A DNA stretch of 64,000 bases, from assembly GCF_004322775.1 (NCBI RefSeq), contig NZ_CP036403.1, positions 1 through 64,000 of the forward strand, written 5' to 3'. The stretch is from Ornithinimicrobium sufpigmenti. Lineage in GTDB: Bacteria; Actinomycetota; Actinomycetes; Actinomycetales; Dermatophilaceae. This document shows positions 1-64,000 of this stretch, piece after piece; within the stretch, counting starts at the first letter, position 1; the number at the start of each line of letters is the position of its first letter. The notes beneath the pieces are model-generated. The model saw only the letters and a program-made list of their open reading frames with translations, made no database searches and was not told the DNA's origin. Position numbers and translations under genes: made by a program.

Positions 1-130
1 TCAGTGTGCACCCAGCCGCCCTCCGGTGGCACACGACACGCCGCGAGGGCAGCGAATCCTCCCCGGGGCTACTTGCGGGCCACGGCCTCGGCTTGTTAGC
101 GTCGGCGCTTCCGACCCGTTCATCCACCGG

Positions 131-151
131 TCTTCCACATCCTGTGGATAA
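131..151. promoter_or_regulatory. DnaA boxes upstream of dnaA
   Basis: A perfect DnaA box on the minus strand (TGTGGATAA, 143-151) lies next to a one-mismatch box (TCTTCCACA, 131-139), about 60 bases before the dnaA start. Boxes in this position are known to mediate DnaA autoregulation in many bacteria; that role here is inferred. Confidence 0.6.
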
Positions 152-207
152 CTCTGGGGATGGCTCGTTGTCCCGTGTCAAACACCAGAGAGGGGCTGTG
201 CCCGCCC

Positions 208-1647
208 ATGAGCCCGCTCCCGGTCGACCACCAGGCCATCTGGCAGCGGGTGGTCTCCGACCTGGAGAAGAACGGGCTCCAGCCCCGGGAACGCGCCTTC
301 CTCCGGCTGACCAGGTTGCTCGGGCTGCTGGACAGCAACGCCCTCCTTGCGGTGCCCTACCCGCACACCAAGGAGATGCTCGAGACCACCCTGCGTCGGC
401 CCATCGAGGACTCGCTGTCCCGAGAGCTGGGGCACGACGTCCGGCTGGCGATCACCGTCGACGAGGACCTGCGCAAGGCCGTCGACGACGACAGTGACGA
501 CGTGGCCAGCGACCATTCCGTGGACTCCCGCGGGCCAGGCGCTGTCCCGGGAGCTGCCGTGCCGCAGACTCCGGCGGGTCCCGCCGGCCCGGCCGTCACG
601 GGGGTCGCCGACGACGCTCGGCTGAACCCGAAGTACACCTTCGACACCTTCGTCTCCGGACCCTCGAACCGGTTCGCGCACGCCGCCTCCCTGGCGGTGG
701 CCGAGTCCCCGGCCCGTGCCTACAACCCGCTGTTCATCTACGGCGAGTCCGGACTGGGCAAGACGCACCTGCTGCACGCCATCGGGCACTACGCCCGCAG
801 CCTCTACCCCGGGGTGCGGGTGCGCTACGTGAACTCCGAGGAGTTCACCAACGACTTCATCAACAGCATCCGCGACGAGAAGGCGGGCGCCTTCCAACGG
901 CGGTACCGCAACGTGGACTTCCTCCTCATCGACGACATCCAGTTCCTGCAGGGCAAGGAACAGACGGTCGAGGAGTTCTTCCACACCTTCAACACCCTGC
1001 ACAACAGCGAGAAGCAGGTCGTGATCACCTCCGACCAGCCGCCCAAGCGCCTCTCCGGCTTCGCCGAGCGCCTGCGCAGCCGCTTCGAGTGGGGGCTGCT
1101 CACCGACGTCCAGCCGCCCGACCTGGAGACCCGGCTGGCGATCCTGCGCAAGAAGGCGGCGCAGGAACGCATGCAGATGCCGGACGACGTCCTGGAGCTG
1201 ATCGCCACCCGGATCACCACCAACATCCGGGAGCTGGAGGGCGCCCTCATCAGGGTGATGGCCTTCGGGTCCCTGTCCGGGCAGCCGGTCACCAACGACC
1301 TCGCGCAGCACGTCCTCAAGGACATCGTCCCGGGCAGCGACCCCTCCCGGATCACCGTCACGACGATCATCGACGAGGTCTCGGACTACTTCCAGATCAC
1401 CAAGGACGAGCTCTGCGGGACATCCCGCTCCCGCACCCTGGTCAACGCCCGGCAGATCGCGATGTACCTGTGCCGCGAGCTCACCGAGCTCTCGCTGCCC
1501 AAGATCGGGCAGGCGTTCGGCGGTCGTGACCACACCACGGTGATGCACGCCGAGCGCAAGATCCGCACCCAGATCGGCGAGCGGCGGGCCCTCTACGACC
1601 AGATCGCCGAGCTGACCGGCATCATCCGCAAGGCCTCTGCTCGCTGA
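208..1647 (+). CDS. dnaA: Chromosomal replication initiator DnaA
   Basis: DnaA binds 9-mer boxes at oriC and opens the duplex to start replication. With the ATG at 208 (purine-rich AGAGAGGGG upstream) the protein is 479 aa, slightly short for an actinobacterial DnaA because the linker after domain I is short. Seen: the N-terminal helicase-loading domain, a low-complexity Pro/Ala/Gly linker (about residues 105-135), Walker A GESGLGKT at 179-186, Walker B LLIDDIQF, and the C-terminal box-binding signature [14 protein letters not shown]. An in-frame ATG at 160 would add 16 unconserved residues and was rejected. oriC and dnaN follow directly, the standard arrangement. Confidence 0.97.
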
Positions 1648-2185
1648 CCCGCGCTGGTCGAGCAGCCGCCCGGACCTCTCACTGTCCCCGGTTTATCCAC
1701 AGGTTGTGGATGAGCTGTGCATTGTTGACTTCCGTTCACCTTCGTCACATCCGTCCCGCCGGATCCGTGTCTCGCTCGGCTTGGAAGCCCCTCTGGGGAT
1801 GTGCACAAGGTTGTGGACAGGATGCGGATTTGCGCAGGTCAGGCTGGGGACGGGCGGTGCACGACCCGGTATGTCGTGGGGACGGAGCGGCGCCGTCCAC
1901 ACCCGCGGGGTGGTCGTCCACCGGGGTGTCCAGAAGGCATACACAGGCTGGCGGGTGGTGCAGAGGCGGTGCTTCACGCGGGGCCACCTGCACGGATGGC
2001 CGATCGGCCGAGGAGTTATCCACAGTGTCCACAGGCCCGATGACGACGACGAATCCCTAGAACGAAGCACAGTGTCATCCACGTCCCTGGGGCTCAGGGC
2101 GCCCGAGGCCGTGGGACACCATGGCGGGGGACGTGGCAGAGTTGGCATCCCACATCCATGTCCTGACCGCCGAAGGGCCACCGTC
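1648..2185. other. oriC: oriC (dnaA-dnaN intergenic origin)
   Basis: This 538-bp gene-free gap between dnaA and dnaN carries a cluster of DnaA boxes. Perfect TTATCCACA copies lie at 1693-1701 and 2016-2024. One-mismatch boxes lie at 1705-1713 (minus strand), 1812-1820 (minus strand) and 2025-2033. No long AT tract stands out as the unwinding element, which is common in high-G+C actinobacteria. Position and box clustering both support origin function. Confidence 0.88.
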
Positions 2186-3319
2186 GTGAAGTTTCGTGTC
2201 GAGCGTGATGTCCTCTCCGAGGCCGTCGCCTGGGTCGTCCGCGGCCTGAGCAACCGTCCCCCCGTGCCGGTCCTGGCCGGTGTGCTGCTGACGGCCGACG
2301 AGGAGGGCACGCTCACCTTCTCCGCCTACGACTACGAGGTCTCCGCCACGGTGACCGTCGAGGCCGATGTCGAGGAGGGTGGGCAGGTCCTGGTCCTGGG
2401 CAAGCTGCTCGCCGACATCTCCCGCAACCTGCCGGTCAAGCCGGTACAGGTGGCGACCGAGGGGGCCAAGGTGCAGCTCACCTGCGGCTCCAGCCGGTTC
2501 TCGCTGATCCAGATGCCGGTGTCGGACTACCCGCAGCTGCCGGCACAGGCCCAGCCGAGCGGGTCCATCCCCGGCGACGTCTTCACCCAGGCGGTGCAGC
2601 AGGTCTCCATCGCTGCCGACCGCGGCGACACGCTGCCGATCCTCACGGGGGTCCGCGTCGAGGTCGACGGCGAGAAGGTCACCCTGCTGGCCACCGACCG
2701 CTACCGCCTGGCGATGCGCGAGCTGACCTGGAACCCCGGCACCTCCGACGCCAGCCACATCAGCCTGATCCCGGCCCGGACCCTGTCCGAGACCGCCAAG
2801 GCGCTGGGTGCCGCCGGCTCGGTCGACGTCGCCTTCGGCGACGCCTCGCGCAGCGACGGCCTGGTCGGTTTCGAGGCCGGCCAGCGACGGACCACCACCC
2901 GCCTGCTGGACGGCGAGTACCCCAAGGTCACCTCCATCTTCCCCACCTCGGTGGACACGGTCGCGGTCGTGGACACCCAGGGCCTCATCGAGGCGGTCCG
3001 CCGCGTCGCCCTCGTCGCCGAGCGCAACACGCCGATCCGGCTGCGCTTCACCGAGGACCACGTCGCCATCGAGGCCGGCACCGGTGACGACGCACAGGGC
3101 AGCGAGGCCGTCGAGGCCACCCTCACCGGGCCGCCCGTCGAGATCGCCTTCAACCCCCAGTTCCTGCTCGACGGACTGGGCGTCCTCGGTGCCCCGTACA
3201 CCCGCCTGGCCTTCACCCAGCCCTCGCGACCCGCCGTCATCTCCGGGCAGAAAGAGGTCGACGGAGACTCCGACGAGTCCTACCGCTACGTCCTGATGCC
3301 GGTGCGGTTCGCCGGCTGA
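2186..3319 (+). CDS. dnaN: DNA polymerase III beta sliding clamp
   Basis: The beta clamp encircles DNA and tethers polymerase III and other repair or replication enzymes. From GTG 2186 the product is 377 aa, the usual length; reading begins VKFRVERDVLSEAVAWVVRG, the canonical N-terminus. The reading frame stays open upstream into oriC, but that part is not clamp-like, which decides the start. All three clamp domains are recognisable, and the C-terminus YRYVLMPVRF matches the family. Confidence 0.97.
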   Translation: MKFRVERDVLSEAVAWVVRGLSNRPPVPVLAGVLLTADEEGTLTFSAYDYEVSATVTVEADVEEGGQVLVLGKLLADISRNLPVKPVQVATEGAKVQLTCGSSRFSLIQMPVSDYPQLPAQAQPSGSIPGDVFTQAVQQVSIAADRGDTLPILTGVRVEVDGEKVTLLATDRYRLAMRELTWNPGTSDASHISLIPARTLSETAKALGAAGSVDVAFGDASRSDGLVGFEAGQRRTTTRLLDGEYPKVTSIFPTSVDTVAVVDTQGLIEAVRRVALVAERNTPIRLRFTEDHVAIEAGTGDDAQGSEAVEATLTGPPVEIAFNPQFLLDGLGVLGAPYTRLAFTQPSRPAVISGQKEVDGDSDESYRYVLMPVRFAG

Positions 3320-3408
3320 CCCGAGCCCGCCGACGGGCCACGCCGGCCCGCGCGCGGCAACCCTCGACATACCCCATCCCCATCCCACCCCCACGACGAG
3401 GAGTCACG

Positions 3409-4515
3409 ATGAGAATCGGCATGATCGGCCTGGGCAAGATGGGTGGCAACATGCGCGAGCGGCTGCGCCGCGCTGGCCACCACGTGGTCGGTTACGACCT
3501 GGACGAGAGCCTGCGGGACGTCGGCAGCCTGCCGGAGCTGGTCGAGGCGATCGACAACGACGGCTTGCGGGTGGTGTGGGTCATGGTCCCGCACGGCAAG
3601 CCCACCCGGTCCACGGTGGAGGACCTCGCCGAGCTGCTCACCGAGGGTGACCTGGTCATCGAGGGCGGCAACTCCAAGTACACCGAGGACCTCGAGCTCG
3701 ACGCGCTGCTGGCGCCGAAGGGCATCGGCTACCTGGACTGCGGCGTCTCCGGCGGCATCTGGGGGCTGGAGAACGGCTACGGGCTGATGGTCGGCGGCCG
3801 TGCCGAGGACGTCGAGAAGGCGATGCCGATCTTCGACGCGTTGCGTCCGGAGGGACCGCGCGAGGAAGGGTTCGTGCACGCCGGCGAGGTCGGTGCCGGG
3901 CACTACGCCAAGATGGTGCACAACGGCATCGAGTACGGCCTCATGCACGCCTACGCCGAGGGTTACGAGCTGCTCGCCGCCAAGGACATCGTCAAGGACG
4001 TCCCGGGCTGCTTCCAGGCCTGGAGCCGGGGCACCGTGGTCCGCTCCTGGCTGCTGGACCTCGCGGTCAAGGCGCTGGAGGAGACCCCCGGCCTGGAAGG
4101 GGTCAGCGAGTACACCACCGACTCCGGCGAGGGCCGTTGGACCCTCGAGGAGGGCATCGAGATGGCGGTGCCGATGCCCGTGCTCGCCGCGGCGCTCTTC
4201 GCCCGGTTCGCCTCCCGTCAGGAGAACTCCCCGGCCATGCAGATGGTCGCGGCCCTGCGGGGGCAGTTCGGCGGGCACGCGGTGCAGATGCTCGACGGCC
4301 ACGACGCGGGCCAGGTGGAGGTCCACCAGGGCGCGGAGCCGAAGCACGACGCGGATCGTGCGCGGGTGGACCAGGGCGGCGGACCCGGTGGACAGGGCGG
4401 TGACGTCAGGGCGGCCGAGGGCGCCGACGACGCCGGTCCCTCCTCCGGGAGCGGGTCCACCGGCGGACCCGTCGGCCCCACCTCGGGCACCGGTGACGTC
4501 GACGACCGGGGCTAG
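3409..4515 (+). CDS. gnd: 6-phosphogluconate dehydrogenase (decarboxylating)
   Basis: This enzyme oxidises and decarboxylates 6-phosphogluconate to ribulose-5-phosphate in the pentose phosphate pathway. The N-terminal Rossmann motif GMIGLGKMGGNM, the phosphogluconate-binding segment DCGVSGGIWGLENGYGLMVGG (split here only for description) and the catalytic region GHYAKMVHNGIEYGLM are clear. A strong GAGGAG Shine-Dalgarno precedes ATG 3409. Length is 368 aa against about 300 for this short Gnd subtype. The excess is a Gly/Ser/Asp-rich tail of about 65 residues after FGGHAVQ. It sits between dnaN and recF, as in many actinobacteria. Confidence 0.93.
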   Translation: MRIGMIGLGKMGGNMRERLRRAGHHVVGYDLDESLRDVGSLPELVEAIDNDGLRVVWVMVPHGKPTRSTVEDLAELLTEGDLVIEGGNSKYTEDLELDALLAPKGIGYLDCGVSGGIWGLENGYGLMVGGRAEDVEKAMPIFDALRPEGPREEGFVHAGEVGAGHYAKMVHNGIEYGLMHAYAEGYELLAAKDIVKDVPGCFQAWSRGTVVRSWLLDLAVKALEETPGLEGVSEYTTDSGEGRWTLEEGIEMAVPMPVLAAALFARFASRQENSPAMQMVAALRGQFGGHAVQMLDGHDAGQVEVHQGAEPKHDADRARVDQGGGPGGQGGDVRAAEGADDAGPSSGSGSTGGPVGPTSGTGDVDDRG

Positions 4516-4539
4516 CAGCCAGCCCCAGGCGCCACGTCT

Positions 4540-5904
4540 GTGCACCTTTCTCACCTCTCCCTCGCCGACTTCCGCAGCTACCCCTCCGCCGACGTCGACC
4601 TCACGCCCGGCGTGACCGTCCTGCTCGGCCGCAACGGGCAGGGCAAGACGAACCTCGTGGAGGCGGCCGGGTATGTGGCCACCCTGGCCTCCCACCGCGT
4701 CGCCCAGGACGCCCCGCTGGTCCGGGCGGGGGCCGAGTCGGCCATCGTCCGCGCCACCGTCGTGCGTGAGGGCCGTGAGTCGCTGGTGGAGCTGGAGATC
4801 CTGCCCGGACGGGCCAACAAGGCCCGGCTCAACCGGGCGCCCGTCACCCGCCAGCGCGAGGTGCTCGGCACGCTGCGCACCGTGCTGTTCGCCCCGGAGG
4901 ACCTGGCGCTGGTCAAGGGCGACCCGGCCGAGCGGCGGCGTCTCCTGGACGAGCTGCTGGTGGCCCGGCAGCCGCGGTGGGCGGGGGTGCGGGCCGACTA
5001 CGACAAGGCCGTACGGCAGCGCGGGGCCCTGCTGAAGTCGGCGGCCCACCTGTGGCGCGAGCCGGGCCGGTCGAGCGGGTCGAGTGTGTCGAGGGGATCA
5101 GGAGCACGCACCGGGTCCGGACCCCGGTTGTCCCCGGGGGAGACCCTGGAGGAGGCTCGGGCGTCGGCGCTCGCCACGCTGGCGGTCTTCGACGAGCAGC
5201 TGGCGCAGATCGGCGGGGCGCTGCTCTACGCCCGGCTGCGGCTGCTGCGCGATCTCCGCCCCTACCTCGCCCAGGCGTACCGGACGATCAGCGACAGCGA
5301 GGCGGCCGCCGAGGCGACCTACCGCTCCTCCCTCGACCCGCAGTCCCCCGTGGCGCAGCAGGTTGCTGCCGGCCAGGTCCCCGGCCAGGACGAGCTCGTG
5401 GCGGCCATCCTCGCCACGATCGAGCAGGTGCGCCGTCAGGAGCAGGAGCGCGGGGTCTGCCTCGTCGGCCCGCACCGGGACGACCTGGTCCTCACGCTCG
5501 GCGAGCTGCCCGCCAAGGGCTACGCCAGCCACGGCGAGTCCTGGAGCCTGGCCCTGTCCCTGCGGCTGGCCGGCTTCCACCTGCTGCGTCATGACCTGGG
5601 CACGGACCCGGTGCTGGTCCTGGACGACGTCTTCGCCGAGCTCGACGTCGGTCGGCGGGAGCGGCTGGCCGAGCTGGTCGCCGACTGCGAGCAGGTGCTG
5701 GTGACCGCGGCGGTGGCCGCGGACGTGCCGGCCCAGCTGCTCGGCACTGACGGCCGGGTGCTGGACGTGGTGCTGGGTTCGGTCACGCCGCGCGAGGCGG
5801 GGGCGGGTGAGGATCCCGATGATCCCGACGATCCCGACGAGCGCCAAGGAACTGCCGGGGTTGCTGCTGGAGCAGCGGCGCCGGAGGACCCGGGGTCCCG
5901 GTGA
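4540..5904 (+). CDS. recF: DNA replication and repair protein RecF
   Basis: RecF is an SMC-like ATPase that helps load RecA at gaps during recombinational repair. Seen: N-terminus [14 protein letters not shown], Walker [10 protein letters not shown], a signature-like segment and the late Walker [13 protein letters not shown]. At 454 aa it is longer than most RecF proteins, owing to a Ser/Gly-rich insertion (about residues 168-205) and an acidic Asp/Pro-rich C-terminal tail. Start is GTG 4540. The stop overlaps the next gene by four bases (GTGA), so the two are probably translationally coupled. Confidence 0.95.
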
Positions 5905-6410
5905 CCGAGCAGGAGCCGCCCGACCCGCTGCACGCCGCCCGGGAGGCGCTGGCGCGGGCCAGACGCTCGGCCCGGGAGAAAGGGCTGCGGCCCGGGTCAC
6001 CGGCGTCCGCGGGACGGCGGCGCGGCGTGGGACAGGCGCCGGCCACCCGTTCCGGCCGCGACCCGCTCCTGGTCGGCGACGAGGTCGAACGGCTGGTCGC
6101 CAGCCGGGGCTGGGACGCGGAGGTGCAGGTCGGCTCCGTGGTGGGCCGGTGGCCCGCGATCGTCGGCGACCAGGTCGCCCGCAACGTGGAGGTGATCGCC
6201 TTCACGGGCACCATCCTCACCGTCCGGGCCAGGTCCAGCGCCTGGGCCACCCAGATGCGCCTGCTCCAGTCCTCGGTCCTGGCCCGGATCGAGGCGGAGG
6301 TGGGGGCCGGGGTGGTGACCGACATCCAGGTGCAGGGACCGGCCGGGCCACACTGGCGCAAGGGTCCGTTGTCGTCCGGCGGCCCCGGCCCGCGGGACAC
6401 CTACGGCTGA
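5901..6410 (+). CDS. DUF721 / DciA family protein
   Basis: This 169-aa protein belongs to the DUF721 (DciA-like) family. DciA proteins help load the replicative helicase DnaB in bacteria lacking DnaC; the actinobacterial members are less well characterised, so the exact role is inferred. Residues about 55-165 ([12 protein letters not shown] through the C-terminus) hold the KH-like DUF721 domain, preceded by a basic, Ala/Arg-rich N-terminal region. The GTG start at 5901 lies within the recF stop (GTGA overlap). The recF - DUF721 - gyrB order is standard for actinobacteria. Confidence 0.85.
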
Positions 6411-6511
6411 GTGGTGATGGCTGAGGGTGACGTCAGAGCGAGGACAGAGGCAGATACGCGCGGAGCGGGCGGCGAGCCGGTGAGGGTGCGGGTGCGAGGG
6501 GGGAGTCCTGA

Positions 6512-8869
<2,358 letters not shown>

Positions 8870-8937
8870 GGGGTCGCGCGACGACCCGCCCGCCCTATAT
8901 ACCTGCCTGCCTGAACCACGACGACACAAGGTGACCG

Positions 8938-11673
8938 ATGGCTGACGACGAGACCCCAGACCTGCCGCAGAACCCCGACCCCACGACCGCGAAGGTCGAC
9001 CGCTCGCCCGGGGAGATCGACAAGGTCGACATCGTCGACCTCAACACCGAGATGCAGCGCAGCTACATCGAGTACGCGATGAGCGTGATCGTCTCCCGGG
9101 CGCTGCCGGACGTGCGCGACGGTCTGAAGCCGGTGCACCGGCGCGTGCTCTACGCCATGTATGACGGCGGCTACCGTCCCGACCGCGGTTTCTCCAAGTG
9201 CGCGCGCGTCGTCGGCGACGTCATGGGCAACTACCACCCGCACGGTGACTCGGCGATCTATGACGCCATGGTGCGGCTGGTCCAGCCGTGGTCGCTGCGC
9301 TACCCGCTGATCCAGGGCCAGGGCAACTTCGGCACCCCGGGCGACGAGGGCGCCGCCGCCCCGCGGTACACCGAGGCACGGATGGCGACGCTGGCCATGG
9401 AGATGGTGCGCGACATCCGCGAGGACACCGTCGACATGGTCGACAACTACGACGGGCGCAACAAGGAGCCCTCGGTCCTGCCCTCCCGGTTCCCGAACCT
9501 GCTGGTCAACGGCTCGGCCGGCATCGCGGTCGGGATGGCGACCCAGATCCCGCCGCACAACCTGCGCGAGGTCGCGTCCGGCGCACAGTGGCTGCTGGAG
9601 CACCCGGAGGCCACCCGTGAGGAGCTGCTGGAGAAGCTGCTCGAGCTCATCCCCGGCCCCGACTTCCCCACCGGCGCCCTCATCATGGGCAAGAAGGGCA
9701 TCGAGGACGCCTACCGCACCGGCCGTGGCTCGATCGTCATGCGGGCCGTCGTCGAGGTCGAGGAGATCCAGGGCCGCACCTGCCTGGTCGCGACCGAGCT
9801 GCCCTACCAGGTCAACCCCGACAGCCTGGCCAAGAAGATCGCCGAGCTGGTCAAGGACGGCCGGATCCACGGGATCGCCGACCTGCGCGACGAGAGCTCC
9901 GGTCGGACCGGCCAGCGGCTGGTCATCGTGCTCAAGCGGGACGCGGTCGCCAAGGTCGTGCTCAACAACCTCTTCAAGCACACGCAGCTGCAGCAGAACT
10001 TCGGCGCCAACATGCTGGCGCTGGTCGACGGGGTGCCGCGCACCCTGCCGATCTCCGCCTTCGTCCGGCACTGGGTCGACCACCAGGTCGAGGTCATCGT
10101 CCGGCGGACCCGCTACCGCCTGCGCGACGCCGAGGAGCGCATCCACGTCTACCGGGGCTACCTGAAGGCCCTGGACCAGCTCGACGAGGTCATCGCACTC
10201 ATCCGTCGCAGCCCCAGCGCGGACGAGGCCCGGGAAGGGCTGATGGCGCTGCTGGAGATCGACGAGATCCAGGCCCGGGCGATCCTGGACCTGCAGCTGC
10301 GCCGCCTGGCCGCCCTGGAGCGCCACGAGATCCAGCAGCGTCACGACGAGCTGCAGGCGATGATCAGCCAGTACGAGGCGATCCTGGCCTCGCCGGAGCG
10401 TCAGCGGGAGATCGTCTCCGAGGAGCTGACCGAGATCGTCGACAAGTACGGCGACGACCGGCGGTCCACGATCGTGCCCTTCGCCGGCGACATGTCGATG
10501 GAGGACCTCATCCCCGAGGAGGACGTGGTCGTCACGATCACCCGCGGGGGCTACGTCAAGCGCACCCCGGTGCGGGAGTACCGTGCCCAGAACCGTGGCG
10601 GCAAGGGTCGCCGCGGGGCGGCGCTGCGGGCGGACGACGTGGTGGAGCACTTCTTCGTCACCAACACCCACCAGTGGATGCTCTTCTTCACCAACCAGGG
10701 CCGGGTCTACCGGGCCAAGGCGTACGAGTTCCCCGAGGGCGGGCCGACCGGCAAGGGTCAGCACGTGGCCAACCTGATGGCCTTCCAGCCGGACGAGCGG
10801 ATCCGGCAGGTGCTGACCATCGAGGACTACGAGCAGGAGCCGTACCTGGTGCTGGCCACCCGCAACGGCCTGGTGAAGAAGACCCGGCTCACCGACTACG
10901 ACTCCCGCCTGTCCCGCGGCCTCATCGCGATCAACCTGCGCGAGGGTGACGAGGTCGTGGGTGCCGCGCTGGCGTCGGCGCAGGACGACGTGGTGCTCGT
11001 CTCCCGCGGCGGCCAGTCGGTCCGCTTCACCGCCACCGACGAGGCGCTGCGCCCCATGGGCCGCGCCACCTCCGGCGTGACGGGTATGAAGTTCCGCCGG
11101 GAGGACCAGCTGCTCGCCATGCAGGTCGTGCCGCAGGGTGAGGACCCCTATCTCTTCGTCGTCTTCGAGACCGGGATGGCCAAGCGCACGCCGGTCTCCC
11201 AGTACCGCGTCCAGGGCCGCGGCGGCCTGGGCATCAAGGTGGCCAAGACCAACGGCAAGGGCGGCGACCTGGTCGGTGCCCTGACCGTCCATGAGGGCGA
11301 CGAGGTCATGGTCGTCATGGAGCGAGGCAACGTCGTGCGCTCCCCCATCGACCAGGTGCGCTCCACCGGCAGGGACACCGCCGGCGTCATCTTCGCCACC
11401 CCGGGCCGGGGCGACTCGATCGTGGCCGTGGCCCGCAACCCCGAGGCCACCGCGGAGGTGGAGGAGGAACTGGAGACGGCCTTTGCCGAGGCCGAGGCCG
11501 CTGAGGAGCTCGCCGAGGAGCTGGTGGAGGACCACACGGTGGACGGCGCGGATGACGGCCCGGGCGCTGACGATGCCGTACCGTCGGAAGGGTCCGAGGC
11601 ACACCTGGTCACGGACCTGCCGGACGCCGAGGAGGCGTCCGAGGACGATGACGGCACAGGAGACGATGCATGA
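8938..11673 (+). CDS. gyrA: DNA gyrase subunit A
   Basis: GyrA cleaves and reseals DNA through an active-site tyrosine (Y144 in APRYTEARM) and wraps DNA with its C-terminal beta-pinwheel, which bears the GyrA box-like [10 protein letters not shown]. The quinolone-determining region reads GDSAIYDAM, with Ser105 and Asp109 at the positions of E. coli S83 and D87, so no common resistance substitution is visible. The protein is 911 aa. After the pinwheel it carries an acidic Glu/Asp/Ala tail of about 80 residues. The stop overlaps the next start by four bases (ATGA). Confidence 0.97.
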
Positions 11674-12407
11674 GCACCACGCACGACCCGTCGGGGGGCC
11701 GGTCCTCGTCGTCGGAGGGTGACCCCGGCTCCGAGGGCCGGACGGGCGAGGGGTCCGGTGCGGACCAGGACCGCTCGGCCGCCGAACGGATGCGGGACGG
11801 CGCCATGGCGCGGACCGCGCAGGGTCGTGACCTCGCTGCACGCAAGGCCCGCGCGTTGCGCGGCACGACCGCGGGGCTGGCTTCCGGGTCGGCTGCCGGC
11901 GCGACCGCCGGCCGCGGCGGGCAGCAGGGTGCTCAGCGAACCGCGACCGCCGGTGGTGCACCGGGCAGCCGCCCTGGTGGCTCCGCGCCCCGGCCCGGCG
12001 GCCAGCGTCCGGCGTCGCGGCCGCCGCGGCGGGGTGCACCGCGCAGGGTGCGGCTCACCGCGCAGCGGATCGACCCGTGGTCGGTGCTGAAGATCAGCTT
12101 CCTGGTCTCGGTCGCGCTGGGCATCGCGGGTGTCGTCATGGTGGCCGTGCTGTGGACCGTGCTGTCGGGGATGAACGTCTTCTCCACGGTCAACGAGTTC
12201 CTCGCGCAGGTGACCAGCGGTGAGACCGGCGGTCCCTCGATCAACCTCGAGGACTACCTCGGCTTCACCCGGGTGACCGCCCTGGCGGCCGTGCTGGGCA
12301 TCCTCAACGTCTTCCTGCTGACCGCCCTGGCCACGCTCACCGCCTTCCTCTACAACATCTGCGCCGCCCTCGTCGGCGGCGCCCAGCTGACCCTCTCCGA
12401 CGAGTAA
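11670..12407 (+). CDS. DUF3566 membrane protein
   Basis: This 245-aa protein has a long disordered, Ala/Gly/Pro/Arg-rich cytoplasmic N-terminus (about residues 1-125) followed by the DUF3566 domain. The domain contains two membrane segments, one at about residues 148-172 ([19 protein letters not shown]) and one near the C-terminus ([19 protein letters not shown]). Members sit directly after gyrA across actinobacteria, including M. tuberculosis Rv0007. No biochemical function is established. It is coupled to gyrA by an ATGA overlap. Confidence 0.88.
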
Positions 12408-12430
12408 GACCGGCCCCGGCCCCGGACCGA

Positions 12431-12518
12431 GCGCACCATTCGCACCGACCGGGCGCACCATTCGCACCGACCGGGCGCACCATTCGCACCGACCGGGCGC
12501 GCGATTCGCACCGTCCGG
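12431..12518. repeat. Four tandem 22-bp repeats
   Basis: Four head-to-tail 22-bp units occupy 12431-12452, 12453-12474, 12475-12496 and 12497-12518. Each begins GCGCACCATTCGCACC. Units two and three are identical, and the fourth differs at three positions. They fill the gap between the convergent DUF3566 gene and XRE regulator gene. There is no spacer between units, so this is not a CRISPR. Confidence 0.9.
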
Positions 12519-12524
12519 GCGCGC

Positions 12525-12764
12525 TCAGCTGCCCAGGCGTGGGAACGGCTCGAGGGAGAAGATCACCTCGACCGGCACCTCGAAGTAGGCGGCCAGGCTC
12601 AGCGCCAGGTGCAGGGACGGGGCATACTCGCCGCGCTCCAGGTAGCCGACGGTCTGGTAGTGCACACCCAGGGCCTCGGCGAGCTCGCGGCGGCTGATCC
12701 CCCGCTCGGCGCGCAGCATGGCGATGCGGTTGTGGATGGACTCGGACGACGACGCAGTGACCAT
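12525..12764 (-). CDS. XRE-family transcriptional regulator
   Basis: This 79-aa single-domain protein has the short YozG/YgzD-type HTH_3 fold: IHNRIAMLRAERGISRRELA, then ALGVHYQTVGYLERGEYAP (recognition helix VHYQTVGYLE) and a C-terminal PVEVIFSLEPF tail. Such regulators commonly sit in operons with ABC-2 transporters. Here it is the third gene of a minus-strand operon, 6 bp after the permease stop. It may bind the palindrome upstream of the operon, but that is inference. Confidence 0.88.
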   Translation of the reverse strand: MVTASSSESIHNRIAMLRAERGISRRELAEALGVHYQTVGYLERGEYAPSLHLALSLAAYFEVPVEVIFSLEPFPRLGS

Positions 12765-12770
12765 CCGCCC

Positions 12771-13622
12771 TCAGTACCCCCGCGCCATGACCCGCTCGCG
12801 GGCCGCGGCCACCGCGGACCCGGACTGCCGTCGCGCCATCCGCCGCAGGAAGACCGAGGCGAGGACGAGCCCGAGGACCGCCCAGCCCACCAGCACGAGC
12901 ACGGTGAGCTCGCTGCGCCATACCTCCCCGATCTCCAGGGCGGCCGCCTCGTCGGGCAGCATCGCGCCCCGGATGCCGAGCCCGACCCAGTAGATCGGGG
13001 TCAGCTGGACCAGGGCCTGCGCCCAGCCGGGCAGCATCGTGACCGGGAAGAAGAAGCCCGAGACCGCGGTGACGCCGTAGATCACGAGCATGGCCACGCT
13101 GATGCCCATCATCGAGCGGAAGATCGAGCCGAGCACCGCGCCCCAGGGCAGCATCGAGGTGGTGCCGAGCAGGATGGTGGCCAGGAGCACGACCCAGCGC
13201 CCAGCACCCGAGGGCAGCGCCTCGGGGGCGATGAGGGCGATGCCGATGAGCAGCGGCACGATGGCGATCGCCAGCTCGATCGGCACCGAGATGAGCTTGG
13301 CCAGGAGGTGGCCGGTGATGCCGTGGGGGATCGCCTTGGCCCGCAGCAGGGTGCCGGACTCCCGCTCGAGCTGGATCTCGCTGGCGATGGTCAGCATGGC
13401 GCCGGAGACGACGGTCAGCGCCAGGAAGCCGGCGAAGAGGTAGGCCGCGGCGCCCACCGCATCCATGAACTCGGTGTCGCGGAAGAACCAGATGATGACC
13501 ACGAGGAAGGCTGCGGTCCCGATGGCCCCCAGGCCCTGAGGGCTGGTGTACTTGCGGGTCATCGCGACCTGGGCCTGCCGGGCTGCGGCGCGGACGACCG
13601 AGGCGGGGATGCGGCGGTTCAT
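12771..13622 (-). CDS. ABC-2 type transporter permease
   Basis: This 283-aa integral membrane protein shows six hydrophobic segments, the first at about residues 33-50 (AIGTAAFLVVIIWFF). The conserved ABC-2 region PWGAVLGSIFRS is followed by FFFPVTMLPGW before the last membrane helices, a layout typical of drug or lipid exporter permeases. Its start overlaps the ATPase stop by four bases. Substrate cannot be told from sequence. Confidence 0.88.
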   Translation of the reverse strand: MNRRIPASVVRAAARQAQVAMTRKYTSPQGLGAIGTAAFLVVIIWFFRDTEFMDAVGAAAYLFAGFLALTVVSGAMLTIASEIQLERESGTLLRAKAIPHGITGHLLAKLISVPIELAIAIVPLLIGIALIAPEALPSGAGRWVVLLATILLGTTSMLPWGAVLGSIFRSMMGISVAMLVIYGVTAVSGFFFPVTMLPGWAQALVQLTPIYWVGLGIRGAMLPDEAAALEIGEVWRSELTVLVLVGWAVLGLVLASVFLRRMARRQSGSAVAAARERVMARGY

Positions 13623-14554
13623 CGGGCGGCTCCTTCGGCGAGCAGGTCGGCGACGTCGGTGAAGTCCTCGCCGGCCTCGGCGCGGCGGACTAGATCCAGG
13701 TAGGCGTCCTCAAGGCTCGCGCCCCGGACCTCGACCACCTCGACCTCGCCGGAGCGGGTGCCCAGCACCTCGGTCAGGTATGCGGTGGGGTCCGGCGTCG
13801 GGTGCACGCTCACCTCACCGGTGCCCCGGTGGCGCAGGCGCACCTCCTTGTTGGCCGAGAAGGCCAGGCGCAGCGCGTCGGGGCTGTCGTCGGCGATGAG
13901 CTGGCCGCCGGCCAGCACCAGCATCCGGTCGGCGACCACCTCGGCCTCGGCGAGGTCGTGGGTGGTCATCAGGATCGTGGTGGACAGGTCGGACAGGTCG
14001 GCGAGCAGGTGGTGGATGTCCCGCCGCCCGCCGGGGTCCAGGCCGGTGGTGGGCTCGTCGAGGAAGAGCACCTCGGGGCGTCCGACGAGCCCGACGGCGA
14101 TGTCGAGGCGACGACGCTGCCCGCCGGAGAGCTTGTCGATGCGCTTGCGGGCGTGCTCGGTGAGGCCGACCCGGTCCAACAGCTCGTCCGTGGGCCAGGG
14201 CCGCTCGGTGCGCTCGTCCCCGTAGGGCTCGTAGTAGGCGGCGGCGACCTCGAGCAGGTCCTTGACCCGCCAGGTGGCGTTGTCGCGCCAGCTCTGCAGC
14301 ACGATGCCCACCCGGGCCCGCCACGCCTCGGGGGCCCTGGCAGGATCCTGCCCGAGCACCTCGACCTGTCCGCTGGAGGGGCGGCGGAAGCCCTCGAGGA
14401 TCTCGATGGTGGTCGTCTTGCCCGCCCCGTTGGGCCCCAGGAGCGCGACCACCTGGCCCTGCGGGATCTCCAGGTGCACGTCGTCCAGGACCACCTTGTC
14501 GCCGTACGCCATCGTCACTCCGTGAGCCCGGATGGCGGTCTGCTCAGTGATCAT
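13619..14554 (-). CDS. ABC transporter ATP-binding protein
   Basis: This 311-aa ATPase powers the exporter encoded by the next gene. Seen: Walker A GPNGAGKTT (40-48), Q-loop in IVLQSWRDNATW, signature LSGGQRRRLD, Walker B VLFLDEPTTGLDPGG and H-loop in TTHDLAEAE. The roughly 80-residue C-terminal extension resembles the DrrA/NatA-type multidrug or antibiotic exporter ATPases. It is the first gene of a three-gene minus-strand operon, with a perfect palindrome 11 bases upstream of the ATG. Confidence 0.93.
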   Translation of the reverse strand: MITEQTAIRAHGVTMAYGDKVVLDDVHLEIPQGQVVALLGPNGAGKTTTIEILEGFRRPSSGQVEVLGQDPARAPEAWRARVGIVLQSWRDNATWRVKDLLEVAAAYYEPYGDERTERPWPTDELLDRVGLTEHARKRIDKLSGGQRRRLDIAVGLVGRPEVLFLDEPTTGLDPGGRRDIHHLLADLSDLSTTILMTTHDLAEAEVVADRMLVLAGGQLIADDSPDALRLAFSANKEVRLRHRGTGEVSVHPTPDPTAYLTEVLGTRSGEVEVVEVRGASLEDAYLDLVRRAEAGEDFTDVADLLAEGAAR

Positions 14555-14564
14555 GCGTCAGAAT

Positions 14565-14580
14565 GTAGTAGGAGTACTAC
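14565..14580. promoter_or_regulatory. Palindromic operator candidate GTAGTA-N4-TACTAC
   Basis: A perfect 6-4-6 inverted repeat (GTAGTA GGAG TACTAC) lies just upstream of the ABC ATPase start. Its A+T content stands out from its surroundings. Position suggests an operator/promoter of the transporter operon; binding by the operon's own XRE protein is a guess. Confidence 0.55.
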
Positions 14581-14717
14581 AGACTGTGCAACTGTCACGG
14601 TGCCCGGCACGGCTGTCTCGGTCCTCACCGCCCGGCGGGCTGGGCTGTTTTGGTCCGTCGCGGTCTGTACGGTAATCTCGATCGTCGCGCGTGTTCACCT
14701 CGTGAGGACGTCGTCAC

Positions 14718-14791
14718 GGGCCTATAGCTCAGTCGGTTAGAGCGCTGTCCTGATAAGACAGAGGTCACTGGTTCAAGTCCAGTTAGGCCCA
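14718..14791 (+). tRNA. tRNA-Ile (GAT)
   Basis: A complete cloverleaf: acceptor stem GGGCCTA / TAGGCCC, D stem GCTC/GAGC, anticodon stem CTGTC/GACAG around loop CTGATAA (anticodon GAT), T arm with TTCAAGT. Length is 74 nt and a CCA end is encoded at 14792-14794. Confidence 0.97.
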
Positions 14792-14830
14792 CCACCCTGC
14801 TGATCCCGACCCTTCCAGGGAGCTGATCGT

Positions 14831-14962
14831 ATGAAGCGTTTCCTCCTCCTCGCCGCGGCTGCCGCCGGTCTGGCCGCGCTGAAGAAGATGCAGGACCAGC
14901 AGGCCGAGCGCGAGCTCTGGGCCGAGGCCACCGACGAGGTGCCCACCGACTCCGGTCGCTGA
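14831..14962 (+). CDS. DLW-39 family small protein
   Basis: A 43-aa protein beginning MKRFLLLAAAAAGLAALKKM and continuing QDQQAERELWAEATDEV. It has a short hydrophobic N-terminus and an acidic C-terminus; the family-naming DLW triplet is here ELW. DLW-39 proteins are known to be encoded between tRNA-Ile and tRNA-Ala near the actinobacterial origin, exactly as here. Function is unknown. Too short for most ORF filters, but context and sequence make it convincing. Confidence 0.85.
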   Translation: MKRFLLLAAAAAGLAALKKMQDQQAERELWAEATDEVPTDSGR

Positions 14963-15026
14963 CCGCGGCCAGCACCACCCTTCGCTGTCCGGGACGGGCA
15001 GCGGCAGGCACAACTGAAGACCCCCC

Positions 15027-15099
15027 GGGGGCGTGGCGCAATTGGTAGCGCACCTGCTTTGCAAGCAGGGGGTTAGGGGTTCGAGTCCCCTCGCCTCCA
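15027..15099 (+). tRNA. tRNA-Ala (TGC), island insertion site
   Basis: A complete 73-nt cloverleaf: acceptor GGGGGCG / CGCCTCC, anticodon stem CCTGC/GCAGG around loop TTTGCAA (anticodon TGC), T arm TTCGAGT. The bases after the discriminator A are CCC, so CCA is not encoded. The 3' half, from the last base of the anticodon 5' stem on, is repeated exactly at 48171. The gene is therefore the attachment site of the island and has been restored by the incoming element. Confidence 0.96.
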
Positions 15100-15123
15100 C
15101 CCAGGTCAGAGGCCCTTCCCGCT
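15057..15123. repeat. attL of the genomic island
   Basis: This 67-bp stretch is identical to 48171-48237. It runs from the anticodon stem of tRNA-Ala through its 3' end and into the downstream hairpin. The flanks diverge on both sides. Tyrosine integrases classically use such tRNA 3' segments. Confidence 0.92.
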
Positions 15124-15141
15124 TTGCGGGGAGGGCCCTTT
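15111..15141 (+). terminator. Rho-independent terminator after tRNA-Ala
   Basis: GGCCCTTCCCGC (15111-15122), loop TTT, GCGGGGAGGGCC (15126-15137), with one G-T wobble, followed by CTTTC. Confidence 0.8.
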
Positions 15142-15253
15142 CGTGCCCCGTACCCCAGGAAAGTACGGCTGCAAACGCGTCGATCATGGGCCTGACCTGC
15201 AGGTATGGGGTCATCTGCGGCGCCCCGAGACGTCCGGCGAGCTGACGGTCGCC

Positions 15254-16450
15254 TCATGTGCTGAGAAGGACGTCGAGGACGGCAGGGGCGAAGAAGCGGC
15301 GGCGGTAGGTCTCACCCGTTGACGAGAGGACGCCGAGGTCGACCAGCTGAGCGACGAGGCCGTTGGCCCGGCCGTAGGACAGCTCTAGGTCCCGCTCGAC
15401 CTGCCGCACCGTGAAGGAGGGGTGTGCGACCGCGTAGTCGACGAGGGTGTGGGCCTTGTCCGCGCGGAGAGACGAGGCGCGGACCCTCTCCTTCAGCTTG
15501 GCATGCACATCGACGAGCCTCAGCATCTGCCCACGGGTGGTCTGGGCCGACTCCTCGAGGCCCTGGGCGAAGAAGGAAATCCACTGGTCCCACTCGCCGG
15601 CGCAGCTCACCGCCAGGAGGCGGTCGTAGTACTCGGTGCGTCGTGCCTCGAACCAGGGCGACACTGTGAGGGTCGGCTCGCTGAGGACCCCAGAGGCATA
15701 GAGCTGCAGGACGATGAGAAGGCGGCCGATGCGTCCGTTGCCGTCGTGGATCGGGTGCAGGGTCTCGAACTGGTAGTGCGAGAGCGCCGAGACGACCACC
15801 GGGTCCATGGTGTCCTTGTGGTCCGCGGCCATCCAACGCACCAGGTCGCACACGTTCGCCTCGAGGTCCAACCCGGGAGGAGGGGGGACGAACCTGGCGG
15901 CCTTGACCGGGAGCTCCCCGACGGCAGCCGTCCGGTGCTGCCCGATGACGACCTGGATCGTCCTGATCTGCCCGGACGAGGGGCTCTCCGCCGGGGTGCC
16001 GCGGACCAGCGTTTGCTGCAGCTCGGCGAGCATGGGGACGGACAAGGTGCGCCCTTCGTCCACCCAGCCGAAGGCCAGGTCGGCCATCCTCACGAAGTTG
16101 AGCACCTCGCGCATCGTGAGGCTCACCGGACCCTCGTCGTCGGCGGTCAGCACCGCGTGCAGAGGCTCGTACGTGCCCTTTAGCGCCGAGGTGCTCTGGG
16201 CCTCCCTCTGCAGCGAGGGTCGCCGGAGCAACTGGGGGTTGGGCAGCTGACGCGCCGTGCTGTCCAGTGCCGCCAGGGCAGCGCGCGCGTCGGCGACTCG
16301 CATCCATGTCTGAGAGCTCAGGTCGGGCAAGTCCTCCGTCAGGGGCGCGGGAACGAAGGCGGAGTGTGTCCACTCCCCGGATCGTGGGTCGACACCCGAG
16401 ATCGGCACGAGAGTCCCGGTGCTCTTGGTCCCGATCATTTCGATGTCCAC
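15254..16450 (-). CDS. Fic-domain protein with altered inhibitory motif
   Basis: Fic proteins transfer AMP or other phosphate-linked groups to proteins. This 398-aa protein has the usual bacterial layout: an N-terminal Fic_N region, the Fic core with HPIHDGNGRIGR at 232-243 (catalytic His232, anion hole Gly/Asn, Arg243) and a C-terminal winged helix (about 335-395). The class II inhibitory motif normally reads [S/T]xxxE[G/N]. Here the segment is STSALKGTYE, so Lys91 (codon AAG) replaces the glutamate. Start is GTG 16450, with an ATG four codons in. It is the first gene inside attL. Target unknown. Confidence 0.92.
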   Translation of the reverse strand: MDIEMIGTKSTGTLVPISGVDPRSGEWTHSAFVPAPLTEDLPDLSSQTWMRVADARAALAALDSTARQLPNPQLLRRPSLQREAQSTSALKGTYEPLHAVLTADDEGPVSLTMREVLNFVRMADLAFGWVDEGRTLSVPMLAELQQTLVRGTPAESPSSGQIRTIQVVIGQHRTAAVGELPVKAARFVPPPPGLDLEANVCDLVRWMAADHKDTMDPVVVSALSHYQFETLHPIHDGNGRIGRLLIVLQLYASGVLSEPTLTVSPWFEARRTEYYDRLLAVSCAGEWDQWISFFAQGLEESAQTTRGQMLRLVDVHAKLKERVRASSLRADKAHTLVDYAVAHPSFTVRQVERDLELSYGRANGLVAQLVDLGVLSSTGETYRRRFFAPAVLDVLLST

Positions 16451-16470
16451 AATGTCAATCTACACGGACT

Positions 16471-16833
16471 TCACAGCAACTTCGTCGGTGTGATGTGCAG
16501 TAAGCGGACAAGTCTCACCCTGGCGCGTGGCTCGGCCGCGTGGGTGGTGTCCTGGCGCCACACGTGAGAGCACTCAGCGCAGCGGTACCAGCGGACGGTG
16601 ATCAGCAGCGTGCTGGGGCGCCACCCGAACGGCTCGTGCGTCAGCTTTCTGGTCACGGTGTCCCGCAGGACGCCTTGGCAGCCGCATCGCCGGCACCAGT
16701 CGTCCGGTTCGACGACCCGGCAGGCGAGCACCGCACGGTCGGGTTCGAGCAGCTGGCCGGCGACCTCCAGTCCGAGGCCGTCCAGGCGGGCGAAGGTGGT
16801 TAGGTCAGGGCGCGTGAAGGTAGCGTCAGCCAC
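16471..16833 (-). pseudogene. ISL3-family transposase N-terminal fragment
   Basis: The 120-aa reading frame matches only the N-terminal zinc-finger part of ISL3 transposases: DWCRRCGCQGVLRDTVTRKL, then RWYRCAECSHVWRQDTT and AAEPRAR. After about residue 107 the similarity ends and the DDE catalytic region is absent. Upstream, the reverse complement of 16921-16943 reads GGCTCTTCACAGATGAGGG, resembling an ISL3-type terminal repeat, so 16471-16943 is probably one end of a truncated element. Confidence 0.75.
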
Positions 16834-17096
16834 GTCGACGTCTTTCGGATGGATTGCGTGAGAACTCCCATCTTCGGAAGACCTCGACGCCTACATCCGG
16901 ACCGACGCGCCCGCGCCCGCTACACCCTCATCTGTGAAGAGCCACTCAACCTATCACCCCCACCGCAGTTGGGAAGAGCCCCTTTACCATCCTGGACCAT
17001 CACGCCCTCGATCCGTGCGATTCTCTGGCTCGCTGAAACCATAAGACATGCCGCGAGGGGATCGAGAACCCGCGCTGACATGCTTGCGGCCTCCTC

Positions 17097-17690
17097 TCAC
17101 CAACCAGCAGGACACGCGGACAAGAACGCCGAAACAGGGTCGGTCGACGTCGCAACGGCTAAGTACGAACGCCTTTCTGGAACTGGGAGGACGCTACCGA
17201 CCATCCACACATTCGCCCAAGCTCCAACGACCGTTGCGGTTCGGCCGCATGCATCTTGAAAGTAGTGGCCGCGCAGATTGATGCTCCAGTGAACGTCGAA
17301 CAAGGCCTGGCGGGCGGAATCCGCATCGCTGTTGGGAGGCATGCGTCTTAAACGATCGGCAAAAAGTTTGAGATCGTGAGCCACCTTGGCATGTCGGATA
17401 TACCCAAACTGTTCCGCATCCCAGTCCCGCAGCCCTCCGTTTCGTAAGTTCGAACCTACGAGGCAAGTGTTAACTGCCAACAGTACGTCCACGGACATAT
17501 CAGGCGGGTCAAAGCCATTCAGTAGGGCCACCGCAGCAAGGACGCGTCTTCGCACGTCTTCGGTCGAGCCTCCGGCGACCGGCCGCGGCTTGTGCGCTGA
17601 GGACGAGGTGTCCACAGACCCAGTTTCGTACGTTCGAGACAGCCTCGACACGCAGGCCAGCACACGCTCTTCCGATTGGCCAGCGATCAC
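17097..17690 (-). CDS. Divergent Fic-like protein
   Basis: The last gene of a four-gene operon. From GTG 17690, which overlaps the HIT stop as GTGA, it encodes 197 aa. The C-terminal half has a Fic-like core: HYFQDACGRT at 142-151 parallels HPFxDGNGRt, keeping the His, Phe, Asp and Gly-Arg but replacing P, the first G and N. The following VGAWANVWMVGSVLP and ERRSYLAVA fit the helices after a Fic motif. The N-terminal 40 residues are low complexity. I infer a Fic-fold transferase of unusual chemistry; catalysis is not certain because the Gly/Asn of the anion hole is changed. A longer start at 17774 would overlap the HIT gene by 88 bp. Confidence 0.6.
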   Translation of the reverse strand: MIAGQSEERVLACVSRLSRTYETGSVDTSSSAHKPRPVAGGSTEDVRRRVLAAVALLNGFDPPDMSVDVLLAVNTCLVGSNLRNGGLRDWDAEQFGYIRHAKVAHDLKLFADRLRRMPPNSDADSARQALFDVHWSINLRGHYFQDACGRTATVVGAWANVWMVGSVLPVPERRSYLAVATSTDPVSAFLSACPAGW

Positions 17691-18163
17691 GAACCCCTCA
17701 CAGGCGGCACCTGAGGATTGAGTCTGGCATATGCTCGAAGCAAGAAACCTCCGCGCATATCTTTCTTGATCCACCAGCGCAAACCGTACCCAGGAAGAGG
17801 TCCGTCAGCTGCTCTTTGCAATACGTGGCAGTGAACGTGCTCCACTGACTGACCCGCGAGTCCGCCGAGATTCCAAACGACGTTTGTACCAACCCCCCGC
17901 TCCGCAGCATTCCATTCTCTATGGACTTCACGGAGTGCCGCGTGGATAGAGAGTATATCCGCGTCCAGGAGTGCTTCAAATTCGGTCACGTGCCGGAGCG
18001 GGGCGATCATCCACGACCGGACAGCACTGTCCTCGTGTGGCCAAACTCCGACCTCTCCCAAGTGTCGAATTGGCCTGCGCGTACAGAATATACACGAACC
18101 AGGCGTGGTCGAAGTCGAGGTGTTTGGCACAGACTGTCCCGAATAGGATCGACTAACCAGCAT
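17687..18163 (-). CDS. HIT-family nucleotide hydrolase/transferase
   Basis: A 158-aa protein with the hallmarks of the histidine-triad family: CIFC at residues 24-27 and GQSVEHVHCHVLQR, giving His109-x-His111-x-His113. HIT enzymes hydrolyse or transfer nucleoside monophosphates from dinucleotides, aminoacyl-AMP or AMP-protein-like substrates. Start ATG 18163 overlaps the preceding gene by 11 bp; GTG 18130 is an alternative that keeps the CIFC motif. Sandwiched between a kinase-HD protein and a Fic-like protein, it may process the nucleotide product of its neighbours (inference). Confidence 0.8.
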   Translation of the reverse strand: MLVSRSYSGQSVPNTSTSTTPGSCIFCTRRPIRHLGEVGVWPHEDSAVRSWMIAPLRHVTEFEALLDADILSIHAALREVHREWNAAERGVGTNVVWNLGGLAGQSVEHVHCHVLQRAADGPLPGYGLRWWIKKDMRGGFLLRAYARLNPQVPPVRGS

Positions 18164-18503
18164 ATAACACACCAGGCACCCTGAGCATGCCCAGTTTACC
18201 GTTGGGTAAGGAAGCAGGACAACTAAGTGGAATACGCGGGCCGAAGCGTGCACCGCTGGCGAAGTTCAGAATTGATCCGCGCAACCGTTCAAGCCCACCA
18301 CCGTCGTGGCCCTCAACATCCTTCACTACCACGGCAACGCGAGAACCCTCCACTACCGTGGGCGAATGGACGATTAGGATCAAGCCGTCGGAGCATTCGA
18401 TACGAAACTCCCGTGCCGCTGAATCCGCGACGAGGAAGGTGCCCGCAGCAGAACTGTCCTGCTTAGGAGCCTCGACCTTGTACGCCGTACTCACCGTCTT
18501 CAC
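18153..18503 (-). CDS. Small unknown protein of kinase-HD operon
   Basis: A 116-aa protein with no family I recognise. The pattern of short alternating hydrophobic stretches (TFLVAD, FRIEC, LILIVHS, RVAVVVKDVEG) suggests a mostly beta fold, perhaps OB- or beta-barrel-like. There is no membrane segment or catalytic motif. Its GTG start is embedded in the kinase stop (ATGTGA, four-base overlap), and its stop lies inside the HIT gene. It is therefore clearly an operon member, not a chance frame. Confidence 0.65.
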   Translation of the reverse strand: MKTVSTAYKVEAPKQDSSAAGTFLVADSAAREFRIECSDGLILIVHSPTVVEGSRVAVVVKDVEGHDGGGLERLRGSILNFASGARFGPRIPLSCPASLPNGKLGMLRVPGVLYAG

Positions 18504-21058
18504 ATTCCAACCTCCGCTTTCAGGCTCCGAACCAGGAGCTGGGCCACTTGTTGGCGCATCTCGACATCGGCGACGAGATGTGAGAATCGAGGGCTAACAA
18601 AAATCCTGCTGATCTTGTTAACGTCTTCGTGCTGCTCCTTTAGCCCCCCATATAAGGGGGACTCCGTCTTGAGGTCGTTCCCTTGGCCTGCTACCTGCTT
18701 TCGGTCGTAAACGAAAACCTTCCCGCCGCGCTCTCCAGAGGGCTTCTCCCGCTCCTTAGAGGGAATGTCCAGTAAAAGCTCGCCCTCCCTGATTCCACGG
18801 AATTGCGAGATTGCGCTTAGTTCTTCCGCCAGGTTGGACTGGATTGCGAGAGTCTGATCATAGGAACGCTTGACGAGATGGTTATTCAGTTCCCTCGCTT
18901 CATCGACTCGGGAGGGGTGCACCTCGCATACTCGCTTATACAGAGAGCGACCCCCGCCGAGGAGCCCACGTATCGGATTCAATTCTTTGTCCCCCTGAAC
19001 TGTGGAGAACAGTTCGCTGATCGAGTTCAGGCATTCGTCTCGCGAAGAGAATAGCGCCCTCGTAACGTAGTCGGGTAAGTTGAACGAGCCCTCCGCTAAG
19101 AGCCGCATGATCGGATACTTGACCATCGCAGTTATGGCGCGGTTATTATAGTGCCAGTACACCTGAGAGAGCATTTGGTTCCGGTTTACCGCCACTGATT
19201 GCGCTGCCTGCACCCCTGCTCGCCGTATGCCGATGACAGGGTTTGGCGCAACTCTAGAAAAGTCGTCGGGCGTGGGCATGCACACGTTGCCCAAGATGCC
19301 GTCCAGATCCACGCCCATCCCATAGGGGACCCCAGTTCGTTGGGCGTCCTCCACAAGGTAGGCAGTCTTGTCAGCGTCTATGTCGGACGAGAGAACCGCC
19401 GCCAACACCCTTTGGGCGGGGGTGGCGTCCTCCGGCTTCTTCTGAGCATAGATGACGTCGTGAAGGCGGATCAGCGAGTGCGCGGTGGACTCTCCGAATC
19501 CCTCGATGAGTATCTCCCAAAGCGTCGCATACGGCCCCTCGCTTTCTTCTGTGAACGATGCGGCGCGGGCCTGGATCGCCTCACCAAAGTTGCCGCGTAG
19601 ACGGCTGTTAGGGCTGCCTAAGACATCGGCAAAGAGCGTATCGTCCGTGGGTATGTCTGCCTCGAGTTCGCGCCAACTGGCGGCCGTCCTGTCCGCAGCT
19701 TGATCAGTTGCGAGATCCTCGAACATATGGCTCAATTGAAAGTGGCCCACGTCATGAAGGAGCGCCAATAGCAGCGTGGCTTCGAGATCTTCTCGCTCGG
19801 CCTGACGGCGGAATCGACTATCGTTCAGGAGGTGGCTGACGTAGTACCGGGTGTTTCGCAGGACGGCGACGCTGTGACTAAAGCGCGTGTGTGTGGCACC
19901 GGGAAAGGTGAGGTAGGTCGCTTCTAATTGGTGGACTTGATGAAGCCGGTTCAGAAGACGATGGTCTGTCAGCTCACTGATACGTCGAGTCATTACAGCC
20001 CTGCCCGTGGCGGTGGGCACCGAATATTGGAACTCCGCAGCGAGTGATAATTCCGGAACACCAGCGGGCGAAAGGTAGTTGCGATGCAGCTTCTTGAAGT
20101 CAGCATACACCTCGTCGACTGTGCTGTAACCGTCCCCTGTGGGGGATGAGCGTAAGTCGAGAATCATTTCGTCTAGGACTTGGACGCCTTGTTCTCCCAA
20201 GGTCCGGCCCAGTTTCGTTCGAACCTCCTGGGACCACGGCTCAGCGGGCGAGATAATTTTCTCCAGCAGGACACCCAGAGTGTGCAGCTCATGTTGCGGA
20301 ACGACGTCGCGCAACTCCTGTGGTGAGTAGGTCCCACCATTCAGGTATGGCAAATGCCGCGCGTGGGTGATGTCGGAAGTGCTTATAAATCTGCGGCGGC
20401 TACGTGGGTCAATGTCGAGCTCCAGCGTCGTTGCCGACGGGGTCTCGTTAGCTTCCGTGTGTAGAACTTGCGCAGCGCCCCAATCGAGCAAAACGACGTC
20501 GTATTGCTTGGGGCGGGCGGCCCGCATTCGTATGTTATCGAGCTTGATGTCGCAATGATATATGCCATGATGGTGTAGATAGCTAACTGCATCTAGCAAA
20601 TCACTTACGATCTTGTAAACGTCGTCGCCAGTGATGGTGGTCTGCTTCAACGCGTCTTCTAGCATGGGACCCGCCACGTGATCCGTAATCAGATAGTGCC
20701 ATTCCCGCCCGGCGTCATCGGTGTGTATGCCATCCTCGTGAAAGATCGAGATGTGGGAATGGGACAACTGCGACAGAATGGCCCGCTCGGCAGCGAACGT
20801 TTGCTCGAAATCTTCCTTTCTTCGACCCGTTCTGCCTTCATCTAACTTGTTCAGCGTAAGGAACTTCACGGCACGCGGCTGTTCATGCGTGCCGTATAGG
20901 CAGGGGTAGACACTGCCGGCCCCCCCTTTTCCAAGCGCCTGGGCCCTCTTGGTCCTTGGGGTCTTCTTTCGCTCCGCCGAGCAAATCACGTGGAGACGCC
21001 CCTCCCCGAAGGCTTCACCAAGGCGCAGGGTCAAGGTCGGCTCGGTCACCTTCGGCAT
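18500..21058 (-). CDS. Ser/Thr kinase-HD phosphohydrolase fusion
   Basis: The 852-aa product joins two enzymes. Residues about 35-330 are a Hanks-type kinase: glycine loop GKGGAGSV (43-50), Lys65, Glu91, catalytic loop HCDIKLDN (168-175) and DWG (192-194) in place of DFG. Residues about 345-700 resemble SAMHD1/dGTPase HD domains: HTRFSHS (His395), LLHDVGH (His435-Asp436) and SSDIDADK (Asp563, equivalent to the SAMHD1 metal Asp in DVDK). The last 150 residues match nothing I know. AGGAGG lies five bases before ATG 21058. It heads a four-gene operon with overlapping stops and starts. A dNTP-depleting or nucleotide-modifying abortive defence role controlled by phosphorylation is inference. Confidence 0.85.
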   Translation of the reverse strand: MPKVTEPTLTLRLGEAFGEGRLHVICSAERKKTPRTKRAQALGKGGAGSVYPCLYGTHEQPRAVKFLTLNKLDEGRTGRRKEDFEQTFAAERAILSQLSHSHISIFHEDGIHTDDAGREWHYLITDHVAGPMLEDALKQTTITGDDVYKIVSDLLDAVSYLHHHGIYHCDIKLDNIRMRAARPKQYDVVLLDWGAAQVLHTEANETPSATTLELDIDPRSRRRFISTSDITHARHLPYLNGGTYSPQELRDVVPQHELHTLGVLLEKIISPAEPWSQEVRTKLGRTLGEQGVQVLDEMILDLRSSPTGDGYSTVDEVYADFKKLHRNYLSPAGVPELSLAAEFQYSVPTATGRAVMTRRISELTDHRLLNRLHQVHQLEATYLTFPGATHTRFSHSVAVLRNTRYYVSHLLNDSRFRRQAEREDLEATLLLALLHDVGHFQLSHMFEDLATDQAADRTAASWRELEADIPTDDTLFADVLGSPNSRLRGNFGEAIQARAASFTEESEGPYATLWEILIEGFGESTAHSLIRLHDVIYAQKKPEDATPAQRVLAAVLSSDIDADKTAYLVEDAQRTGVPYGMGVDLDGILGNVCMPTPDDFSRVAPNPVIGIRRAGVQAAQSVAVNRNQMLSQVYWHYNNRAITAMVKYPIMRLLAEGSFNLPDYVTRALFSSRDECLNSISELFSTVQGDKELNPIRGLLGGGRSLYKRVCEVHPSRVDEARELNNHLVKRSYDQTLAIQSNLAEELSAISQFRGIREGELLLDIPSKEREKPSGERGGKVFVYDRKQVAGQGNDLKTESPLYGGLKEQHEDVNKISRIFVSPRFSHLVADVEMRQQVAQLLVRSLKAEVGM

Positions 21059-21309
21059 CTGTCCTCCTGCTCGCGTGGGCCGCCCGTGCGACGTTGCATC
21101 GATCCTCTCACCTCACACCGACAGACGTAAGGGACACGCGCGCGGCGGGCCGAGGGGCCCGTTGAGGGAGGGGGAGGGCGGCGGCGGTTGCGTTTGCCCC
21201 CGGTGACGTCCCTTCCAGTGGTGCAAGTCGCGTCCTCGCTGACGTGAGGGGACCATCGCGCGAGTCTTCGCGTGTACCCGCCGAGGAAGACGTGAAGGGA
21301 AGCCACGCG

Positions 21310-21528
21310 ATGGCCCTGTCCCAGTCTGCACTGCTAGAGATCCTCGACGCGATGAAGGAGGCCGATGTGGCCGAACGAGTCCGAGAGTTTGCAGCCACGA
21401 TCTACCAGGCGCTGATCGAGGCCGAGCTGACCTCGATGATCCGGGCCGAGCCGCACGAACGTACCGAGGCCCGGACTGCTCAGCGCAACGGGCACCGGTC
21501 CCGGACCCTATCCACCGCCGCCGCCCCA
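21310..21528 (+). pseudogene. IS256-family transposase N-terminal fragment
   Basis: About 73 codons match the start of IS256/Mutator-type transposases (MALSQSALLEILDAMKEADV, then AELTSMIRAEPHERTEART and QRNGHRSRTL). The frame then runs into unrelated sequence just before a duplicated SDR gene. The catalytic DDE region is gone. It is a different lineage from the complete IS256-type element at 45976-47337. Confidence 0.75.
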
Positions 21529-21607
21529 TGGTGCGCACTGGAGCATGGTCCCGGTCTTCCTCCGAACGATCTGCGTAGCGGGAACCTGGGCGGTGACAGG
21601 ATGGGGC

Positions 21608-22414
21608 ATGAGCTCCCATCCCTCCCGCGGCGTCCTGGTCACCGGCTCCTCCCGGGGGGTGGGGGCCGCGGTGGCCCGCGCCTTCGCGGCGCGGGGTGAC
21701 CGGGTCGTCGTCCACTACCTGGGCAGCGAGGCGGCCGCGCACGAGGTATGCCGTTCTCTCCCGGGCGACGGGCATGCCGTCGTCCAGGCAGACCTCGCCG
21801 ACCCGGACGCCGTTCAGCGGCTGGCGACCGAGGCGATCGGGGCCCTGGGCCGGGTCGACGTCCTGGTGAACAACGCGGCCATTCTCACCGCTCCGTGGGA
21901 AGGCAGGGGCCGGCGCGGCGACCACCCGCTGGAGGAGACCTCCTACCCCGAGTGGGTGAACATATGGCGGCGCACCCTGGAGACCAACCTGCTCGGCCCG
22001 GCCCACCTGACCTGGCAGGTGGCCCGCCACATGATCGACGCGCCGCCCGCAGACGGCGTCCCCGTCGGGCGGATCGTCAACGTCGGCAGCCGCGGCGCCT
22101 ACCGGGGCGAACCGGACATCCCGGCTTACGGCGCCAGCAAGGCCGGCCTGCACTCCTTCGGCCAGTCGATGGCGCTGCGCCTGGGTCGGCACGGGATCGC
22201 GGTGACCTCGGTAGCCCCGGGCTTCATCGAGACCGAGATGGCCGGGTATGCGCTGGCAGGGGACCGGGCGGCGGCCACCCGGGCGCAGAGCCCGTTCGGC
22301 CGGGTCGCCCGGCCCCACGAGGTCGCCGTTGCCGTGCTCGCACTGGCCGACCCACGGGCGGAGTGGGCCTCGGGGGCGGTCCTCGACCTCAACGGGGCCA
22401 GCCACCTGCGCTGA
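21608..22414 (+). CDS. SDR oxidoreductase, island copy
   Basis: A 268-aa short-chain dehydrogenase/reductase with Rossmann motif TGSSRGVG (11-18), NNAA and catalytic Ser plus YGASK (Y-x-x-x-K). Comparing translations, it differs from the chromosomal copy at 48364 in only 7 residues. Nucleotide similarity starts about 15 bases before the ATG and ends about 35 bases after the stop. The copy is flanked by an IS256 fragment on the left and an integrase scar on the right. Substrate unknown. Confidence 0.9.
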   Translation: MSSHPSRGVLVTGSSRGVGAAVARAFAARGDRVVVHYLGSEAAAHEVCRSLPGDGHAVVQADLADPDAVQRLATEAIGALGRVDVLVNNAAILTAPWEGRGRRGDHPLEETSYPEWVNIWRRTLETNLLGPAHLTWQVARHMIDAPPADGVPVGRIVNVGSRGAYRGEPDIPAYGASKAGLHSFGQSMALRLGRHGIAVTSVAPGFIETEMAGYALAGDRAAATRAQSPFGRVARPHEVAVAVLALADPRAEWASGAVLDLNGASHLR

Positions 22415-22441
22415 CATCTCGCCGGGCCGGTCGTGGTGTGC

Positions 22442-22512
22442 CTACCCGGCCGGGTCATCACCCAACCGTCCGCCGAGCTGGCGCAGCGCCCCGCGAGTGG
22501 CCTGGGACTCCG
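22442..22512 (-). pseudogene. Integrase 3'-end scar
   Basis: Read on the minus strand, the last codons before TAG (22442-22444) give ESQATRGALRQLGGRLGDDP-AG. This closely matches the C-terminus of the intact integrase encoded at 23364 (SSQATREALSQLGGRLGDSS-AG). Similarity stops further upstream. It is the remnant of a related integrase gene fused to the 3' flank of the SDR copy. Confidence 0.8.
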
Positions 22513-22785
22513 GCCACGCTCCCCAAGGCGGTGCCACAGGGTGACGATCACGATCAGCGGCAGCACCCTGCCCGTCTCTGGGTAGTCAATCTGGGGCCTG
22601 ACCTGGTCGGTGGTGCTGTCTGGTGGGGGTGATCAGCATCGACGGTGACCTGCCGACGGTGCCCCGCACGCTCCGGAGAGCGCAGCCCGGGAGGTCGCCG
22701 AGAAGCAGTAGGGCGACGCTGGCCCGCACCGGGCTGGATTGCGCGCCGATATGTACATTCCGGCTGTTCGGCGCACACTGGAGCC

Positions 22786-23046
22786 GTGAAGGAACTGACC
22801 GTGACCGATGCGCGCGCACGCCTGGCGGACGTCGTCGACGAGGCACGAGTGCGTCACGACCCGGTCTACCGGACCAGGCGCGGCCAGCGGGTCGCCGCTG
22901 TGATCGACGCCGACGACCTAGATCGCCTCATCGAGGCGGCCGAGGACCTGGCCGATCTGGAGGCCGCTCGCCTCGCGCGTGCGGAGATCGCGGACGAGGG
23001 CACGATCCCCTGGGAGCAAGTGAAGGCTGACCTCGGTCTGGCATGA
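22786..23046 (+). CDS. Phd/YefM-type antitoxin
   Basis: An 86-aa protein. Its N-terminus VKELTVTDARARLADVVDEA and the following VYRTRRGQRVAAVIDADDLDRL match the Phd/YefM fold. The C-terminal acidic helix (EDLADLEAARLARAEIADEG) is the expected toxin-neutralising tail. Start is GTG 22786 with GGAG just upstream. The stop overlaps the toxin ATG as ATGA. Such antitoxins normally repress their own promoter. Confidence 0.9.
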   Translation: MKELTVTDARARLADVVDEARVRHDPVYRTRRGQRVAAVIDADDLDRLIEAAEDLADLEAARLARAEIADEGTIPWEQVKADLGLA

Positions 23047-23306
23047 CCTACAGGATCGAGTTGAGCCCGTCTGCGGCGAGCCAACTGGGCAAGCCCGACG
23101 GCTCGGCGCGTCGGCGTGTGCAGGCCGCGGTCGAGCTGCTCGCCCACGAACCCCGTCCCGCAGCAGCAAAGAAGCTGGTCGGAGGCGACGGGGAGTGGCG
23201 CGTCCGCACCGGTGATCACCGGATCGTCTACGAGGCCAGCGACGGAGTCCTGCTGGTCCTGATACTGATTGTCGGACACCGCTGGGGCATCTACCAACGC
23301 CGCTGA
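23043..23306 (+). CDS. RelE/ParE-family toxin
   Basis: An 87-aa protein. MTYRIELSPSAASQLGKPDG, then KKLVGGDGEWRVRTGDHRIV and ILIVGHRWGIYQR are diagnostic of RelE-type toxins, which cleave ribosome-bound mRNA. The basic/aromatic C-terminal residues (Arg, His, Tyr) used in RelE catalysis are present. It overlaps the antitoxin gene by four bases. The pair probably stabilises the island. Confidence 0.9.
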   Translation: MTYRIELSPSAASQLGKPDGSARRRVQAAVELLAHEPRPAAAKKLVGGDGEWRVRTGDHRIVYEASDGVLLVLILIVGHRWGIYQRR

Positions 23307-23363
23307 CACCCGGGGCGCCGGAACCGTGACCTCTTCGCTCGCCCCACTGGCATGGAGGCCGCT

Positions 23364-24584
23364 TCACCCCGCCGAGCTATCACCCAACCGCCCGCCGAGC
23401 TGGCTCAGGGCCTCGCGCGTGGCCTGGGAGGAGACCTGGGAGTAGACCTCCATGGTCATCGAGATCCTGCTGTGCCGCAGCACCGCCATCGCCACGCGCG
23501 GGTGCACGTCGAGCGAGACGAGCAAGCTCGCGCAGGTCCCACGCGTGGCGTGGACCGGGACGATCGGGACACCGGCCTTGCGCGCCCGGGTCTTGAACGC
23601 CGTGTGGAAGTTGCGCGGGTCCAGCGGGTCGCCGAGGCGGGTGGTGAAGACGAGGCCGCAGTCGCCCCACATGTCGCCGGCGGCGAGCCGTCGCCGGCTC
23701 TCCTCAGCCCGGTGCCGACGCAAAGCCGCCACGGCGATCTCCGGCAGGGGCAGTGGCGCGTCCGAGGAGGGGGTCTTTGTCCGCCGCCGGAGCAGCTGGC
23801 CGTCGACCCGCTGGACCTGCCAGGCGATGTACGCCTCGCCCTGCTCCAGCTCGACGTCCTCCCACGCCAGTCCGAGCACCTCACCACGTCGCAGCCCGAG
23901 CACGAGGAGGAGCACGTAGGCGGCATACATCGCATCCCCGGCAACACGGGCGGACTCGAGGAACCGCCGTGCGTCGTCCACCGACCACACGGTCGATCGC
24001 TTCGCCCGGGGCACGGGCACGCGCACGAGCGCGGCCACGTTGCGGAAGACGAGCTCCTCCCGCATCGCCTGGGTCAGGGCTCCGCGGAGCACACGCCACG
24101 CCTGGTGGACCGTCCACTCCGAGGCGACCTCGCGGCAGCAGTGACCGCGTGCGCAGCACTGCGGCTCCGGTCGTGCGGCGTCCTTGCCCTGGAAGCAGCA
24201 CTGGCACCGCACCCGCACCTCGTCGACCCAGGTCTGGACGTCGCGGACCGACAGCTTCTCGAGCTTGCGGTCCCCCAGGTCTGGGACGATGTACAGCCGG
24301 GAGAACATCTCGTAGTTGCTCGCCGTGGCCGGCGAGAGCCCGGGGCGGACGGTCTCCGCCAGCCACTGTTCGAGGAAGTCGCGCAGCTTGGGCGAGACCG
24401 GGACGACGGGGCCGCGCCGCGCCTGCTCGTGCAGCCGCAGCCACTTCTCGTGCACCTCGGGCCGAGTCTTCCCGTAGACGGACTTGCGCTGGCGCCGGCC
24501 CGCGGGGGTGGTGATCCACACGTGTGCTGCGAAGCCGTTCCGGTACGGGTAGATCGACCCCTCCCCGTTGGCCCGGCGGCTCAC
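23364..24584 (-). CDS. int: Tyrosine site-specific integrase
   Basis: The 406-aa recombinase has an N-terminal arm-binding domain (GSIYPYRNGFAAHVWI), a core-binding SAM-like domain and the catalytic domain with Arg in LGLRRGEVLGL, HATR (H-x-x-R), HSRISM and the nucleophile in MEVYSQV. A Cys-rich insertion (about residues 160-190: CQCCFQGK, CCARGHCC) in the core-binding region may bind metal and is uncommon. GTG 24584 overlaps the excisionase stop (GTGA). It is the likely catalyst for the tRNA-Ala integration, although it lies 8 kb inside the left end. Confidence 0.92.
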   Translation of the reverse strand: MSRRANGEGSIYPYRNGFAAHVWITTPAGRRQRKSVYGKTRPEVHEKWLRLHEQARRGPVVPVSPKLRDFLEQWLAETVRPGLSPATASNYEMFSRLYIVPDLGDRKLEKLSVRDVQTWVDEVRVRCQCCFQGKDAARPEPQCCARGHCCREVASEWTVHQAWRVLRGALTQAMREELVFRNVAALVRVPVPRAKRSTVWSVDDARRFLESARVAGDAMYAAYVLLLVLGLRRGEVLGLAWEDVELEQGEAYIAWQVQRVDGQLLRRRTKTPSSDAPLPLPEIAVAALRRHRAEESRRRLAAGDMWGDCGLVFTTRLGDPLDPRNFHTAFKTRARKAGVPIVPVHATRGTCASLLVSLDVHPRVAMAVLRHSRISMTMEVYSQVSSQATREALSQLGGRLGDSSAG

Positions 24585-24829
24585 GGCCAGTCCGCCTCTG
24601 CCTCGGCCGCCCGCTTGGCGACGTACTCGTCGACCCACGCCGGCAGGATGCGCCGGGACCCGCCGTCCTTGAGCGAGCGCAGGTCGCCGGAGATGCACAG
24701 CATCCGCACCTTCGTGGGCCCGTAACCGAGCATCTCCGCCACCTCGGGCACGCTGTACCACCGCCGCTGCAGCGGCCCGACCGGTGCTTTGCTCCGCTGC
24801 CCCGAACTCCCGCTTGCCATCGTTGACAT
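24581..24829 (-). CDS. xis: Excisionase-like winged-helix protein
   Basis: An 82-aa protein with a MerR/excisionase-type helix-turn-helix: WYSVPEVAEMLGYGPTKVRM, then CISGDLRSLKDGGSRRILPA. Such proteins bend att DNA and direct excision. ATG 24829 has GGGAG seven bases upstream; GTG 24835 is an alternative. It precedes the integrase and is coupled to it by a four-base overlap, the standard integrative-element arrangement. Confidence 0.85.
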   Translation of the reverse strand: MSTMASGSSGQRSKAPVGPLQRRWYSVPEVAEMLGYGPTKVRMLCISGDLRSLKDGGSRRILPAWVDEYVAKRAAEAEADWP

Positions 24830-24835
24830 GTCCAC

Positions 24836-25140
24836 TCCCTTCGTCAGGGACCAACCTCCAGTAGGCCAGATCCCGTACTTACCCGAAAGGCACTCAACCG
24901 TCCCTGTGGATAACCCACCCGACGACGAATTTGCCTCATCCCCTAAAGCGACGAGATCCCCCGCTGGGACTCACTTCTTGGTGACTGTTTTCGAGCAGCC
25001 CTGCGACCTGCGGTTATGTGAGTTCTCCGGTGGCCTCCGGACCGACAGGGGAGGACGACTGCCTGCACGCCGTCTTGTCCGCCGATCCACTAGCCTGGCG
25101 GAGAATGGGCGCCCAGACACAAGGAAGCCAAGGACTGACG
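24836..25140. other. Gap upstream of xis, nothing recognised
   Basis: This 305-bp stretch should carry the divergent promoters of the integrase operon and of the gene at 25141. I see no coding frame, repeat or tRNA in it. Confidence 0.4.
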
Positions 25141-25506
25141 ATGCCGAACGACCCGGACCACGGCCAGGGGCGAACCGCCCACGAGGAGGCTCAAGCCCTC
25201 GGCGTGCAGAAGCACCCCCACGGTGACGTCGATGAGTGGCGTCACCGCAACGACGAGGACGAGGAGCGGGGTCCTGTCATCCACGCGGAAGAGCCGGACC
25301 GCGAGGGCGAGGTGTTCGACGAGCCGGGGTCGCGTGACGCGGGCGAGGGCACCCTGGTGAAGCTGCCGGTCGGTGCGAAGTTCGGGATGGACCACGAACC
25401 GTCCCCGCAGGAGCGCGAGGAGCTGGTCCGGTTCGCCGCCGAGGCCGACGCCGAGCTGCGCGGCCAGGACGACCAGGACGCGGAGGACGAGACCCCGGGG
25501 ACGTGA
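25141..25506 (+). CDS. Acidic hypothetical protein
   Basis: A 121-aa, strongly acidic and hydrophilic protein (many Asp/Glu/His, for example DVDEWRHRNDEDEERG and the C-terminal DDQDAEDET). No domain is recognised and there is no signal peptide or membrane segment. The codon pattern (G/C at third positions) supports a real gene. The frame extends upstream to 25018, but the ATG at 25141 follows AAGGA and starts the hydrophilic region. It lies between int/xis and the relaxase gene. Confidence 0.6.
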   Translation: MPNDPDHGQGRTAHEEAQALGVQKHPHGDVDEWRHRNDEDEERGPVIHAEEPDREGEVFDEPGSRDAGEGTLVKLPVGAKFGMDHEPSPQEREELVRFAAEADAELRGQDDQDAEDETPGT

Positions 25507-25856
25507 TGGCGTAACGCTGGTCGCTCCACATGTATGCCTCTTGGACGAAGTGTCCTCTACACGGTCACGACGGCTGACGACACCGACGACTGCCTCGAAC
25601 ACACGCTACGGCTAGACATCGTCACCTAGATCGAACCGACCCACCACCAGCGCCCACCAGCATCCGGCAAGACCACCCGATCGAGCTCGAGATCTCCTAC
25701 TGGCCCCTCAGACGGCCTGGCCCACGACACCCGATCACGGCTCCCAAGCGCACGACCGGCCTGACCGACCGACAGCATCTGCAGGAGCAGATCGAGGACA
25801 CACCCGGTGCACTCGGTCGCCGCGGTGAGACCCTGGGCCTCGCTCGTCCGCTTTCT
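25507..25856. other. Gap before relaxase, possible oriT
   Basis: 350 bp with no convincing gene. It lies directly upstream of a MobF relaxase gene, where an origin of transfer would be expected, but I find no clear nick site or strong inverted repeat. Confidence 0.3.
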
Positions 25857-28800
25857 ATGGGTGTGATGACGTTGCACAAGCTCGCTGCGGGGTCCGGGTA
25901 CACGTACCTGACGAAGCAGGTCGCTGCCCACGACGCCACCGAGAAGCGGCAGGCCGGTCTCGCGTCCTACTACGAGGAGAAGGGCGAGTCGCCCGGTCGG
26001 TGGCTCGGCACCGGGCTGGCCGGACTCGACCTGGCCGTCGGCGACGTGGTGAGCGAGGAGCAGATGAGGCTGCTCTTCGGGCAGGGCCGCCACCCCCGCT
26101 CCAGCGAGCACGACGCCGCCGCTAAGGACTGGGGTGCGTTGGGGCGGGCGTTCCCTACGTTCGACGCCACGTCCTTGCGGCAGGTCACGGCGCGGGCGTT
26201 CAGCGAGCACAACACCAACCAGGGACTGTCGTGGAACGCACCGATCCTCCCGGAGGAGCGAGCACGCATCCGGACCCAGGTCGCCCGGGAGGTCTTCGAG
26301 CAGCGGCACGGCCGCGCCCCCGTGGACGAGGCCGAGCTGACGACGTTCGTCGCCAAGGCGTCGCGGCCGGCACAGGTGCCGGTGGCCGGGTTCGACCTGA
26401 CGTTCTCACCGGTGAAGTCAGTCTCGACTCTGTGGGCCCTCGCCCCACCGGAGATCGCCAGGCAGGTGGAGGCTGCGCACCACGAGGCAGTGCACGCGAC
26501 CCTGGAGATGCTGGAGGCCGAGGTCGCGTTCACCCGTGTCGGCAAGGGCGGCATCCGCCAGGTCCCCGTCACCGGCCTGATCGCGGCGGCCTTCGACCAC
26601 CGCGACTCCCGCACCGGGGACCCGGACCTGCACACCCACGTCGTAGTCTCAAACAAGGTGCAGTCCCTGCCCGAGGAGGGCGGGCGGTGGCTGACCCTGG
26701 ACGGGCGGATGCTGTTCAAGGCCAAGGTGATGGCGTCCGAGCACTACAACACCCACCTCGAGGCCGGCCTCGTCGAGCGCCTCGGCGTCCGCTTCGCCGA
26801 CCGCCCCACTCCGGAGGGCAAGCGCGCGGTGCGGGAGATCGACGGGATCGACCCGGCCCTGCTCGCGGCGTGGTCGTCCCGGCGGCAGGCGATCGAGGCC
26901 CGGCAGCGCGAGCTCGCCTCGGCCTTCCGGGCCGACCACGGGCGCACCCCCACGACCATCGAGTCGCTGGTCCTGGCGCAGCAGGCGAACCTGGAGACCC
27001 GCCCGGGTAAGCACGAACCCCGCTCCGAGGCCGAGCAACGCCAGACCTGGAGGGCACAAGCCGAGGCCGTGCTCTCCACCACGGGACGCCCCCTGGAGGA
27101 GATGGTCGCAAGTGCGGTGGGGGCGCTGTGGGGGCGCGACCGGATATGCGGTGGGGAGGCTGGCATCGTCGCAGGTGGATGGGTGGGAGCGCTCCCGGGA
27201 CACCTCCGGGGACGCGGGGGTGGTGGGGACGTGCGCCCCCAGGTCGTCGCCGCCCGTGTCCTGTCGGTGCTCGAGGGGTCGCGGGCGACGTGGCAGGTGT
27301 GGCACGTGCGCGCCGAGACCCTGCGCCAGCTCCGCACCGCTCAGGTCCCCCTGGACAAGCTCGAGGCGTACCGCCGGAGCTGGGCGAGCCCGAGGTTCTG
27401 CGCCGCCCGGACGGGCAGCCCGCCCACGTCGTGCACGGCAGTCAGGCCTACACCTCGAAGGCGATCCTGGCCGCCGAGGACGAGCTACTCGCCCTGGGGC
27501 TGCGCCGCGACGGCCGCCAGGCCGACCCGGACGTGGTCGAGGCCGTCTTGGCCGCCTCGAGCGTGGACGGTCCGAGCCTGGACCGGTCGCAGGTGGCGAT
27601 GGTCCGCAGTCTCGCCACGAGCGGGTGCCGGGCACAGGTCGCCCTCGCTCCGGCCGGGGCCGGCAAGACCGCCGCGCTGCGGGTGCTGGCCCGGGCCTGG
27701 GAGGCCTCCGGCGGGACCGTCCTCGGGCTGGCGCCCACCGCTGTCGCGGCCGACGAGCTCGGCCGCGCCACCGGCATCCCGGCCGACACCATCGCCAAGC
27801 ACCTCCACCACACCCCCGCGGGCAGTGCGGTCGGTCCGGGGATGTTGGTGCTGATCGACGAGGCCGGGATGGCCGGCACCCGCGACCTGGCGGTCGTGGT
27901 CCGCCACGTCGTCGACGCGGGCGGTTGCGTGCGGCTGGTCGGGGACGACCAGCAGCTGGCCGCCGTGGCTGCCGGCGGGATCTTCCGGGACCTGGCCGAG
28001 CAGGGCCACTCGCACGGCACCACCGCCACGCTGACCGAGCTGCACCGGTTCACCGATCCCGCCGAAGGCGCGGCCACCCTCGCGATCCGCGACGGCGACC
28101 CCGCCGCGCTGGACCACTACCTCGACCGGGACCGGGTCCACGCCGGTGACACCCGGGACGTGATCGAGGCGGCGTACGCGGCCTGGGCCGCCGACCGGCA
28201 CGCCGGCCGGTCCAGTCTGCTGCTGGCCGCGACCCGGGACACTGTGCGCGAGCTGAACCAGCGCGCCCGGCAGGATCGCCTCGACACCGAGTCACCGCCC
28301 GGACGCGAGGTGGCCCTGGCCGATGGCACCCGCGCCAGCGCCGGCGACACCGTGATCACCCGCCGCAACGACCGCACCCTCCGGACCGGTGACGGGTCCT
28401 GGGTCAAGAACGGCGACCGATGGCGCGTCGTCGCAGTCCACCTCGACGGCGCCGTCTCGGCCGAACGCCACCGCAACGGGCCGGGAACCAGGTTGGCCCA
28501 CGTCACCCTCCCGGCCTCCTACGTGGGCGAGCACGTGCAGCTCGGGTATGCCAGCACCATCCACGGCGCCCAGGGCGCCACCGTCGACAGCACGCATTCG
28601 GTTCTCACCGGAGCGGAGTCCCGGCAGGCTCTGTACGTCGCCCTCTCCCGCGGGCGCCAGAGCAACCACCTCTACTTGGGCACGCCCACCGCCTCGCTGG
28701 ACGACGTGGTGCCCGCGGTTCAGGACACGGCCGTAGAGCCGCGGCAGGTGCTTACCGACATTCTCGCCCGCGACGGCCGCGCCCAGTCGGCGACAACGGT

Positions 28801-29581
28801 CGAGCGCGGGGACGCAGCCCAACTGCTGCGGCAGGCGGTGCTGGCCTACCAGGACGCCCTACCCGTCTTGGCCCAGCAGCACCTTGGCGTAGAGCGCATG
28901 GTGGGGCTGGACGACGCGCTCGAGCGGTGGCTACCGGGCGTCACTGAGCAGCCGGCCTACCCGCACCTGCGCGGCCAACTCGCGCTGCGCTGGATCGACG
29001 GCACACCACCGCAGAAGGTGGTTGAAGAGGCGACCTGGTACCGCGGCACCCAGTCCCTCACCGAGGCCGACGACCCCGCCGCCGCCCTCGCCTGGCGCAT
29101 CGCTGGCGCCACCCCACCCTCGTACCGGGACGCGCCCCTGCCCTGGCTGCCTGACATTCCACCCGTCCTGCGGCAGGACGCGGAGAAGTGCGAGTACCTC
29201 GACCGGCTCATCCAGCGGATCCACGACCTCGAGCAGCGCGTCGCCGACGAAGCCAAGCAGTCAAGTGTGTCCGACCGGGTGCCCTGGCAACGCACTCTGC
29301 CCCCGGACGTCGACGGCCAGCTCATCGGCGACCTCGCCGTCTGGCGCGCCGCGCAAGGCATACCGCCGACAGACCCCAGCCCCATCGGTCCGCCTTTGAA
29401 GGAACCTGAAACCGCCAGGCACCAGAGCCGACTCGTTCGGCGGCTCAGCGCGCCGTCGGCGGTTTCCGGCAGCCGCACGGCAGGCGCTCAGCGCGAGAGG
29501 TTGCGAACCAGCGAGCGACAAGCCGAGCGTCAAACCTTTCATGAACGCCCCGCACGCGAGGTGTCCGGTCCGTCGCGGTGA
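25857..29581 (+). pseudogene. MobF (TrwC/TraA-like) relaxase-helicase, frameshifted
   Basis: The N-terminal reading frame (from 25857, or better ATG 25866) begins MTLHKLAAGSGYTYLT and continues with the MobF relaxase domain including the HUH motif in DPDLHTHVVVSNK. Near 27370-27385 the similarity jumps to another frame. There the RecD-like helicase resumes as ELGEPEVLRRPDGQ and runs through Walker A APAGAGKTA, Walker B LVLIDEAGMAG and a C-terminal UvrD-like YASTIHGAQGATVDS to the stop at 29581. Compared with family layout, roughly twenty codons plus a frame are missing at the junction. The relaxase half could still be made; the helicase half cannot be joined to it. Confidence 0.85.
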
Positions 29582-29770
29582 GCGGTCGTCCGCGCGAGAA
29601 CCATTTCCGATGGCACCGCCGCGGTCGATAATTGCGTTACCGCCGAGTTGCGGATGCATGAGTCGAGGTCACATCAGACCGGCCGGCCGAGCGCTCTTAT
29701 GGCTGACGTTTGTTACTACGCTTGTTCATGCCACGCCCCGGGTGTCTACGTCACCGAGCGTGAACAGGAA

Positions 29771-30325
29771 TTAAGACAGTCCTACCCCAGCCCCCGCCGC
29801 CGCAAGTATCCACGCGTCGATCAACATATTTGCAAAATCGTCATCACTGGAAAGCCTCTCAATATCCGCCTCCGTGACAAGGATGAGGTGGATACCGTCG
29901 TTTGCTGCACCGAAGGCAATCGAATGCGCCGCGGTTTGATCCTTCGCGCTACCCGTCAGGCCGTTCTTAGAAAAGATGATCGCAAGTTTTGCCTTCCGAC
30001 TGCGACAGATATTTATAAAGTACCCAACCGCCTTGCTGTCCACCTTATCTTCCCAGTACTTGCATTCGATAATGAAGAACGTGGGAAGCGGGTTCAGTGC
30101 CCCGAGGTGCACGCCAACGAGATCGAGTTGCTCGCTATGTAACGGGCTTGTGATGTTGCGCTTGGTGCGGCAACCGAGGCACTGAAATAGAAATTCTGCG
30201 AGGGCCTCAAACGCCTTTCCTTTGGCGTCACTCGTGGACTGGCCACGCACCAGCGCAAGCTGTCTGGTGACTGCACTCTTGCTGATGGAGCCCCCAGCCC
30301 CAGTCGCCGCGGCCCCGCCTGTCAT
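29771..30325 (-). CDS. PD-(D/E)XK (Mrr-like) nuclease
   Basis: A 184-aa protein with a restriction-endonuclease-like core: KAFEALAEFLF (Glu40), EQLDLVGV (Asp68) and FFIIECKYW (Glu87-x-Lys89), then VDSKAVGYF. This spacing fits Mrr_cat-type PD-(D/E)XK nucleases. The ATG at 30325 overlaps the upstream gene's stop (ATGA), so it is translated with it. The region is markedly less G+C-rich than the core chromosome. Role as a DNA-cleaving effector is inference. Confidence 0.75.
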   Translation of the reverse strand: MTGGAAATGAGGSISKSAVTRQLALVRGQSTSDAKGKAFEALAEFLFQCLGCRTKRNITSPLHSEQLDLVGVHLGALNPLPTFFIIECKYWEDKVDSKAVGYFINICRSRKAKLAIIFSKNGLTGSAKDQTAAHSIAFGAANDGIHLILVTEADIERLSSDDDFANMLIDAWILAAAGAGVGLS

Positions 30326-31179
30326 AGTTTGTGAATCGCTTCGTTGCGGGCGTAGAGGAGCCAATCCTCCAGGCTCTGTCGGGACAGTCGATGTTCCAGT
30401 TCGTCTACGGAGATGACGACCGTCATAGGACTTCGTGGAGGGGTAACCACCGAGCCCTCGTAGATCAGTAGACCAAGGCCAGCACGGGACGCAAGAACGC
30501 GTGCGGACAATTTCTTTGCCGCCTCCGCCAATAGGCTTTTTGAGCCTTTGTGGCTGCCGCGCGCTGGCAAGGATTTCGCCTCCACAAGCACCACTCCAGG
30601 GTTTCTTCCGAACTTCGCGAAGTAGATCGCGAAATCAGGTTGGTTTGCGCCTTGAGGAAACTCTAAATGCTCGATAACTTCTGCTCCAGTCGCCTTCAAT
30701 AAGGAGCCGACACGCAGCTCGAAGTCCTGGGCTTGACCTGCGGAGCGGGGATCGGTTGCACGGACGGCTCTCGCCGAGGTTGGCCTTGAGGACCACGCCG
30801 CCTGACGGGGCGAGCCTTCCTCCACCGCCTGGAGCAGCAGGTCCAACTGGGTCGCCAAGAGGTGCTCGTCGTCCGCAAGGTCGATACGCGGTATGCCCGT
30901 AAGGAAGGGGAGGGAAAGCCCCGCCTTAGCCACGAGCAAGATTGGCAAGCCGCGTTCTAGGGCGATGCCAATCTCAACCCCAACGGTGCCGAACCGCTGA
31001 CGTGACGAACGGCCGGAAACCAGTGCGGCCACCATGACGTCTGCCTGCCACGTCGTGTTGGCAAGAAGGGTGCCCGCCCCAACGGTGCCTGTATCGAGCA
31101 CCCGGTGCCCCAACTGCATCAGAGAGTCACGGAGGAGCTCGTTGCCGAGCTTGGAGTCGGAGGTGACGAGAACGTCCAC
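30322..31179 (-). CDS. TIR/deoxyribosyltransferase-like PD-(D/E)XK fusion
   Basis: The 285-aa product has two parts. Residues 1-120 form a Rossmann-like alpha/beta domain (MDVLVTSDSKLGNELLRDSL, then ADVMVAALVSGRSS and GTVGVEIGIALERGLPILLV). The placement of Glu69 recalls the catalytic Glu of TIR and nucleoside deoxyribosyltransferase folds. Residues about 150-260 are a PD-(D/E)XK core: DFELRVGSLL, PDFAIYF (Asp182) and VVLVEAKS (Glu200-x-Lys202). GTG 31179 is the start, without a clear Shine-Dalgarno. I read it as a sensor or NAD/nucleotide-acting domain fused to a nuclease, followed by a second nuclease. Domain assignment of the N-terminus is tentative. Confidence 0.62.
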   Translation of the reverse strand: MDVLVTSDSKLGNELLRDSLMQLGHRVLDTGTVGAGTLLANTTWQADVMVAALVSGRSSRQRFGTVGVEIGIALERGLPILLVAKAGLSLPFLTGIPRIDLADDEHLLATQLDLLLQAVEEGSPRQAAWSSRPTSARAVRATDPRSAGQAQDFELRVGSLLKATGAEVIEHLEFPQGANQPDFAIYFAKFGRNPGVVLVEAKSLPARGSHKGSKSLLAEAAKKLSARVLASRAGLGLLIYEGSVVTPPRSPMTVVISVDELEHRLSRQSLEDWLLYARNEAIHKL

Positions 31180-31425
31180 ACAGCGAACTTAGCCGACTGC
31201 GGCTCTTCCCCACGATGTCATCAGCCACCCGCGCTTGGCGCGAGCTGCAGCAAACCCAGAGTCGCTGACCTGTTCTCCATCCTCTGCGTCGGGTGCAAGG
31301 ACCCGCCCTACAGCGTGGACGCCCCCCACGAGCGACGCAGGCCTCGCCTGATCCACCCATCCGCCGGGCGCGAGAGGCCCTTGGTGCCTCACAGTTCTGC
31401 ACACTCAGCCGCGTACCCTCACCCC

Positions 31426-31950
31426 ATGGATGCTGCAGGGTGGGCGAATATCATCGCGGTTATAGCACTCGTGGGCGCTGCCGTTGGGTGGTTCACGAAC
31501 GCTCGGGCCACCCGTTACGCTGACGAGCGCGCGGGCAAAGCCCTGGAGGAGTCCCGGGGCGCACGGCAGGAGGCCGCCCGAGCGGCGAACGCGCTGGAGC
31601 GAATGGCCCGGGCAGCCGAACAGCAAGAAGAGCGAGCAGCCAAGGAGAGCCAAGTAAGCCGGGTAGCTTGGGCCATCCATCACCACCGCGGGTCCACGTT
31701 CCGACTAGAGAACACCGGTACAGCCACCGCGTACGACGTGGACATCACCGTCGACGTCGCCCGCTTCGACCCGCCGTCCGAGTGGACTCTCGACATGCCG
31801 ACGCACATGGCCCCGGGGGAAGGCGTTACTTTCGGTGCCACCTTGGCTTTCGGGGACGACGACACAGCAGTCATCACTTGGGCTGACGCGGAAGGCGCCG
31901 AGCACCGACACACATGGCGGCGGCCTCTGCCGCCGAAGCCGACTAGCTGA
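31426..31950 (+). CDS. Membrane-anchored coiled-coil hypothetical protein
   Basis: A 174-aa protein. One N-terminal membrane helix (ANIIAVIALVGAAVGWF, residues about 7-24) is followed by a basic/acidic helical stretch likely to form a coiled coil (RYADERAGKALEESRGARQE to about residue 75). A C-terminal beta-rich domain contains STFRLENTGTATAYDVDITV, typical of small extracytoplasmic or regulatory beta sandwiches. No family name can be given. ATG 31426 is chosen because the hydrophobic anchor starts there. Confidence 0.65.
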   Translation: MDAAGWANIIAVIALVGAAVGWFTNARATRYADERAGKALEESRGARQEAARAANALERMARAAEQQEERAAKESQVSRVAWAIHHHRGSTFRLENTGTATAYDVDITVDVARFDPPSEWTLDMPTHMAPGEGVTFGATLAFGDDDTAVITWADAEGAEHRHTWRRPLPPKPTS

Positions 31951-31970
31951 TCGCGCGCCTTCCCCATCGA

Positions 31971-32778
31971 TCACCTCGCTTCCGACCCTGCGGCAACCGG
32001 GGCTGCCTTACAACTACCCAGGCAGCCGTGTGGCGCGGAGTGGTGGGCGGCGTCTAGAGCGGCCAGCAACGCCAGGGCGTTGTCGACCAGCGCGGTGACC
32101 AGCTCCTCCCGGCCGGTCTCGTGGTCCCAGACTTCCGCGGCTTGGCGGTGGCGCTGTAGTCCCGACCCGTCACCCCTCGCCAGCCGGGTGCAGTGCGCGG
32201 TGACCAGCACGGCCGCGTCCGGGACGTCGCGGCCGACCCGGCGGATGCTGGCGATCAGCTGGGTGATGGTGTCCTGCCGGGCGACCGCGTCGTCCAGCGC
32301 CGTGGAGTCCAACGCTCGCCGGGTCTATGCCCGTGAGCGCGCCGGTGGCGGTGATGACCTGCCGCACCGCCTCGAAGATCCGGTCCGGACGCTCGCTGGC
32401 GGCCAGCCGCCTGCGCCATGCCGTCAACGCCGTCGGGTGGAACCCGGGCCCCGTCGGCCGCGTACCCGCACGCGGCCTTCCAGCGCAGGTCGAACGTGAG
32501 CGCCTCGACCGCCTCGACCGCCTCACGGTCGGAATGCCCGTACAATACAAGGACTGCAGCACGAGCACCGAGGTGATGACCTCCGGCGGGATCGAGGGCC
32601 GACCCCGACCCGAGGGGAACAGGTCAGCAAACATCTCCGGCGGGAACAACCGCAGCCGATGCTCGGCCGGGAACGCGAACACACCCGGGCACCAACAGAT
32701 GCCCCGCCAACGCCTCCACGTCCAACAGCTCCCGCTGCCGATCAGCCTCACCCTGCATGAAACTAGGATCGCAACCAT
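31971..32778 (-). pseudogene. IS1182-type transposase remnant
   Basis: Three minus-strand frames together spell the N-terminal half of an IS1182-like (DUF772) transposase: GVFAFPAEHRLRLFPPEMFA, PSGRGRPSIPPEVITSVLVL, then SDREAVEALTFDLRWKAACGY in shifted frame, and IRRVGRDVPDAAVLVTAHCT in a third. At least two frameshifts and loss of the catalytic C-terminus show it is dead. Confidence 0.75.
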
Positions 32779-32853
32779 GCCATCAGCCCGCGCGACGCGC
32801 TGATTGTTCAGCAGGGTCCTAGGGGTGGTCTTGAGAAGGCAGCCTAGGCACGG

Positions 32854-33633
32854 TCATGCATCGCGGAAGACGTCGGCCTCTACCGTCACATCCTCAACCA
32901 TCCTCGTTGTTACACCGATCTCGTACTGCTTCAAGAGGTCACAGAGGCGGGACCCGTCGATCAGATCCACGGGCGGTGCGCCGTCTCGTGTGGCCTCCCG
33001 CTTGGCGTCGGCAGTGAAGGTTCCCGTGGTGATAAGCAGTCCCTTGTCCCCGCGTCCCGACATCGCGCCCCTGAAGTCCCTCACGGCGCCAGGTCCCACG
33101 CTTCCGCGGTATCTCTTACACTGGAAGAAGACCGGAAAACTGACCAATCCGAGCCTGTACACGCCCAAGCCATCGATGCCACCGTCCCCGGAGCGGCCCG
33201 TCACATTGACACTGTCGAAGTCGGCCTCCCTGAGGAGTCTCTGCGCGAGCCGCTCGAAACCTGCGGGCGCCATGGACATCAGCACGTCAAGCAACTCCTC
33301 CTGCCACGTCGCTCCTCCGTCAGCCATCCCCCCGTCCGTATCCACCTTCTTCCTCGGGTTGGTGAGTCGTCGCTTGTCGCGAGTTGTCGCGATGTACGCG
33401 GCCCTCATCTGCATCACGCGACGCTCTCTGCCCTTACTGTCTACAGTCGGGTCGGAGAGCAGCCGCTTGCCGGCTTCTGTAAGCGACCAGACGCCACGAC
33501 TGCTGTTGTCGAGCAGTCCCATGCCTTTGAGGTAGGTGCGCGCCCAGGCTTGCCGGTACCGGATCTCGGTCTCAGGTCCGTCCTTTTGCAGGACAGCCTG
33601 CTGCTCCTCTGAAAAGCGCTCGCGCCGTTGCAC
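32854..33633 (-). CDS. mrr: Mrr-type restriction endonuclease
   Basis: Mrr proteins cleave modified or foreign DNA (type IV restriction). The 259-aa frame has most of the Mrr_N winged helix (EIRYRQAWARTYLKGMGLLD, then SRGVWSLTEAGKRLL) and a full Mrr_cat core: FERLAQRLLREADFDSV, GDGGIDGLG (catalytic Asp) and FFQCKRYRG (Gln-x-Lys), with GLLITTGTFTADAK after it. Codons upstream of GTG 33633 also look Mrr-like (LLLPTLEAVDELGGSGSINE) back to about 33720 but contain no start codon before a stop. The N-terminus is therefore truncated or the start has mutated. Confidence 0.85.
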   Translation of the reverse strand: MQRRERFSEEQQAVLQKDGPETEIRYRQAWARTYLKGMGLLDNSSRGVWSLTEAGKRLLSDPTVDSKGRERRVMQMRAAYIATTRDKRRLTNPRKKVDTDGGMADGGATWQEELLDVLMSMAPAGFERLAQRLLREADFDSVNVTGRSGDGGIDGLGVYRLGLVSFPVFFQCKRYRGSVGPGAVRDFRGAMSGRGDKGLLITTGTFTADAKREATRDGAPPVDLIDGSRLCDLLKQYEIGVTTRMVEDVTVEADVFRDA

Positions 33634-34230
33634 CGCCTCGACGATCTCGTTGATCGACCCCGAGCCGCCCAGCTCGTCTACTGCCTCAAGCGTGGGCAGC
33701 AGGAGGGTCCTGATACGGCGGTAGCTTGGGTGGGGTCACGTGCACCAGCCTGCCAGACCCCGCTCTGCGAGTGGGGAACAGTCAGCCGATCGCGGGTGCA
33801 TTCCCGGCTAGGCGCATCAAGTTCGCCGCGATGCGGGAGCAAGCGCATCCCGTCACTGCACTGCTGAGAGAAGAGAGGCAGCTCCGCAGGATACGAGCCT
33901 GTCGTCGCGCGCGGTGGCCCGTGCAGAGTCGCGGTCGTTCTGCCCGGACGACCCCTTGTGGTGAAGGGACGCTGCCCCCTCGAGGAGCGTCGCGGTAGCT
34001 TCTCTCTCACGGAACTGGGAAGCTCAGTTTATGCCTGACAAATCAGTCCTTGAAACGTGGATCGTCGAGGCTCTGCGGGAACATGGGGGCTCGGAGATCT
34101 ACTCGTCGTCTGCAAGACGGTGTGGCGGAGGCACGAGGACGACCTGCGCGCCCCTGTGCGTCAGGATGGGGTGAGACACCAGCACTGTTGACCTTCGCAC
34201 TGCACGGGGCGAGATCGGATCAATACTGAG

Positions 34231-34635
34231 ATGACGATGACGACTGCTGATGTCGGCACCGATGATGGGGTCATGTCCCCTCGTGCTGACCAGCCGAAGC
34301 GGCGGAGGTTCACCGCCGAGTTCAAGGCCGCGATCCTTGCCGAGTACGACGCCGCGGAACGTGGTGAGCGGGGCGCGATCTTGCGCCGGGAAGGGTTGTA
34401 CAGCTCGCACATCATCGAGTGGCGCAAGGCAGCGCAGGCCGGTGCGCAGGCCGGGTTGGGTGGCAAGCGACGAGACCGCCAGGAACGGGAGCTGCAGGCG
34501 CTGCGGGCACGGGCGGAGAAGGCCGAGGCCGAGCTCGCCCGCACGAAAGCTGCCCTGGATCTGGTGGGAAGAGCACACGCGCTCTTGGAGACGCTCTCCG
34601 AGAGCGCGGACAAGCCGCCGCGGTCGCGGCGGTGA
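34231..34635 (+). CDS. IS3-family transposase OrfA
   Basis: A 134-aa DNA-binding subunit: HTH in KRRRFTAEFKAAILAEYDAA and LRREGLYSSHIIEWRKAA, followed by a leucine-zipper-like coiled coil (RQERELQALRARAEKAEAEL). The stop overlaps the orfB start by four bases (GTGA at 34632-34635), so OrfB can arise by coupling or by -1 frameshifting. The downstream frame is open from 34419. Confidence 0.85.
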   Translation: MTMTTADVGTDDGVMSPRADQPKRRRFTAEFKAAILAEYDAAERGERGAILRREGLYSSHIIEWRKAAQAGAQAGLGGKRRDRQERELQALRARAEKAEAELARTKAALDLVGRAHALLETLSESADKPPRSRR

Positions 34636-35633
34636 TCGACCCGGCCGTCGACGACCTGGCTGAGCAGGTCGGCACCGCAGCTGCGTGCGCCCTGCTGGGC
34701 CGCTCCCGCGCGGGTCACTACCGGGCCAAGAACCCGCCCCGGCCACGCCCGACGACACCGCGCCCGGCCCCGGCGAACAAGCTCACCGAGGCTGAACGGG
34801 CGCACGTGCTGGCGGTGCTGACCAGCCAGGAGTTCGCGGACAAGTCGGTCGCCCAGGCCTGGGCCACGCTGCTGGACGAGGGCACCTACCTGTGCTCGCA
34901 GTCCACGATGCACCGCATCCTGCGCGAGCACGACATGGCCGGCGAACGACGCCGGCAGGCCACCCACCCAGCCAGGACCAGGCCCGAGCTGGTGGCAACC
35001 GGCCCTGGACAGGTTTGGAGCTGGGACATCACGAAGCTGCGAGGACCGGAGCGGGGCGTGTACTACGACCTGTACGTCGTGCTCGACATCTTCTCCCGGT
35101 TCGTCGTGGCCTGGACCATCGCGGCCCGCGAGGACGCCGACATCGCCAAGAACATGCTCGAGCAGGCCATGGGCGTGCACGGTGTCCCGGACGCGGTGCA
35201 CGCCGACCGGGGCACCTCGATGACCTCCAAACCGGTCGCGCAGCTGCTGGTGGACCTGGGCGTGGCCCGGTCCCACTCCCGCCCGCACGTCTCGAACGAC
35301 AACCCGTACAGCGAGGCCGCGTTCAAGACGTTGAAGTACGCCCCGGTCTTCCCCGAACGTTTCGGGTCCCTGGCCGACGCCGGCGCGTTCGCCGAGCAGT
35401 TCTTCGCCTACTACAACCACGAGCACCGCCACTCCGGCATCGGGCTGCACACTCCCGCCAGCGTCCACTACGGCACCGTCGGTCAGGTCCGCGCCCAACG
35501 CCAGTCCACCCTGGACGCTGCCTACGCCGCCCACCCCGAGCGGTTCGGCCACCGCCGACCCCAGGCGCCCAAGCTGCCCCAGGCCGCGTGGATCAACCAG
35601 CCCTCACAGGAGTCCCTCATACAGACCGCCTGA
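34632..35633 (+). CDS. IS3-family transposase OrfB (integrase core)
   Basis: A 333-aa rve-type catalytic subunit with the HTH_21 region (STMHRILREHDMAGERRRQ) and a DDE triad in VWSWDITKL, VHADRGTSM and NPYSEAAFKTLKY. The C-terminal YYNHEHRHSGIGLHTPASVH is typical of IS3. It looks intact, so the element may still be mobile. Confidence 0.88.
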   Translation: MIDPAVDDLAEQVGTAAACALLGRSRAGHYRAKNPPRPRPTTPRPAPANKLTEAERAHVLAVLTSQEFADKSVAQAWATLLDEGTYLCSQSTMHRILREHDMAGERRRQATHPARTRPELVATGPGQVWSWDITKLRGPERGVYYDLYVVLDIFSRFVVAWTIAAREDADIAKNMLEQAMGVHGVPDAVHADRGTSMTSKPVAQLLVDLGVARSHSRPHVSNDNPYSEAAFKTLKYAPVFPERFGSLADAGAFAEQFFAYYNHEHRHSGIGLHTPASVHYGTVGQVRAQRQSTLDAAYAAHPERFGHRRPQAPKLPQAAWINQPSQESLIQTA

Positions 35634-35793
35634 CGGAAACTGTCTCACCCGACTTGACACCTTCCGCGCCGCGGGAGACCTCTTCTACACGTGGCAGTAC
35701 GACATACGATGGGCCGGCACCAAGCTCCGGCAGCGAGGAATCCTCGCTCCGGCCTCCAGAGAGAAGGCCCGGGAGCCCTGGCAACTGATGTAG

Positions 35794-36279
35794 TTGACGG
35801 TGTGCGGTCCTCTGCTGTGTGCAGAAAGGGAACGCTGACGTGACGACGAACTGCTACTGCGTATCCGCTCCCTTGCCGTCCGGAACGAGTTCTGTCGGCG
35901 ACGGTTGAAGACTGTCCACTGAGCGACGGTGAGTGGAACACACCCCGTCGCAACCTGGATACTCTGCAACCGTCGTTGTCAAGTTCGTCAGTGCCCATGC
36001 CGCCCATCCCCCTGGTCGAACACACGCAGCGCTCTATCTCCCCGGGTTCGGGAAGAAGGGTCGTCATGACCAAGACACTGGCGGTTATGACTCCCCTTCC
36101 CTGGAGGAGAGCGAGCACCGGAAGCTGGCGCCGCTTGACCCAGCCGTGAGAACAGGATGGTGCCCTGGTGCCCAGGTGACGCTCCGTTGGTCAGTCCCGC
36201 GGGGTGGGTTCGGCGGTGCTGGACTGGCTCACCTCGCGCACAAGAGCGGGGTGGGCAGGAACCGCGGTCAATAGACCGG
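35794..36279. other. Intergenic stretch, nothing recognised
   Basis: About 490 bp between the IS-split gene and an ISL3 relic. Six-frame reading gives no protein with family resemblance and I see no repeats of note. Confidence 0.35.
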
Positions 36280-36670
36280 ACAGGGCCTCTTGCCTTTGGC
36301 GGTCTGGCGGTGGTGCCCGGCGAAGCGGCCCGCGTCAGCAGCCGTGGCGGTCGGGATCCGCTTGACTGCCGACCACATAGTGCGCCACCGCACGCCCGAC
36401 CTGGCGTTCCACGCCGACTCACACGAAGGCTTGCTCCCGATGATCTGGGGTGATCGCACACGCGCAGCGCGGGTGGTAGGCAGCACGCGGTCGACCAGAT
36501 CGGGCACCAGCTCGGTGAGCGTGCTCACCTCGCCGTCCTCGCGGCAGCGTAGCGGCGCTTGTGCCAGATGACCACGACCGGGGTGTCGAGGCAGGGCGCG
36601 CCGACGAGGCAGACGACCCGCCGCCCGCTGCCGGAAGAGGTAGTTTCCTCCGATCTCCGGACCTTGCCCC
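36280..36670 (-). pseudogene. Decayed ISL3-type transposase fragment
   Basis: Reading the minus strand across two frames gives VCLVGAPCLDTPVVVIWHKR and RRYA, then REDGEVSTLTELVPDLVDR, RTMWSAVKRIPTATAADAGR and FAGHH. This matches the zinc-finger/HTH front of ISL3 transposases of the WHKRRYxC type. Frames are broken and the C-terminal half is missing. Confidence 0.6.
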
Positions 36671-36818
36671 ATCACCGACCCAAGAACGAGCTGCGGTGGC
36701 TCGCGCGCTCCCCACCGCCCAAAGCGAAGAGTCGGTTATCCACAGATCGCTCGCTGCTGTCGACACCGTGCTGCGGTCAGACAAGCCTTGTCACCAACCA
36801 GAGACACAAGGAGGAACG

Positions 36819-38084
36819 ATGGACCAAGCCAGCGAGCGAGTGGTCACGCCCACGAGCGAACGGTGGGAGGCGTCGCTCGATGACACCAGTCACACTCCGG
36901 CGTCGCTACGGGAGCTGTCGGTGCCAGGCCGTAGGCTTCACCCCATGACGAGACCGACCGTGATCGACCTATTCGCAGGGTGCGGCGGTATGACGGTCGG
37001 CTTTAGCCTAGAGGGATTCGACCCCATCCTGGCGGTGGAGCAAGACAAGTTCGCGGCAGCGACGTACGCGGCCAACTTCGGTGAGGATCATGTCCATGCC
37101 GGCGACATCGCCGATGTCATGAACCAAGAGATCCCGACTGCCGACCTCGTGATCGGTGGACCGCCTTGCCAGGGGTTCTCCAACCTTGGGCTCAAGCGAC
37201 TCGATGACCCTCGAAACCAGCTCTGGCGCGAGTACATGAGGTTCATCACCATGGCGAAGCCCCAAGTCTTCGTCATCGAAAACGTGGATCGCTTCAGCAG
37301 TTCGCCGGAGTTCCACATGCTCTTGGCCGAGGTCGACCGCGGCGTCCTCAAAGATTACGAGATCTCTTACGGCGTTCTGAACGCAGCCGACTACGGAGTG
37401 TCGCAGCGCCGGCGCCGAACGATAGTGATCGGATCGCGCGTCGGGAAGATCCAGCTTCCAGAACCCACGCACGCACGCAAGCCCTCTCCTGCATCAGGCC
37501 TGTTGCCGTGGCGGACTGTCAAGGACCGCATCCATGGACTTCCTGCCATTCCCGACTCCACAGAGCTCCCGGATTCACTCACAGAGTTCTTCGGTGAGAC
37601 TATGCCAGGGATGTTCAAGGGGCTTGAGATCCATTTTCGCCGTGACCCGAGGCCCATCTCACTTGCCCGCTACTCCTACGTCCCCCCAGGCGGCGGTCGA
37701 TTCGACGTGCCCACCGACCTTCTCCCGCGGTGCTGGCGTGAGAAACCGACAGGAACTACCGACGTGATGGGGCGGATGCGATGGGACTTCCCGTCACATA
37801 CTATCCGCACCGAGTTCTTCAAGCCCGAGAAGGGCTCGTATCTGCACCCTCAGTGGGTGCCCGGTCGGCCGCGACACGGCGAGGACGCCAGATGGATCAA
37901 AGGCGATCCGATGAAGTCCGTGAACCGCGTGGTGACCCACTACGAGGCGAGTCTTCTGCAGGACTTCCCCGAGGATTACCTCTGGGTGGGAACGAAGATC
38001 GCAATCGCAAAGCAAATTGGCAATGCCGTTCCCTCCGGCCTCGCACGGGCCATCGCCCGGCAGGTTCGACCCGCTGTCGCATGA
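36819..38084 (+). CDS. DNA C5-cytosine methyltransferase
   Basis: Transfers a methyl group to cytosine C5 at a defined site. Seen: motif I DLFAGCGGMTVGF, motif IV GGPPCQGFS with the nucleophile Cys117, motif VI VIENVDRF, motif VIII GVSQRRRRTIVIG and motif X AKQIGNAVPSGLA. ATG 36819 has AAGGAGG four bases upstream and gives 421 aa. ATG 36945, which starts directly at TRPTVIDLF, would give 379 aa. A NaeI-like endonuclease gene follows, so it is probably the modification half of that system; NaeI recognises GCCGGC, but the specificity here is not proven. Confidence 0.93.
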   Translation: MDQASERVVTPTSERWEASLDDTSHTPASLRELSVPGRRLHPMTRPTVIDLFAGCGGMTVGFSLEGFDPILAVEQDKFAAATYAANFGEDHVHAGDIADVMNQEIPTADLVIGGPPCQGFSNLGLKRLDDPRNQLWREYMRFITMAKPQVFVIENVDRFSSSPEFHMLLAEVDRGVLKDYEISYGVLNAADYGVSQRRRRTIVIGSRVGKIQLPEPTHARKPSPASGLLPWRTVKDRIHGLPAIPDSTELPDSLTEFFGETMPGMFKGLEIHFRRDPRPISLARYSYVPPGGGRFDVPTDLLPRCWREKPTGTTDVMGRMRWDFPSHTIRTEFFKPEKGSYLHPQWVPGRPRHGEDARWIKGDPMKSVNRVVTHYEASLLQDFPEDYLWVGTKIAIAKQIGNAVPSGLARAIARQVRPAVA

Positions 38085-38146
38085 CCACGAACCTCTAGAC
38101 GCTACCCGCGTGACCTCTCGAGGGCGGCGGCTGCAAGACTGCCCTG

Positions 38147-38321
38147 GTGACCGAAGAGAATGGCCAGCCGTGTGACAACCAGCCCCTGGCGGCCACGCAG
38201 GATTCTCGTGCCCGTGCCATCCGCCGGAAGCGCAACGTGTTCCGGTACCACGCTGTACCCACCAGGCCGATGGGCACGGTCCCTGCAGCTTGGGCCATCA
38301 GGAGCAACCTGAGTCAGGCAG
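38147..38321 (+). pseudogene. 5' stub of the NaeI-like endonuclease frame
   Basis: From GTG 38147 the frame reads MTEENGQPCDNQPLAATQ and continues into the 101-bp duplicated segment (RRKRNVFRYHAVPTRPMGTV) before meeting the IS1634-type element at 38322. The same frame resumes at 40090 beyond the IS. Residues before the duplication have no counterpart in NaeI, so the native start may have been the ATG inside the duplicated segment. Confidence 0.6.
38221..38321. repeat. Left 101-bp target duplication of IS1634 element
   Basis: Identical to 40090-40190 over 101 bp and directly abutting the IS on its left. IS1634-type elements are known to make long, variable target duplications. Confidence 0.9.
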
Positions 38322-40089
38322 ACCTGAGTTGGGTCACAAGTCGCTGATTCTTCGGGGCGCGGGGCTGTGACCTGCGGTGATGTAGTGGCTTGGTGCGTCG
38401 TTTAGGCACTAACCGGGGCCCTAGGATCGGGTGATGGCGTGGATTCGGCGGGTGCGGACGGCCTCGGGTGCGACCGCGGTGCAGATCGCCGAGTCCGTGG
38501 GCGGGCGGCGGCGCATCGTGCGGCACGTGGGGTCGGCGCACGATGAGACCGAGCTCGGGCTGCTGATGGATCGGGCGCGCAAGCTGCTCGAGGACGACGC
38601 CCAGGGGCAGCTGGACCTGGGACTGTCGCTGCCGGTGACCAGGGCGGCCATGGTGCCGGCCCCGACCCAGACGCTGTTCGACGAGCCAGCCACCGTCCCG
38701 GCACGGCGCCCGGTGGTGGCCGCGCCGCAGGTGCTGCGCACGTCTTCGGCGGTGCTGTATGACGCCCTGGCCGGGGTGTACACCGACCTGGGCCTCGACG
38801 CCCTGGAGGATGAGGTGTTCCGCGACCTGGTCATCGCCCGGGTGGTGGAGCCGACCAGCCTGCTGGACGTCGACCGGGTGCTGGCCGACCTGGGCCGGAC
38901 CTCGGCGAGCCTGTCGACCCGCAAACGCACGCTGGGCCGTTGCCAGGACGGGCCTACCGTGACCAGATCGCCGAGCTCTGCTTCCAGCACGCCCGGGCCA
39001 GCGGAGACGTGTCGCTGTGTCTGTACGACGTGACCACGCTGCACTTCGAAGCCGCCGAGGAAGACGCCTTGCGCAAGGTCGGCTACTCCAAGGAGCGTCG
39101 GGTCGACCCATAGATCATCGTCGGCCTGCTGGTCGACCGACACGGCTTCCCTCTGGAGATCGGCTGCTGGGAGGGCAACAAGGCCGAGACCCACACCATC
39201 GTGCCGATCATCGAGGCGTTCGCCGCGCGGCACGGCATCACCGACCTGGTCGTTGTCGCGGATGCCGGGATGCTGTCCGCGGCCAACCTGAGAGCCCTGG
39301 ACGAGGCCGGGCACACCTTCATCGTCGGGTCCAAGACCGCCAAGGCCCCGATCGACCTGATCTCTCACTTCCGCTGGCACGGGGATGCGTTCACCGATGG
39401 CCAGATCATCGACACCGTGACCCCCAAGGTCGGCAAGAACACCGACAACGACCCCGCCCTGCGTCGCGAGCCGGCCTGGGACCCCGAGCAGCACCCCAGC
39501 TCCTGGCGGGCGGTGTGGTCCTACTCGGCCAAGCGGTTCGCGAGGGACAACAAGACCCTCACCGCCCAGGAGAACCGAGCCCGCGCGGCCATCGAGGGCG
39601 ACAAACCAGCCCGCACCCCCAGGTTCGTCAAGACCCAGAGCGACGGCCTGGTCCTGGACGAAGCGGCGCTGGCCAGAGCCCGCCGGCTGGCCGGGCTCAA
39701 GGGCTTCGTCACCAACATCCCGGCCACGGCCCTGCCCGCGGCCGAGGTGATCGACTCCTACCGAGACCTATGGCACGTGGAGCAAACGTTCCGGATGTCC
39801 AAGAGCGACCTGCGAGCCCGTCCCTTGTTCGCCCGACGACGCGACTCGATCGAGGCGCACCTGACCATCGTGTTCACCGCCCTGGCGATCGCTCGCACCG
39901 TCCAGGCCCGGACCGGACTGTCCCTGCGCCGATTCCTGCGCCAGATCCGCCCACTGCGCTCAGCCACCATCGAGGCCAACGGCGCCGTCCAGACCCTGCC
40001 ACCAGCCCTCAGCTCCAGCGATCAAGCCGTCCTCAACGACCTCAAGAACGGCGCGACCTAGGCACTAAGCCTTTTGACCCAACTCAGGT
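38322..40089 (+). mobile_element. IS1634-type insertion sequence (decayed)
   Basis: A 1768-bp element with terminal inverted repeats ACCTGAGTTGGGTCA (38322-38336) and TGACCCAACTCAGGT (40075-40089), flanked by a 101-bp direct duplication. It sits at the 5' end of the NaeI-like endonuclease gene. Its transposase is interrupted. Confidence 0.9.
38434..40061 (+). pseudogene. IS1634-family transposase, frameshift and stop
   Basis: Starts MAWIRRVRTASGATAVQIAE at 38434. The frame shifts near 38945 (continuing YRDQIAELCFQHARASGDVS) and meets an in-frame TAG at 39111-39113 inside VDP-IIVGLLVDRHGFPLE, probably a CAG to TAG change. The catalytic regions YDVTTLHFE, DLVVVADAGMLS and DLWHVEQTFRMSK are otherwise well preserved, so inactivation looks recent. 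Confidence 0.85.
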
Positions 40090-40190
40090 CCGCCGGAAGC
40101 GCAACGTGTTCCGGTACCACGCTGTACCCACCAGGCCGATGGGCACGGTCCCTGCAGCTTGGGCCATCAGGAGCAACCTGAGTCAGGCAG
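40090..40190. repeat. Right 101-bp target duplication of IS1634 element
   Basis: Second copy of 38221-38321, directly abutting the right end of the IS and in frame with the endonuclease gene. It carries the ATG at 40139 from which the endonuclease could be translated. Confidence 0.9.
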
Positions 40191-41164
40191 TGCCTGTCGA
40201 CCTTGTGCCTTTCAAGGACTGGTTCGACGCCCAGGATGACGCCCGCGAGCGCTTCCGGTGGGCTCTCCGAGACTCACTTGACGAGCTGTTGGATGGTCAA
40301 CGCACAGGGCGATGGGCCTACCAGCACCTCTCCAAGACCGAAAAGACGTACCTGGGCACCGCGGTTGAGGTTAACCTCACTAAGGAGTTTGAATTTCGCA
40401 ACGGGGCTCATCTTGATTGGCAGATCGCTGGCGGCGACATCGACTGCAAGTTCTCCAAGGATCTCGGTGGCTGGGAAATCCCAATGGAGATGTACCTATG
40501 TGAAGACCACGGCGACCGTCAGGGCAAGGCCAACCAAGCTGCGCTGGTGACATGGCTCAACGACGACACCAGCCAGTGGGCCGCTGGACTCATAACGGTT
40601 ACCGACGAGCGACTGCGCTGGCGTAGCGACACGACGACCGGCCAGCTCGTCCGCGCGTACAACCGGGACAACAAGCGCCGCCTTAACGACTCAGCACGTA
40701 AGGACATCCACTGGCTCTGGGGTGGTCTTCAAAATGACCTACCACGTAATCTCCTGCTCCACCTCAACGCTGACGTACGGGCTCGGGTTTTCTCTTTCCC
40801 GAAATCCGGACAAGCTCGTGTCAACCAGTTGTTCCGTGAAGTGCACGGGCGCATCGTGGGACGCCAAACCGTGCTCACGGTTGCTCAGCAGGAAGATGCC
40901 CCTAAGCGCGCCCGCGACGCCCGGTTGGGTCTACGCTCCGAAGGCATCCTGGTGCTCGGGCATCAGGACTCTCACCGGCATATCGCCCGTGCTTTAGAGC
41001 TTGCGACGCCAGTCAAGGGAGAGTGGATTGCGGTGCGCGTGGTGCCAGTGACCGAAGCTGATTCCCGGCCATTCTTCACGCTGAACGGCCTGCGGTGGGC
41101 GATGGCTCAGGACGCCGAGCCGGGATCCCCTGCACCCGAGTTGCCGAAGAAGGTCGTTTCGTAG
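40139..41164 (+). CDS. NaeI-like type II restriction endonuclease
   Basis: From ATG 40139, within the duplicated segment, the frame encodes 341 aa with the NaeI family signature over its length. Residues LLDGQRTGRW (51-59) correspond to the ligase-like motif of NaeI. HLSKTEKTYLGTAVEVNL precedes the catalytic set Glu77, Asp93 and IDCKFS (Asp102-x-Lys104), with the same spacings as NaeI Glu70/Asp86/Asp95/Lys97. The C-terminal allosteric DNA-binding half (QARVNQLFREVHGRIVGRQ, then LRSEGILVLGHQD) is present. NaeI is a type IIE enzyme needing two sites. The IS has removed the original upstream region, so expression is uncertain. Confidence 0.8.
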   Translation: MGTVPAAWAIRSNLSQAVPVDLVPFKDWFDAQDDARERFRWALRDSLDELLDGQRTGRWAYQHLSKTEKTYLGTAVEVNLTKEFEFRNGAHLDWQIAGGDIDCKFSKDLGGWEIPMEMYLCEDHGDRQGKANQAALVTWLNDDTSQWAAGLITVTDERLRWRSDTTTGQLVRAYNRDNKRRLNDSARKDIHWLWGGLQNDLPRNLLLHLNADVRARVFSFPKSGQARVNQLFREVHGRIVGRQTVLTVAQQEDAPKRARDARLGLRSEGILVLGHQDSHRHIARALELATPVKGEWIAVRVVPVTEADSRPFFTLNGLRWAMAQDAEPGSPAPELPKKVVS

Positions 41165-41388
41165 CTTGTTGGGCTTGCCATAGTTAGGGAGAGCTGGCCG
41201 AGGCTCCGTCACCGTGCGCACTGCCACTCCAGACAAGAGCGGATCCTGCTGATGTGCGTGTCCGTATCCGGGAGCGAGCCCGGTTGCCAGCGAAGAGTCA
41301 CGAGCATCCGCACCGGAGCGGCAAGCCGGGGCGAGGTAAGCCTGGCACGGGCCAGAGTCAAGCCTGGAACAGGTACTGTTGCGGTGAA

Positions 41389-41405
41389 GTTAACCCTCGG
41401 CTAAC
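41389..41405. promoter_or_regulatory. Inverted repeat upstream of GHKL cassette
   Basis: GTTAACC CTC GGCTAAC, 7-bp arms with one mismatch, about 50 bases before the XRE-GHKL gene. A plausible operator for its N-terminal HTH; inferred from position only. Confidence 0.4.
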
Positions 41406-41456
41406 ATTGGGAACGGCCGCGAGTCAGCGATCTGGTGGACTAGCTACTGGCAAGGG

Positions 41457-43568
41457 ATGGAGCGACGGATGAAGGTGCACGAGCGGCTCGACCAAGAGCT
41501 GAGCAAGCAGGGCAAGACTCAAGCAGCGCTCGCCGAGGCGGTGGGCGTGTCCTCCGCAACCGTGTCGCAATGGCGGTCAGGCACCAAGACCCCCAGCGCC
41601 ACGAATCTGGTGAAGGTGGCGGGTTTCCTCGGCGTCCAGCCGTCTTGGCTGTCTTACGGGGAACTTGGCGGGAAGACCAAGACTGTGGACCCGAAGCAGC
41701 GCGATGCCTACCGGCGCGAGTGTGTCTGGTACCACCGACCCGCACCGCAGGACGCCGGAAGGGAGCTCGGCAACGCTGCCGGCTTCGCGTTCCATGGTGG
41801 ATTGTCGACCTTCGGACGGGAGACGAGCCAAAACATCCTCGACGAGGCGCAGCCGGGCCAGCCCACCGTGGAAGCCCGCTACACCCTCATTGAGATCTCC
41901 GGGTCACGCCTCAACAGCTTCCTAGAGGCCATCAAGTTCGACGACCTCAAGCCCCACCTCGAGGCCGCGGCCGACAGCCGCCAGAAGGTGGCAGCGGTCA
42001 TTCGACGCGGGCTGAGTGCACTCGCTGACGACGGAAGGCTCATACTGCTGCGCGTCGAGGACTACGGGGCCAAGGGGCTCGTTGGGCCAGAGTACGACGA
42101 CGGCAACTACATGGCCGTGGTACGCAACATCCTCGACTCGTTCAAGGGTGACAACGCAGGCGGCTCCTACGGGCTGGGCAAGTCCGTGATGTGGGCCTGC
42201 TCGCAGTTCGGCATGGTCCTCATCAACAGCACGCTCTCCGTTGCCCAGGACGGCAAGCGAGAAGGACGGTACATCGGCCGACTCGAGCTGCCCTGGCACC
42301 GTCTGACAGCCGCCGAAGCGGGCAGTCCCGAGGCCTATGCCGGACCGGCATGGTTCGGTGAGAAGGACGAGGCACGCGGCGATGTCACGCGGTCCTACTG
42401 GGGCAACGAGGCCCTCGCGCTCGACACCTATCTCGCCCGGGACGAGGATCAGCCTGGTACGTCGTTCCTCATCGTAGGTGCATACGACCCCGACGAGCGC
42501 TTCCAGACGATCGAGGACATGCACGACGAGCTCGTGAGGGCACTGGCGGCGAACTTCTGGCCAGCCATGGTGGAACGCGCAGGTGACGACCCCGGCATGA
42601 TGACCGCGCTGGTCCGGTCCGAGCGGAACGGCGTCACCATCAAGTCCGACCTCGTCGACCCCCACTCGTACACACCCGCCAAGGCACGGATGCTCCGGAT
42701 GCACCGCGACGACCTCACCGTTGACAGCCTAGAGCAGCCAGGTGACGTCGTTCGGCGCCGTATCACTCTCGAGGTACCAAAGCGCTTGTCCGACGGCGCG
42801 CATGGCTCTCAGCAGCACGAGGCGGTTCTGCTAGTGACCGAGGCCGACGAGGACGATACCGACGCCAACCGGGTCGCCTTTCTGCGCGGCAGCCACATGG
42901 TCATCCGCGAGGAGCTAGTGCCTGGCCTTCGCATGGGCAGCCGAACCTTCCACGCCGTGGTGCTCGCTGGCCTTGCTGCTGGCGGCGAGCCCGCCGACAA
43001 GGCTGCGGACCGCTTCCTCCGGGCCGCCGAGCCTCCTGAGCACGACGACTGGATGGTGACTCCCGATGTGTCGAGCTCCTACGCCCGGGGTTACGGCACG
43101 GCGCTCAAAAACTTCAGGATCGAGGTCCGCAAGGCCATCCGCGAAATCGTCGGGCGTCCCACCCGTGACCTTTCCGATGGTCCCGATGCGCTCAAGGAGC
43201 TGCTTCGCATCAACCCGCCGACTGTCGACACGACGAAACGTCCCCGGGTCAAGAGCGCCGTTGGGAAGCCGGACGCCGAGGGACGGTGGTCCCTCGATGT
43301 AAGGGTCAGCCTTCCGGCGCGCGAGGCCCCCTGGCGCTTCAGCCCGGTTCTGCGGTTCGGAACCGACTCCGGCGCGGCCATCCCGGTCGTGTGGGAAAAG
43401 CTGGTCCCCGAGACCAGGTGCACCGTGACCGGTGACGTCGTCGTTGCGGAGGCAGGGGCCCGCGAGGTCCGGTTCCACGGCACCTCCAGGGCCGACACCC
43501 ACCCCGTTATGGCAAGTCTTGCGACGGCACTGGTTGACGTCCGCGTCTACAAGGAGGCGTCCAAGTGA
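41457..43568 (+). CDS. XRE-HTH GHKL ATPase (MORC/MutL-like)
   Basis: The 703-aa protein begins with an XRE helix-turn-helix (about residues 6-68: RLDQELSKQGKTQAALAEAV, then SSATVSQWRSGTKTPS). It continues with a GHKL ATPase: N-box RETSQNILDE (Glu122, Asn126, Asp129), G1 box RVEDYGAKGLVG (Asp202) and G2 box GGSYGLGKSVMW (about 235-246). The remaining 450 residues show no domain I can name. ATG 41469 has a better-placed GGAG than ATG 41457; numbering here is from 41457. GHKL ATPases of the MutL/MORC group are known in restriction-linked operons (Iyer, Abhiman and Aravind 2008). It is coupled to the next gene by a GTGA overlap. Confidence 0.82.
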   Translation: MERRMKVHERLDQELSKQGKTQAALAEAVGVSSATVSQWRSGTKTPSATNLVKVAGFLGVQPSWLSYGELGGKTKTVDPKQRDAYRRECVWYHRPAPQDAGRELGNAAGFAFHGGLSTFGRETSQNILDEAQPGQPTVEARYTLIEISGSRLNSFLEAIKFDDLKPHLEAAADSRQKVAAVIRRGLSALADDGRLILLRVEDYGAKGLVGPEYDDGNYMAVVRNILDSFKGDNAGGSYGLGKSVMWACSQFGMVLINSTLSVAQDGKREGRYIGRLELPWHRLTAAEAGSPEAYAGPAWFGEKDEARGDVTRSYWGNEALALDTYLARDEDQPGTSFLIVGAYDPDERFQTIEDMHDELVRALAANFWPAMVERAGDDPGMMTALVRSERNGVTIKSDLVDPHSYTPAKARMLRMHRDDLTVDSLEQPGDVVRRRITLEVPKRLSDGAHGSQQHEAVLLVTEADEDDTDANRVAFLRGSHMVIREELVPGLRMGSRTFHAVVLAGLAAGGEPADKAADRFLRAAEPPEHDDWMVTPDVSSSYARGYGTALKNFRIEVRKAIREIVGRPTRDLSDGPDALKELLRINPPTVDTTKRPRVKSAVGKPDAEGRWSLDVRVSLPAREAPWRFSPVLRFGTDSGAAIPVVWEKLVPETRCTVTGDVVVAEAGAREVRFHGTSRADTHPVMASLATALVDVRVYKEASK

Positions 43569-44563
43569 TCGCCATCTTCCCGTACGAGACGCTCGTCGGA
43601 GACGTCCGCGTCTCGATCGACAGCGTCGTCATCGACGGCAAGCCACTGTCAACCAACTACATTGACCCTGATCTGCCCGAGGTGGCGTTCCGTGATCTCG
43701 ACGCGGACCACTGGGATGAGGCCCATATCGACATCACCGTCACGGCTCCCGCTGCCGAGCTCGCTGGCCACAGCAACTGGCTCGACCCCAAGGCCGCCGC
43801 ACAGACGTTCTGCTCACACACGAACACGCGACGCGTGCTACCCCTCACGCCCGACCCCCACACCCCGGGCCGTTGGCACGGCACGGTCGTGTTGACCCGC
43901 GACGAATGGTATGGGCGTGCCACCTTGCGTGCCCTCGTGGCAGCCACCGTCGACGGCGTGGCGCACCGCGTCATCGGATCGAGCGAGTCTTGGGCTCTTT
44001 CCTTCGACGACCTGCCGCCGTCGCCGGTGCATGGCAGCATCGCAGTCCAGTGGGTGGACTTCGCCATCGACACCGAGCGCGGGCTCAAGAAGTTCAGCGA
44101 GGACGCTCACCACCTGCGGCTCGACCCCGACGCGCCCGTCCTCTACCTCAACAGCGGATTCCAGGGCTTGGAGGCACTGTTGGGTGACCGCCGGCGCAGG
44201 CCACGCGCGGAACAGGCTATGCACGACAGCACGCGGGTGGGTATCGCCAACGACGCATGGCAGGCCATGTTCGTCAACGCGCTCGACGCGGTAGAGATCC
44301 CTGAAGAGGGGCAGCCTGAATGGCCAGCCGAGGAGTGGAAGACGGTGGTACTGAAGACGCTCTTCCCGCGCATCTACGAGAACCTGGGCCCGGACGACGC
44401 CCTCATAGAGGCCGTGCAGGCGCGGCAATCGGGAGAGGGGTCCGGGGATCTCCTGGAGCGTCTCCTCCCGGCGGCCGCCAAGCAGGTAGGCGCCTCCCCC
44501 CTGTTGCGCCGCGGCATCTTGCTGCTGGAGAAGGATGCCGAAACGAAGGAGATGCCACAGTGA
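43565..44563 (+). CDS. Unknown protein, second gene of GHKL cassette
   Basis: A 332-aa soluble protein with no recognised family. The first half is beta-rich (VRVSIDSVVIDGKPLSTNYI, then HIDITVTAPAAEL) and has a conserved-looking WHGTVVLTRDEWYGRATLRA segment. The second half is helical (DAWQAMFVNALDAVEIPEEG, EEWKTVVLKTLFPRIYENLG). No catalytic motif or membrane segment is visible. GTG 43565 overlaps the ATPase stop, and its own stop overlaps the third gene's start, so it is a fixed component of the cassette. Confidence 0.75.
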   Translation: MIAIFPYETLVGDVRVSIDSVVIDGKPLSTNYIDPDLPEVAFRDLDADHWDEAHIDITVTAPAAELAGHSNWLDPKAAAQTFCSHTNTRRVLPLTPDPHTPGRWHGTVVLTRDEWYGRATLRALVAATVDGVAHRVIGSSESWALSFDDLPPSPVHGSIAVQWVDFAIDTERGLKKFSEDAHHLRLDPDAPVLYLNSGFQGLEALLGDRRRRPRAEQAMHDSTRVGIANDAWQAMFVNALDAVEIPEEGQPEWPAEEWKTVVLKTLFPRIYENLGPDDALIEAVQARQSGEGSGDLLERLLPAAAKQVGASPLLRRGILLLEKDAETKEMPQ

Positions 44564-45438
44564 CCGGACTCGCAACACCACTAGACGAGAAGAAGACCCT
44601 GGGCGGGGTAGCATCGTCGGTCCGCCTCACGCCTGCCTTCCGGCTCGGCAGCGCCGGTCTGGACGCCCAGGACTACCTGACAGAAGTCAGCGGCCTGCGG
44701 ACCCACAAGCTGGAGCCGGTCCACGTCCTGCTGGAGGAGGTTATGGCGCGGTACGACCAAGCTGAGGCAGCCGCGTCCGACTCGTGGCTCGGTCCCAGGC
44801 TGCACGCTGTGCTGCGCCTTTCGCGGCGTGAGGCCGGAAACCGTGCCGTCTGGCGCTTCCTGGGCCTGTGGGGTGCCGACTACACCCGCTGGCGGTTCGG
44901 ACCACCAGTTGGAGAGGACGACCCCGAGCAGGCCGCCAAATCGGAGCGCTTCGTGGGGCCAAGCAGCAAGCACGCACTCGCGCGCCTGTGGTGGATGGTC
45001 GAGGTCTTTCGCAACGGCAAGAACTACGCTCCGGCCGCGCTCGCCCTAACGAACCAGGACATCGTCAACAACCTGTTCCGCATGCGCATCTCGAACCACC
45101 GCCCAACAGCGTTGGCGGCTCTGGCGGTGCTCCCGTCGAGCGCGGACGGGACGATGCTCACCGGCGGCCGTGAAGCCAACGCTCTTGCCAAGGCCGCCAA
45201 CGCTGCGGCCTCCACACTGGTGCTCGACCTCATAGGGCCGGACATCGAACTAGATGCCTCGGCGAGGGTGCAGTGGGAGAGCGTCCGTGGTGACCACGAT
45301 CCTCGGGTGTACTTCGACAAGCTGCCCGAGGGCCCTGACGACGGGGAGGCGCCTGAGGAGTCCGTCGAGGCCATGAAGGTGTTGCTCACCGAGCTTATGA
45401 CCGGGGCGAAGGTACGGGGCAGGAAGTCGTCGGACTGA
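44560..45438 (+). CDS. DUF6339-like protein, third gene of GHKL cassette
   Basis: A 292-aa helical protein. The segment LHAVLRLSRREAGNRAVWRF with WGADYTRWRF, followed by ERFVGPSSKHALARLWWMVE, looks like the DUF6339 family as I remember it; that match is not certain. No enzymatic motif is seen. GTG 44560 overlaps the previous stop (GTGA). With the two preceding genes it forms a compact three-gene unit immediately downstream of a methyltransferase and a NaeI-like endonuclease. Confidence 0.7.
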   Translation: MTGLATPLDEKKTLGGVASSVRLTPAFRLGSAGLDAQDYLTEVSGLRTHKLEPVHVLLEEVMARYDQAEAAASDSWLGPRLHAVLRLSRREAGNRAVWRFLGLWGADYTRWRFGPPVGEDDPEQAAKSERFVGPSSKHALARLWWMVEVFRNGKNYAPAALALTNQDIVNNLFRMRISNHRPTALAALAVLPSSADGTMLTGGREANALAKAANAAASTLVLDLIGPDIELDASARVQWESVRGDHDPRVYFDKLPEGPDDGEAPEESVEAMKVLLTELMTGAKVRGRKSSD

Positions 45439-45975
45439 GGCCGGCAGAGCAGGACCAATAAGCAGGCGGGGCTGGAGTTCGGCGAGCGAGCGAGCCTGCG
45501 TCGTTGGACCACGACGCGGGCCCCATGGGACCTGCGTCGCGAGCTCGCAGAACAAGGGCTTGCGCATGTCCTCTACCGCGGGCCCTGCCTGGCGCTGTGC
45601 GAGGGGCTTACCCCTTCCTCCCTCGGTTAAGGTGGCGTCTTTGTCGAGTCTGCTGGTGGCACGGCTGCCCTCGGTACGGTGGTCGCCTGATGACGTACGA
45701 CGCCTCCCGCGCCGACAAGATCGAGGGCAACCGCATGGCCACGACGAGGGCCGCGCAGCGCCGGGCGGGCTCGCCTTGGTGTATGTACGCCATGCACGTA
45801 CCCACCACGGCTAGTCGATCAGCTTGACGGCAAGGCAGGGGTGGTCGAACTCGATGAGTGAGCTGGGCGGGACTTCCGGCCCACGTCCGCTGTACCCAGG
45901 TTCGTACGCCAGAAAGTACTTGAACGCGGTACCCGACCGGCGCCCCTAAGGTGCCTCCCGCGATAGAGCCCCGCT
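45439..45975. other. Gap after GHKL cassette
   Basis: About 540 bp without a convincing gene. A short frame at 45690-45827 (MTYDASRADKIEGNRMATTR) has no family resemblance. At 45908-45926 the sequence TACGCCAGAAAGTACTT resembles motifs near both att sites (15149, 48064). Confidence 0.35.
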
Positions 45976-47337
45976 GAGTGGTGGGCTTTGAGGTGATGCT
46001 CGTTGCCTACCGGTCGCTCTTTTCGAGGGCGACGCTTCCAGTATCGCTGGTGGGGTAGATCTTGGCCATGGAGCCTTCGGAGAGGTAGCGGCGGTCGTCG
46101 ACCTGCCACTCGTCGTGGGTGTCGGTCAGGACGGCGCCGACGAGGCGGATGACGGAGGCCTCGTTGGGAAAGATGCCCACGACGCGAGAGCGGCGCTTGA
46201 TCTCCTTGTTCAGCCGTTCCAGGGGGTTGGTGGACCAGATCTTGCGCCAGTGCTCTCGCGGGAATGCGGCGAACGCGAGCACTTCGGACTTTGCGCCGTC
46301 CATGAGCGGGCCGGTCTTGGGGTACCGGATGGCGAGGTCGTCACGGACCTTGTCCCACTGTTTGGCCATGGAGGCCAGGTCGGGTTGGGCGAAGATGGTG
46401 CGGAACACCGCGGCGACCATCTCGGTCTCGGCCTTGGGCACGTGCGCGAGCACGTTGCGGATGAAGTGGACCCGGCACCGTTGGTGGGACGAGCCCTGGA
46501 ACACCCGGGTCAGGGCGGCGACCAGGCCGGCGTGCTGGTCGGAGATCACCAGCTGAACACCGCCCAGGCCGCGCTTCTTCAGGCCGGTCAGGAACGCCTG
46601 CCAGAAGACCTCGTCCTCGCTGTCGCCCACGTCCAGGCCCAGGACCTCGCGGCGGCCGTGCTCGGTGACGCTGGTGGCGATCACCACGGCCTTGGACACG
46701 ACCATGGCGGCCTCGGTGCGCACGTGCAGGTAGGTCGCGTCCAGGTAGACGTAGGGGAAGCGGGCGTGGTCCAGGCTGCGGGTGCGGAACGCCCCGACGG
46801 ACTCATCCAGACCCGCACAGATCCGCGACACCTCCGACTTGGAAATCCCGGTCCCGCCCAGCGCGACCACGAGGTCGTCGACCGAGCGGGTTGACACGCC
46901 GTGGACGTAGGCCTCCATCACCACCGCGTACAGGGCCTGGTCGATCCGCCGCCGAGGCTCCAGGATGCTGGGGAAGTAACTGCCGGTGCGCAGCTTGGGG
47001 ATGGCGACGTTCACGTCGCCGCCCTTGGTCGTCAACAGCTTCGGCCGGGTGCCGTTGCGCTCGGTGGTCCGCTCCGGGGTGCGTTCGTACCGGGCGGCGC
47101 CGATCACCTGCGCGGCCTCGGCCTCGATCAGCTCCTGCAGGACCATGCGCACGGACTCGCGCACCAGGTCCACGCCGTCACCGGCGCGAAGTGCGTCCAG
47201 CAGGTCGGACACGGCAGACTTGGGAAGGGTCATCGGTGAGATCTCCTCTGGTGAGTACTTGGCGGTACACACCGAGCATCTCGCCGATGACCCCCCTACG
47301 TCAGGGAGCCACACCCACTCCCCAAACCCCACCACTC
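45976..47337 (-). mobile_element. IS256-family insertion sequence
   Basis: About 1.36 kb. The imperfect terminal repeats read GAGTGGTGGGCTTTGAGG at the left (45976-45993) and, inverted, GAGTGGTGGGGTTTGGGG at the right (47320-47337). It encloses one complete IS256-type transposase. No target duplication could be assigned with certainty. It separates the Vsr gene from the rest of the restriction cluster. Confidence 0.8.
46007..47233 (-). CDS. IS256-family transposase
   Basis: A 408-aa Mutator-type transposase from ATG 47233. The DDE residues lie in YVYLDATYLHV, VQLVISDQHAGL and STNPLERLNKEIKRRSRV; the signature HQRCRVHFIRNVLAHVPK is also present. The frame extends upstream to 47335, but that part overlaps the terminal repeat region and is not transposase-like. 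Full length and uninterrupted, so possibly active. Confidence 0.92.
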   Translation of the reverse strand: MTLPKSAVSDLLDALRAGDGVDLVRESVRMVLQELIEAEAAQVIGAARYERTPERTTERNGTRPKLLTTKGGDVNVAIPKLRTGSYFPSILEPRRRIDQALYAVVMEAYVHGVSTRSVDDLVVALGGTGISKSEVSRICAGLDESVGAFRTRSLDHARFPYVYLDATYLHVRTEAAMVVSKAVVIATSVTEHGRREVLGLDVGDSEDEVFWQAFLTGLKKRGLGGVQLVISDQHAGLVAALTRVFQGSSHQRCRVHFIRNVLAHVPKAETEMVAAVFRTIFAQPDLASMAKQWDKVRDDLAIRYPKTGPLMDGAKSEVLAFAAFPREHWRKIWSTNPLERLNKEIKRRSRVVGIFPNEASVIRLVGAVLTDTHDEWQVDDRRYLSEGSMAKIYPTSDTGSVALEKSDR

Positions 47338-47457
47338 CACGGGACTCTTACCCTCCCGCTGCCCGGAAATACGCGGATTTAGCCGCGCCAGAACGACTCC
47401 CGTGGACTCTGCAATGGACGGGTTGTGGCTCAGGGGACCTTCGTGCCATCGTCAATC

Positions 47458-47898
47458 ATGGCGAAGTCACGCGAGTCGTGGGCCACGTCACCGGCCGTCC
47501 GCCGCAGCATGCGATCCAACAAGCAGCGGGACACGGCGCCCGAGTTGGCCTTGCGCAGGGCCGTCCATGGACTGGGGCTCCGATACCGCGTGGATTACCG
47601 ACTTCCGCTCCCGGGTGCTACGCGCCGGGCTGATCTGGCATTCACCCGGGTGAAGGTCGCGGTCTTTCTCGATGGCTGCTTCTGGCACGGCTGCCCCGAG
47701 CACTTCACGGTCGCTAGGGCTAATGCTGAATATTGGGCTGGCAAGGCGATGCGCAACGTTGAGCGGGATCGCGACACCGATCTTCGGCTGGCTGGAGTTG
47801 GCTGGATCTCGATGCGGGTGTGGGAGCATACGGACCCAGCGGAGGCCGCCGAGCGTGTCGCGGTCGTCGTGCGCGAGCGTCGCAGGGACGGAAGCTGA
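47458..47898 (+). CDS. vsr: Very short patch repair endonuclease
   Basis: Vsr nicks beside T:G mismatches that arise when 5-methylcytosine deaminates, and so accompanies C5 methyltransferases. The 146-aa product has the family layout: RSNKQRDTAPELALRRAVHG, then RRADLAFTRVKVAVFLDGCF with WHGCPEH, and RDTDLRLAGVGWISMRVWEH. ATG 47458 is the start closest to the conserved N-terminus. Its probable partner is the methyltransferase at 36819, about 9 kb away, now separated by the GHKL cassette and two IS elements. It is the last gene before attR. Confidence 0.93.
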   Translation: MAKSRESWATSPAVRRSMRSNKQRDTAPELALRRAVHGLGLRYRVDYRLPLPGATRRADLAFTRVKVAVFLDGCFWHGCPEHFTVARANAEYWAGKAMRNVERDRDTDLRLAGVGWISMRVWEHTDPAEAAERVAVVVRERRRDGS

Positions 47899-48170
47899 GA
47901 GTGTGCCTCGTAGGGTCCGGCGGCCGCGCCCCTCCCCGGGCGCTCAGCGGACTTTGACCCCGCATGGGCGGCGCCCCGCTGACGGGGCAAGGATGGCGCC
48001 GAGTCATGGTCCCTCCCGGGGAGGTGGTGATGGCCCTCCGCTTCGTCACCTACGCACGCGGACCGTACCCCAGAAAAGTACTGCAGTGGGGGAAAGCTTT
48101 GGCGCGGTTGGGTGCCCCGCAACGCGACATACCCGCAGGTCAGAGGGTTCTCGCGTACCCCAATCGTGGA

Positions 48171-48237
48171 CTTTGCAAGCAGGGGGTTAGGGGTTCGAGT
48201 CCCCTCGCCTCCACCCAGGTCAGAGGCCCTTCCCGCT
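48171..48237. repeat. attR of the genomic island (partial tRNA-Ala)
   Basis: Exact 67-bp copy of 15057-15123. It holds only the 3' part of tRNA-Ala, so it is not a functional tRNA. It is followed by a hairpin (GGCCCTTCCCGC / GCGGGGAGGGTC, 48225-48251) related to, but diverged from, the terminator at attL. Confidence 0.92.
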
Positions 48238-48363
48238 CCGCGGGGAGGGTCTTTGTCGCGGTCCTACCCCAGATAAATGCTGGAGCCTCCAGCGCGGCTG
48301 TCGTCGACGTGTGACACCTGGTTGCCTCCGCAACTCGCCCCCGCCGGGTGACAGGATGGGAGT

Positions 48364-49170
48364 ATGAGCTCCCATCCCTCCCGCGGCGTCCTGGTCACCG
48401 GCTCCTCCCGGGGCGTGGGGGCCGCGGTGGCCCGCGCCTTCGCGGCGCGGGGCGACCGGGTCGTCGTGCACTACCTGGGCAGCGAGGCAGCCGCGCACGA
48501 GGTATGCCGTTCTCTCCCGGGCGACGGGCACGCCGTCGTCCAGGCAGACCTCGCCGACCCGGACGCCGTCCAGCGGCTGGCGACCGAAGCGATCGAAGCC
48601 CTGGGCCGGGTGGACGTCCTGGTCAACAACGCGGCGATGCTCACCGCCCCGTGGGAGGGCAGGGGCCGGCGCGGCGACCACCCGCTGGAGGAGACCTCCT
48701 ACGCCGAGTGGGTGGAGATCTGGCGGCGCACGTTGGAGACCAACCTGCTCGGCCCGGCCCACCTGACCTGGCAGGTGGCCCGCCACATGATCGACGTGCC
48801 GCCCGCAGACGGGGTCCCCGTCGGGCGGATCGTCAACGTCGGCAGCCGCGGCGCCTACCGGGGCGAGCCGGACATCCCGGCCTACGGCGCGAGCAAGGCC
48901 GGCCTGCACTCCTTCGGCCAGTCGATGGCGCTGCGTCTGGGTCGGCACGGGATCGCGGTGACCTCGGTCGCACCGGGCTTCATCGAGACCGAGATGGCCG
49001 GGTACGCGCTGGCAGGGGACCGGGGGGCGGCCACCCGGGCGCAGAGCCCGTTCGGCCGGGTCGCCCGGCCCCACGAGGTCGCCGATGCCGTGCTCGCGCT
49101 GGCCGACCCGCGGGCGGAGTGGGCCTCGGGGGCGGTCCTCGACCTCAACGGGGCCAGCCACCTGCGCTGA
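48364..49170 (+). CDS. SDR oxidoreductase, chromosomal copy
   Basis: A 268-aa NAD(P)-dependent short-chain dehydrogenase with TGSSRGVG, NNAA, the catalytic Ser and Y-x-x-x-K in YGASK, and the C-terminal SGAVLDLNGA segment of classical SDRs. Substrate unknown. It is the first gene outside attR and probably the native neighbour of the tRNA-Ala site. Its near twin lies inside the island at 21608 (7 residue differences). Confidence 0.92.
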   Translation: MSSHPSRGVLVTGSSRGVGAAVARAFAARGDRVVVHYLGSEAAAHEVCRSLPGDGHAVVQADLADPDAVQRLATEAIEALGRVDVLVNNAAMLTAPWEGRGRRGDHPLEETSYAEWVEIWRRTLETNLLGPAHLTWQVARHMIDVPPADGVPVGRIVNVGSRGAYRGEPDIPAYGASKAGLHSFGQSMALRLGRHGIAVTSVAPGFIETEMAGYALAGDRGAATRAQSPFGRVARPHEVADAVLALADPRAEWASGAVLDLNGASHLR

Positions 49171-49267
49171 CACCTCCACGGGCCGGTCGTGGGTGCCTGC
49201 CCGGCAGCGGCCACACATGCCACGCGATGCCGGTGCACGGCCGCGCCAGCGGGAGCCGACCGCCTAC

Positions 49268-49654
49268 CTAGAGCGAGATCGGCTGACCGTGCGGCGTGCG
49301 CCCGGCGGCGTCGTGCCAAGCCTGGGTCATCCGCTCCACGTCTTCCTCCGCGGCGATGCCACGGGCGGCGATCACGTCCTCCAGCGCAGCGGCCCAGCAC
49401 TCGTAGTAGTCGCTGCCGTCGTCGGCGCCCGTCGCGACCCGGCGGCTGAGCGCCTGGGCCCACTCCGGCCACGTGAACACCCCGCGCTCGTGCAGGACCA
49501 CGGTCATCGCGAACACCTGCGCCTGCCACGGCGCGGCGAAGACCTGCTCCTCCTCGGGTATGCCGTTCGCACCGTCTACGTACGTCGGCGGCAGCGGGAG
49601 GGCGTCGCCGCACGCGACGGAGATCTGCGAGAGGGTCTGGGCCGCGGTCGTCAC
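49268..49654 (-). CDS. Nitrile hydratase accessory protein
   Basis: A 128-aa protein resembling the activator/accessory proteins that deliver cobalt to nitrile hydratase; these are homologous to the N-terminal part of the beta subunit. Seen: NGIPEEEQVFAAPWQAQVFA, then HERGVFTWPEWAQALSRRV and YYECWAAALEDV. GTG 49654 overlaps the beta-subunit stop (GTGA). It is the third gene of the alpha-beta-accessory operon. Confidence 0.88.
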   Translation of the reverse strand: MTTAAQTLSQISVACGDALPLPPTYVDGANGIPEEEQVFAAPWQAQVFAMTVVLHERGVFTWPEWAQALSRRVATGADDGSDYYECWAAALEDVIAARGIAAEEDVERMTQAWHDAAGRTPHGQPISL

Positions 49655-50298
49655 GACGTCTCCTCCAGGTAGGGCTCCCAGGCGTCGATCGACACCGTGA
49701 GCGTCGGGTCGGCGTCCTCACCCCAGAGCTCGCGGCCGGCAAAGTCGACGGTGTAGAGCCACTCAGGGTCGGTGCCCGGCCGCTGACCCAGCGGCGCGGC
49801 GTTGCGGTCGGGGAAGACGTGGGCGCCGCGGACGGCCGCCACCGTGCCGACACGTCCGCGCGCGTAGCGCGGCAGCCGGGTGTGCCCGGCCGGGTTGAGG
49901 TTGCGGGCGCGCACCCGCTGCCCCACGGCATACCTCGGTGCACGGTCCGTGGGGCGCTCGTAGCTGCCGCGGCTGGAGAAGGCGGTGAGGAGCTCCTCCG
50001 CCGTCCGGGCGCGCAGACCCTGCGAGGCGGCGTCCTCCTCGAGCAGCCCGAGCGTGGCGACGGCGTTCTCCAGCGCCTGCTGCCAGATCTCGTAGTAGCT
50101 GCTGGAGAGGTACTGCGCCGGCGGCAGGCTCTCGCGCTCGTGGCGCATCTGGTCGATGTTCCACAGTCCGAGGGCACCCATCGCCAGCGTGACCGCAAGG
50201 GTGCGCCGCTCCCAGTCGTCGTGGAAGGGCGGCTCGTCGGGCTCGGGCTGCACGGGGCCGAAGCTCTGCATACCCCCGAGGTCGTGGACGCCGTTCAC
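49651..50298 (-). CDS. nthB: Nitrile hydratase subunit beta
   Basis: The beta subunit pairs with alpha to hydrate nitriles to amides. From GTG 50298 (overlapping the alpha stop as GTGA) it has 215 aa, starts [16 protein letters not shown] as expected, and has the SH3-like C-terminal domain: [29 protein letters not shown], then [20 protein letters not shown]. The Arg residues near [10 protein letters not shown] that contact the alpha-subunit claw in known structures are conserved. The frame remains open further upstream, but that is antisense noise. Confidence 0.92.
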
Positions 50299-50945
50299 CG
50301 CGCCGGCTCCAGCGGCCGCCGCGCCAGGCCGGTGCCGATCATGCTGTCCCGGGTGACCAGCGTGGTCAGCTCCTCCTGCGACATACCCTCGGTGCCCTCG
50401 GGACGCATCGGCACGACGAGGTAGCGCACCTCTGCCGTGGAGTCCCACACCTTGATCTGCGTCGACTCCGGCAGTGTCACGCCGAAGTCGGCGAGGACGC
50501 CGCGCGGGTCGATGACGGCCTTGGAGCGGTACGCGGGCGACTTGTACCAGACCGGAGGCAGCCCCAGCACCGGCCACGGGTAGCAGGAGCACAGGGTGCA
50601 GACCACCATGTTGTGGCGCTCGGACGTGTTCTCGACCGCGACCATGTGCTCGCCCTGCCGGCCGATGTGACCGAGCGAGGCGATCGCGGCGTCGGCGTCC
50701 TCCAGCAGCCACGCGCGGAAGTCGGGCTCGTCCCAGGACTTCGCGACGACCTGTGCGCCGTTGTGCGGCCCCACCTCGTGCTCGTACCGCTCCACGACCG
50801 CGTCGAGGGCGGTGCTGTCGACGAGGCCACGCTCGGTCAGCAGCGTCTCGAGGGCACGGACGCGCGCGTCCATGGGGGAGAGGTGGCTGTATGCGGTGCC
50901 CCCAGCCTCGTGGTCGTGATCGTGGTCGCCGTGGTCGTGGCCCAT
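50295..50945 (-). CDS. nthA: Nitrile hydratase subunit alpha (cobalt type)
   Basis: The catalytic alpha subunit, 216 aa. The metal claw VCTLCSC (Cys116, Cys119, Ser120, Cys121) has Thr after the first Cys, which marks cobalt-type enzymes (iron types have Ser). [20 protein letters not shown] follows as in the family. The N-terminus is His/Asp-rich ([13 protein letters not shown]), common in cobalt-type alpha subunits. It heads the alpha-beta-accessory operon. No dedicated cobalt permease is in the window. Confidence 0.93.
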
Positions 50946-51029
50946 CCTGCGACGTTACCTCAGCGGGGAGAGCGAAGCGGGTGAGTCCCTTCCCGGCCGT
51001 CACCCTCGCCATTGAGGCATGCTGGGCGC

Positions 51030-51440
51030 ATGGGCGGCACGAACTATACCGGCACGTTTATCCAGGTCGCAGACGACTGCCCGACCGAGGTAGCAGAGCA
51101 ACCGCCAGTCGGCGGGAAGGCCCCGACCGTCGCGGCGCTCCAGTACGCGCTCATCTCCGAGCACCCCTACGAGTACACCAGCGACGACGTGCTGTTCGAC
51201 GTGTACGCCGCCCGGCAGGCCATCCCTGCCGCAGAGCAAGCCGAGGCCCGTCAGGCGTTCTTCGCCAAGGACCAGGCGTGCCTGCGATCCAGCCCGCTGG
51301 GCAAGCGGTACGGGTGGGGCATCCACCACGACTCCGACAGCCGCGTCGCCCTCGTGCCGCTTCGTTCTGACGAGTACCAGGCGCTCGCCACCGACCCCAC
51401 GGTGAAGCAGCTCAAGGCCATGCGCTCCAAGCGCGCCTGA
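51030..51440 (+). CDS. DUF6157 family protein
   Basis: A 136-aa protein. Its start MGGTNYTGTFIQVADDCP and the segment PYEYTSDDVLFDVYAAR match the DUF6157 family of small conserved proteins with no assigned function. ATG 51030 places the N-terminus where the family begins; an ATG at 51012 adds six unconserved residues. Confidence 0.8.
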   Translation: MGGTNYTGTFIQVADDCPTEVAEQPPVGGKAPTVAALQYALISEHPYEYTSDDVLFDVYAARQAIPAAEQAEARQAFFAKDQACLRSSPLGKRYGWGIHHDSDSRVALVPLRSDEYQALATDPTVKQLKAMRSKRA

Positions 51441-51444
51441 CCGG

Positions 51445-51891
51445 CTAGAACGGCGGCAGCTCGCCCTCGCCCGGGGTGACCCGCAGGTCCGACTCCTCGA
51501 TCGCCACGTCGTTGATGCTCGCCTCGCGCCGGCGCATGTAGCCCAGCTCGTCGAACTCCCACAGCTCGTTGCCGTAGGAGCGCCACCACTGGCCGTCGGC
51601 GTCACGCGACTCGTACTGGAAGCGCACCGCGATCCGGTTGTCCGAGTAGGCCCACAGGTTCTTACGCAGGCGGTAGTCGCGCTCACGCTCCCACTTGCGG
51701 GTCAGGAAGGCGACCACCTCGGCCCGGCCGCGCACGTGCTCGTCTCGGTTGCGCCATACCGTGTCCTCGCTGTAGGCGCCGGCCACACGCTCCGGGTCGC
51801 AGGAGTTCCAGGCGTCCTCGGCGGCCTGGACCTTGGCGGCGGCGCTCTCGTGGGTGAACGGCGGCAGCGGCGGTCGGGGCTCCACGGTCAT
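51445..51891 (-). CDS. DUF1348 / SnoaL-like protein
   Basis: A 148-aa protein of the nuclear-transport-factor-2-like cone fold, DUF1348 branch: [60 protein letters not shown] and [20 protein letters not shown]. Members occur widely; enzymatic role unknown. Converges with the DUF6157 gene, leaving four bases between the stops. Confidence 0.88.
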
Positions 51892-51925
51892 CCTCCTCGT
51901 CGGGGTGCTGGGTGCTCCGGCCAGT

Positions 51926-52210
51926 CTAGGTGCGGCCGTCGCGGAGGGCGTCGATCGCGTCCTTGGCCTCCTTCAGGCCGGCGCCGGTCGCCTCGCGGTA
52001 GGCCTTGATGGCGGGGATGTGCTTGCCCTGGACCACCAGGGAGCGGATCTCGGGGGTGATCCCTGGCTGGGTCTGGCCGCGCAGCTGCGCCAGCTCGGCA
52101 GCACCGGCCCCGGCGCGGTGCGCCAGCCGGGCGACCAGGTCCTCCAGGACACGGACCTCCCGCGCGAGCTGGTCCACGCGCGTCTGCAGCTGCCTTGCTC
52201 GTCCGAACAT
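51926..52210 (-). CDS. L7/L12 C-terminal-domain-like protein
   Basis: A 94-aa protein. It has an N-terminal coiled coil ([20 protein letters not shown], then DLVARLAHR) and a C-terminal segment [20 protein letters not shown] plus KDAIDAL. The C-terminal segment matches the ribosomal protein bL12 C-terminal fold used by many small stand-alone proteins. It is not the ribosomal protein itself. ATG 52210 starts at MFGRARQLQ; upstream codons to 52291 are not conserved. Confidence 0.78.
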
Positions 52211-52308
52211 GGCGCCCAACCTACCCGTGGGGCAACACCGAGCCACCCCTCCGTGCTCGCGCCACAGTTGCAACGGTGGCGGATGTCGCAAGACGTGGCG
52301 GGGTGAGC

Positions 52309-53773
52309 TCAGGTCCCGCAGAAGGTCCGGTAGGTGCGGCCGAAGTCCTCGGGTGCGGGTGTCGCGTAGCGCTCCAGCCCAGGACGCTCGCGGTAGGGGT
52401 CGGTGACCGCCTCCAGCAGCTGGCGCAACGGCTCGAGATCCCCCTCGGTGCCGGCGTCCAGTGCCTCCTCGACCAGGTGGTTGCGAGGTATGTAGAGCGG
52501 GTTCACGCGGTCCATCAGCTCCGCGTCCGGTCCCAGCGCGCGCCAGCGCTCGAGCCAGGCGTCGACGGCCCCGAGGTCGAGCACCACCTCGCGGACCGGC
52601 TCGGCGTCACCACGCGCCGCCGCTCCGAGGTTCCGGAAGAAGGACGTGTGGTCCACGCGTCCCTCGCGCATGATCGTGAACAGGTCGCTGACCAGCGGGA
52701 CCACCGTCTCGTCCTCGACCTCTGCGCTCAGGCCGAGCTTGCGCCGCATACCGGCAGCGAAGGCGGCGTCGTACTCCCCGGGGAACGTCCCGAGCGCCTC
52801 CGTGGCCAGCTCGACCGCACGCTCCTCGTCGTCTGCGAGCAGCGGCAGCAGCGTCTCGGCCAGCCGGGCCAGGTTCCACTGGGCGATCCCCGGCTGGTTG
52901 CCGTACGCGTACCGCCCGCCGACGTCGATCGAGCTGTAGACCGTCGTCGGGTCGTAGGCCTCCAGGAAGGCGCACGGTCCGTAGTCGATGCTCTCCCCCG
53001 AGATCGTCATGTTGTCGGTGTTCATCACCCCGTGGATGAAGCCGACCAGCATCCACTGCGCCACCAGGGAGGCCTGGACGCCGATCACCGACCGGAACAG
53101 CGCGAGGTATGGCTGCTCGTCCTCGCCTGCCGCGGGGTGGTGCCGGGCGATCGCGTGGTCGGCCAAGCGGCGCAGCAGGTCGAGGTCCCCGGTGGCCCGG
53201 GCGTACTGGAAGCTGCCGACGCGCAGGTGGCTGCTCGCGACCCGGGTCAGCACCGCCCCCGGCAGCACGGTCTCCCGGCGCACCTCGCGACCCGTGCCCA
53301 CGACCGCGAGCGACCGGGTCGTGGGGATGCCGAGGGCGTGCATGGCCTCGCTGACGACATACTCGCGCAGCATCGGGCCGACGGCCGCCAGCCCGGCCGC
53401 CCCGGGCGAACGGCGTGCGACCCGAGCCCTTCAGGTGCAGGTCGCGGAGCCGCCCGTCCGCGTCCGTCAGCTCGCCGAGCAGCAGCGCCCGCCCGTCCCC
53501 GAGCCTGGGTGAGTAGCCGCCGAACTGGTGACCGGCGTAGGCCTGCGCCACCGGCGTCGCACCGTCCGGCAGGTGATGACCGGTCAGCAGGCCCACCCCG
53601 TCCGGGCTGCGCAGCCAGGTCGGGTCCAGGCCGAGCTCGCGTGCCAGCGGCTCGTTGAGCACCAGCAGGGTGGGGTCGGGGACGTCCTCCGCCTGCCAGG
53701 GCAGGGCGAGGTCGGCCAGCTCCTGGGCGAAGCGGGCCTCCAGGTGCAGGGTGGTCGGACCGGCGAGGCTCAC
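52309..53773 (-). pseudogene. selO: SelO/YdiU protein AMPylase, frameshifted
   Basis: SelO is a pseudokinase-fold enzyme that AMPylates proteins. The gene starts [20 protein letters not shown] at 53773 and is normal through [18 protein letters not shown] and [14 protein letters not shown]. Near 53396 the frame breaks, and it resumes in another frame at [20 protein letters not shown], running to the end through [20 protein letters not shown] (the catalytic Asn/Asp segment). Compared with the expected ARGGDGxAAVGP, two bases are missing. Either a true inactivation or a base-calling error in a GC-rich run. Confidence 0.85.
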
Positions 53774-53830
53774 CTCATCGAGACTACGTCAGCAGGCTTC
53801 CGCTGACGCCCTGACCGGCCTGCGCCGGCC

Positions 53831-54394
53831 TCAGAGGAACTGCTGCGGGTCGAACTCCTCGATCGGGATGATCCGCAGGCGCGGTAGCGGGGCGTTGAAC
53901 GCCTTGGTGTCGTGCTCCAGGTCGAAGAACTCCATACCCTGGCGCACCAGGTCGTGGAAGCCGGAGTTGCGGAACTCCTCGAAGGCGATCAGGCCGACCC
54001 GTCGCTGGCCGTCCATGAGCGGCGTGATCGCCTCGAGGAAGTCACCGTCGTGGCTGACCAGCATGACGTCGTCGTCACGGTCGCCGAGCGCCTCCAGCGT
54101 CCGCTGGATCGCGATGTCGACGACCTTGTCCTCGGCGCTGCCGGAGAGCGGGACCGGGACGTAGCCCAGCGCCCGCAGGGCCTGCACGAAGGCCATCGGC
54201 AGGCCGGAGCTGGCGTTGAGGAAGAACAGGCCCTTGGCCGGCTGCGCCCAGCGCTCCTGGGTGAAGGCGAGCAGCCGGTCCCACCGCGGGCGCTCGTCCG
54301 GGTGCGGACGCCGCCCGAGGATCGAGTTGCCCAGGGTCGCGTCGATGTTCTCCCCGTCGACGAGCAGGTATGACGTCTTCTCCATGAACTCCAC
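53831..54394 (-). CDS. NYN-domain putative RNase
   Basis: A 187-aa protein with the NYN/PIN-like fold: LLVDGENIDATLGNSIL (first Asp), SAEDKVVDIAIQRTLEAL (second acidic pair) and VMLVSHDGDFLEAITPLMDG (third acidic cluster). NYN proteins are metal-dependent RNases; substrate unknown. GTG 54394 has GAGG eight bases upstream; ATG 54385 is an alternative three codons in. Confidence 0.87.
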   Translation of the reverse strand: MEFMEKTSYLLVDGENIDATLGNSILGRRPHPDERPRWDRLLAFTQERWAQPAKGLFFLNASSGLPMAFVQALRALGYVPVPLSGSAEDKVVDIAIQRTLEALGDRDDDVMLVSHDGDFLEAITPLMDGQRRVGLIAFEEFRNSGFHDLVRQGMEFFDLEHDTKAFNAPLPRLRIIPIEEFDPQQFL

Positions 54395-54429
54395 CGTGCT
54401 TACCTCATACTTTCTCTAGGTCTCTACCA

Positions 54430-55614
54430 TTATTCATAGACATACTTCTGCGGCCCGGGGAAGACCCACGACAGGCCGTCGCGGAGCCGGTCGCGCCAGT
54501 TCTCCCAGGAGTGCCCGTCCCGGGACTCCATGTACTCCACCTGGGCCCCGGTGCTCTCGAAGACCGGCACCATCGAGCGGTTGGGCACGATGAGCGGCTC
54601 GTAGACGCCGCAGGTGATGAACATCCGGTTCGCCACCTTGCGCGGCCTCTCCCGGTAGCGGTTCATGAACTTCACCACCGGGTCGAAGACCGGGCCGCCA
54701 CCGTGGTCGGTGCCGATGTCGGTGAAGACGAACGACCCGGACTGCAGGAGGAGGTTGTCCCAGACCCCCGGGTTGCGGTAGGCGGTGGTCAGCGCGGCCA
54801 CGGCGCCGAAGCTGGCCCCCATCAGACAGCGGGCGTCCGAGCGGCGGATCACCGGCCAGCGCTCCTCGATCGCGGGCAGCAGCTCGCGGGTCAGGTGCCG
54901 GGCGTGCGGGGCGTAGTTCGGGTACTCCCGCAGCCGGTCGCCGGGGTTGGAGAAGACCACGATGGTCTCGGCCATGTCGATGCTGTGGATGAGGTTGTCC
55001 AGCACCGTCTGCATCGAGGAGTAGTTGAGGAAGTCGTCGCCGTCGTGCACCACCAGCAGGGGGTAGTGGCTGCTGGGCCGGAACCGGGCCGGCAGGTAGA
55101 CCCGGTTGTGGGTCATCCGGCGCAGCGCCTTGCTGGCCAGCGGGAAGTCGACCAGCTCACCGGCCCGCGTCTCGGGGTGCGGCAGGGACCAGTGCGGCAC
55201 CTCGTAGCCGGCGGCCTGGCAGACGCTGGAGGAGCCGACCGGGCTGTGCGCCAGGCGCGGGTTGAGCGGGTCGTTGATCGTCTCGACCGCGTCCCCGAGG
55301 CGCACCTCGAGCTGGTACTCCACCCGGCTCTGCGCCGGCAGCTCGATCGTGACGTACCACAGCGAGGTGCCCTCCACCCGCCGCATCGGCACGTGCTGCG
55401 GCTGGTTGACGATGCGGTGCAGCACGGCGACCGCGTCCACCTCGCCCCGGAAGAGGAAGGTGCACCGCGAGCCCTCGACGATCGGCACCTCGCGCTCGTG
55501 CAGGAAGCCGTCGACCGCCGCCTCGTCGAGGTTCGGGCGGGTGCGTAGCTCGTTGACCGCCAGCTTGCCCTTGTGGCGGGGCGGGGTGGGGTATGGCGTG
55601 GACAGCAGGTTCAT
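54430..55614 (-). CDS. Enterochelin-esterase-like alpha/beta hydrolase
   Basis: A 394-aa esterase. An N-terminal beta domain (about residues 40-150, CBM48/early-set-like) precedes an alpha/beta-hydrolase of the Fes/YieL esterase type. The nucleophile is Ser in LMGASFGAVAA, preceded by PLLVVHDGDDFLNY, and the catalytic His is in SRDGHSWENWRDRL. It overlaps the preceding gene by four bases (ATGA at 55611-55614) and is the last gene of a three-gene operon with an ATP-grasp ligase and a peptidase-S51-like protein. Natural substrate unknown. Confidence 0.87.
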   Translation of the reverse strand: MNLLSTPYPTPPRHKGKLAVNELRTRPNLDEAAVDGFLHEREVPIVEGSRCTFLFRGEVDAVAVLHRIVNQPQHVPMRRVEGTSLWYVTIELPAQSRVEYQLEVRLGDAVETINDPLNPRLAHSPVGSSSVCQAAGYEVPHWSLPHPETRAGELVDFPLASKALRRMTHNRVYLPARFRPSSHYPLLVVHDGDDFLNYSSMQTVLDNLIHSIDMAETIVVFSNPGDRLREYPNYAPHARHLTRELLPAIEERWPVIRRSDARCLMGASFGAVAALTTAYRNPGVWDNLLLQSGSFVFTDIGTDHGGGPVFDPVVKFMNRYRERPRKVANRMFITCGVYEPLIVPNRSMVPVFESTGAQVEYMESRDGHSWENWRDRLRDGLSWVFPGPQKYVYE

Positions 55615-56669
55615 CCGGTCGCCTCCCGGGCTTCCCCGGACTCCTCGGCACGCGGGTCGTGGCCGACTTTCCCGGCCGCCCGGGCCTCCCGGTCGTGCCG
55701 GACGATCGTGCCGTCGTGGTCGACGACCCGGGCACCGGTCGGCACCTCGCCGCCCGCGGTCAGCGTCACCTGGGCGCCCGGGTCGAGCAGCAGGGGCAGG
55801 CGGGGGTCGCAGCGCTGGGCCAGGACCGCCATCCGCCTGCGGTCCTTGACCTCCAGCCGGGCGGTGGCGTTGGGCAGCGCGACCAGGCCCCTGGTCAGCG
55901 CCAGCCCGTCCATGAGCACCTCGGAGACACCGGGGGCCACGACCGCGTCGTCGTAGAAGAGCACCACCCGCTCCGTCAGCGCCATCGCGCCGGCGCCCCA
56001 GGCGATGATCGGCCGGTAGAGCGTCGGCGCGGGGTCCGGGTCGTCGGCCGTCTCGGGCGTGGGGGCGGCGAGCGCGGGCGCGAGGTTGGCGATGTGCAGG
56101 GAGCCGAGCAGGACCCCGACGTGGCCGCCCGGGATGACGACGGCGTCGCAGTCGGCGATCCGGCGACCGACCAGGAAGCGGGCCTCGACGACGGCCGGCC
56201 GGTGCTCGGGCTCGTGGGTGGCGTAGAACTCCAGGTGCACCTCCTCGACCCGCTTCCGGTGCCGGTCGTCCATGTCCCGCATGATCGCCAGGATGTCGTC
56301 GGAGGCCATCTGCATCACCCGCTCGTCGCGGGACTCCCGGGCGCGGATCTCGCGCAGCGCCTCGGCCGCCTTCTGCAGGCCGAGGACGTAGAGCTCCTGC
56401 ATCTCGGTGAGCACCTGGCGCCGCCTCCGGTCCGCGGCCTCCAGCTCGGGGTCGGCCTCCCACAGCTGCTGCAGCAACCGCCACAGGCGCAGGTTGACGG
56501 TGTTGCCGCCGAGCTCGGCGTTCAGGACCTCGTCCTCCCCCTCCCGGTCCTGCCAGCCCGCGGTGATGGTCGCGAACCGGCACCCCTCCAGCTCCAGGGA
56601 GCGCACCACGTCCGCCAGGTGAGGCTCGCGCTGCGGGCCGAGCAGCGTGATGCGGGGCTCAGCCGGCAT
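55611..56669 (-). CDS. Peptidase S51/cyanophycinase-like protein
   Basis: A 352-aa protein. Its C-terminal half resembles the class I glutamine-amidotransferase-like fold of peptidase E and cyanophycinase: CDAVVIPGGHVGVLLGSLHI, PIIAWGAGAMALTERVVLF, YDDAVVAPG. In active peptidases the nucleophile elbow is W-S-A-G-A; here Gly225 stands in place of Ser. The N-terminal half is helical and charged (about residues 60-145). It overlaps the ATP-grasp gene by 11 bp and the esterase gene by 4 bp. It could be a non-catalytic partner; assignment is moderate. Confidence 0.65.
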   Translation of the reverse strand: MPAEPRITLLGPQREPHLADVVRSLELEGCRFATITAGWQDREGEDEVLNAELGGNTVNLRLWRLLQQLWEADPELEAADRRRRQVLTEMQELYVLGLQKAAEALREIRARESRDERVMQMASDDILAIMRDMDDRHRKRVEEVHLEFYATHEPEHRPAVVEARFLVGRRIADCDAVVIPGGHVGVLLGSLHIANLAPALAAPTPETADDPDPAPTLYRPIIAWGAGAMALTERVVLFYDDAVVAPGVSEVLMDGLALTRGLVALPNATARLEVKDRRRMAVLAQRCDPRLPLLLDPGAQVTLTAGGEVPTGARVVDHDGTIVRHDREARAAGKVGHDPRAEESGEAREATG

Positions 56670-57876
56670 ACACGTGCACCATGCGACCTACGTCGTCGAG
56701 CATCTGGCGGAGCGTGTCGAAGTCGGGGTGCCGCATCCGGATCCAGGCATTGGCCATGTAGCCCGCCGCCACGGGCTGGGTGCCGGTGCCGGGGCTGGGG
56801 ATGTGGGCGTCGATGATCCACCGGCCGTAACGGTTCTCGACGTCCTGGAGCCCGCTGTAGCCGTGGATCACGCCGTCCTGCTCCGGGCGCAGGGCGATGA
56901 TGCCAGCGCTGTGGCTGCGGCTGGGCCGCTGGCTGACCCGGCCGTGCACGATGGCCTCCGCCCACGCGGCATACACGTCCATGTCGTTGGCGGCGTTGTA
57001 GAGGTCCCAGCAGCCCACCCCGGGAGGGCGGGCGCCGATCTCGGAGAACTTCAGCCCCTTGGGTCCGTGGAACCACTCCATGTGGGTGGCGGAGGTGCCG
57101 ATGCCCAGGGCGGCGCCGACCCGGCGGCCCATCTCCCGGATCTCCTCGTAGAGCCCACCGCCGTCGATGCGGTTGGTGGCCACGAACTGGGGGCTGATCC
57201 AGCGGGTCCGCATGGCCTCCAGGACGCCGGGGAAGTAGTGGGAGACGAAGTCGAGCTCGATGCGTCCGTCGATGGTGATGGTGTCGTAGAATCCCTCGTG
57301 GCCGGAGATGAACTCCTCCACCGCGATCGAGCGGTAGTTGCCCATCGAGGACAGCGCAGCGGCCATCTCGGTGTCATTGTCGACCCGGACCGTGTCGGCC
57401 GCGCCGGCGGCGTCCCGGGGCTTGAGGATGAGCGGGTAGCCGACCTGGCGGGCGAAGTCCCAGACCTGCTCGGCCGAGTCGGCGCCGGTGGAGGCCGCGG
57501 TCGGCACGCCGGCCCGGCGCAGGGCCTCCTTCATCGAGGGCTTGTCGCGGCACAGCCAGGTGGTGTGCACGGACGTGCCCGGTATGCCGAGCGCCTCCCG
57601 CACCTGCGCGGCCACCAGCTGGTGGGCCTCGATGGTGGACTCCAGCCGGTCGACCCAGACGCTGCCCTGGATCCGGCGGACGGTCTCGGTCATCTCCCCC
57701 AGGTTGGTGACCGATCCGACGTGCTCGTAGTGGACCATCCAGCTCTTCAGCTCGTCGTCCAGGTAGTCCCAGGGGGTCTCACCGATGCCGATGACGTTGG
57801 CCCCCGCCTGGGCCAGCACCCGCGGAAACTCGCGCTGGTTCCGCGGGAAGTGCGGCTCGACGAAGACGATGTTCAC
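56659..57876 (-). CDS. ATP-grasp ligase
   Basis: A 405-aa ATP-grasp enzyme, which would join a carboxylate to an amine via an acyl-phosphate. Seen: the pre-ATP-grasp segment MNIVFVEPHFPRNQREFPRV, the ATP-binding YPLILKPRDAAGAADTVRV with SIAVEEFISGHEGFYDTITI, and the metal-binding MEWFHGPKGLKFSEIGARPP, where Glu and Arg are conserved. First gene of an operon with a peptidase-S51-like protein and an esterase. The trio suggests synthesis and release of an amide or peptide product; the substrate cannot be told. Confidence 0.85.
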   Translation of the reverse strand: MNIVFVEPHFPRNQREFPRVLAQAGANVIGIGETPWDYLDDELKSWMVHYEHVGSVTNLGEMTETVRRIQGSVWVDRLESTIEAHQLVAAQVREALGIPGTSVHTTWLCRDKPSMKEALRRAGVPTAASTGADSAEQVWDFARQVGYPLILKPRDAAGAADTVRVDNDTEMAAALSSMGNYRSIAVEEFISGHEGFYDTITIDGRIELDFVSHYFPGVLEAMRTRWISPQFVATNRIDGGGLYEEIREMGRRVGAALGIGTSATHMEWFHGPKGLKFSEIGARPPGVGCWDLYNAANDMDVYAAWAEAIVHGRVSQRPSRSHSAGIIALRPEQDGVIHGYSGLQDVENRYGRWIIDAHIPSPGTGTQPVAAGYMANAWIRMRHPDFDTLRQMLDDVGRMVHVYAG

Positions 57877-57909
57877 GGTCCAGAGCCTGCCACAATCCGG
57901 CCCGGACCG

Positions 57910-60210
57910 TCAGGTGCTCCGACGCGCCAGCTCGTCGAAGCCGCGGGCGACGACCTCGGCGTAGACGTGCATGCCGGCGATGTCCGGGTGGACGCGGTCG
58001 GTCTGCAGGTCCTGCGGGCGCTCGCTGATGGTTTCCGACCAGCGGCCGACGACGGCGTTGGGGTAGTCCGCGACCACGTCCTCGATGATCTGGTTGGAGG
58101 GGTCGGTGAAGGAGGCCTGCACGAAGAGGTTCATCACCACGATGTTGCGCTCGGCGCCCAGGCTGTCCAGGGCCGCCCTCAGCCCGGCCTCGTCGACGCC
58201 GGCGTTGGTGCCCAGGTGGAGCACCACGTTGTCCCGGATCGCGCCCTGCGCGAGCCCGGTGGCCAGCACCTCCTCGGCCTGCCCCCACTGACGGTTCGAC
58301 TGGGCCAGGAAGTTGAGGCCGTCGAAGCGGTGGGCCAGACCGTCGGCGCTGGTCACGACCAGCGAGTCGCCGATCGCGGTGAGCTCCGAGCCGGCCGGGA
58401 CCAGCAGGCCGTCCTCGTCGGCGGTGAAGGTCGCGCCGTTGACTGAGGTCCCTTCCCCCGCCGGCTCACCCGCCGATGCGTCGTCCTGCCCGCCCTCGTC
58501 GTCGTTGGCGTCGTCGTGGGCGTCGGCGTCGGTGTCCTCGGTGGTGCTCCCGCCGGAGGCGTCCTCACCGGCCGCCTCGCCACCGTCCGCGTCACCACCG
58601 GTCGCACCCTCAGCCCCGGCGGCGTCGCCGGCCGGCGCCTCGCGGTCGGTCGCCGCGGCCTCCCCGGCGATCCCGAGCTCTGCGCCCAGACCGGCGGAGT
58701 CGGCGCTGCCCGCGACGGCCGGGCCGCCCAGCAGTCCGCCGTCGGTGAGGCGCGACTCCGTCTCCTCGATCTGCCGCTGGGTCGCCGACTTCTCCGGCGC
58801 GGTGGCGATGGCCACCGCGGTGCCGACGAGCAGAAGGGCCAGGCCGGCAGCCACCAGCCGGGGCAGCCGGCTGACCTGCCACGGGGTGGTCACCCAGGCG
58901 ACGAGCCTGCGGACGCTGGCCCGCATGCCGTGGCGGCGCACCGGCCGCTCGACCAGGCGCAGGGACAGCTCGGACAGGACGAGGGTGGCGAGCAGTGCGC
59001 CGAGCAGGACGGCATACCCGCGCGTGGTCCCGTCGGTGTAGGGCACCAGGGCCCCCGCGATGACGAGGACGGGCCAGTGCCAGAGGTAGATGCCGTAGGA
59101 GCGCTCGCCGATCCAGGTGAGCGGCGTCAGGGACATCACCCGGCGCCACGGGGAGGGCGCCTCCAGCAGGCCGGCGATGAGCACGAGCGTGGCCACCGTC
59201 GCCAGCGCGATGCCACCGCGGAAGGTGAACGCCGAGGTGAAGGTCGTCCACCGCATCAGCGCCACCAGGACGACGAGCGCGGCGAGGACCGCGAGGCCGC
59301 GCCAGCGGCGCCAGGCAGCGGTGCGCAGGCCTGCCCGCAGCTCGGGGTCGGCCCAGGCGAGGGCGAGGGCGGCCCCGGCCATGACGCCCATCAGGTGGGT
59401 GTCGGTGCCGTAGTAGACGCGGGTGGCGTCCTGGCCAGGGGTAGAGAGGACGGCCATCAGCACGGTCGAGGCCAGGGCCAGGCCGGCGGCCGTCCAGACC
59501 CGCTGGCGGGTGGTCCGGGTCAGCGCCAGCGCCACCACCAGGACCAGCGGCCAGAAGAGGTAGAACTGCTCCTCGACGGCCAGGCTCCAGAAGTTGACGA
59601 AGAGGATGGGGCTGGTGCTGTGGAAGTAGCTGGCCCCCGCCGCGATCTCCAGCCAGTTGCTGGTGAAGGTGAGTGCCCCGAGGGTCTGGCGGCCGATCCC
59701 GACGAGCAGGTCGCCACCGACCAGGCGGGCGACCGAGACGCTGGTGACGACGACCAGGACCAGGGCGGGGAGGAGCCGGCGGGCGCGTCGGCGCCAGAAG
59801 CTCAGCAGGGCGACGCGGCCCTGGGAGTCGATCTCGCGCAGCAGCAGGGTGGTGATGAGGAAGCCGCTGACGACGAAGAAGACGTCGACGCCGAGGAAGC
59901 CGCCCGGCAGGGTCGCCGGCAGGAAGTGGAAGAGGAGCACCGCGACGACGGCGATGGCGCGCAGGCCGTCGAGGCCGGGGATGTGGCCGGGGCGGGGGTT
60001 GACCCCGCGTGGGCCACGGCCACCCCTGCGGGGTCCGGTGCGGCGCGGCGTGGGCTCGAGCAGGGTGGCGCCGTGCGGGCCGCCCTGCACCCGTAGGTCG
60101 GGGCTGCGGTGCACGACGCGGCGCGGCTTCGGGTCGACGTAGGCGCGCGGGGCGTGGGGGGTCGACCGGGGGGTCGACGGATGCACAGGGTCACGTGCAG
60201 GCACGGACAT
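57910..60210 (-). CDS. OafA/YrhL-type acyltransferase with SGNH domain
   Basis: A 766-aa membrane protein. After an Arg/Pro-rich cytoplasmic N-terminus it has the acyltransferase-3 domain (IPGLDGLRAIAVVAVLLFHF, VDVFFVVSGFLITTLLLREI) with about ten membrane helices and a final one near residue 460. Next come an acidic Ala/Gly/Glu/Asp linker of about 120 residues and an extracytoplasmic SGNH hydrolase domain: AIGDSLVVTSADG (Ser), HLGTNAG (Asn) and TDRVHPDIAG (Asp-x-x-His). Such fusions O-acylate cell-wall polymers or glycans. AGGAGG precedes ATG 60210; GTG 60222 lies within that site and was rejected. Confidence 0.9.
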   Translation of the reverse strand: MSVPARDPVHPSTPRSTPHAPRAYVDPKPRRVVHRSPDLRVQGGPHGATLLEPTPRRTGPRRGGRGPRGVNPRPGHIPGLDGLRAIAVVAVLLFHFLPATLPGGFLGVDVFFVVSGFLITTLLLREIDSQGRVALLSFWRRRARRLLPALVLVVVTSVSVARLVGGDLLVGIGRQTLGALTFTSNWLEIAAGASYFHSTSPILFVNFWSLAVEEQFYLFWPLVLVVALALTRTTRQRVWTAAGLALASTVLMAVLSTPGQDATRVYYGTDTHLMGVMAGAALALAWADPELRAGLRTAAWRRWRGLAVLAALVVLVALMRWTTFTSAFTFRGGIALATVATLVLIAGLLEAPSPWRRVMSLTPLTWIGERSYGIYLWHWPVLVIAGALVPYTDGTTRGYAVLLGALLATLVLSELSLRLVERPVRRHGMRASVRRLVAWVTTPWQVSRLPRLVAAGLALLLVGTAVAIATAPEKSATQRQIEETESRLTDGGLLGGPAVAGSADSAGLGAELGIAGEAAATDREAPAGDAAGAEGATGGDADGGEAAGEDASGGSTTEDTDADAHDDANDDEGGQDDASAGEPAGEGTSVNGATFTADEDGLLVPAGSELTAIGDSLVVTSADGLAHRFDGLNFLAQSNRQWGQAEEVLATGLAQGAIRDNVVLHLGTNAGVDEAGLRAALDSLGAERNIVVMNLFVQASFTDPSNQIIEDVVADYPNAVVGRWSETISERPQDLQTDRVHPDIAGMHVYAEVVARGFDELARRST

Positions 60211-60409
60211 CCGCCGACCCACCTCCTTTGTTGCTGTCCACGGGAGGGTTCATCGGCAGCCTAGGACGGCGGTCCCGCCGCTCCGGGGACGCGCGCGGTG
60301 TGTCGCCCCTGAACCGTGGCGCACTCCTTCGTGCGGGCAACGCGGTGAGGGCAGTGTGAGGCCGGGTGCGGGCCGGGTGAGGGCTGTGGCGTGGTCGGAG
60401 CATGCGCAA

Positions 60410-60437
60410 GGCGCCGCTCCCCGGTGGGAGCGGCGCC
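60410..60437 (-). terminator. Strong hairpin after the 60461 gene
   Basis: GGCGCCGCTCCC (60410-60421), loop CGGT, GGGAGCGGCGCC (60426-60437): a perfect 12-bp stem just downstream of the minus-strand gene that ends at 60461. No T-run follows, as is frequent in actinobacterial terminators. Confidence 0.7.
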
Positions 60438-60460
60438 CTGTGCGAACGCGGGCCTGAGCC

Positions 60461-61819
60461 TCAGGCGCGGGGGGTGTCGGGCTCCTCGCCGTCCTTCGCC
60501 GTGTCCCGGGCCACGGGCTGGTCGGACTGGGCACGAGCCGCCTCGATCTCCTCGACCGGGGACTCACCCTCGCCCTGCTCCTCGACGGGCGCGCCCTCGT
60601 CGCGGGCCAGCTCGTCGATCTCGTCCGTCGCGAGCATCTCGACGTGGCCGTCGGTGCCGGCGCCGGAGGTGGTGCCTCCGCTGCTCGTGCCGCTGGTGCT
60701 GGCACCGGCCGCGATCTCGGAGTCGGTGAGGTGGGCGTCGGCGAGGGGCGCCGTGGCGGTGATGCCGGTGCCGGTCGCCGCGGCACCGGGGGCGCCGGGG
60801 ACCTCGCTCGTCGGCGCCGTGGAGGCCCACGGGTCGGTGCCCGGGTCGACCGTGGCGGGCTGGGCCCAGGGGTCGGTCGCCGGCGCCTTGCTCTGCTGGG
60901 CCATCCAGTAGGCGACGCCCGCACCTGCGGCGGCCAGCAGGCCGAGGGTGATCAGCAGCCCGCCCTTGCGCTTCTTCTTCTGCTTCTTGGGGGCAGCGAC
61001 GTCCTGCGTGGACATGGCCTTGGACATCGCCTTGTCCTTGCCCGCCTGCGCCTCACCGAGCATCGCCTGCAGCTTCGGCAGCAGCTCCTCGTTGATGACG
61101 TCGCGCAGCTGGTCCACACGCGGGCCCACGGCGGCCACGCTCTCCTGGGCGCGGGGGACGGCGGTCTCGAGCCCCTGGTCCAGGCCGAGCATCGCGCGGG
61201 CCCGGGTCTCGGCGGCCTTGTCCCTGGCGGCCGCCGCCAGTGCGGCGATCAGCGCGGCGCTCGCGCCAGCGGCCTGCCCCGCACCCTGAGCGGTGGAGTG
61301 GGCGGCCGTGCCGGCCCTGTCCGCGACGGCATGGGCGACACCACTGCCGCGTTCGCGGAGCACCTCGGCGGCGTGCCCGCCCTGCTCCCGGAGCAGCTCG
61401 GCGGCGTGCCCGCCCCGCTCCCGCACCGCGTCGGCGGCCTTCTGGCTCGCCCCGGTGGCCAGGGTCCCGGCGGTCCCGGCGTAGGTGGCCAACTTGCCGC
61501 CCGCCTCCTCGCTGCGCCGGTCGAGCTCCTTGCGGCCGTGCCCGGCGGCCTTGGCGCCACGGACGCGGGCCTTCTCCGCAGCCTTGGTCGCGGCCAGCTT
61601 GTTCTTCTCGGCCAGCTTCAGCGCCTTGGCCTTGGTCTTGCGCGCGTGCTTGCGACCCTTCTTGTCGTCCTGGGGCGCAGTGACCTCGGCCAGCGAGGCC
61701 AGGGCCGCGGCGCTGAGGTTGCGCGCGCCGGTGGCGACGCTGCTGCCTGCCTCCCCTGCGTCTTGTCTGGCCTTGGCGGCCTGTGTGGCTGCACGCTCGG
61801 CATCGGTCTTGAAGAACAC
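60461..61819 (-). CDS. Ala-rich single-pass membrane protein
   Basis: A 452-aa hypothetical protein from GTG 61819, with AGGAGG seven bases upstream. The N-terminal 270 residues are Ala/Arg/Glu/Lys-rich and likely helical, with short repeats such as RERGGHAAELLREQGGHAAE. A basic patch KKQKKKRKGG leads into one membrane helix (GLLITLGLLAAAGAGVAYWM). A Thr/Ser/Gly/Ala-rich, acidic tail of about 130 residues follows. Architecture suggests a membrane-tethered scaffold. I recognise no named family; antisense frames are shadows of its skewed composition. Confidence 0.75.
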   Translation of the reverse strand: MFFKTDAERAATQAAKARQDAGEAGSSVATGARNLSAAALASLAEVTAPQDDKKGRKHARKTKAKALKLAEKNKLAATKAAEKARVRGAKAAGHGRKELDRRSEEAGGKLATYAGTAGTLATGASQKAADAVRERGGHAAELLREQGGHAAEVLRERGSGVAHAVADRAGTAAHSTAQGAGQAAGASAALIAALAAAARDKAAETRARAMLGLDQGLETAVPRAQESVAAVGPRVDQLRDVINEELLPKLQAMLGEAQAGKDKAMSKAMSTQDVAAPKKQKKKRKGGLLITLGLLAAAGAGVAYWMAQQSKAPATDPWAQPATVDPGTDPWASTAPTSEVPGAPGAAATGTGITATAPLADAHLTDSEIAAGASTSGTSSGGTTSGAGTDGHVEMLATDEIDELARDEGAPVEEQGEGESPVEEIEAARAQSDQPVARDTAKDGEEPDTPRA

Positions 61820-62008
61820 GGGGAGCCTCCTGTCGTGGGTCTGCTGCCCATCCTGCCTTGTCACAGCCGTCAACTCCACCCGACCCCTGACCCCGTCCCG
61901 CACCTCCTACCCGTGGGTATGCCGTGCAAGGCCGCCCGGAGATGCCTGGGTATGCCCGCGCACCGGTCCCGACTGGACCGCCCGCCGACGCGTGCGAGAC
62001 TGGGGAGC

Positions 62009-62527
62009 ATGAACGTCACGTTGCACACCAACCACGGCGACATCAACCTGGTCCTCTTCCCCCACGCCGCACCCAAGACTGTCGAGAACTTCGTCGGTCT
62101 GGCCAAGGGCGAGAAGGAGTACCAGGACGAGGCGGGCCGGACCTCCCCGCAGCCGTTCTACGACGGGCTGACCTTCCACCGGATCATCCCGGGCTTCATG
62201 GTCCAGGGTGGCTGCCCCCTCGGCGAGGGCTTCGGCGGTCCCGGCTTCACCTTCGACGACGAGATCAGCCCCGACCACAACTTCAACCAGCCCTACATGC
62301 TCGCCATGGCCAACGCCGGCAAGCGTATGGGCAAGGGCACCAACGGCTCGCAGTTCTTCATCACCGTCGAGGCGACCACCTGGCTGCAGGGCAAGCACAC
62401 GATCTTCGGCGAGGTGGCCGACCAGGGCTCCCGTGACGTCGTCGACGCGATCGCCGCGGTGCCCACCGGCGCGAACGACAAGCCGGTCGAGCCGGTCGTC
62501 ATCGAGCGCGTCTCCCTCGGCGAGTGA
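62009..62527 (+). CDS. ppiA: Peptidyl-prolyl cis-trans isomerase (cyclophilin)
   Basis: A 172-aa cytoplasmic cyclophilin. Diagnostic segments: HTNHGDINLVLFPHAAPKTV, FYDGLTFHRIIPGFMVQGGC (catalytic Arg in FHRIIPGFMVQGG), NGSQFFITVEATTWLQGKHT and IFGEV. Catalyses proline isomerisation during folding. ATG 62009 gives the usual family N-terminus and no signal peptide. The location near crgA and the origin is usual in actinobacteria. Confidence 0.95.
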   Translation: MNVTLHTNHGDINLVLFPHAAPKTVENFVGLAKGEKEYQDEAGRTSPQPFYDGLTFHRIIPGFMVQGGCPLGEGFGGPGFTFDDEISPDHNFNQPYMLAMANAGKRMGKGTNGSQFFITVEATTWLQGKHTIFGEVADQGSRDVVDAIAAVPTGANDKPVEPVVIERVSLGE

Positions 62528-62546
62528 TCTCCTCGCCGAGCATGCG

Positions 62547-63467
62547 GTGACCAGCCCCACCCACGGGCCGCCCGGCGACCAGCCGGACGGCCCGTCCGCC
62601 GTCCCCGTCTGTCCCCGCCACCCCGGCGTCGTCAGCTACATCAGCTGTCAGCGCTGCGGCCGGCCGACCTGCCCGGACTGCCAGCGCCCCGCCGCGGTGG
62701 GCGTGCAGTGCGTGGACTGCGTCCGCGAGGGCGGTCGCACCGTCCCCACGCCGCAGACCCGGTTCGGGGCACCGGTGCGGGCCGACGACCGCCCGCTGGT
62801 CACCTGGACGCTGCTGGGCCTGTGCGTCGCCGTCTTCCTGGGCCAGCTGGCGAACCCGGCCTCCGTCACCGGCACCCTGGCCTTCCGCGGCGTCCTCGCC
62901 GGCAGCGAGCCCTGGCGCTTCGTGACCTCGGCGTTCGTGCACTCCCCGAGCAGCTTCCTGCACATCTTGTTCAACATGTACATCCTGTACGCCTTCGGTC
63001 CCATGCTCGAGCAGGTCATGGGGAGGGCGAAGTTCCTGGTCACCTACCTGCTCTGCGCCGTCGGCGGCTCGGTGGGCGTGCTGCTGCTGGCCGTCCCTAA
63101 CCCCGGCTGGTTCGTCTGGGTGGTGGGGGCGTCGGGCGCCATCTTCGGGCTGCTGTTCCTGTATGTGGTGCTGGCGCTGCGCACGGGGTCGGTGCCCGGC
63201 TCGCTGCTGCTGATGATCGGGATCAACCTGGCGCTGCCCTTCTTCGTGGACGGCATCGCCTGGCAGGCCCACGTCGGTGGTGCCGTCACCGGTGCCGCCA
63301 TCGGCGGGTTGCTGACCCTGACCTCCGCTCCGGGGCGTTCGGAGCAGGCCCAGCGCCGTCGGCGGCTGATCTGGCCCGCCCTGGCCGGCGTCGCCGTGCT
63401 GCTCGCGGCCCTGGCGGTGTGGCGCATCCTCGCCGTGATGGGCCCGGGCGCGTTCACCCTCGTCTGA
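62547..63467 (+). CDS. Rhomboid-family intramembrane serine protease
   Basis: A 306-aa protein. An N-terminal B-box-like zinc site (CPRHPGVVSYISCQRCGRPT, CPDCQRPAAVGVQCVDC) precedes a six-to-seven-helix rhomboid domain with SFLHILFNMYILYAFG, the catalytic Ser in VGASGAIFGLLF and the catalytic His in WQAHVGGAVTGA. The Cys-rich N-terminus is typical of actinobacterial members. GTG 62547 starts 20 bp after the ppiA stop, suggesting cotranscription. Confidence 0.93.
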   Translation: MTSPTHGPPGDQPDGPSAVPVCPRHPGVVSYISCQRCGRPTCPDCQRPAAVGVQCVDCVREGGRTVPTPQTRFGAPVRADDRPLVTWTLLGLCVAVFLGQLANPASVTGTLAFRGVLAGSEPWRFVTSAFVHSPSSFLHILFNMYILYAFGPMLEQVMGRAKFLVTYLLCAVGGSVGVLLLAVPNPGWFVWVVGASGAIFGLLFLYVVLALRTGSVPGSLLLMIGINLALPFFVDGIAWQAHVGGAVTGAAIGGLLTLTSAPGRSEQAQRRRRLIWPALAGVAVLLAALAVWRILAVMGPGAFTLV

Positions 63468-63500
63468 CGGGGCGCGTTCCGTCGAGTTACATCCGTGTAG

Positions 63501-63532
63501 TTATCCCCAGGTTGTGGATGACCTGGGGATAA
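63501..63532. terminator. Bidirectional terminator with DnaA-box-like loop
   Basis: Perfect 12-bp inverted repeat TTATCCCCAGGT / ACCTGGGGATAA around TGTGGATG, between the convergent rhomboid and crgA genes. The A/T ends of the stem give U-runs in both directions. Confidence 0.75.
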
Positions 63533-63554
63533 CCCGGTCGGCTGTGGACCAGCC

Positions 63555-63818
63555 CTAGCGCCAGCGGGTGGCCATCACGAAGCCGGCCATGATCAGACCC
63601 ATCCCGATGCCGAGGTTCCAGTAGCCCCAGGCGCCGACGGGCCAGTTGCCCGAGGTGATGTAGAAGGTCGCCACCCACAGCACGCCGAGGATCATCAGCC
63701 CGCACATGACGGGCACGAACCACGAGGGGTTGCTGGGCAGGGACTGCGTCTGGGGACCGGTCTCGGTGGCCGCCCGGGCGCGCTGCCGGGCTCCGTCTCG
63801 GCCGCGGGACTTGGGCAC
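63555..63818 (-). CDS. crgA: Cell division protein CrgA
   Basis: An 87-aa protein with the CrgA layout: a basic, hydrophilic N-terminus (MPKSRGRDGARQRARA), two membrane helices (WFVPVMCGLMILGVLWVATF and LGIGMGLIMAGFVMA) joined by an extracytoplasmic loop YITSGNWPVGAWGYWN, and the terminal TRWR. CrgA interacts with FtsZ and penicillin-binding proteins at the septum of actinobacteria. GTG 63818 follows GGAG. Confidence 0.93.
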   Translation of the reverse strand: MPKSRGRDGARQRARAATETGPQTQSLPSNPSWFVPVMCGLMILGVLWVATFYITSGNWPVGAWGYWNLGIGMGLIMAGFVMATRWR

Positions 63819-63896
63819 GGCGTTCTCCTTCGGCGGGGGTCGTCGGCACTTGAGCGTGCAAGCTTGCAGGCAGGATACGCGGCTAGGGTGGAGACG

Positions 63897-64000
63897 ATGG
63901 ACACCGACCAGCCGAGCGCCGGCCCGCAGCCCGGGCCCAGCAGCGCCACCCGCCGTGCGAGGAGCCGGGTCGGGGTCACGGTGATCTGCCTGCTGGCGGG
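63897..64000 (+). CDS. 5' end of a membrane protein, probably DUF881 family
   Basis: Divergent from crgA, ATG 63897 opens MDTDQPSAGPQPGPSSATRR, then a basic stretch and the start of a hydrophobic segment (VGVTVICLLAG) where the window ends. In related genomes a DUF881 protein lies beside crgA, which fits, but too little is present to be sure. Confidence 0.45.
   Translation, partial: MDTDQPSAGPQPGPSSATRRARSRVGVTVICLLA

What the first reader, a model, noticed from the sequence alone, without database searches (positions are those of the whole stretch)
17097..21058. Coupled kinase-HD / unknown / HIT / Fic-like operon, a candidate new defence system
Seen: four minus-strand genes with stop-start overlaps (4, 11 and 4 bp), in a low-G+C patch of a defence island. 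The first gene fuses a complete Hanks kinase (K65, HCD170, DWG192) to a SAMHD1-like HD domain (H395, H435-D436, D563). It is followed by a 116-aa unknown protein, a HIT hydrolase (H109/H111/H113) and a divergent Fic-like protein (HYFQDACGR). Known: dNTPase HD proteins deplete nucleotides in phage defence, Fic proteins AMPylate, and HIT proteins remove or transfer nucleotides. Inference: a phosphorylation-gated nucleotide-depletion or modification system in which the HIT and Fic-like proteins write and erase a nucleotide mark. I know of no described system with this four-part set.
Basis: partly seen in the sequence, partly recalled or inferred. Interest (0 to 1): 0.88.

Follow-up and report, generated by a model that had tools for sequence, protein, structure and literature searches.

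The report
Kinase-gated nucleotide-destroying enzyme with Fic partner
A rare bacterial gene cluster on a mobile island joins a protein kinase to a SAMHD1-like nucleotide-destroying enzyme and adds an unusual Fic-type protein; it looks like a new variety of anti-virus defence, but its activity has not been tested.

Summary
The four overlapping genes are real. Gene 1 (852 aa) joins an intact Hanks kinase to an HD domain of the SAMHD1/EF1143 dNTPase family; its metal site, HE dyad and phosphate/sugar contacts are invariant in 32 aligned rows. Gene 4 has a confident Fic fold but a non-canonical loop, HxFxDACGRxxT: cysteine replaces asparagine, the second arginine is absent and no inhibitory motif occurs, in 7 of 7 sequences. 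Gene 3 is a HIT protein. Gene 2 is an orphan. The operon lies in a ~33-kb tRNA-Ala island with SoFic, Mrr and NaeI-type genes; a congener has the site empty. Kinase-HD genes are rare and patchy. The Fic-like gene recurs beside kinase-HD in Streptomyces xylophagus, and 3 of its 5 database relatives lie on contigs of the same length as kinase-HD contigs. The four-gene set was not seen elsewhere: Fic-like gene in 2 of 6 readable loci, HIT and gene 2 in 1 of 6, with limited sensitivity. Best reading: dNTP-depletion defence gated by a fused kinase, with a Fic-like partner. AMPylation is not supported by the loop. New variant of a known kind; untested.

The parts
18500..21058 (-). Kinase-HD fusion, 852 aa: Hanks kinase (~38-205; K65, E91, HCD170, N175, DWG192) plus SAMHD1/EF1143-type HD domain (~340-850; R392, H395, H435, D436, H444, E447, D563, K564, Y567, D571, R626, Y634)
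18153..18503 (-). Orphan 116-aa protein, GTG start in a GTGA overlap with gene 1; fold unknown
   Evidence: no Pfam/NCBIfam/PADLOC match; 29 candidates, none at E 0.001; single-sequence model pLDDT 39
17687..18163 (-). HIT-family protein, 158 aa, CxxC plus H109-V-H111-C-H113
   Evidence: Pfam HIT 4.8e-8; PDB HIT protein 6af2 E 1.2e-5
17097..17690 (-). Fic-fold protein, 197 aa, non-canonical loop H142-YFQ-D146-ACG-R150-TAT
15057..15158 (+). tRNA-Ala 3' end plus 57 bp, one copy of the att-like direct repeat (left island end)
48171..48272 (+). Other copy of the att-like repeat (91% over 103 bp; right island end)
   Evidence: same junction without the island in G1490
23364..24854 (-). Tyrosine integrase of the island (not part of the proposed system)
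   Evidence: Pfam Phage_integrase 4.7e-15
15254..16450 (-). Fic protein of PADLOC type SoFic (HPIHDGNGRIGR), neighbouring defence gene, not coupled to the operon
   Evidence: PADLOC SoFic 2.6e-80; Pfam Fic_N and Fic

Best explanation
A mobile anti-phage module built round a dNTP triphosphohydrolase with its own kinase. The N-terminal Hanks kinase gates, in cis or between subunits, the SAMHD1/EF1143-type HD domain. On infection the HD domain hydrolyses dNTPs and starves phage DNA replication. The Fic-like protein is the recurring partner, found beside the kinase-HD gene in two separate branches of the family. It probably attaches a phosphoryl-linked group to the kinase-HD protein or to a shared target, using a donor whose gamma-phosphate need not be gripped, or it acts as a non-catalytic nucleotide-binding regulator. 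The HIT protein and the 116-aa protein are local accessories; the HIT protein could remove that group. Shown: gene structure, domains, invariant active sites, Fic fold (predicted model), island setting, rarity, recurrence of the kinase-HD/Fic pair. Inferred: dNTPase activity, kinase gating, phage trigger, Fic chemistry, HIT erasure.
For: An HD profile (window HD half plus 16 HD-only relatives) matches PDB 2o6i at 3.2e-86 (labelled 'HD domain protein'; the name EF1143 is recalled) and SAMHD1 at 4.7e-60. Metal ligands H395/H435/D436/D563 and H444/E447, which stand at the spacing of CloA's HE dyad (H117/D118, H126/E129; PMC12265719), are invariant in 32 fusions. D571, R626 and Y634 are also invariant there and fall on SAMHD1's aspartate, arginine and tyrosine in the printed profile alignment, which I take to be D319, R366 and Y374 (roles in PMC5207538). 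Kinase K65/E91/H168/D170/N175 are 32 of 32, D192 31 of 32; best defence-library matches PD-T4-6 9.8e-22 and mad6 9.9e-21. Defence setting: SoFic, Mrr, NaeI and DruM/MTase matches in the same island; in S. xylophagus an NNH7-NACHT NTPase and a PDC-S37/MTES_1575 helicase-nuclease follow the kinase-HD gene; in G568 the gene follows an integrase-like gene, by eye. Empty island site in a congener. Patchy presence: 1 of 396 and 2 of 396 genomes, own included. Precedent for regulated dNTPase defence: Clover; SAMHD1 phosphorylation ablates its tetramer (PMC4592219 abstract).
Against: No activity, phage phenotype or dNTP measurement exists. HD substrate choice cannot be read from the motif, and D571, R626 and Y634 vary among HD-only relatives (13, 12 and 11 of 17 rows). 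The Fic-like gene was not found in 4 of 6 readable loci. The kinase-HD homologue in G1576 has a degraded kinase motif and E to Q at the dyad position (read by eye), so gating is not universal. Scans of viral contigs, phages and plasmids gave no relative of the whole fusion. The kinase's substrate is unknown.
Confidence: 0.45

Rival explanations
1. Toxin-antitoxin-like arrangement: the Fic-like protein is the growth-stopping effector that modifies a host target, and the kinase-HD protein (with HIT) senses infection and holds it in check or reverses the mark.
For: [quoted passage not shown] The Fic-like protein has no inhibitory motif of its own (0 of 7), so it would need an outside restraint. 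It is the partner seen to recur.
Against: It was not found in 4 of 6 readable kinase-HD loci, which suits an accessory better than the effector. Its loop lacks residues of the AMPylation motif. No FicA-like antitoxin was recognised: the 116-aa protein matches nothing.
Confidence: 0.2
2. Signalling module: the HD domain cuts a nucleotide second messenger or a nucleotidylated protein, not dNTPs; kinase, Fic-like and HIT proteins form a cell-regulatory relay carried on an island.
For: HD proteins have varied substrates (general knowledge; PMC8177086 seen only as a search listing). Partners vary: a putative membrane protein gene directly downstream in G1576 and in the Thermoplasmata locus (by eye), and a nucleoside hydrolase gene nearby in the latter.
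Against: The profile's best PDB matches are dNTPases and kin, and SAMHD1; their catalytic residues are kept.
Confidence: 0.2
3. No four-part system: the kinase-HD protein works alone (or with the Fic-like protein), and the HIT and 116-aa genes are cargo that became coupled by chance in this island.
For: HIT and 116-aa genes in 1 of 6 readable loci; the 116-aa protein is an orphan; transposase fragments flank the operon (21244-21699 by Pfam; 16471-16833 by eye only).
Against: 4, 11 and 4-bp overlaps suggest translational coupling. The closest relatives (P0002-P0006) sit on contigs that I could not read, so HIT and the 116-aa gene may be conserved there.
Confidence: 0.15

Closest known systems
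Clover (CloA dGTPase + CloB nucleotidyltransferase)
   Same: A defence HD dNTPase under the control of a partner; same HD and HE-dyad spacing (H435/D436, H444/E447 against H117/D118, H126/E129)
   Different: Control here would come from a fused kinase and a Fic-like protein; no CloB-type nucleotidyltransferase recognised in the operon; the HD domain was matched to 2o6i and SAMHD1, and CloA and SpdGTPase were not compared directly
SAMHD1 / EF1143 (COG1078) dNTP triphosphohydrolases
   Same: Profile match 3.2e-86 to 2o6i and 4.7e-60 to SAMHD1; active-site residues kept; SAMHD1 is phospho-regulated
   Different: SAMHD1 is phosphorylated by separate kinases (recalled); here a kinase domain is part of the same chain
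Defence kinases PD-T4-6, mad6, PglW (BREX)
   Same: Kinase domain similarity (E 9.8e-22, 9.9e-21 and 1.9e-9)
   Different: These matches stop within the kinase part (residues 37-204, 40-202 and 82-198)
Non-AMPylating Fic proteins AnkX (HxFxDANGRxxV) and Doc
   Same: Fic fold; alanine in the loop and no second arginine, as in AnkX
   Different: Cysteine in place of asparagine; AnkX's phosphocholination and Doc's kinase activity are not shown here
SoFic
   Same: Fic protein counted as defence; a copy (15254-16450) sits downstream in the same island
   Different: That copy carries Fic_N and HPIHDGNGRIGR; the 17097 protein has neither

Membership tests
SAMHD1/EF1143-type HD dNTPase | H...HD...D metal site | tested here: met
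   H395, H435, D436, D563 in 32 of 32 fusions and 17 of 17 rows of the HD alignment
SAMHD1/EF1143-type HD dNTPase | HE catalytic dyad | tested here: met
   H444, E447 in 32 of 32 fusions; same spacing as CloA H126/E129; SAMHD1 itself has D at the second place
SAMHD1/EF1143-type HD dNTPase | phosphate and sugar contacts like SAMHD1 R366, Y374, D319 | tested here: met
   R626, Y634, D571 in 32 of 32 fusions; same columns as R, Y, D of SAMHD1 in the printed profile alignment; no structural superposition
SAMHD1/EF1143-type HD dNTPase | hydrolysis of dNTP to deoxynucleoside and triphosphate | not testable with these tools
   needs purified protein
Hanks-type protein kinase | VAIK lysine, alphaC glutamate, HRD, catalytic Asn, DFG | tested here: met
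   K65, E91, H168, D170, N175 32 of 32; D192 31 of 32; written HCD and DWG in the window
Fic fold | Fido/Fic core fold | tested here: met
AMPylating Fic protein | HxFx(D/E)GNGRxxR loop | tested here: not met
   HYFQDACGRTAT; C for N in 7 of 7, second R absent in 7 of 7 (T/S in 6, K in the S. xylophagus one), A for first G in 6 of 7
AMPylating Fic protein | inhibitory [S/T]xxxE[G/N] helix (in cis) | tested here: not met
   0 of 7 sequences
Pfam Fic (PF02661) | gathering score 24 | tested here: not met
   12.7 bits, E=0.25
Clover defence system | Pol-beta-type nucleotidyltransferase partner (CloB) | tested here: inconclusive
   genes 3 and 4 are HIT and Fic; gene 2 matches nothing
HIT hydrolase/transferase | HxHxH triad in a HIT domain | tested here: met
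   H109/H111/H113 by eye; Pfam HIT 34 bits over a cut-off of 21.5

The most novel reading that the evidence does not exclude
A self-contained phospho-switch dNTPase immune system: kinase and SAMHD1-like effector in one chain, set on or off by a Fic-family enzyme of new chemistry (DxCGR loop, no second arginine) that loads a non-ATP or diphosphate-type donor, with a HIT protein reversing the mark.
Probability: 0.15. Interest if true: 0.85.

Novelty: new variant of a known kind. Interest (0 to 1): 0.6.

Why it matters
dNTP depletion is an immune strategy shared by bacteria and animals, and SAMHD1 is known to be phospho-regulated, but by kinases outside the protein (recalled). A family in which the kinase is fused to the dNTPase would allow that control to be studied in one protein. 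The invariant cysteine in the Fic loop marks a Fic subfamily whose chemistry is directly testable. I found no paper on this gene set in the searches made (open-licence PMC library only, most subscription papers missing).

Tried and rejected
Led nowhere: homologue search with the 116-aa protein (29 candidates, none at E 0.001) and its single-sequence fold (pLDDT 39, not searched further). Viral-contig scans with the kinase-HD alignment and the Fic-like alignment gave 12 and 37 pattern matches, none confirmed, and P0028 gave no pattern match. Plasmid and phage searches gave only HD-part matches at 27-40% identity, covering at most 49% of the query (3 and 4 records). The Fic-like profile was found in 1 of 394 genomes of the class, the window's own.

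Considered and rejected: AMPylation as the default activity of gene 4 (loop not canonical); gene 1 as housekeeping (too rare); the 155-aa ORF after the Actinoplanes kinase-HD gene as a relative of the 116-aa protein (no convincing tblastn match).

Limits: searches with the kinase-HD alignment scored only the 2 best candidates per genome, and 4. G568 was found under the 2-candidate setting. The carriers G1163-G1165 were recovered (3 of 3) where all candidates were scored, a different setting. (0 of 392) holds no positive control and by itself shows nothing. In one search only the 7993 candidates sharing most words were scored. A1 used 32 of P0001-P0057 (near-duplicates, fragments and others left out). 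Equal contig length is indirect evidence of linkage; as a control, the 75 contig lengths are all different (recounted by eye), against 3 exact matches between the 5 rows and those 75. Flanks of the readable loci are unequal (L007 about 3.6 kb and L008 about 2.4 kb on the short side), so an absence there means absence from the stretch held.

Full report
Observation. The four minus-strand genes are present at 17097-21058. With an internal ATG for the HIT gene and an internal GTG for the Fic-like gene, overlaps are 4, 11 and 4 bp; genes 2 and 4 start with GTG, and genes 1/2 and 3/4 overlap in a GTGA. Gene 1 has an AGGAGG ribosome site just before its ATG (read). GC is 57-59% with GC3 0.56-0.67, against GC3 0.95 for the gyrA-like ORF and 0.89-0.90 for the neighbouring SoFic and SDR genes (gyrA and SDR named by eye): probably recently acquired DNA.

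Gene 1. Pfam gives Pkinase, HD and HD_assoc_2. The homologue search returned 75 proteins, the window's own included; P0001-P0057 align over 60-100% of the query and 55 of these 57 carry a Pfam kinase domain, P0058-P0074 are HD proteins without one, and P0075 is a kinase without HD. In an alignment of 32 of these fusions 57 columns are invariant. Among them are K65, E91, H168, D170, K172 and N175 of the kinase and R392, H395, H435, D436, H439, H444, E447, D561, D563, K564, Y567, D571, R626 and Y634 of the HD half; D192 is kept in 31 of 32. An HD profile built from the window's HD half and 16 HD-only relatives finds 2o6i/3irh/4lrl (EF1143, name recalled) at 3.2e-86 and SAMHD1 at 4.7e-60 and weaker in the PDB. 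H444/E447 stand at the spacing of the HE dyad named for CloA; SAMHD1 has aspartate at the second place. In the printed SAMHD1 alignment the columns of D571, R626 and Y634 hold D, R and Y, which I take to be SAMHD1 D319, R366 and Y374, whose roles are in PMC5207538. Among the 17 rows of the HD alignment these three are kept in 13, 12 and 11, so they are less general than the metal site. I expect a working dNTP triphosphohydrolase. The kinase part resembles defence kinases PD-T4-6 and mad6.

Genes 2 and 3. Gene 3 is a HIT protein; its best PDB matches are 6af2 (HIT domain-containing protein, 1.2e-5) and AP-4-A phosphorylase 3wo5 (5.2e-5). Gene 2 matched nothing and its model is not usable.

Do the genes travel together? 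Of five homologues of gene 4, three lie on contigs of 4937, 5496 and 6711 bases, exactly the lengths of contigs holding kinase-HD proteins P0002, P0006 and P0005; these contigs could not be read here. In Streptomyces xylophagus (L006) a 231-aa relative of gene 4 (8991-9686) stands 14 bases before the kinase-HD open frame (from 9701). On the tree the kinase-HD proteins with a known or length-inferred Fic-like neighbour fall in two separate branches (94/92 and 100/99) inside one actinobacterial group, so the pairing is old or repeated; the label test itself is not significant (183 of 500 shuffles as low). Of six readable kinase-HD loci (window, L006, L007, L008, L011, L032) the Fic-like gene is in 2, and HIT and gene 2 in 1, by tblastn. 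This is a single-sequence test: L006's copy scored only E 0.003 in it, and a diverged HIT could be missed. A profile search for gene 4 in the whole genomes behind L007, L008 and L011 found none (0 of 3); G1576 was not searched with the profile.

How common? Hits at E 1e-30: 1 of 396 genomes of the order (itself), 2 of 396 of the phylum (itself and G568), 0 of 392 of one large genus (no positive control), 2 of 200 of the Actinoplanes family (itself and G1576), 1 of 60 relatives of G568 (itself). The GTDB contig scan confirmed 3 of 61 pattern matches.

Setting. The window has tRNA-Ile and tRNA-Ala. The tRNA-Ala 3' end plus 57 bp (15057-15158) recurs at 48171-48272. In congener G1490 the tRNA-Ala is followed within about 100 bases by the SDR gene that here lies beyond 48 kb, and in G1483 about 3 kb of other DNA lies between. 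So 15.1-48.2 kb is an island in a hotspot. It holds an integrase, a TraI-like gene in two frames, SoFic, an Mrr-type nuclease, a cytosine methylase (DruM/MTase_II) and a NaeI-type nuclease. A second, 95% identical SDR copy at 21592-22450 suggests that two islands stacked. In S. xylophagus the pair is followed by an NNH7-NACHT NTPase and a PDC-S37-like helicase-nuclease; in G568 the gene follows an integrase-like gene, named by eye.

Reading. I think it most likely that the kinase-HD protein is the effector of an anti-phage system and depletes dNTPs, with its kinase domain as the switch. SAMHD1 phosphorylation is known to control tetramer formation (PMC4592219 abstract), and Clover shows that bacteria use regulated dNTPases in defence. 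The Fic-like protein is a recurring regulator or co-effector; HIT and gene 2 look local.

Novelty. No described system with this set was found in eight literature searches or among the PADLOC 2023 matches. The components are known kinds; the fusion plus DxCGR Fic partner is a new variant of regulated dNTPase defence, if it is defence.

Noticed in passing
window 15057-15158 and 48171-48272: Att-like direct repeats (91% over 103 bp) from the tRNA-Ala 3' end bound a ~33-kb island; the site is empty in congener G1490 and holds ~3 kb in G1483, so it is an insertion hotspot.
   Followed up: yes
window 21592-22450 and 48347-49205: Two 95% identical copies of an SDR-family gene (named by eye) in direct orientation, suggesting stacked islands or a duplication at the same site.
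   Followed up: partly
window 15254-16450: Fic protein matching PADLOC SoFic (2.6e-80), separated from the operon by a short transposase-like fragment (16471-16833; ISL3-type by eye, no convincing Pfam match).
   Followed up: partly
window 41457-45438: Three consecutive genes after the NaeI-type nuclease: HTH protein matching PDC-M33A (3e-17), an unknown protein and a DUF6339 protein; candidate defence cluster.
   Followed up: partly
window 25857-29581: Relaxase (by eye)/TraI-helicase-like gene split over two reading frames, so the mobilisation gene looks broken.
   Followed up: no
L032 8428-10743 and 7883-8431: Divergent kinase-HD homologue with degraded kinase motifs, overlapped by 4 bp at its end by a putative membrane protein gene (both by eye).
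   Followed up: partly
L008 2414-6995: Archaeal (Thermoplasmata MAG) kinase-HD gene followed by an unknown protein and a nucleoside hydrolase (IU_nuc_hydro 1.5e-60), suggestive of nucleotide breakdown.
   Followed up: partly
L007 9410-12756: Actinoplanes kinase-HD protein with an extra N-terminal stretch of about 160 residues and a small overlapping ORF downstream, with no convincing tblastn match to the window's 116-aa protein.
   Followed up: partly
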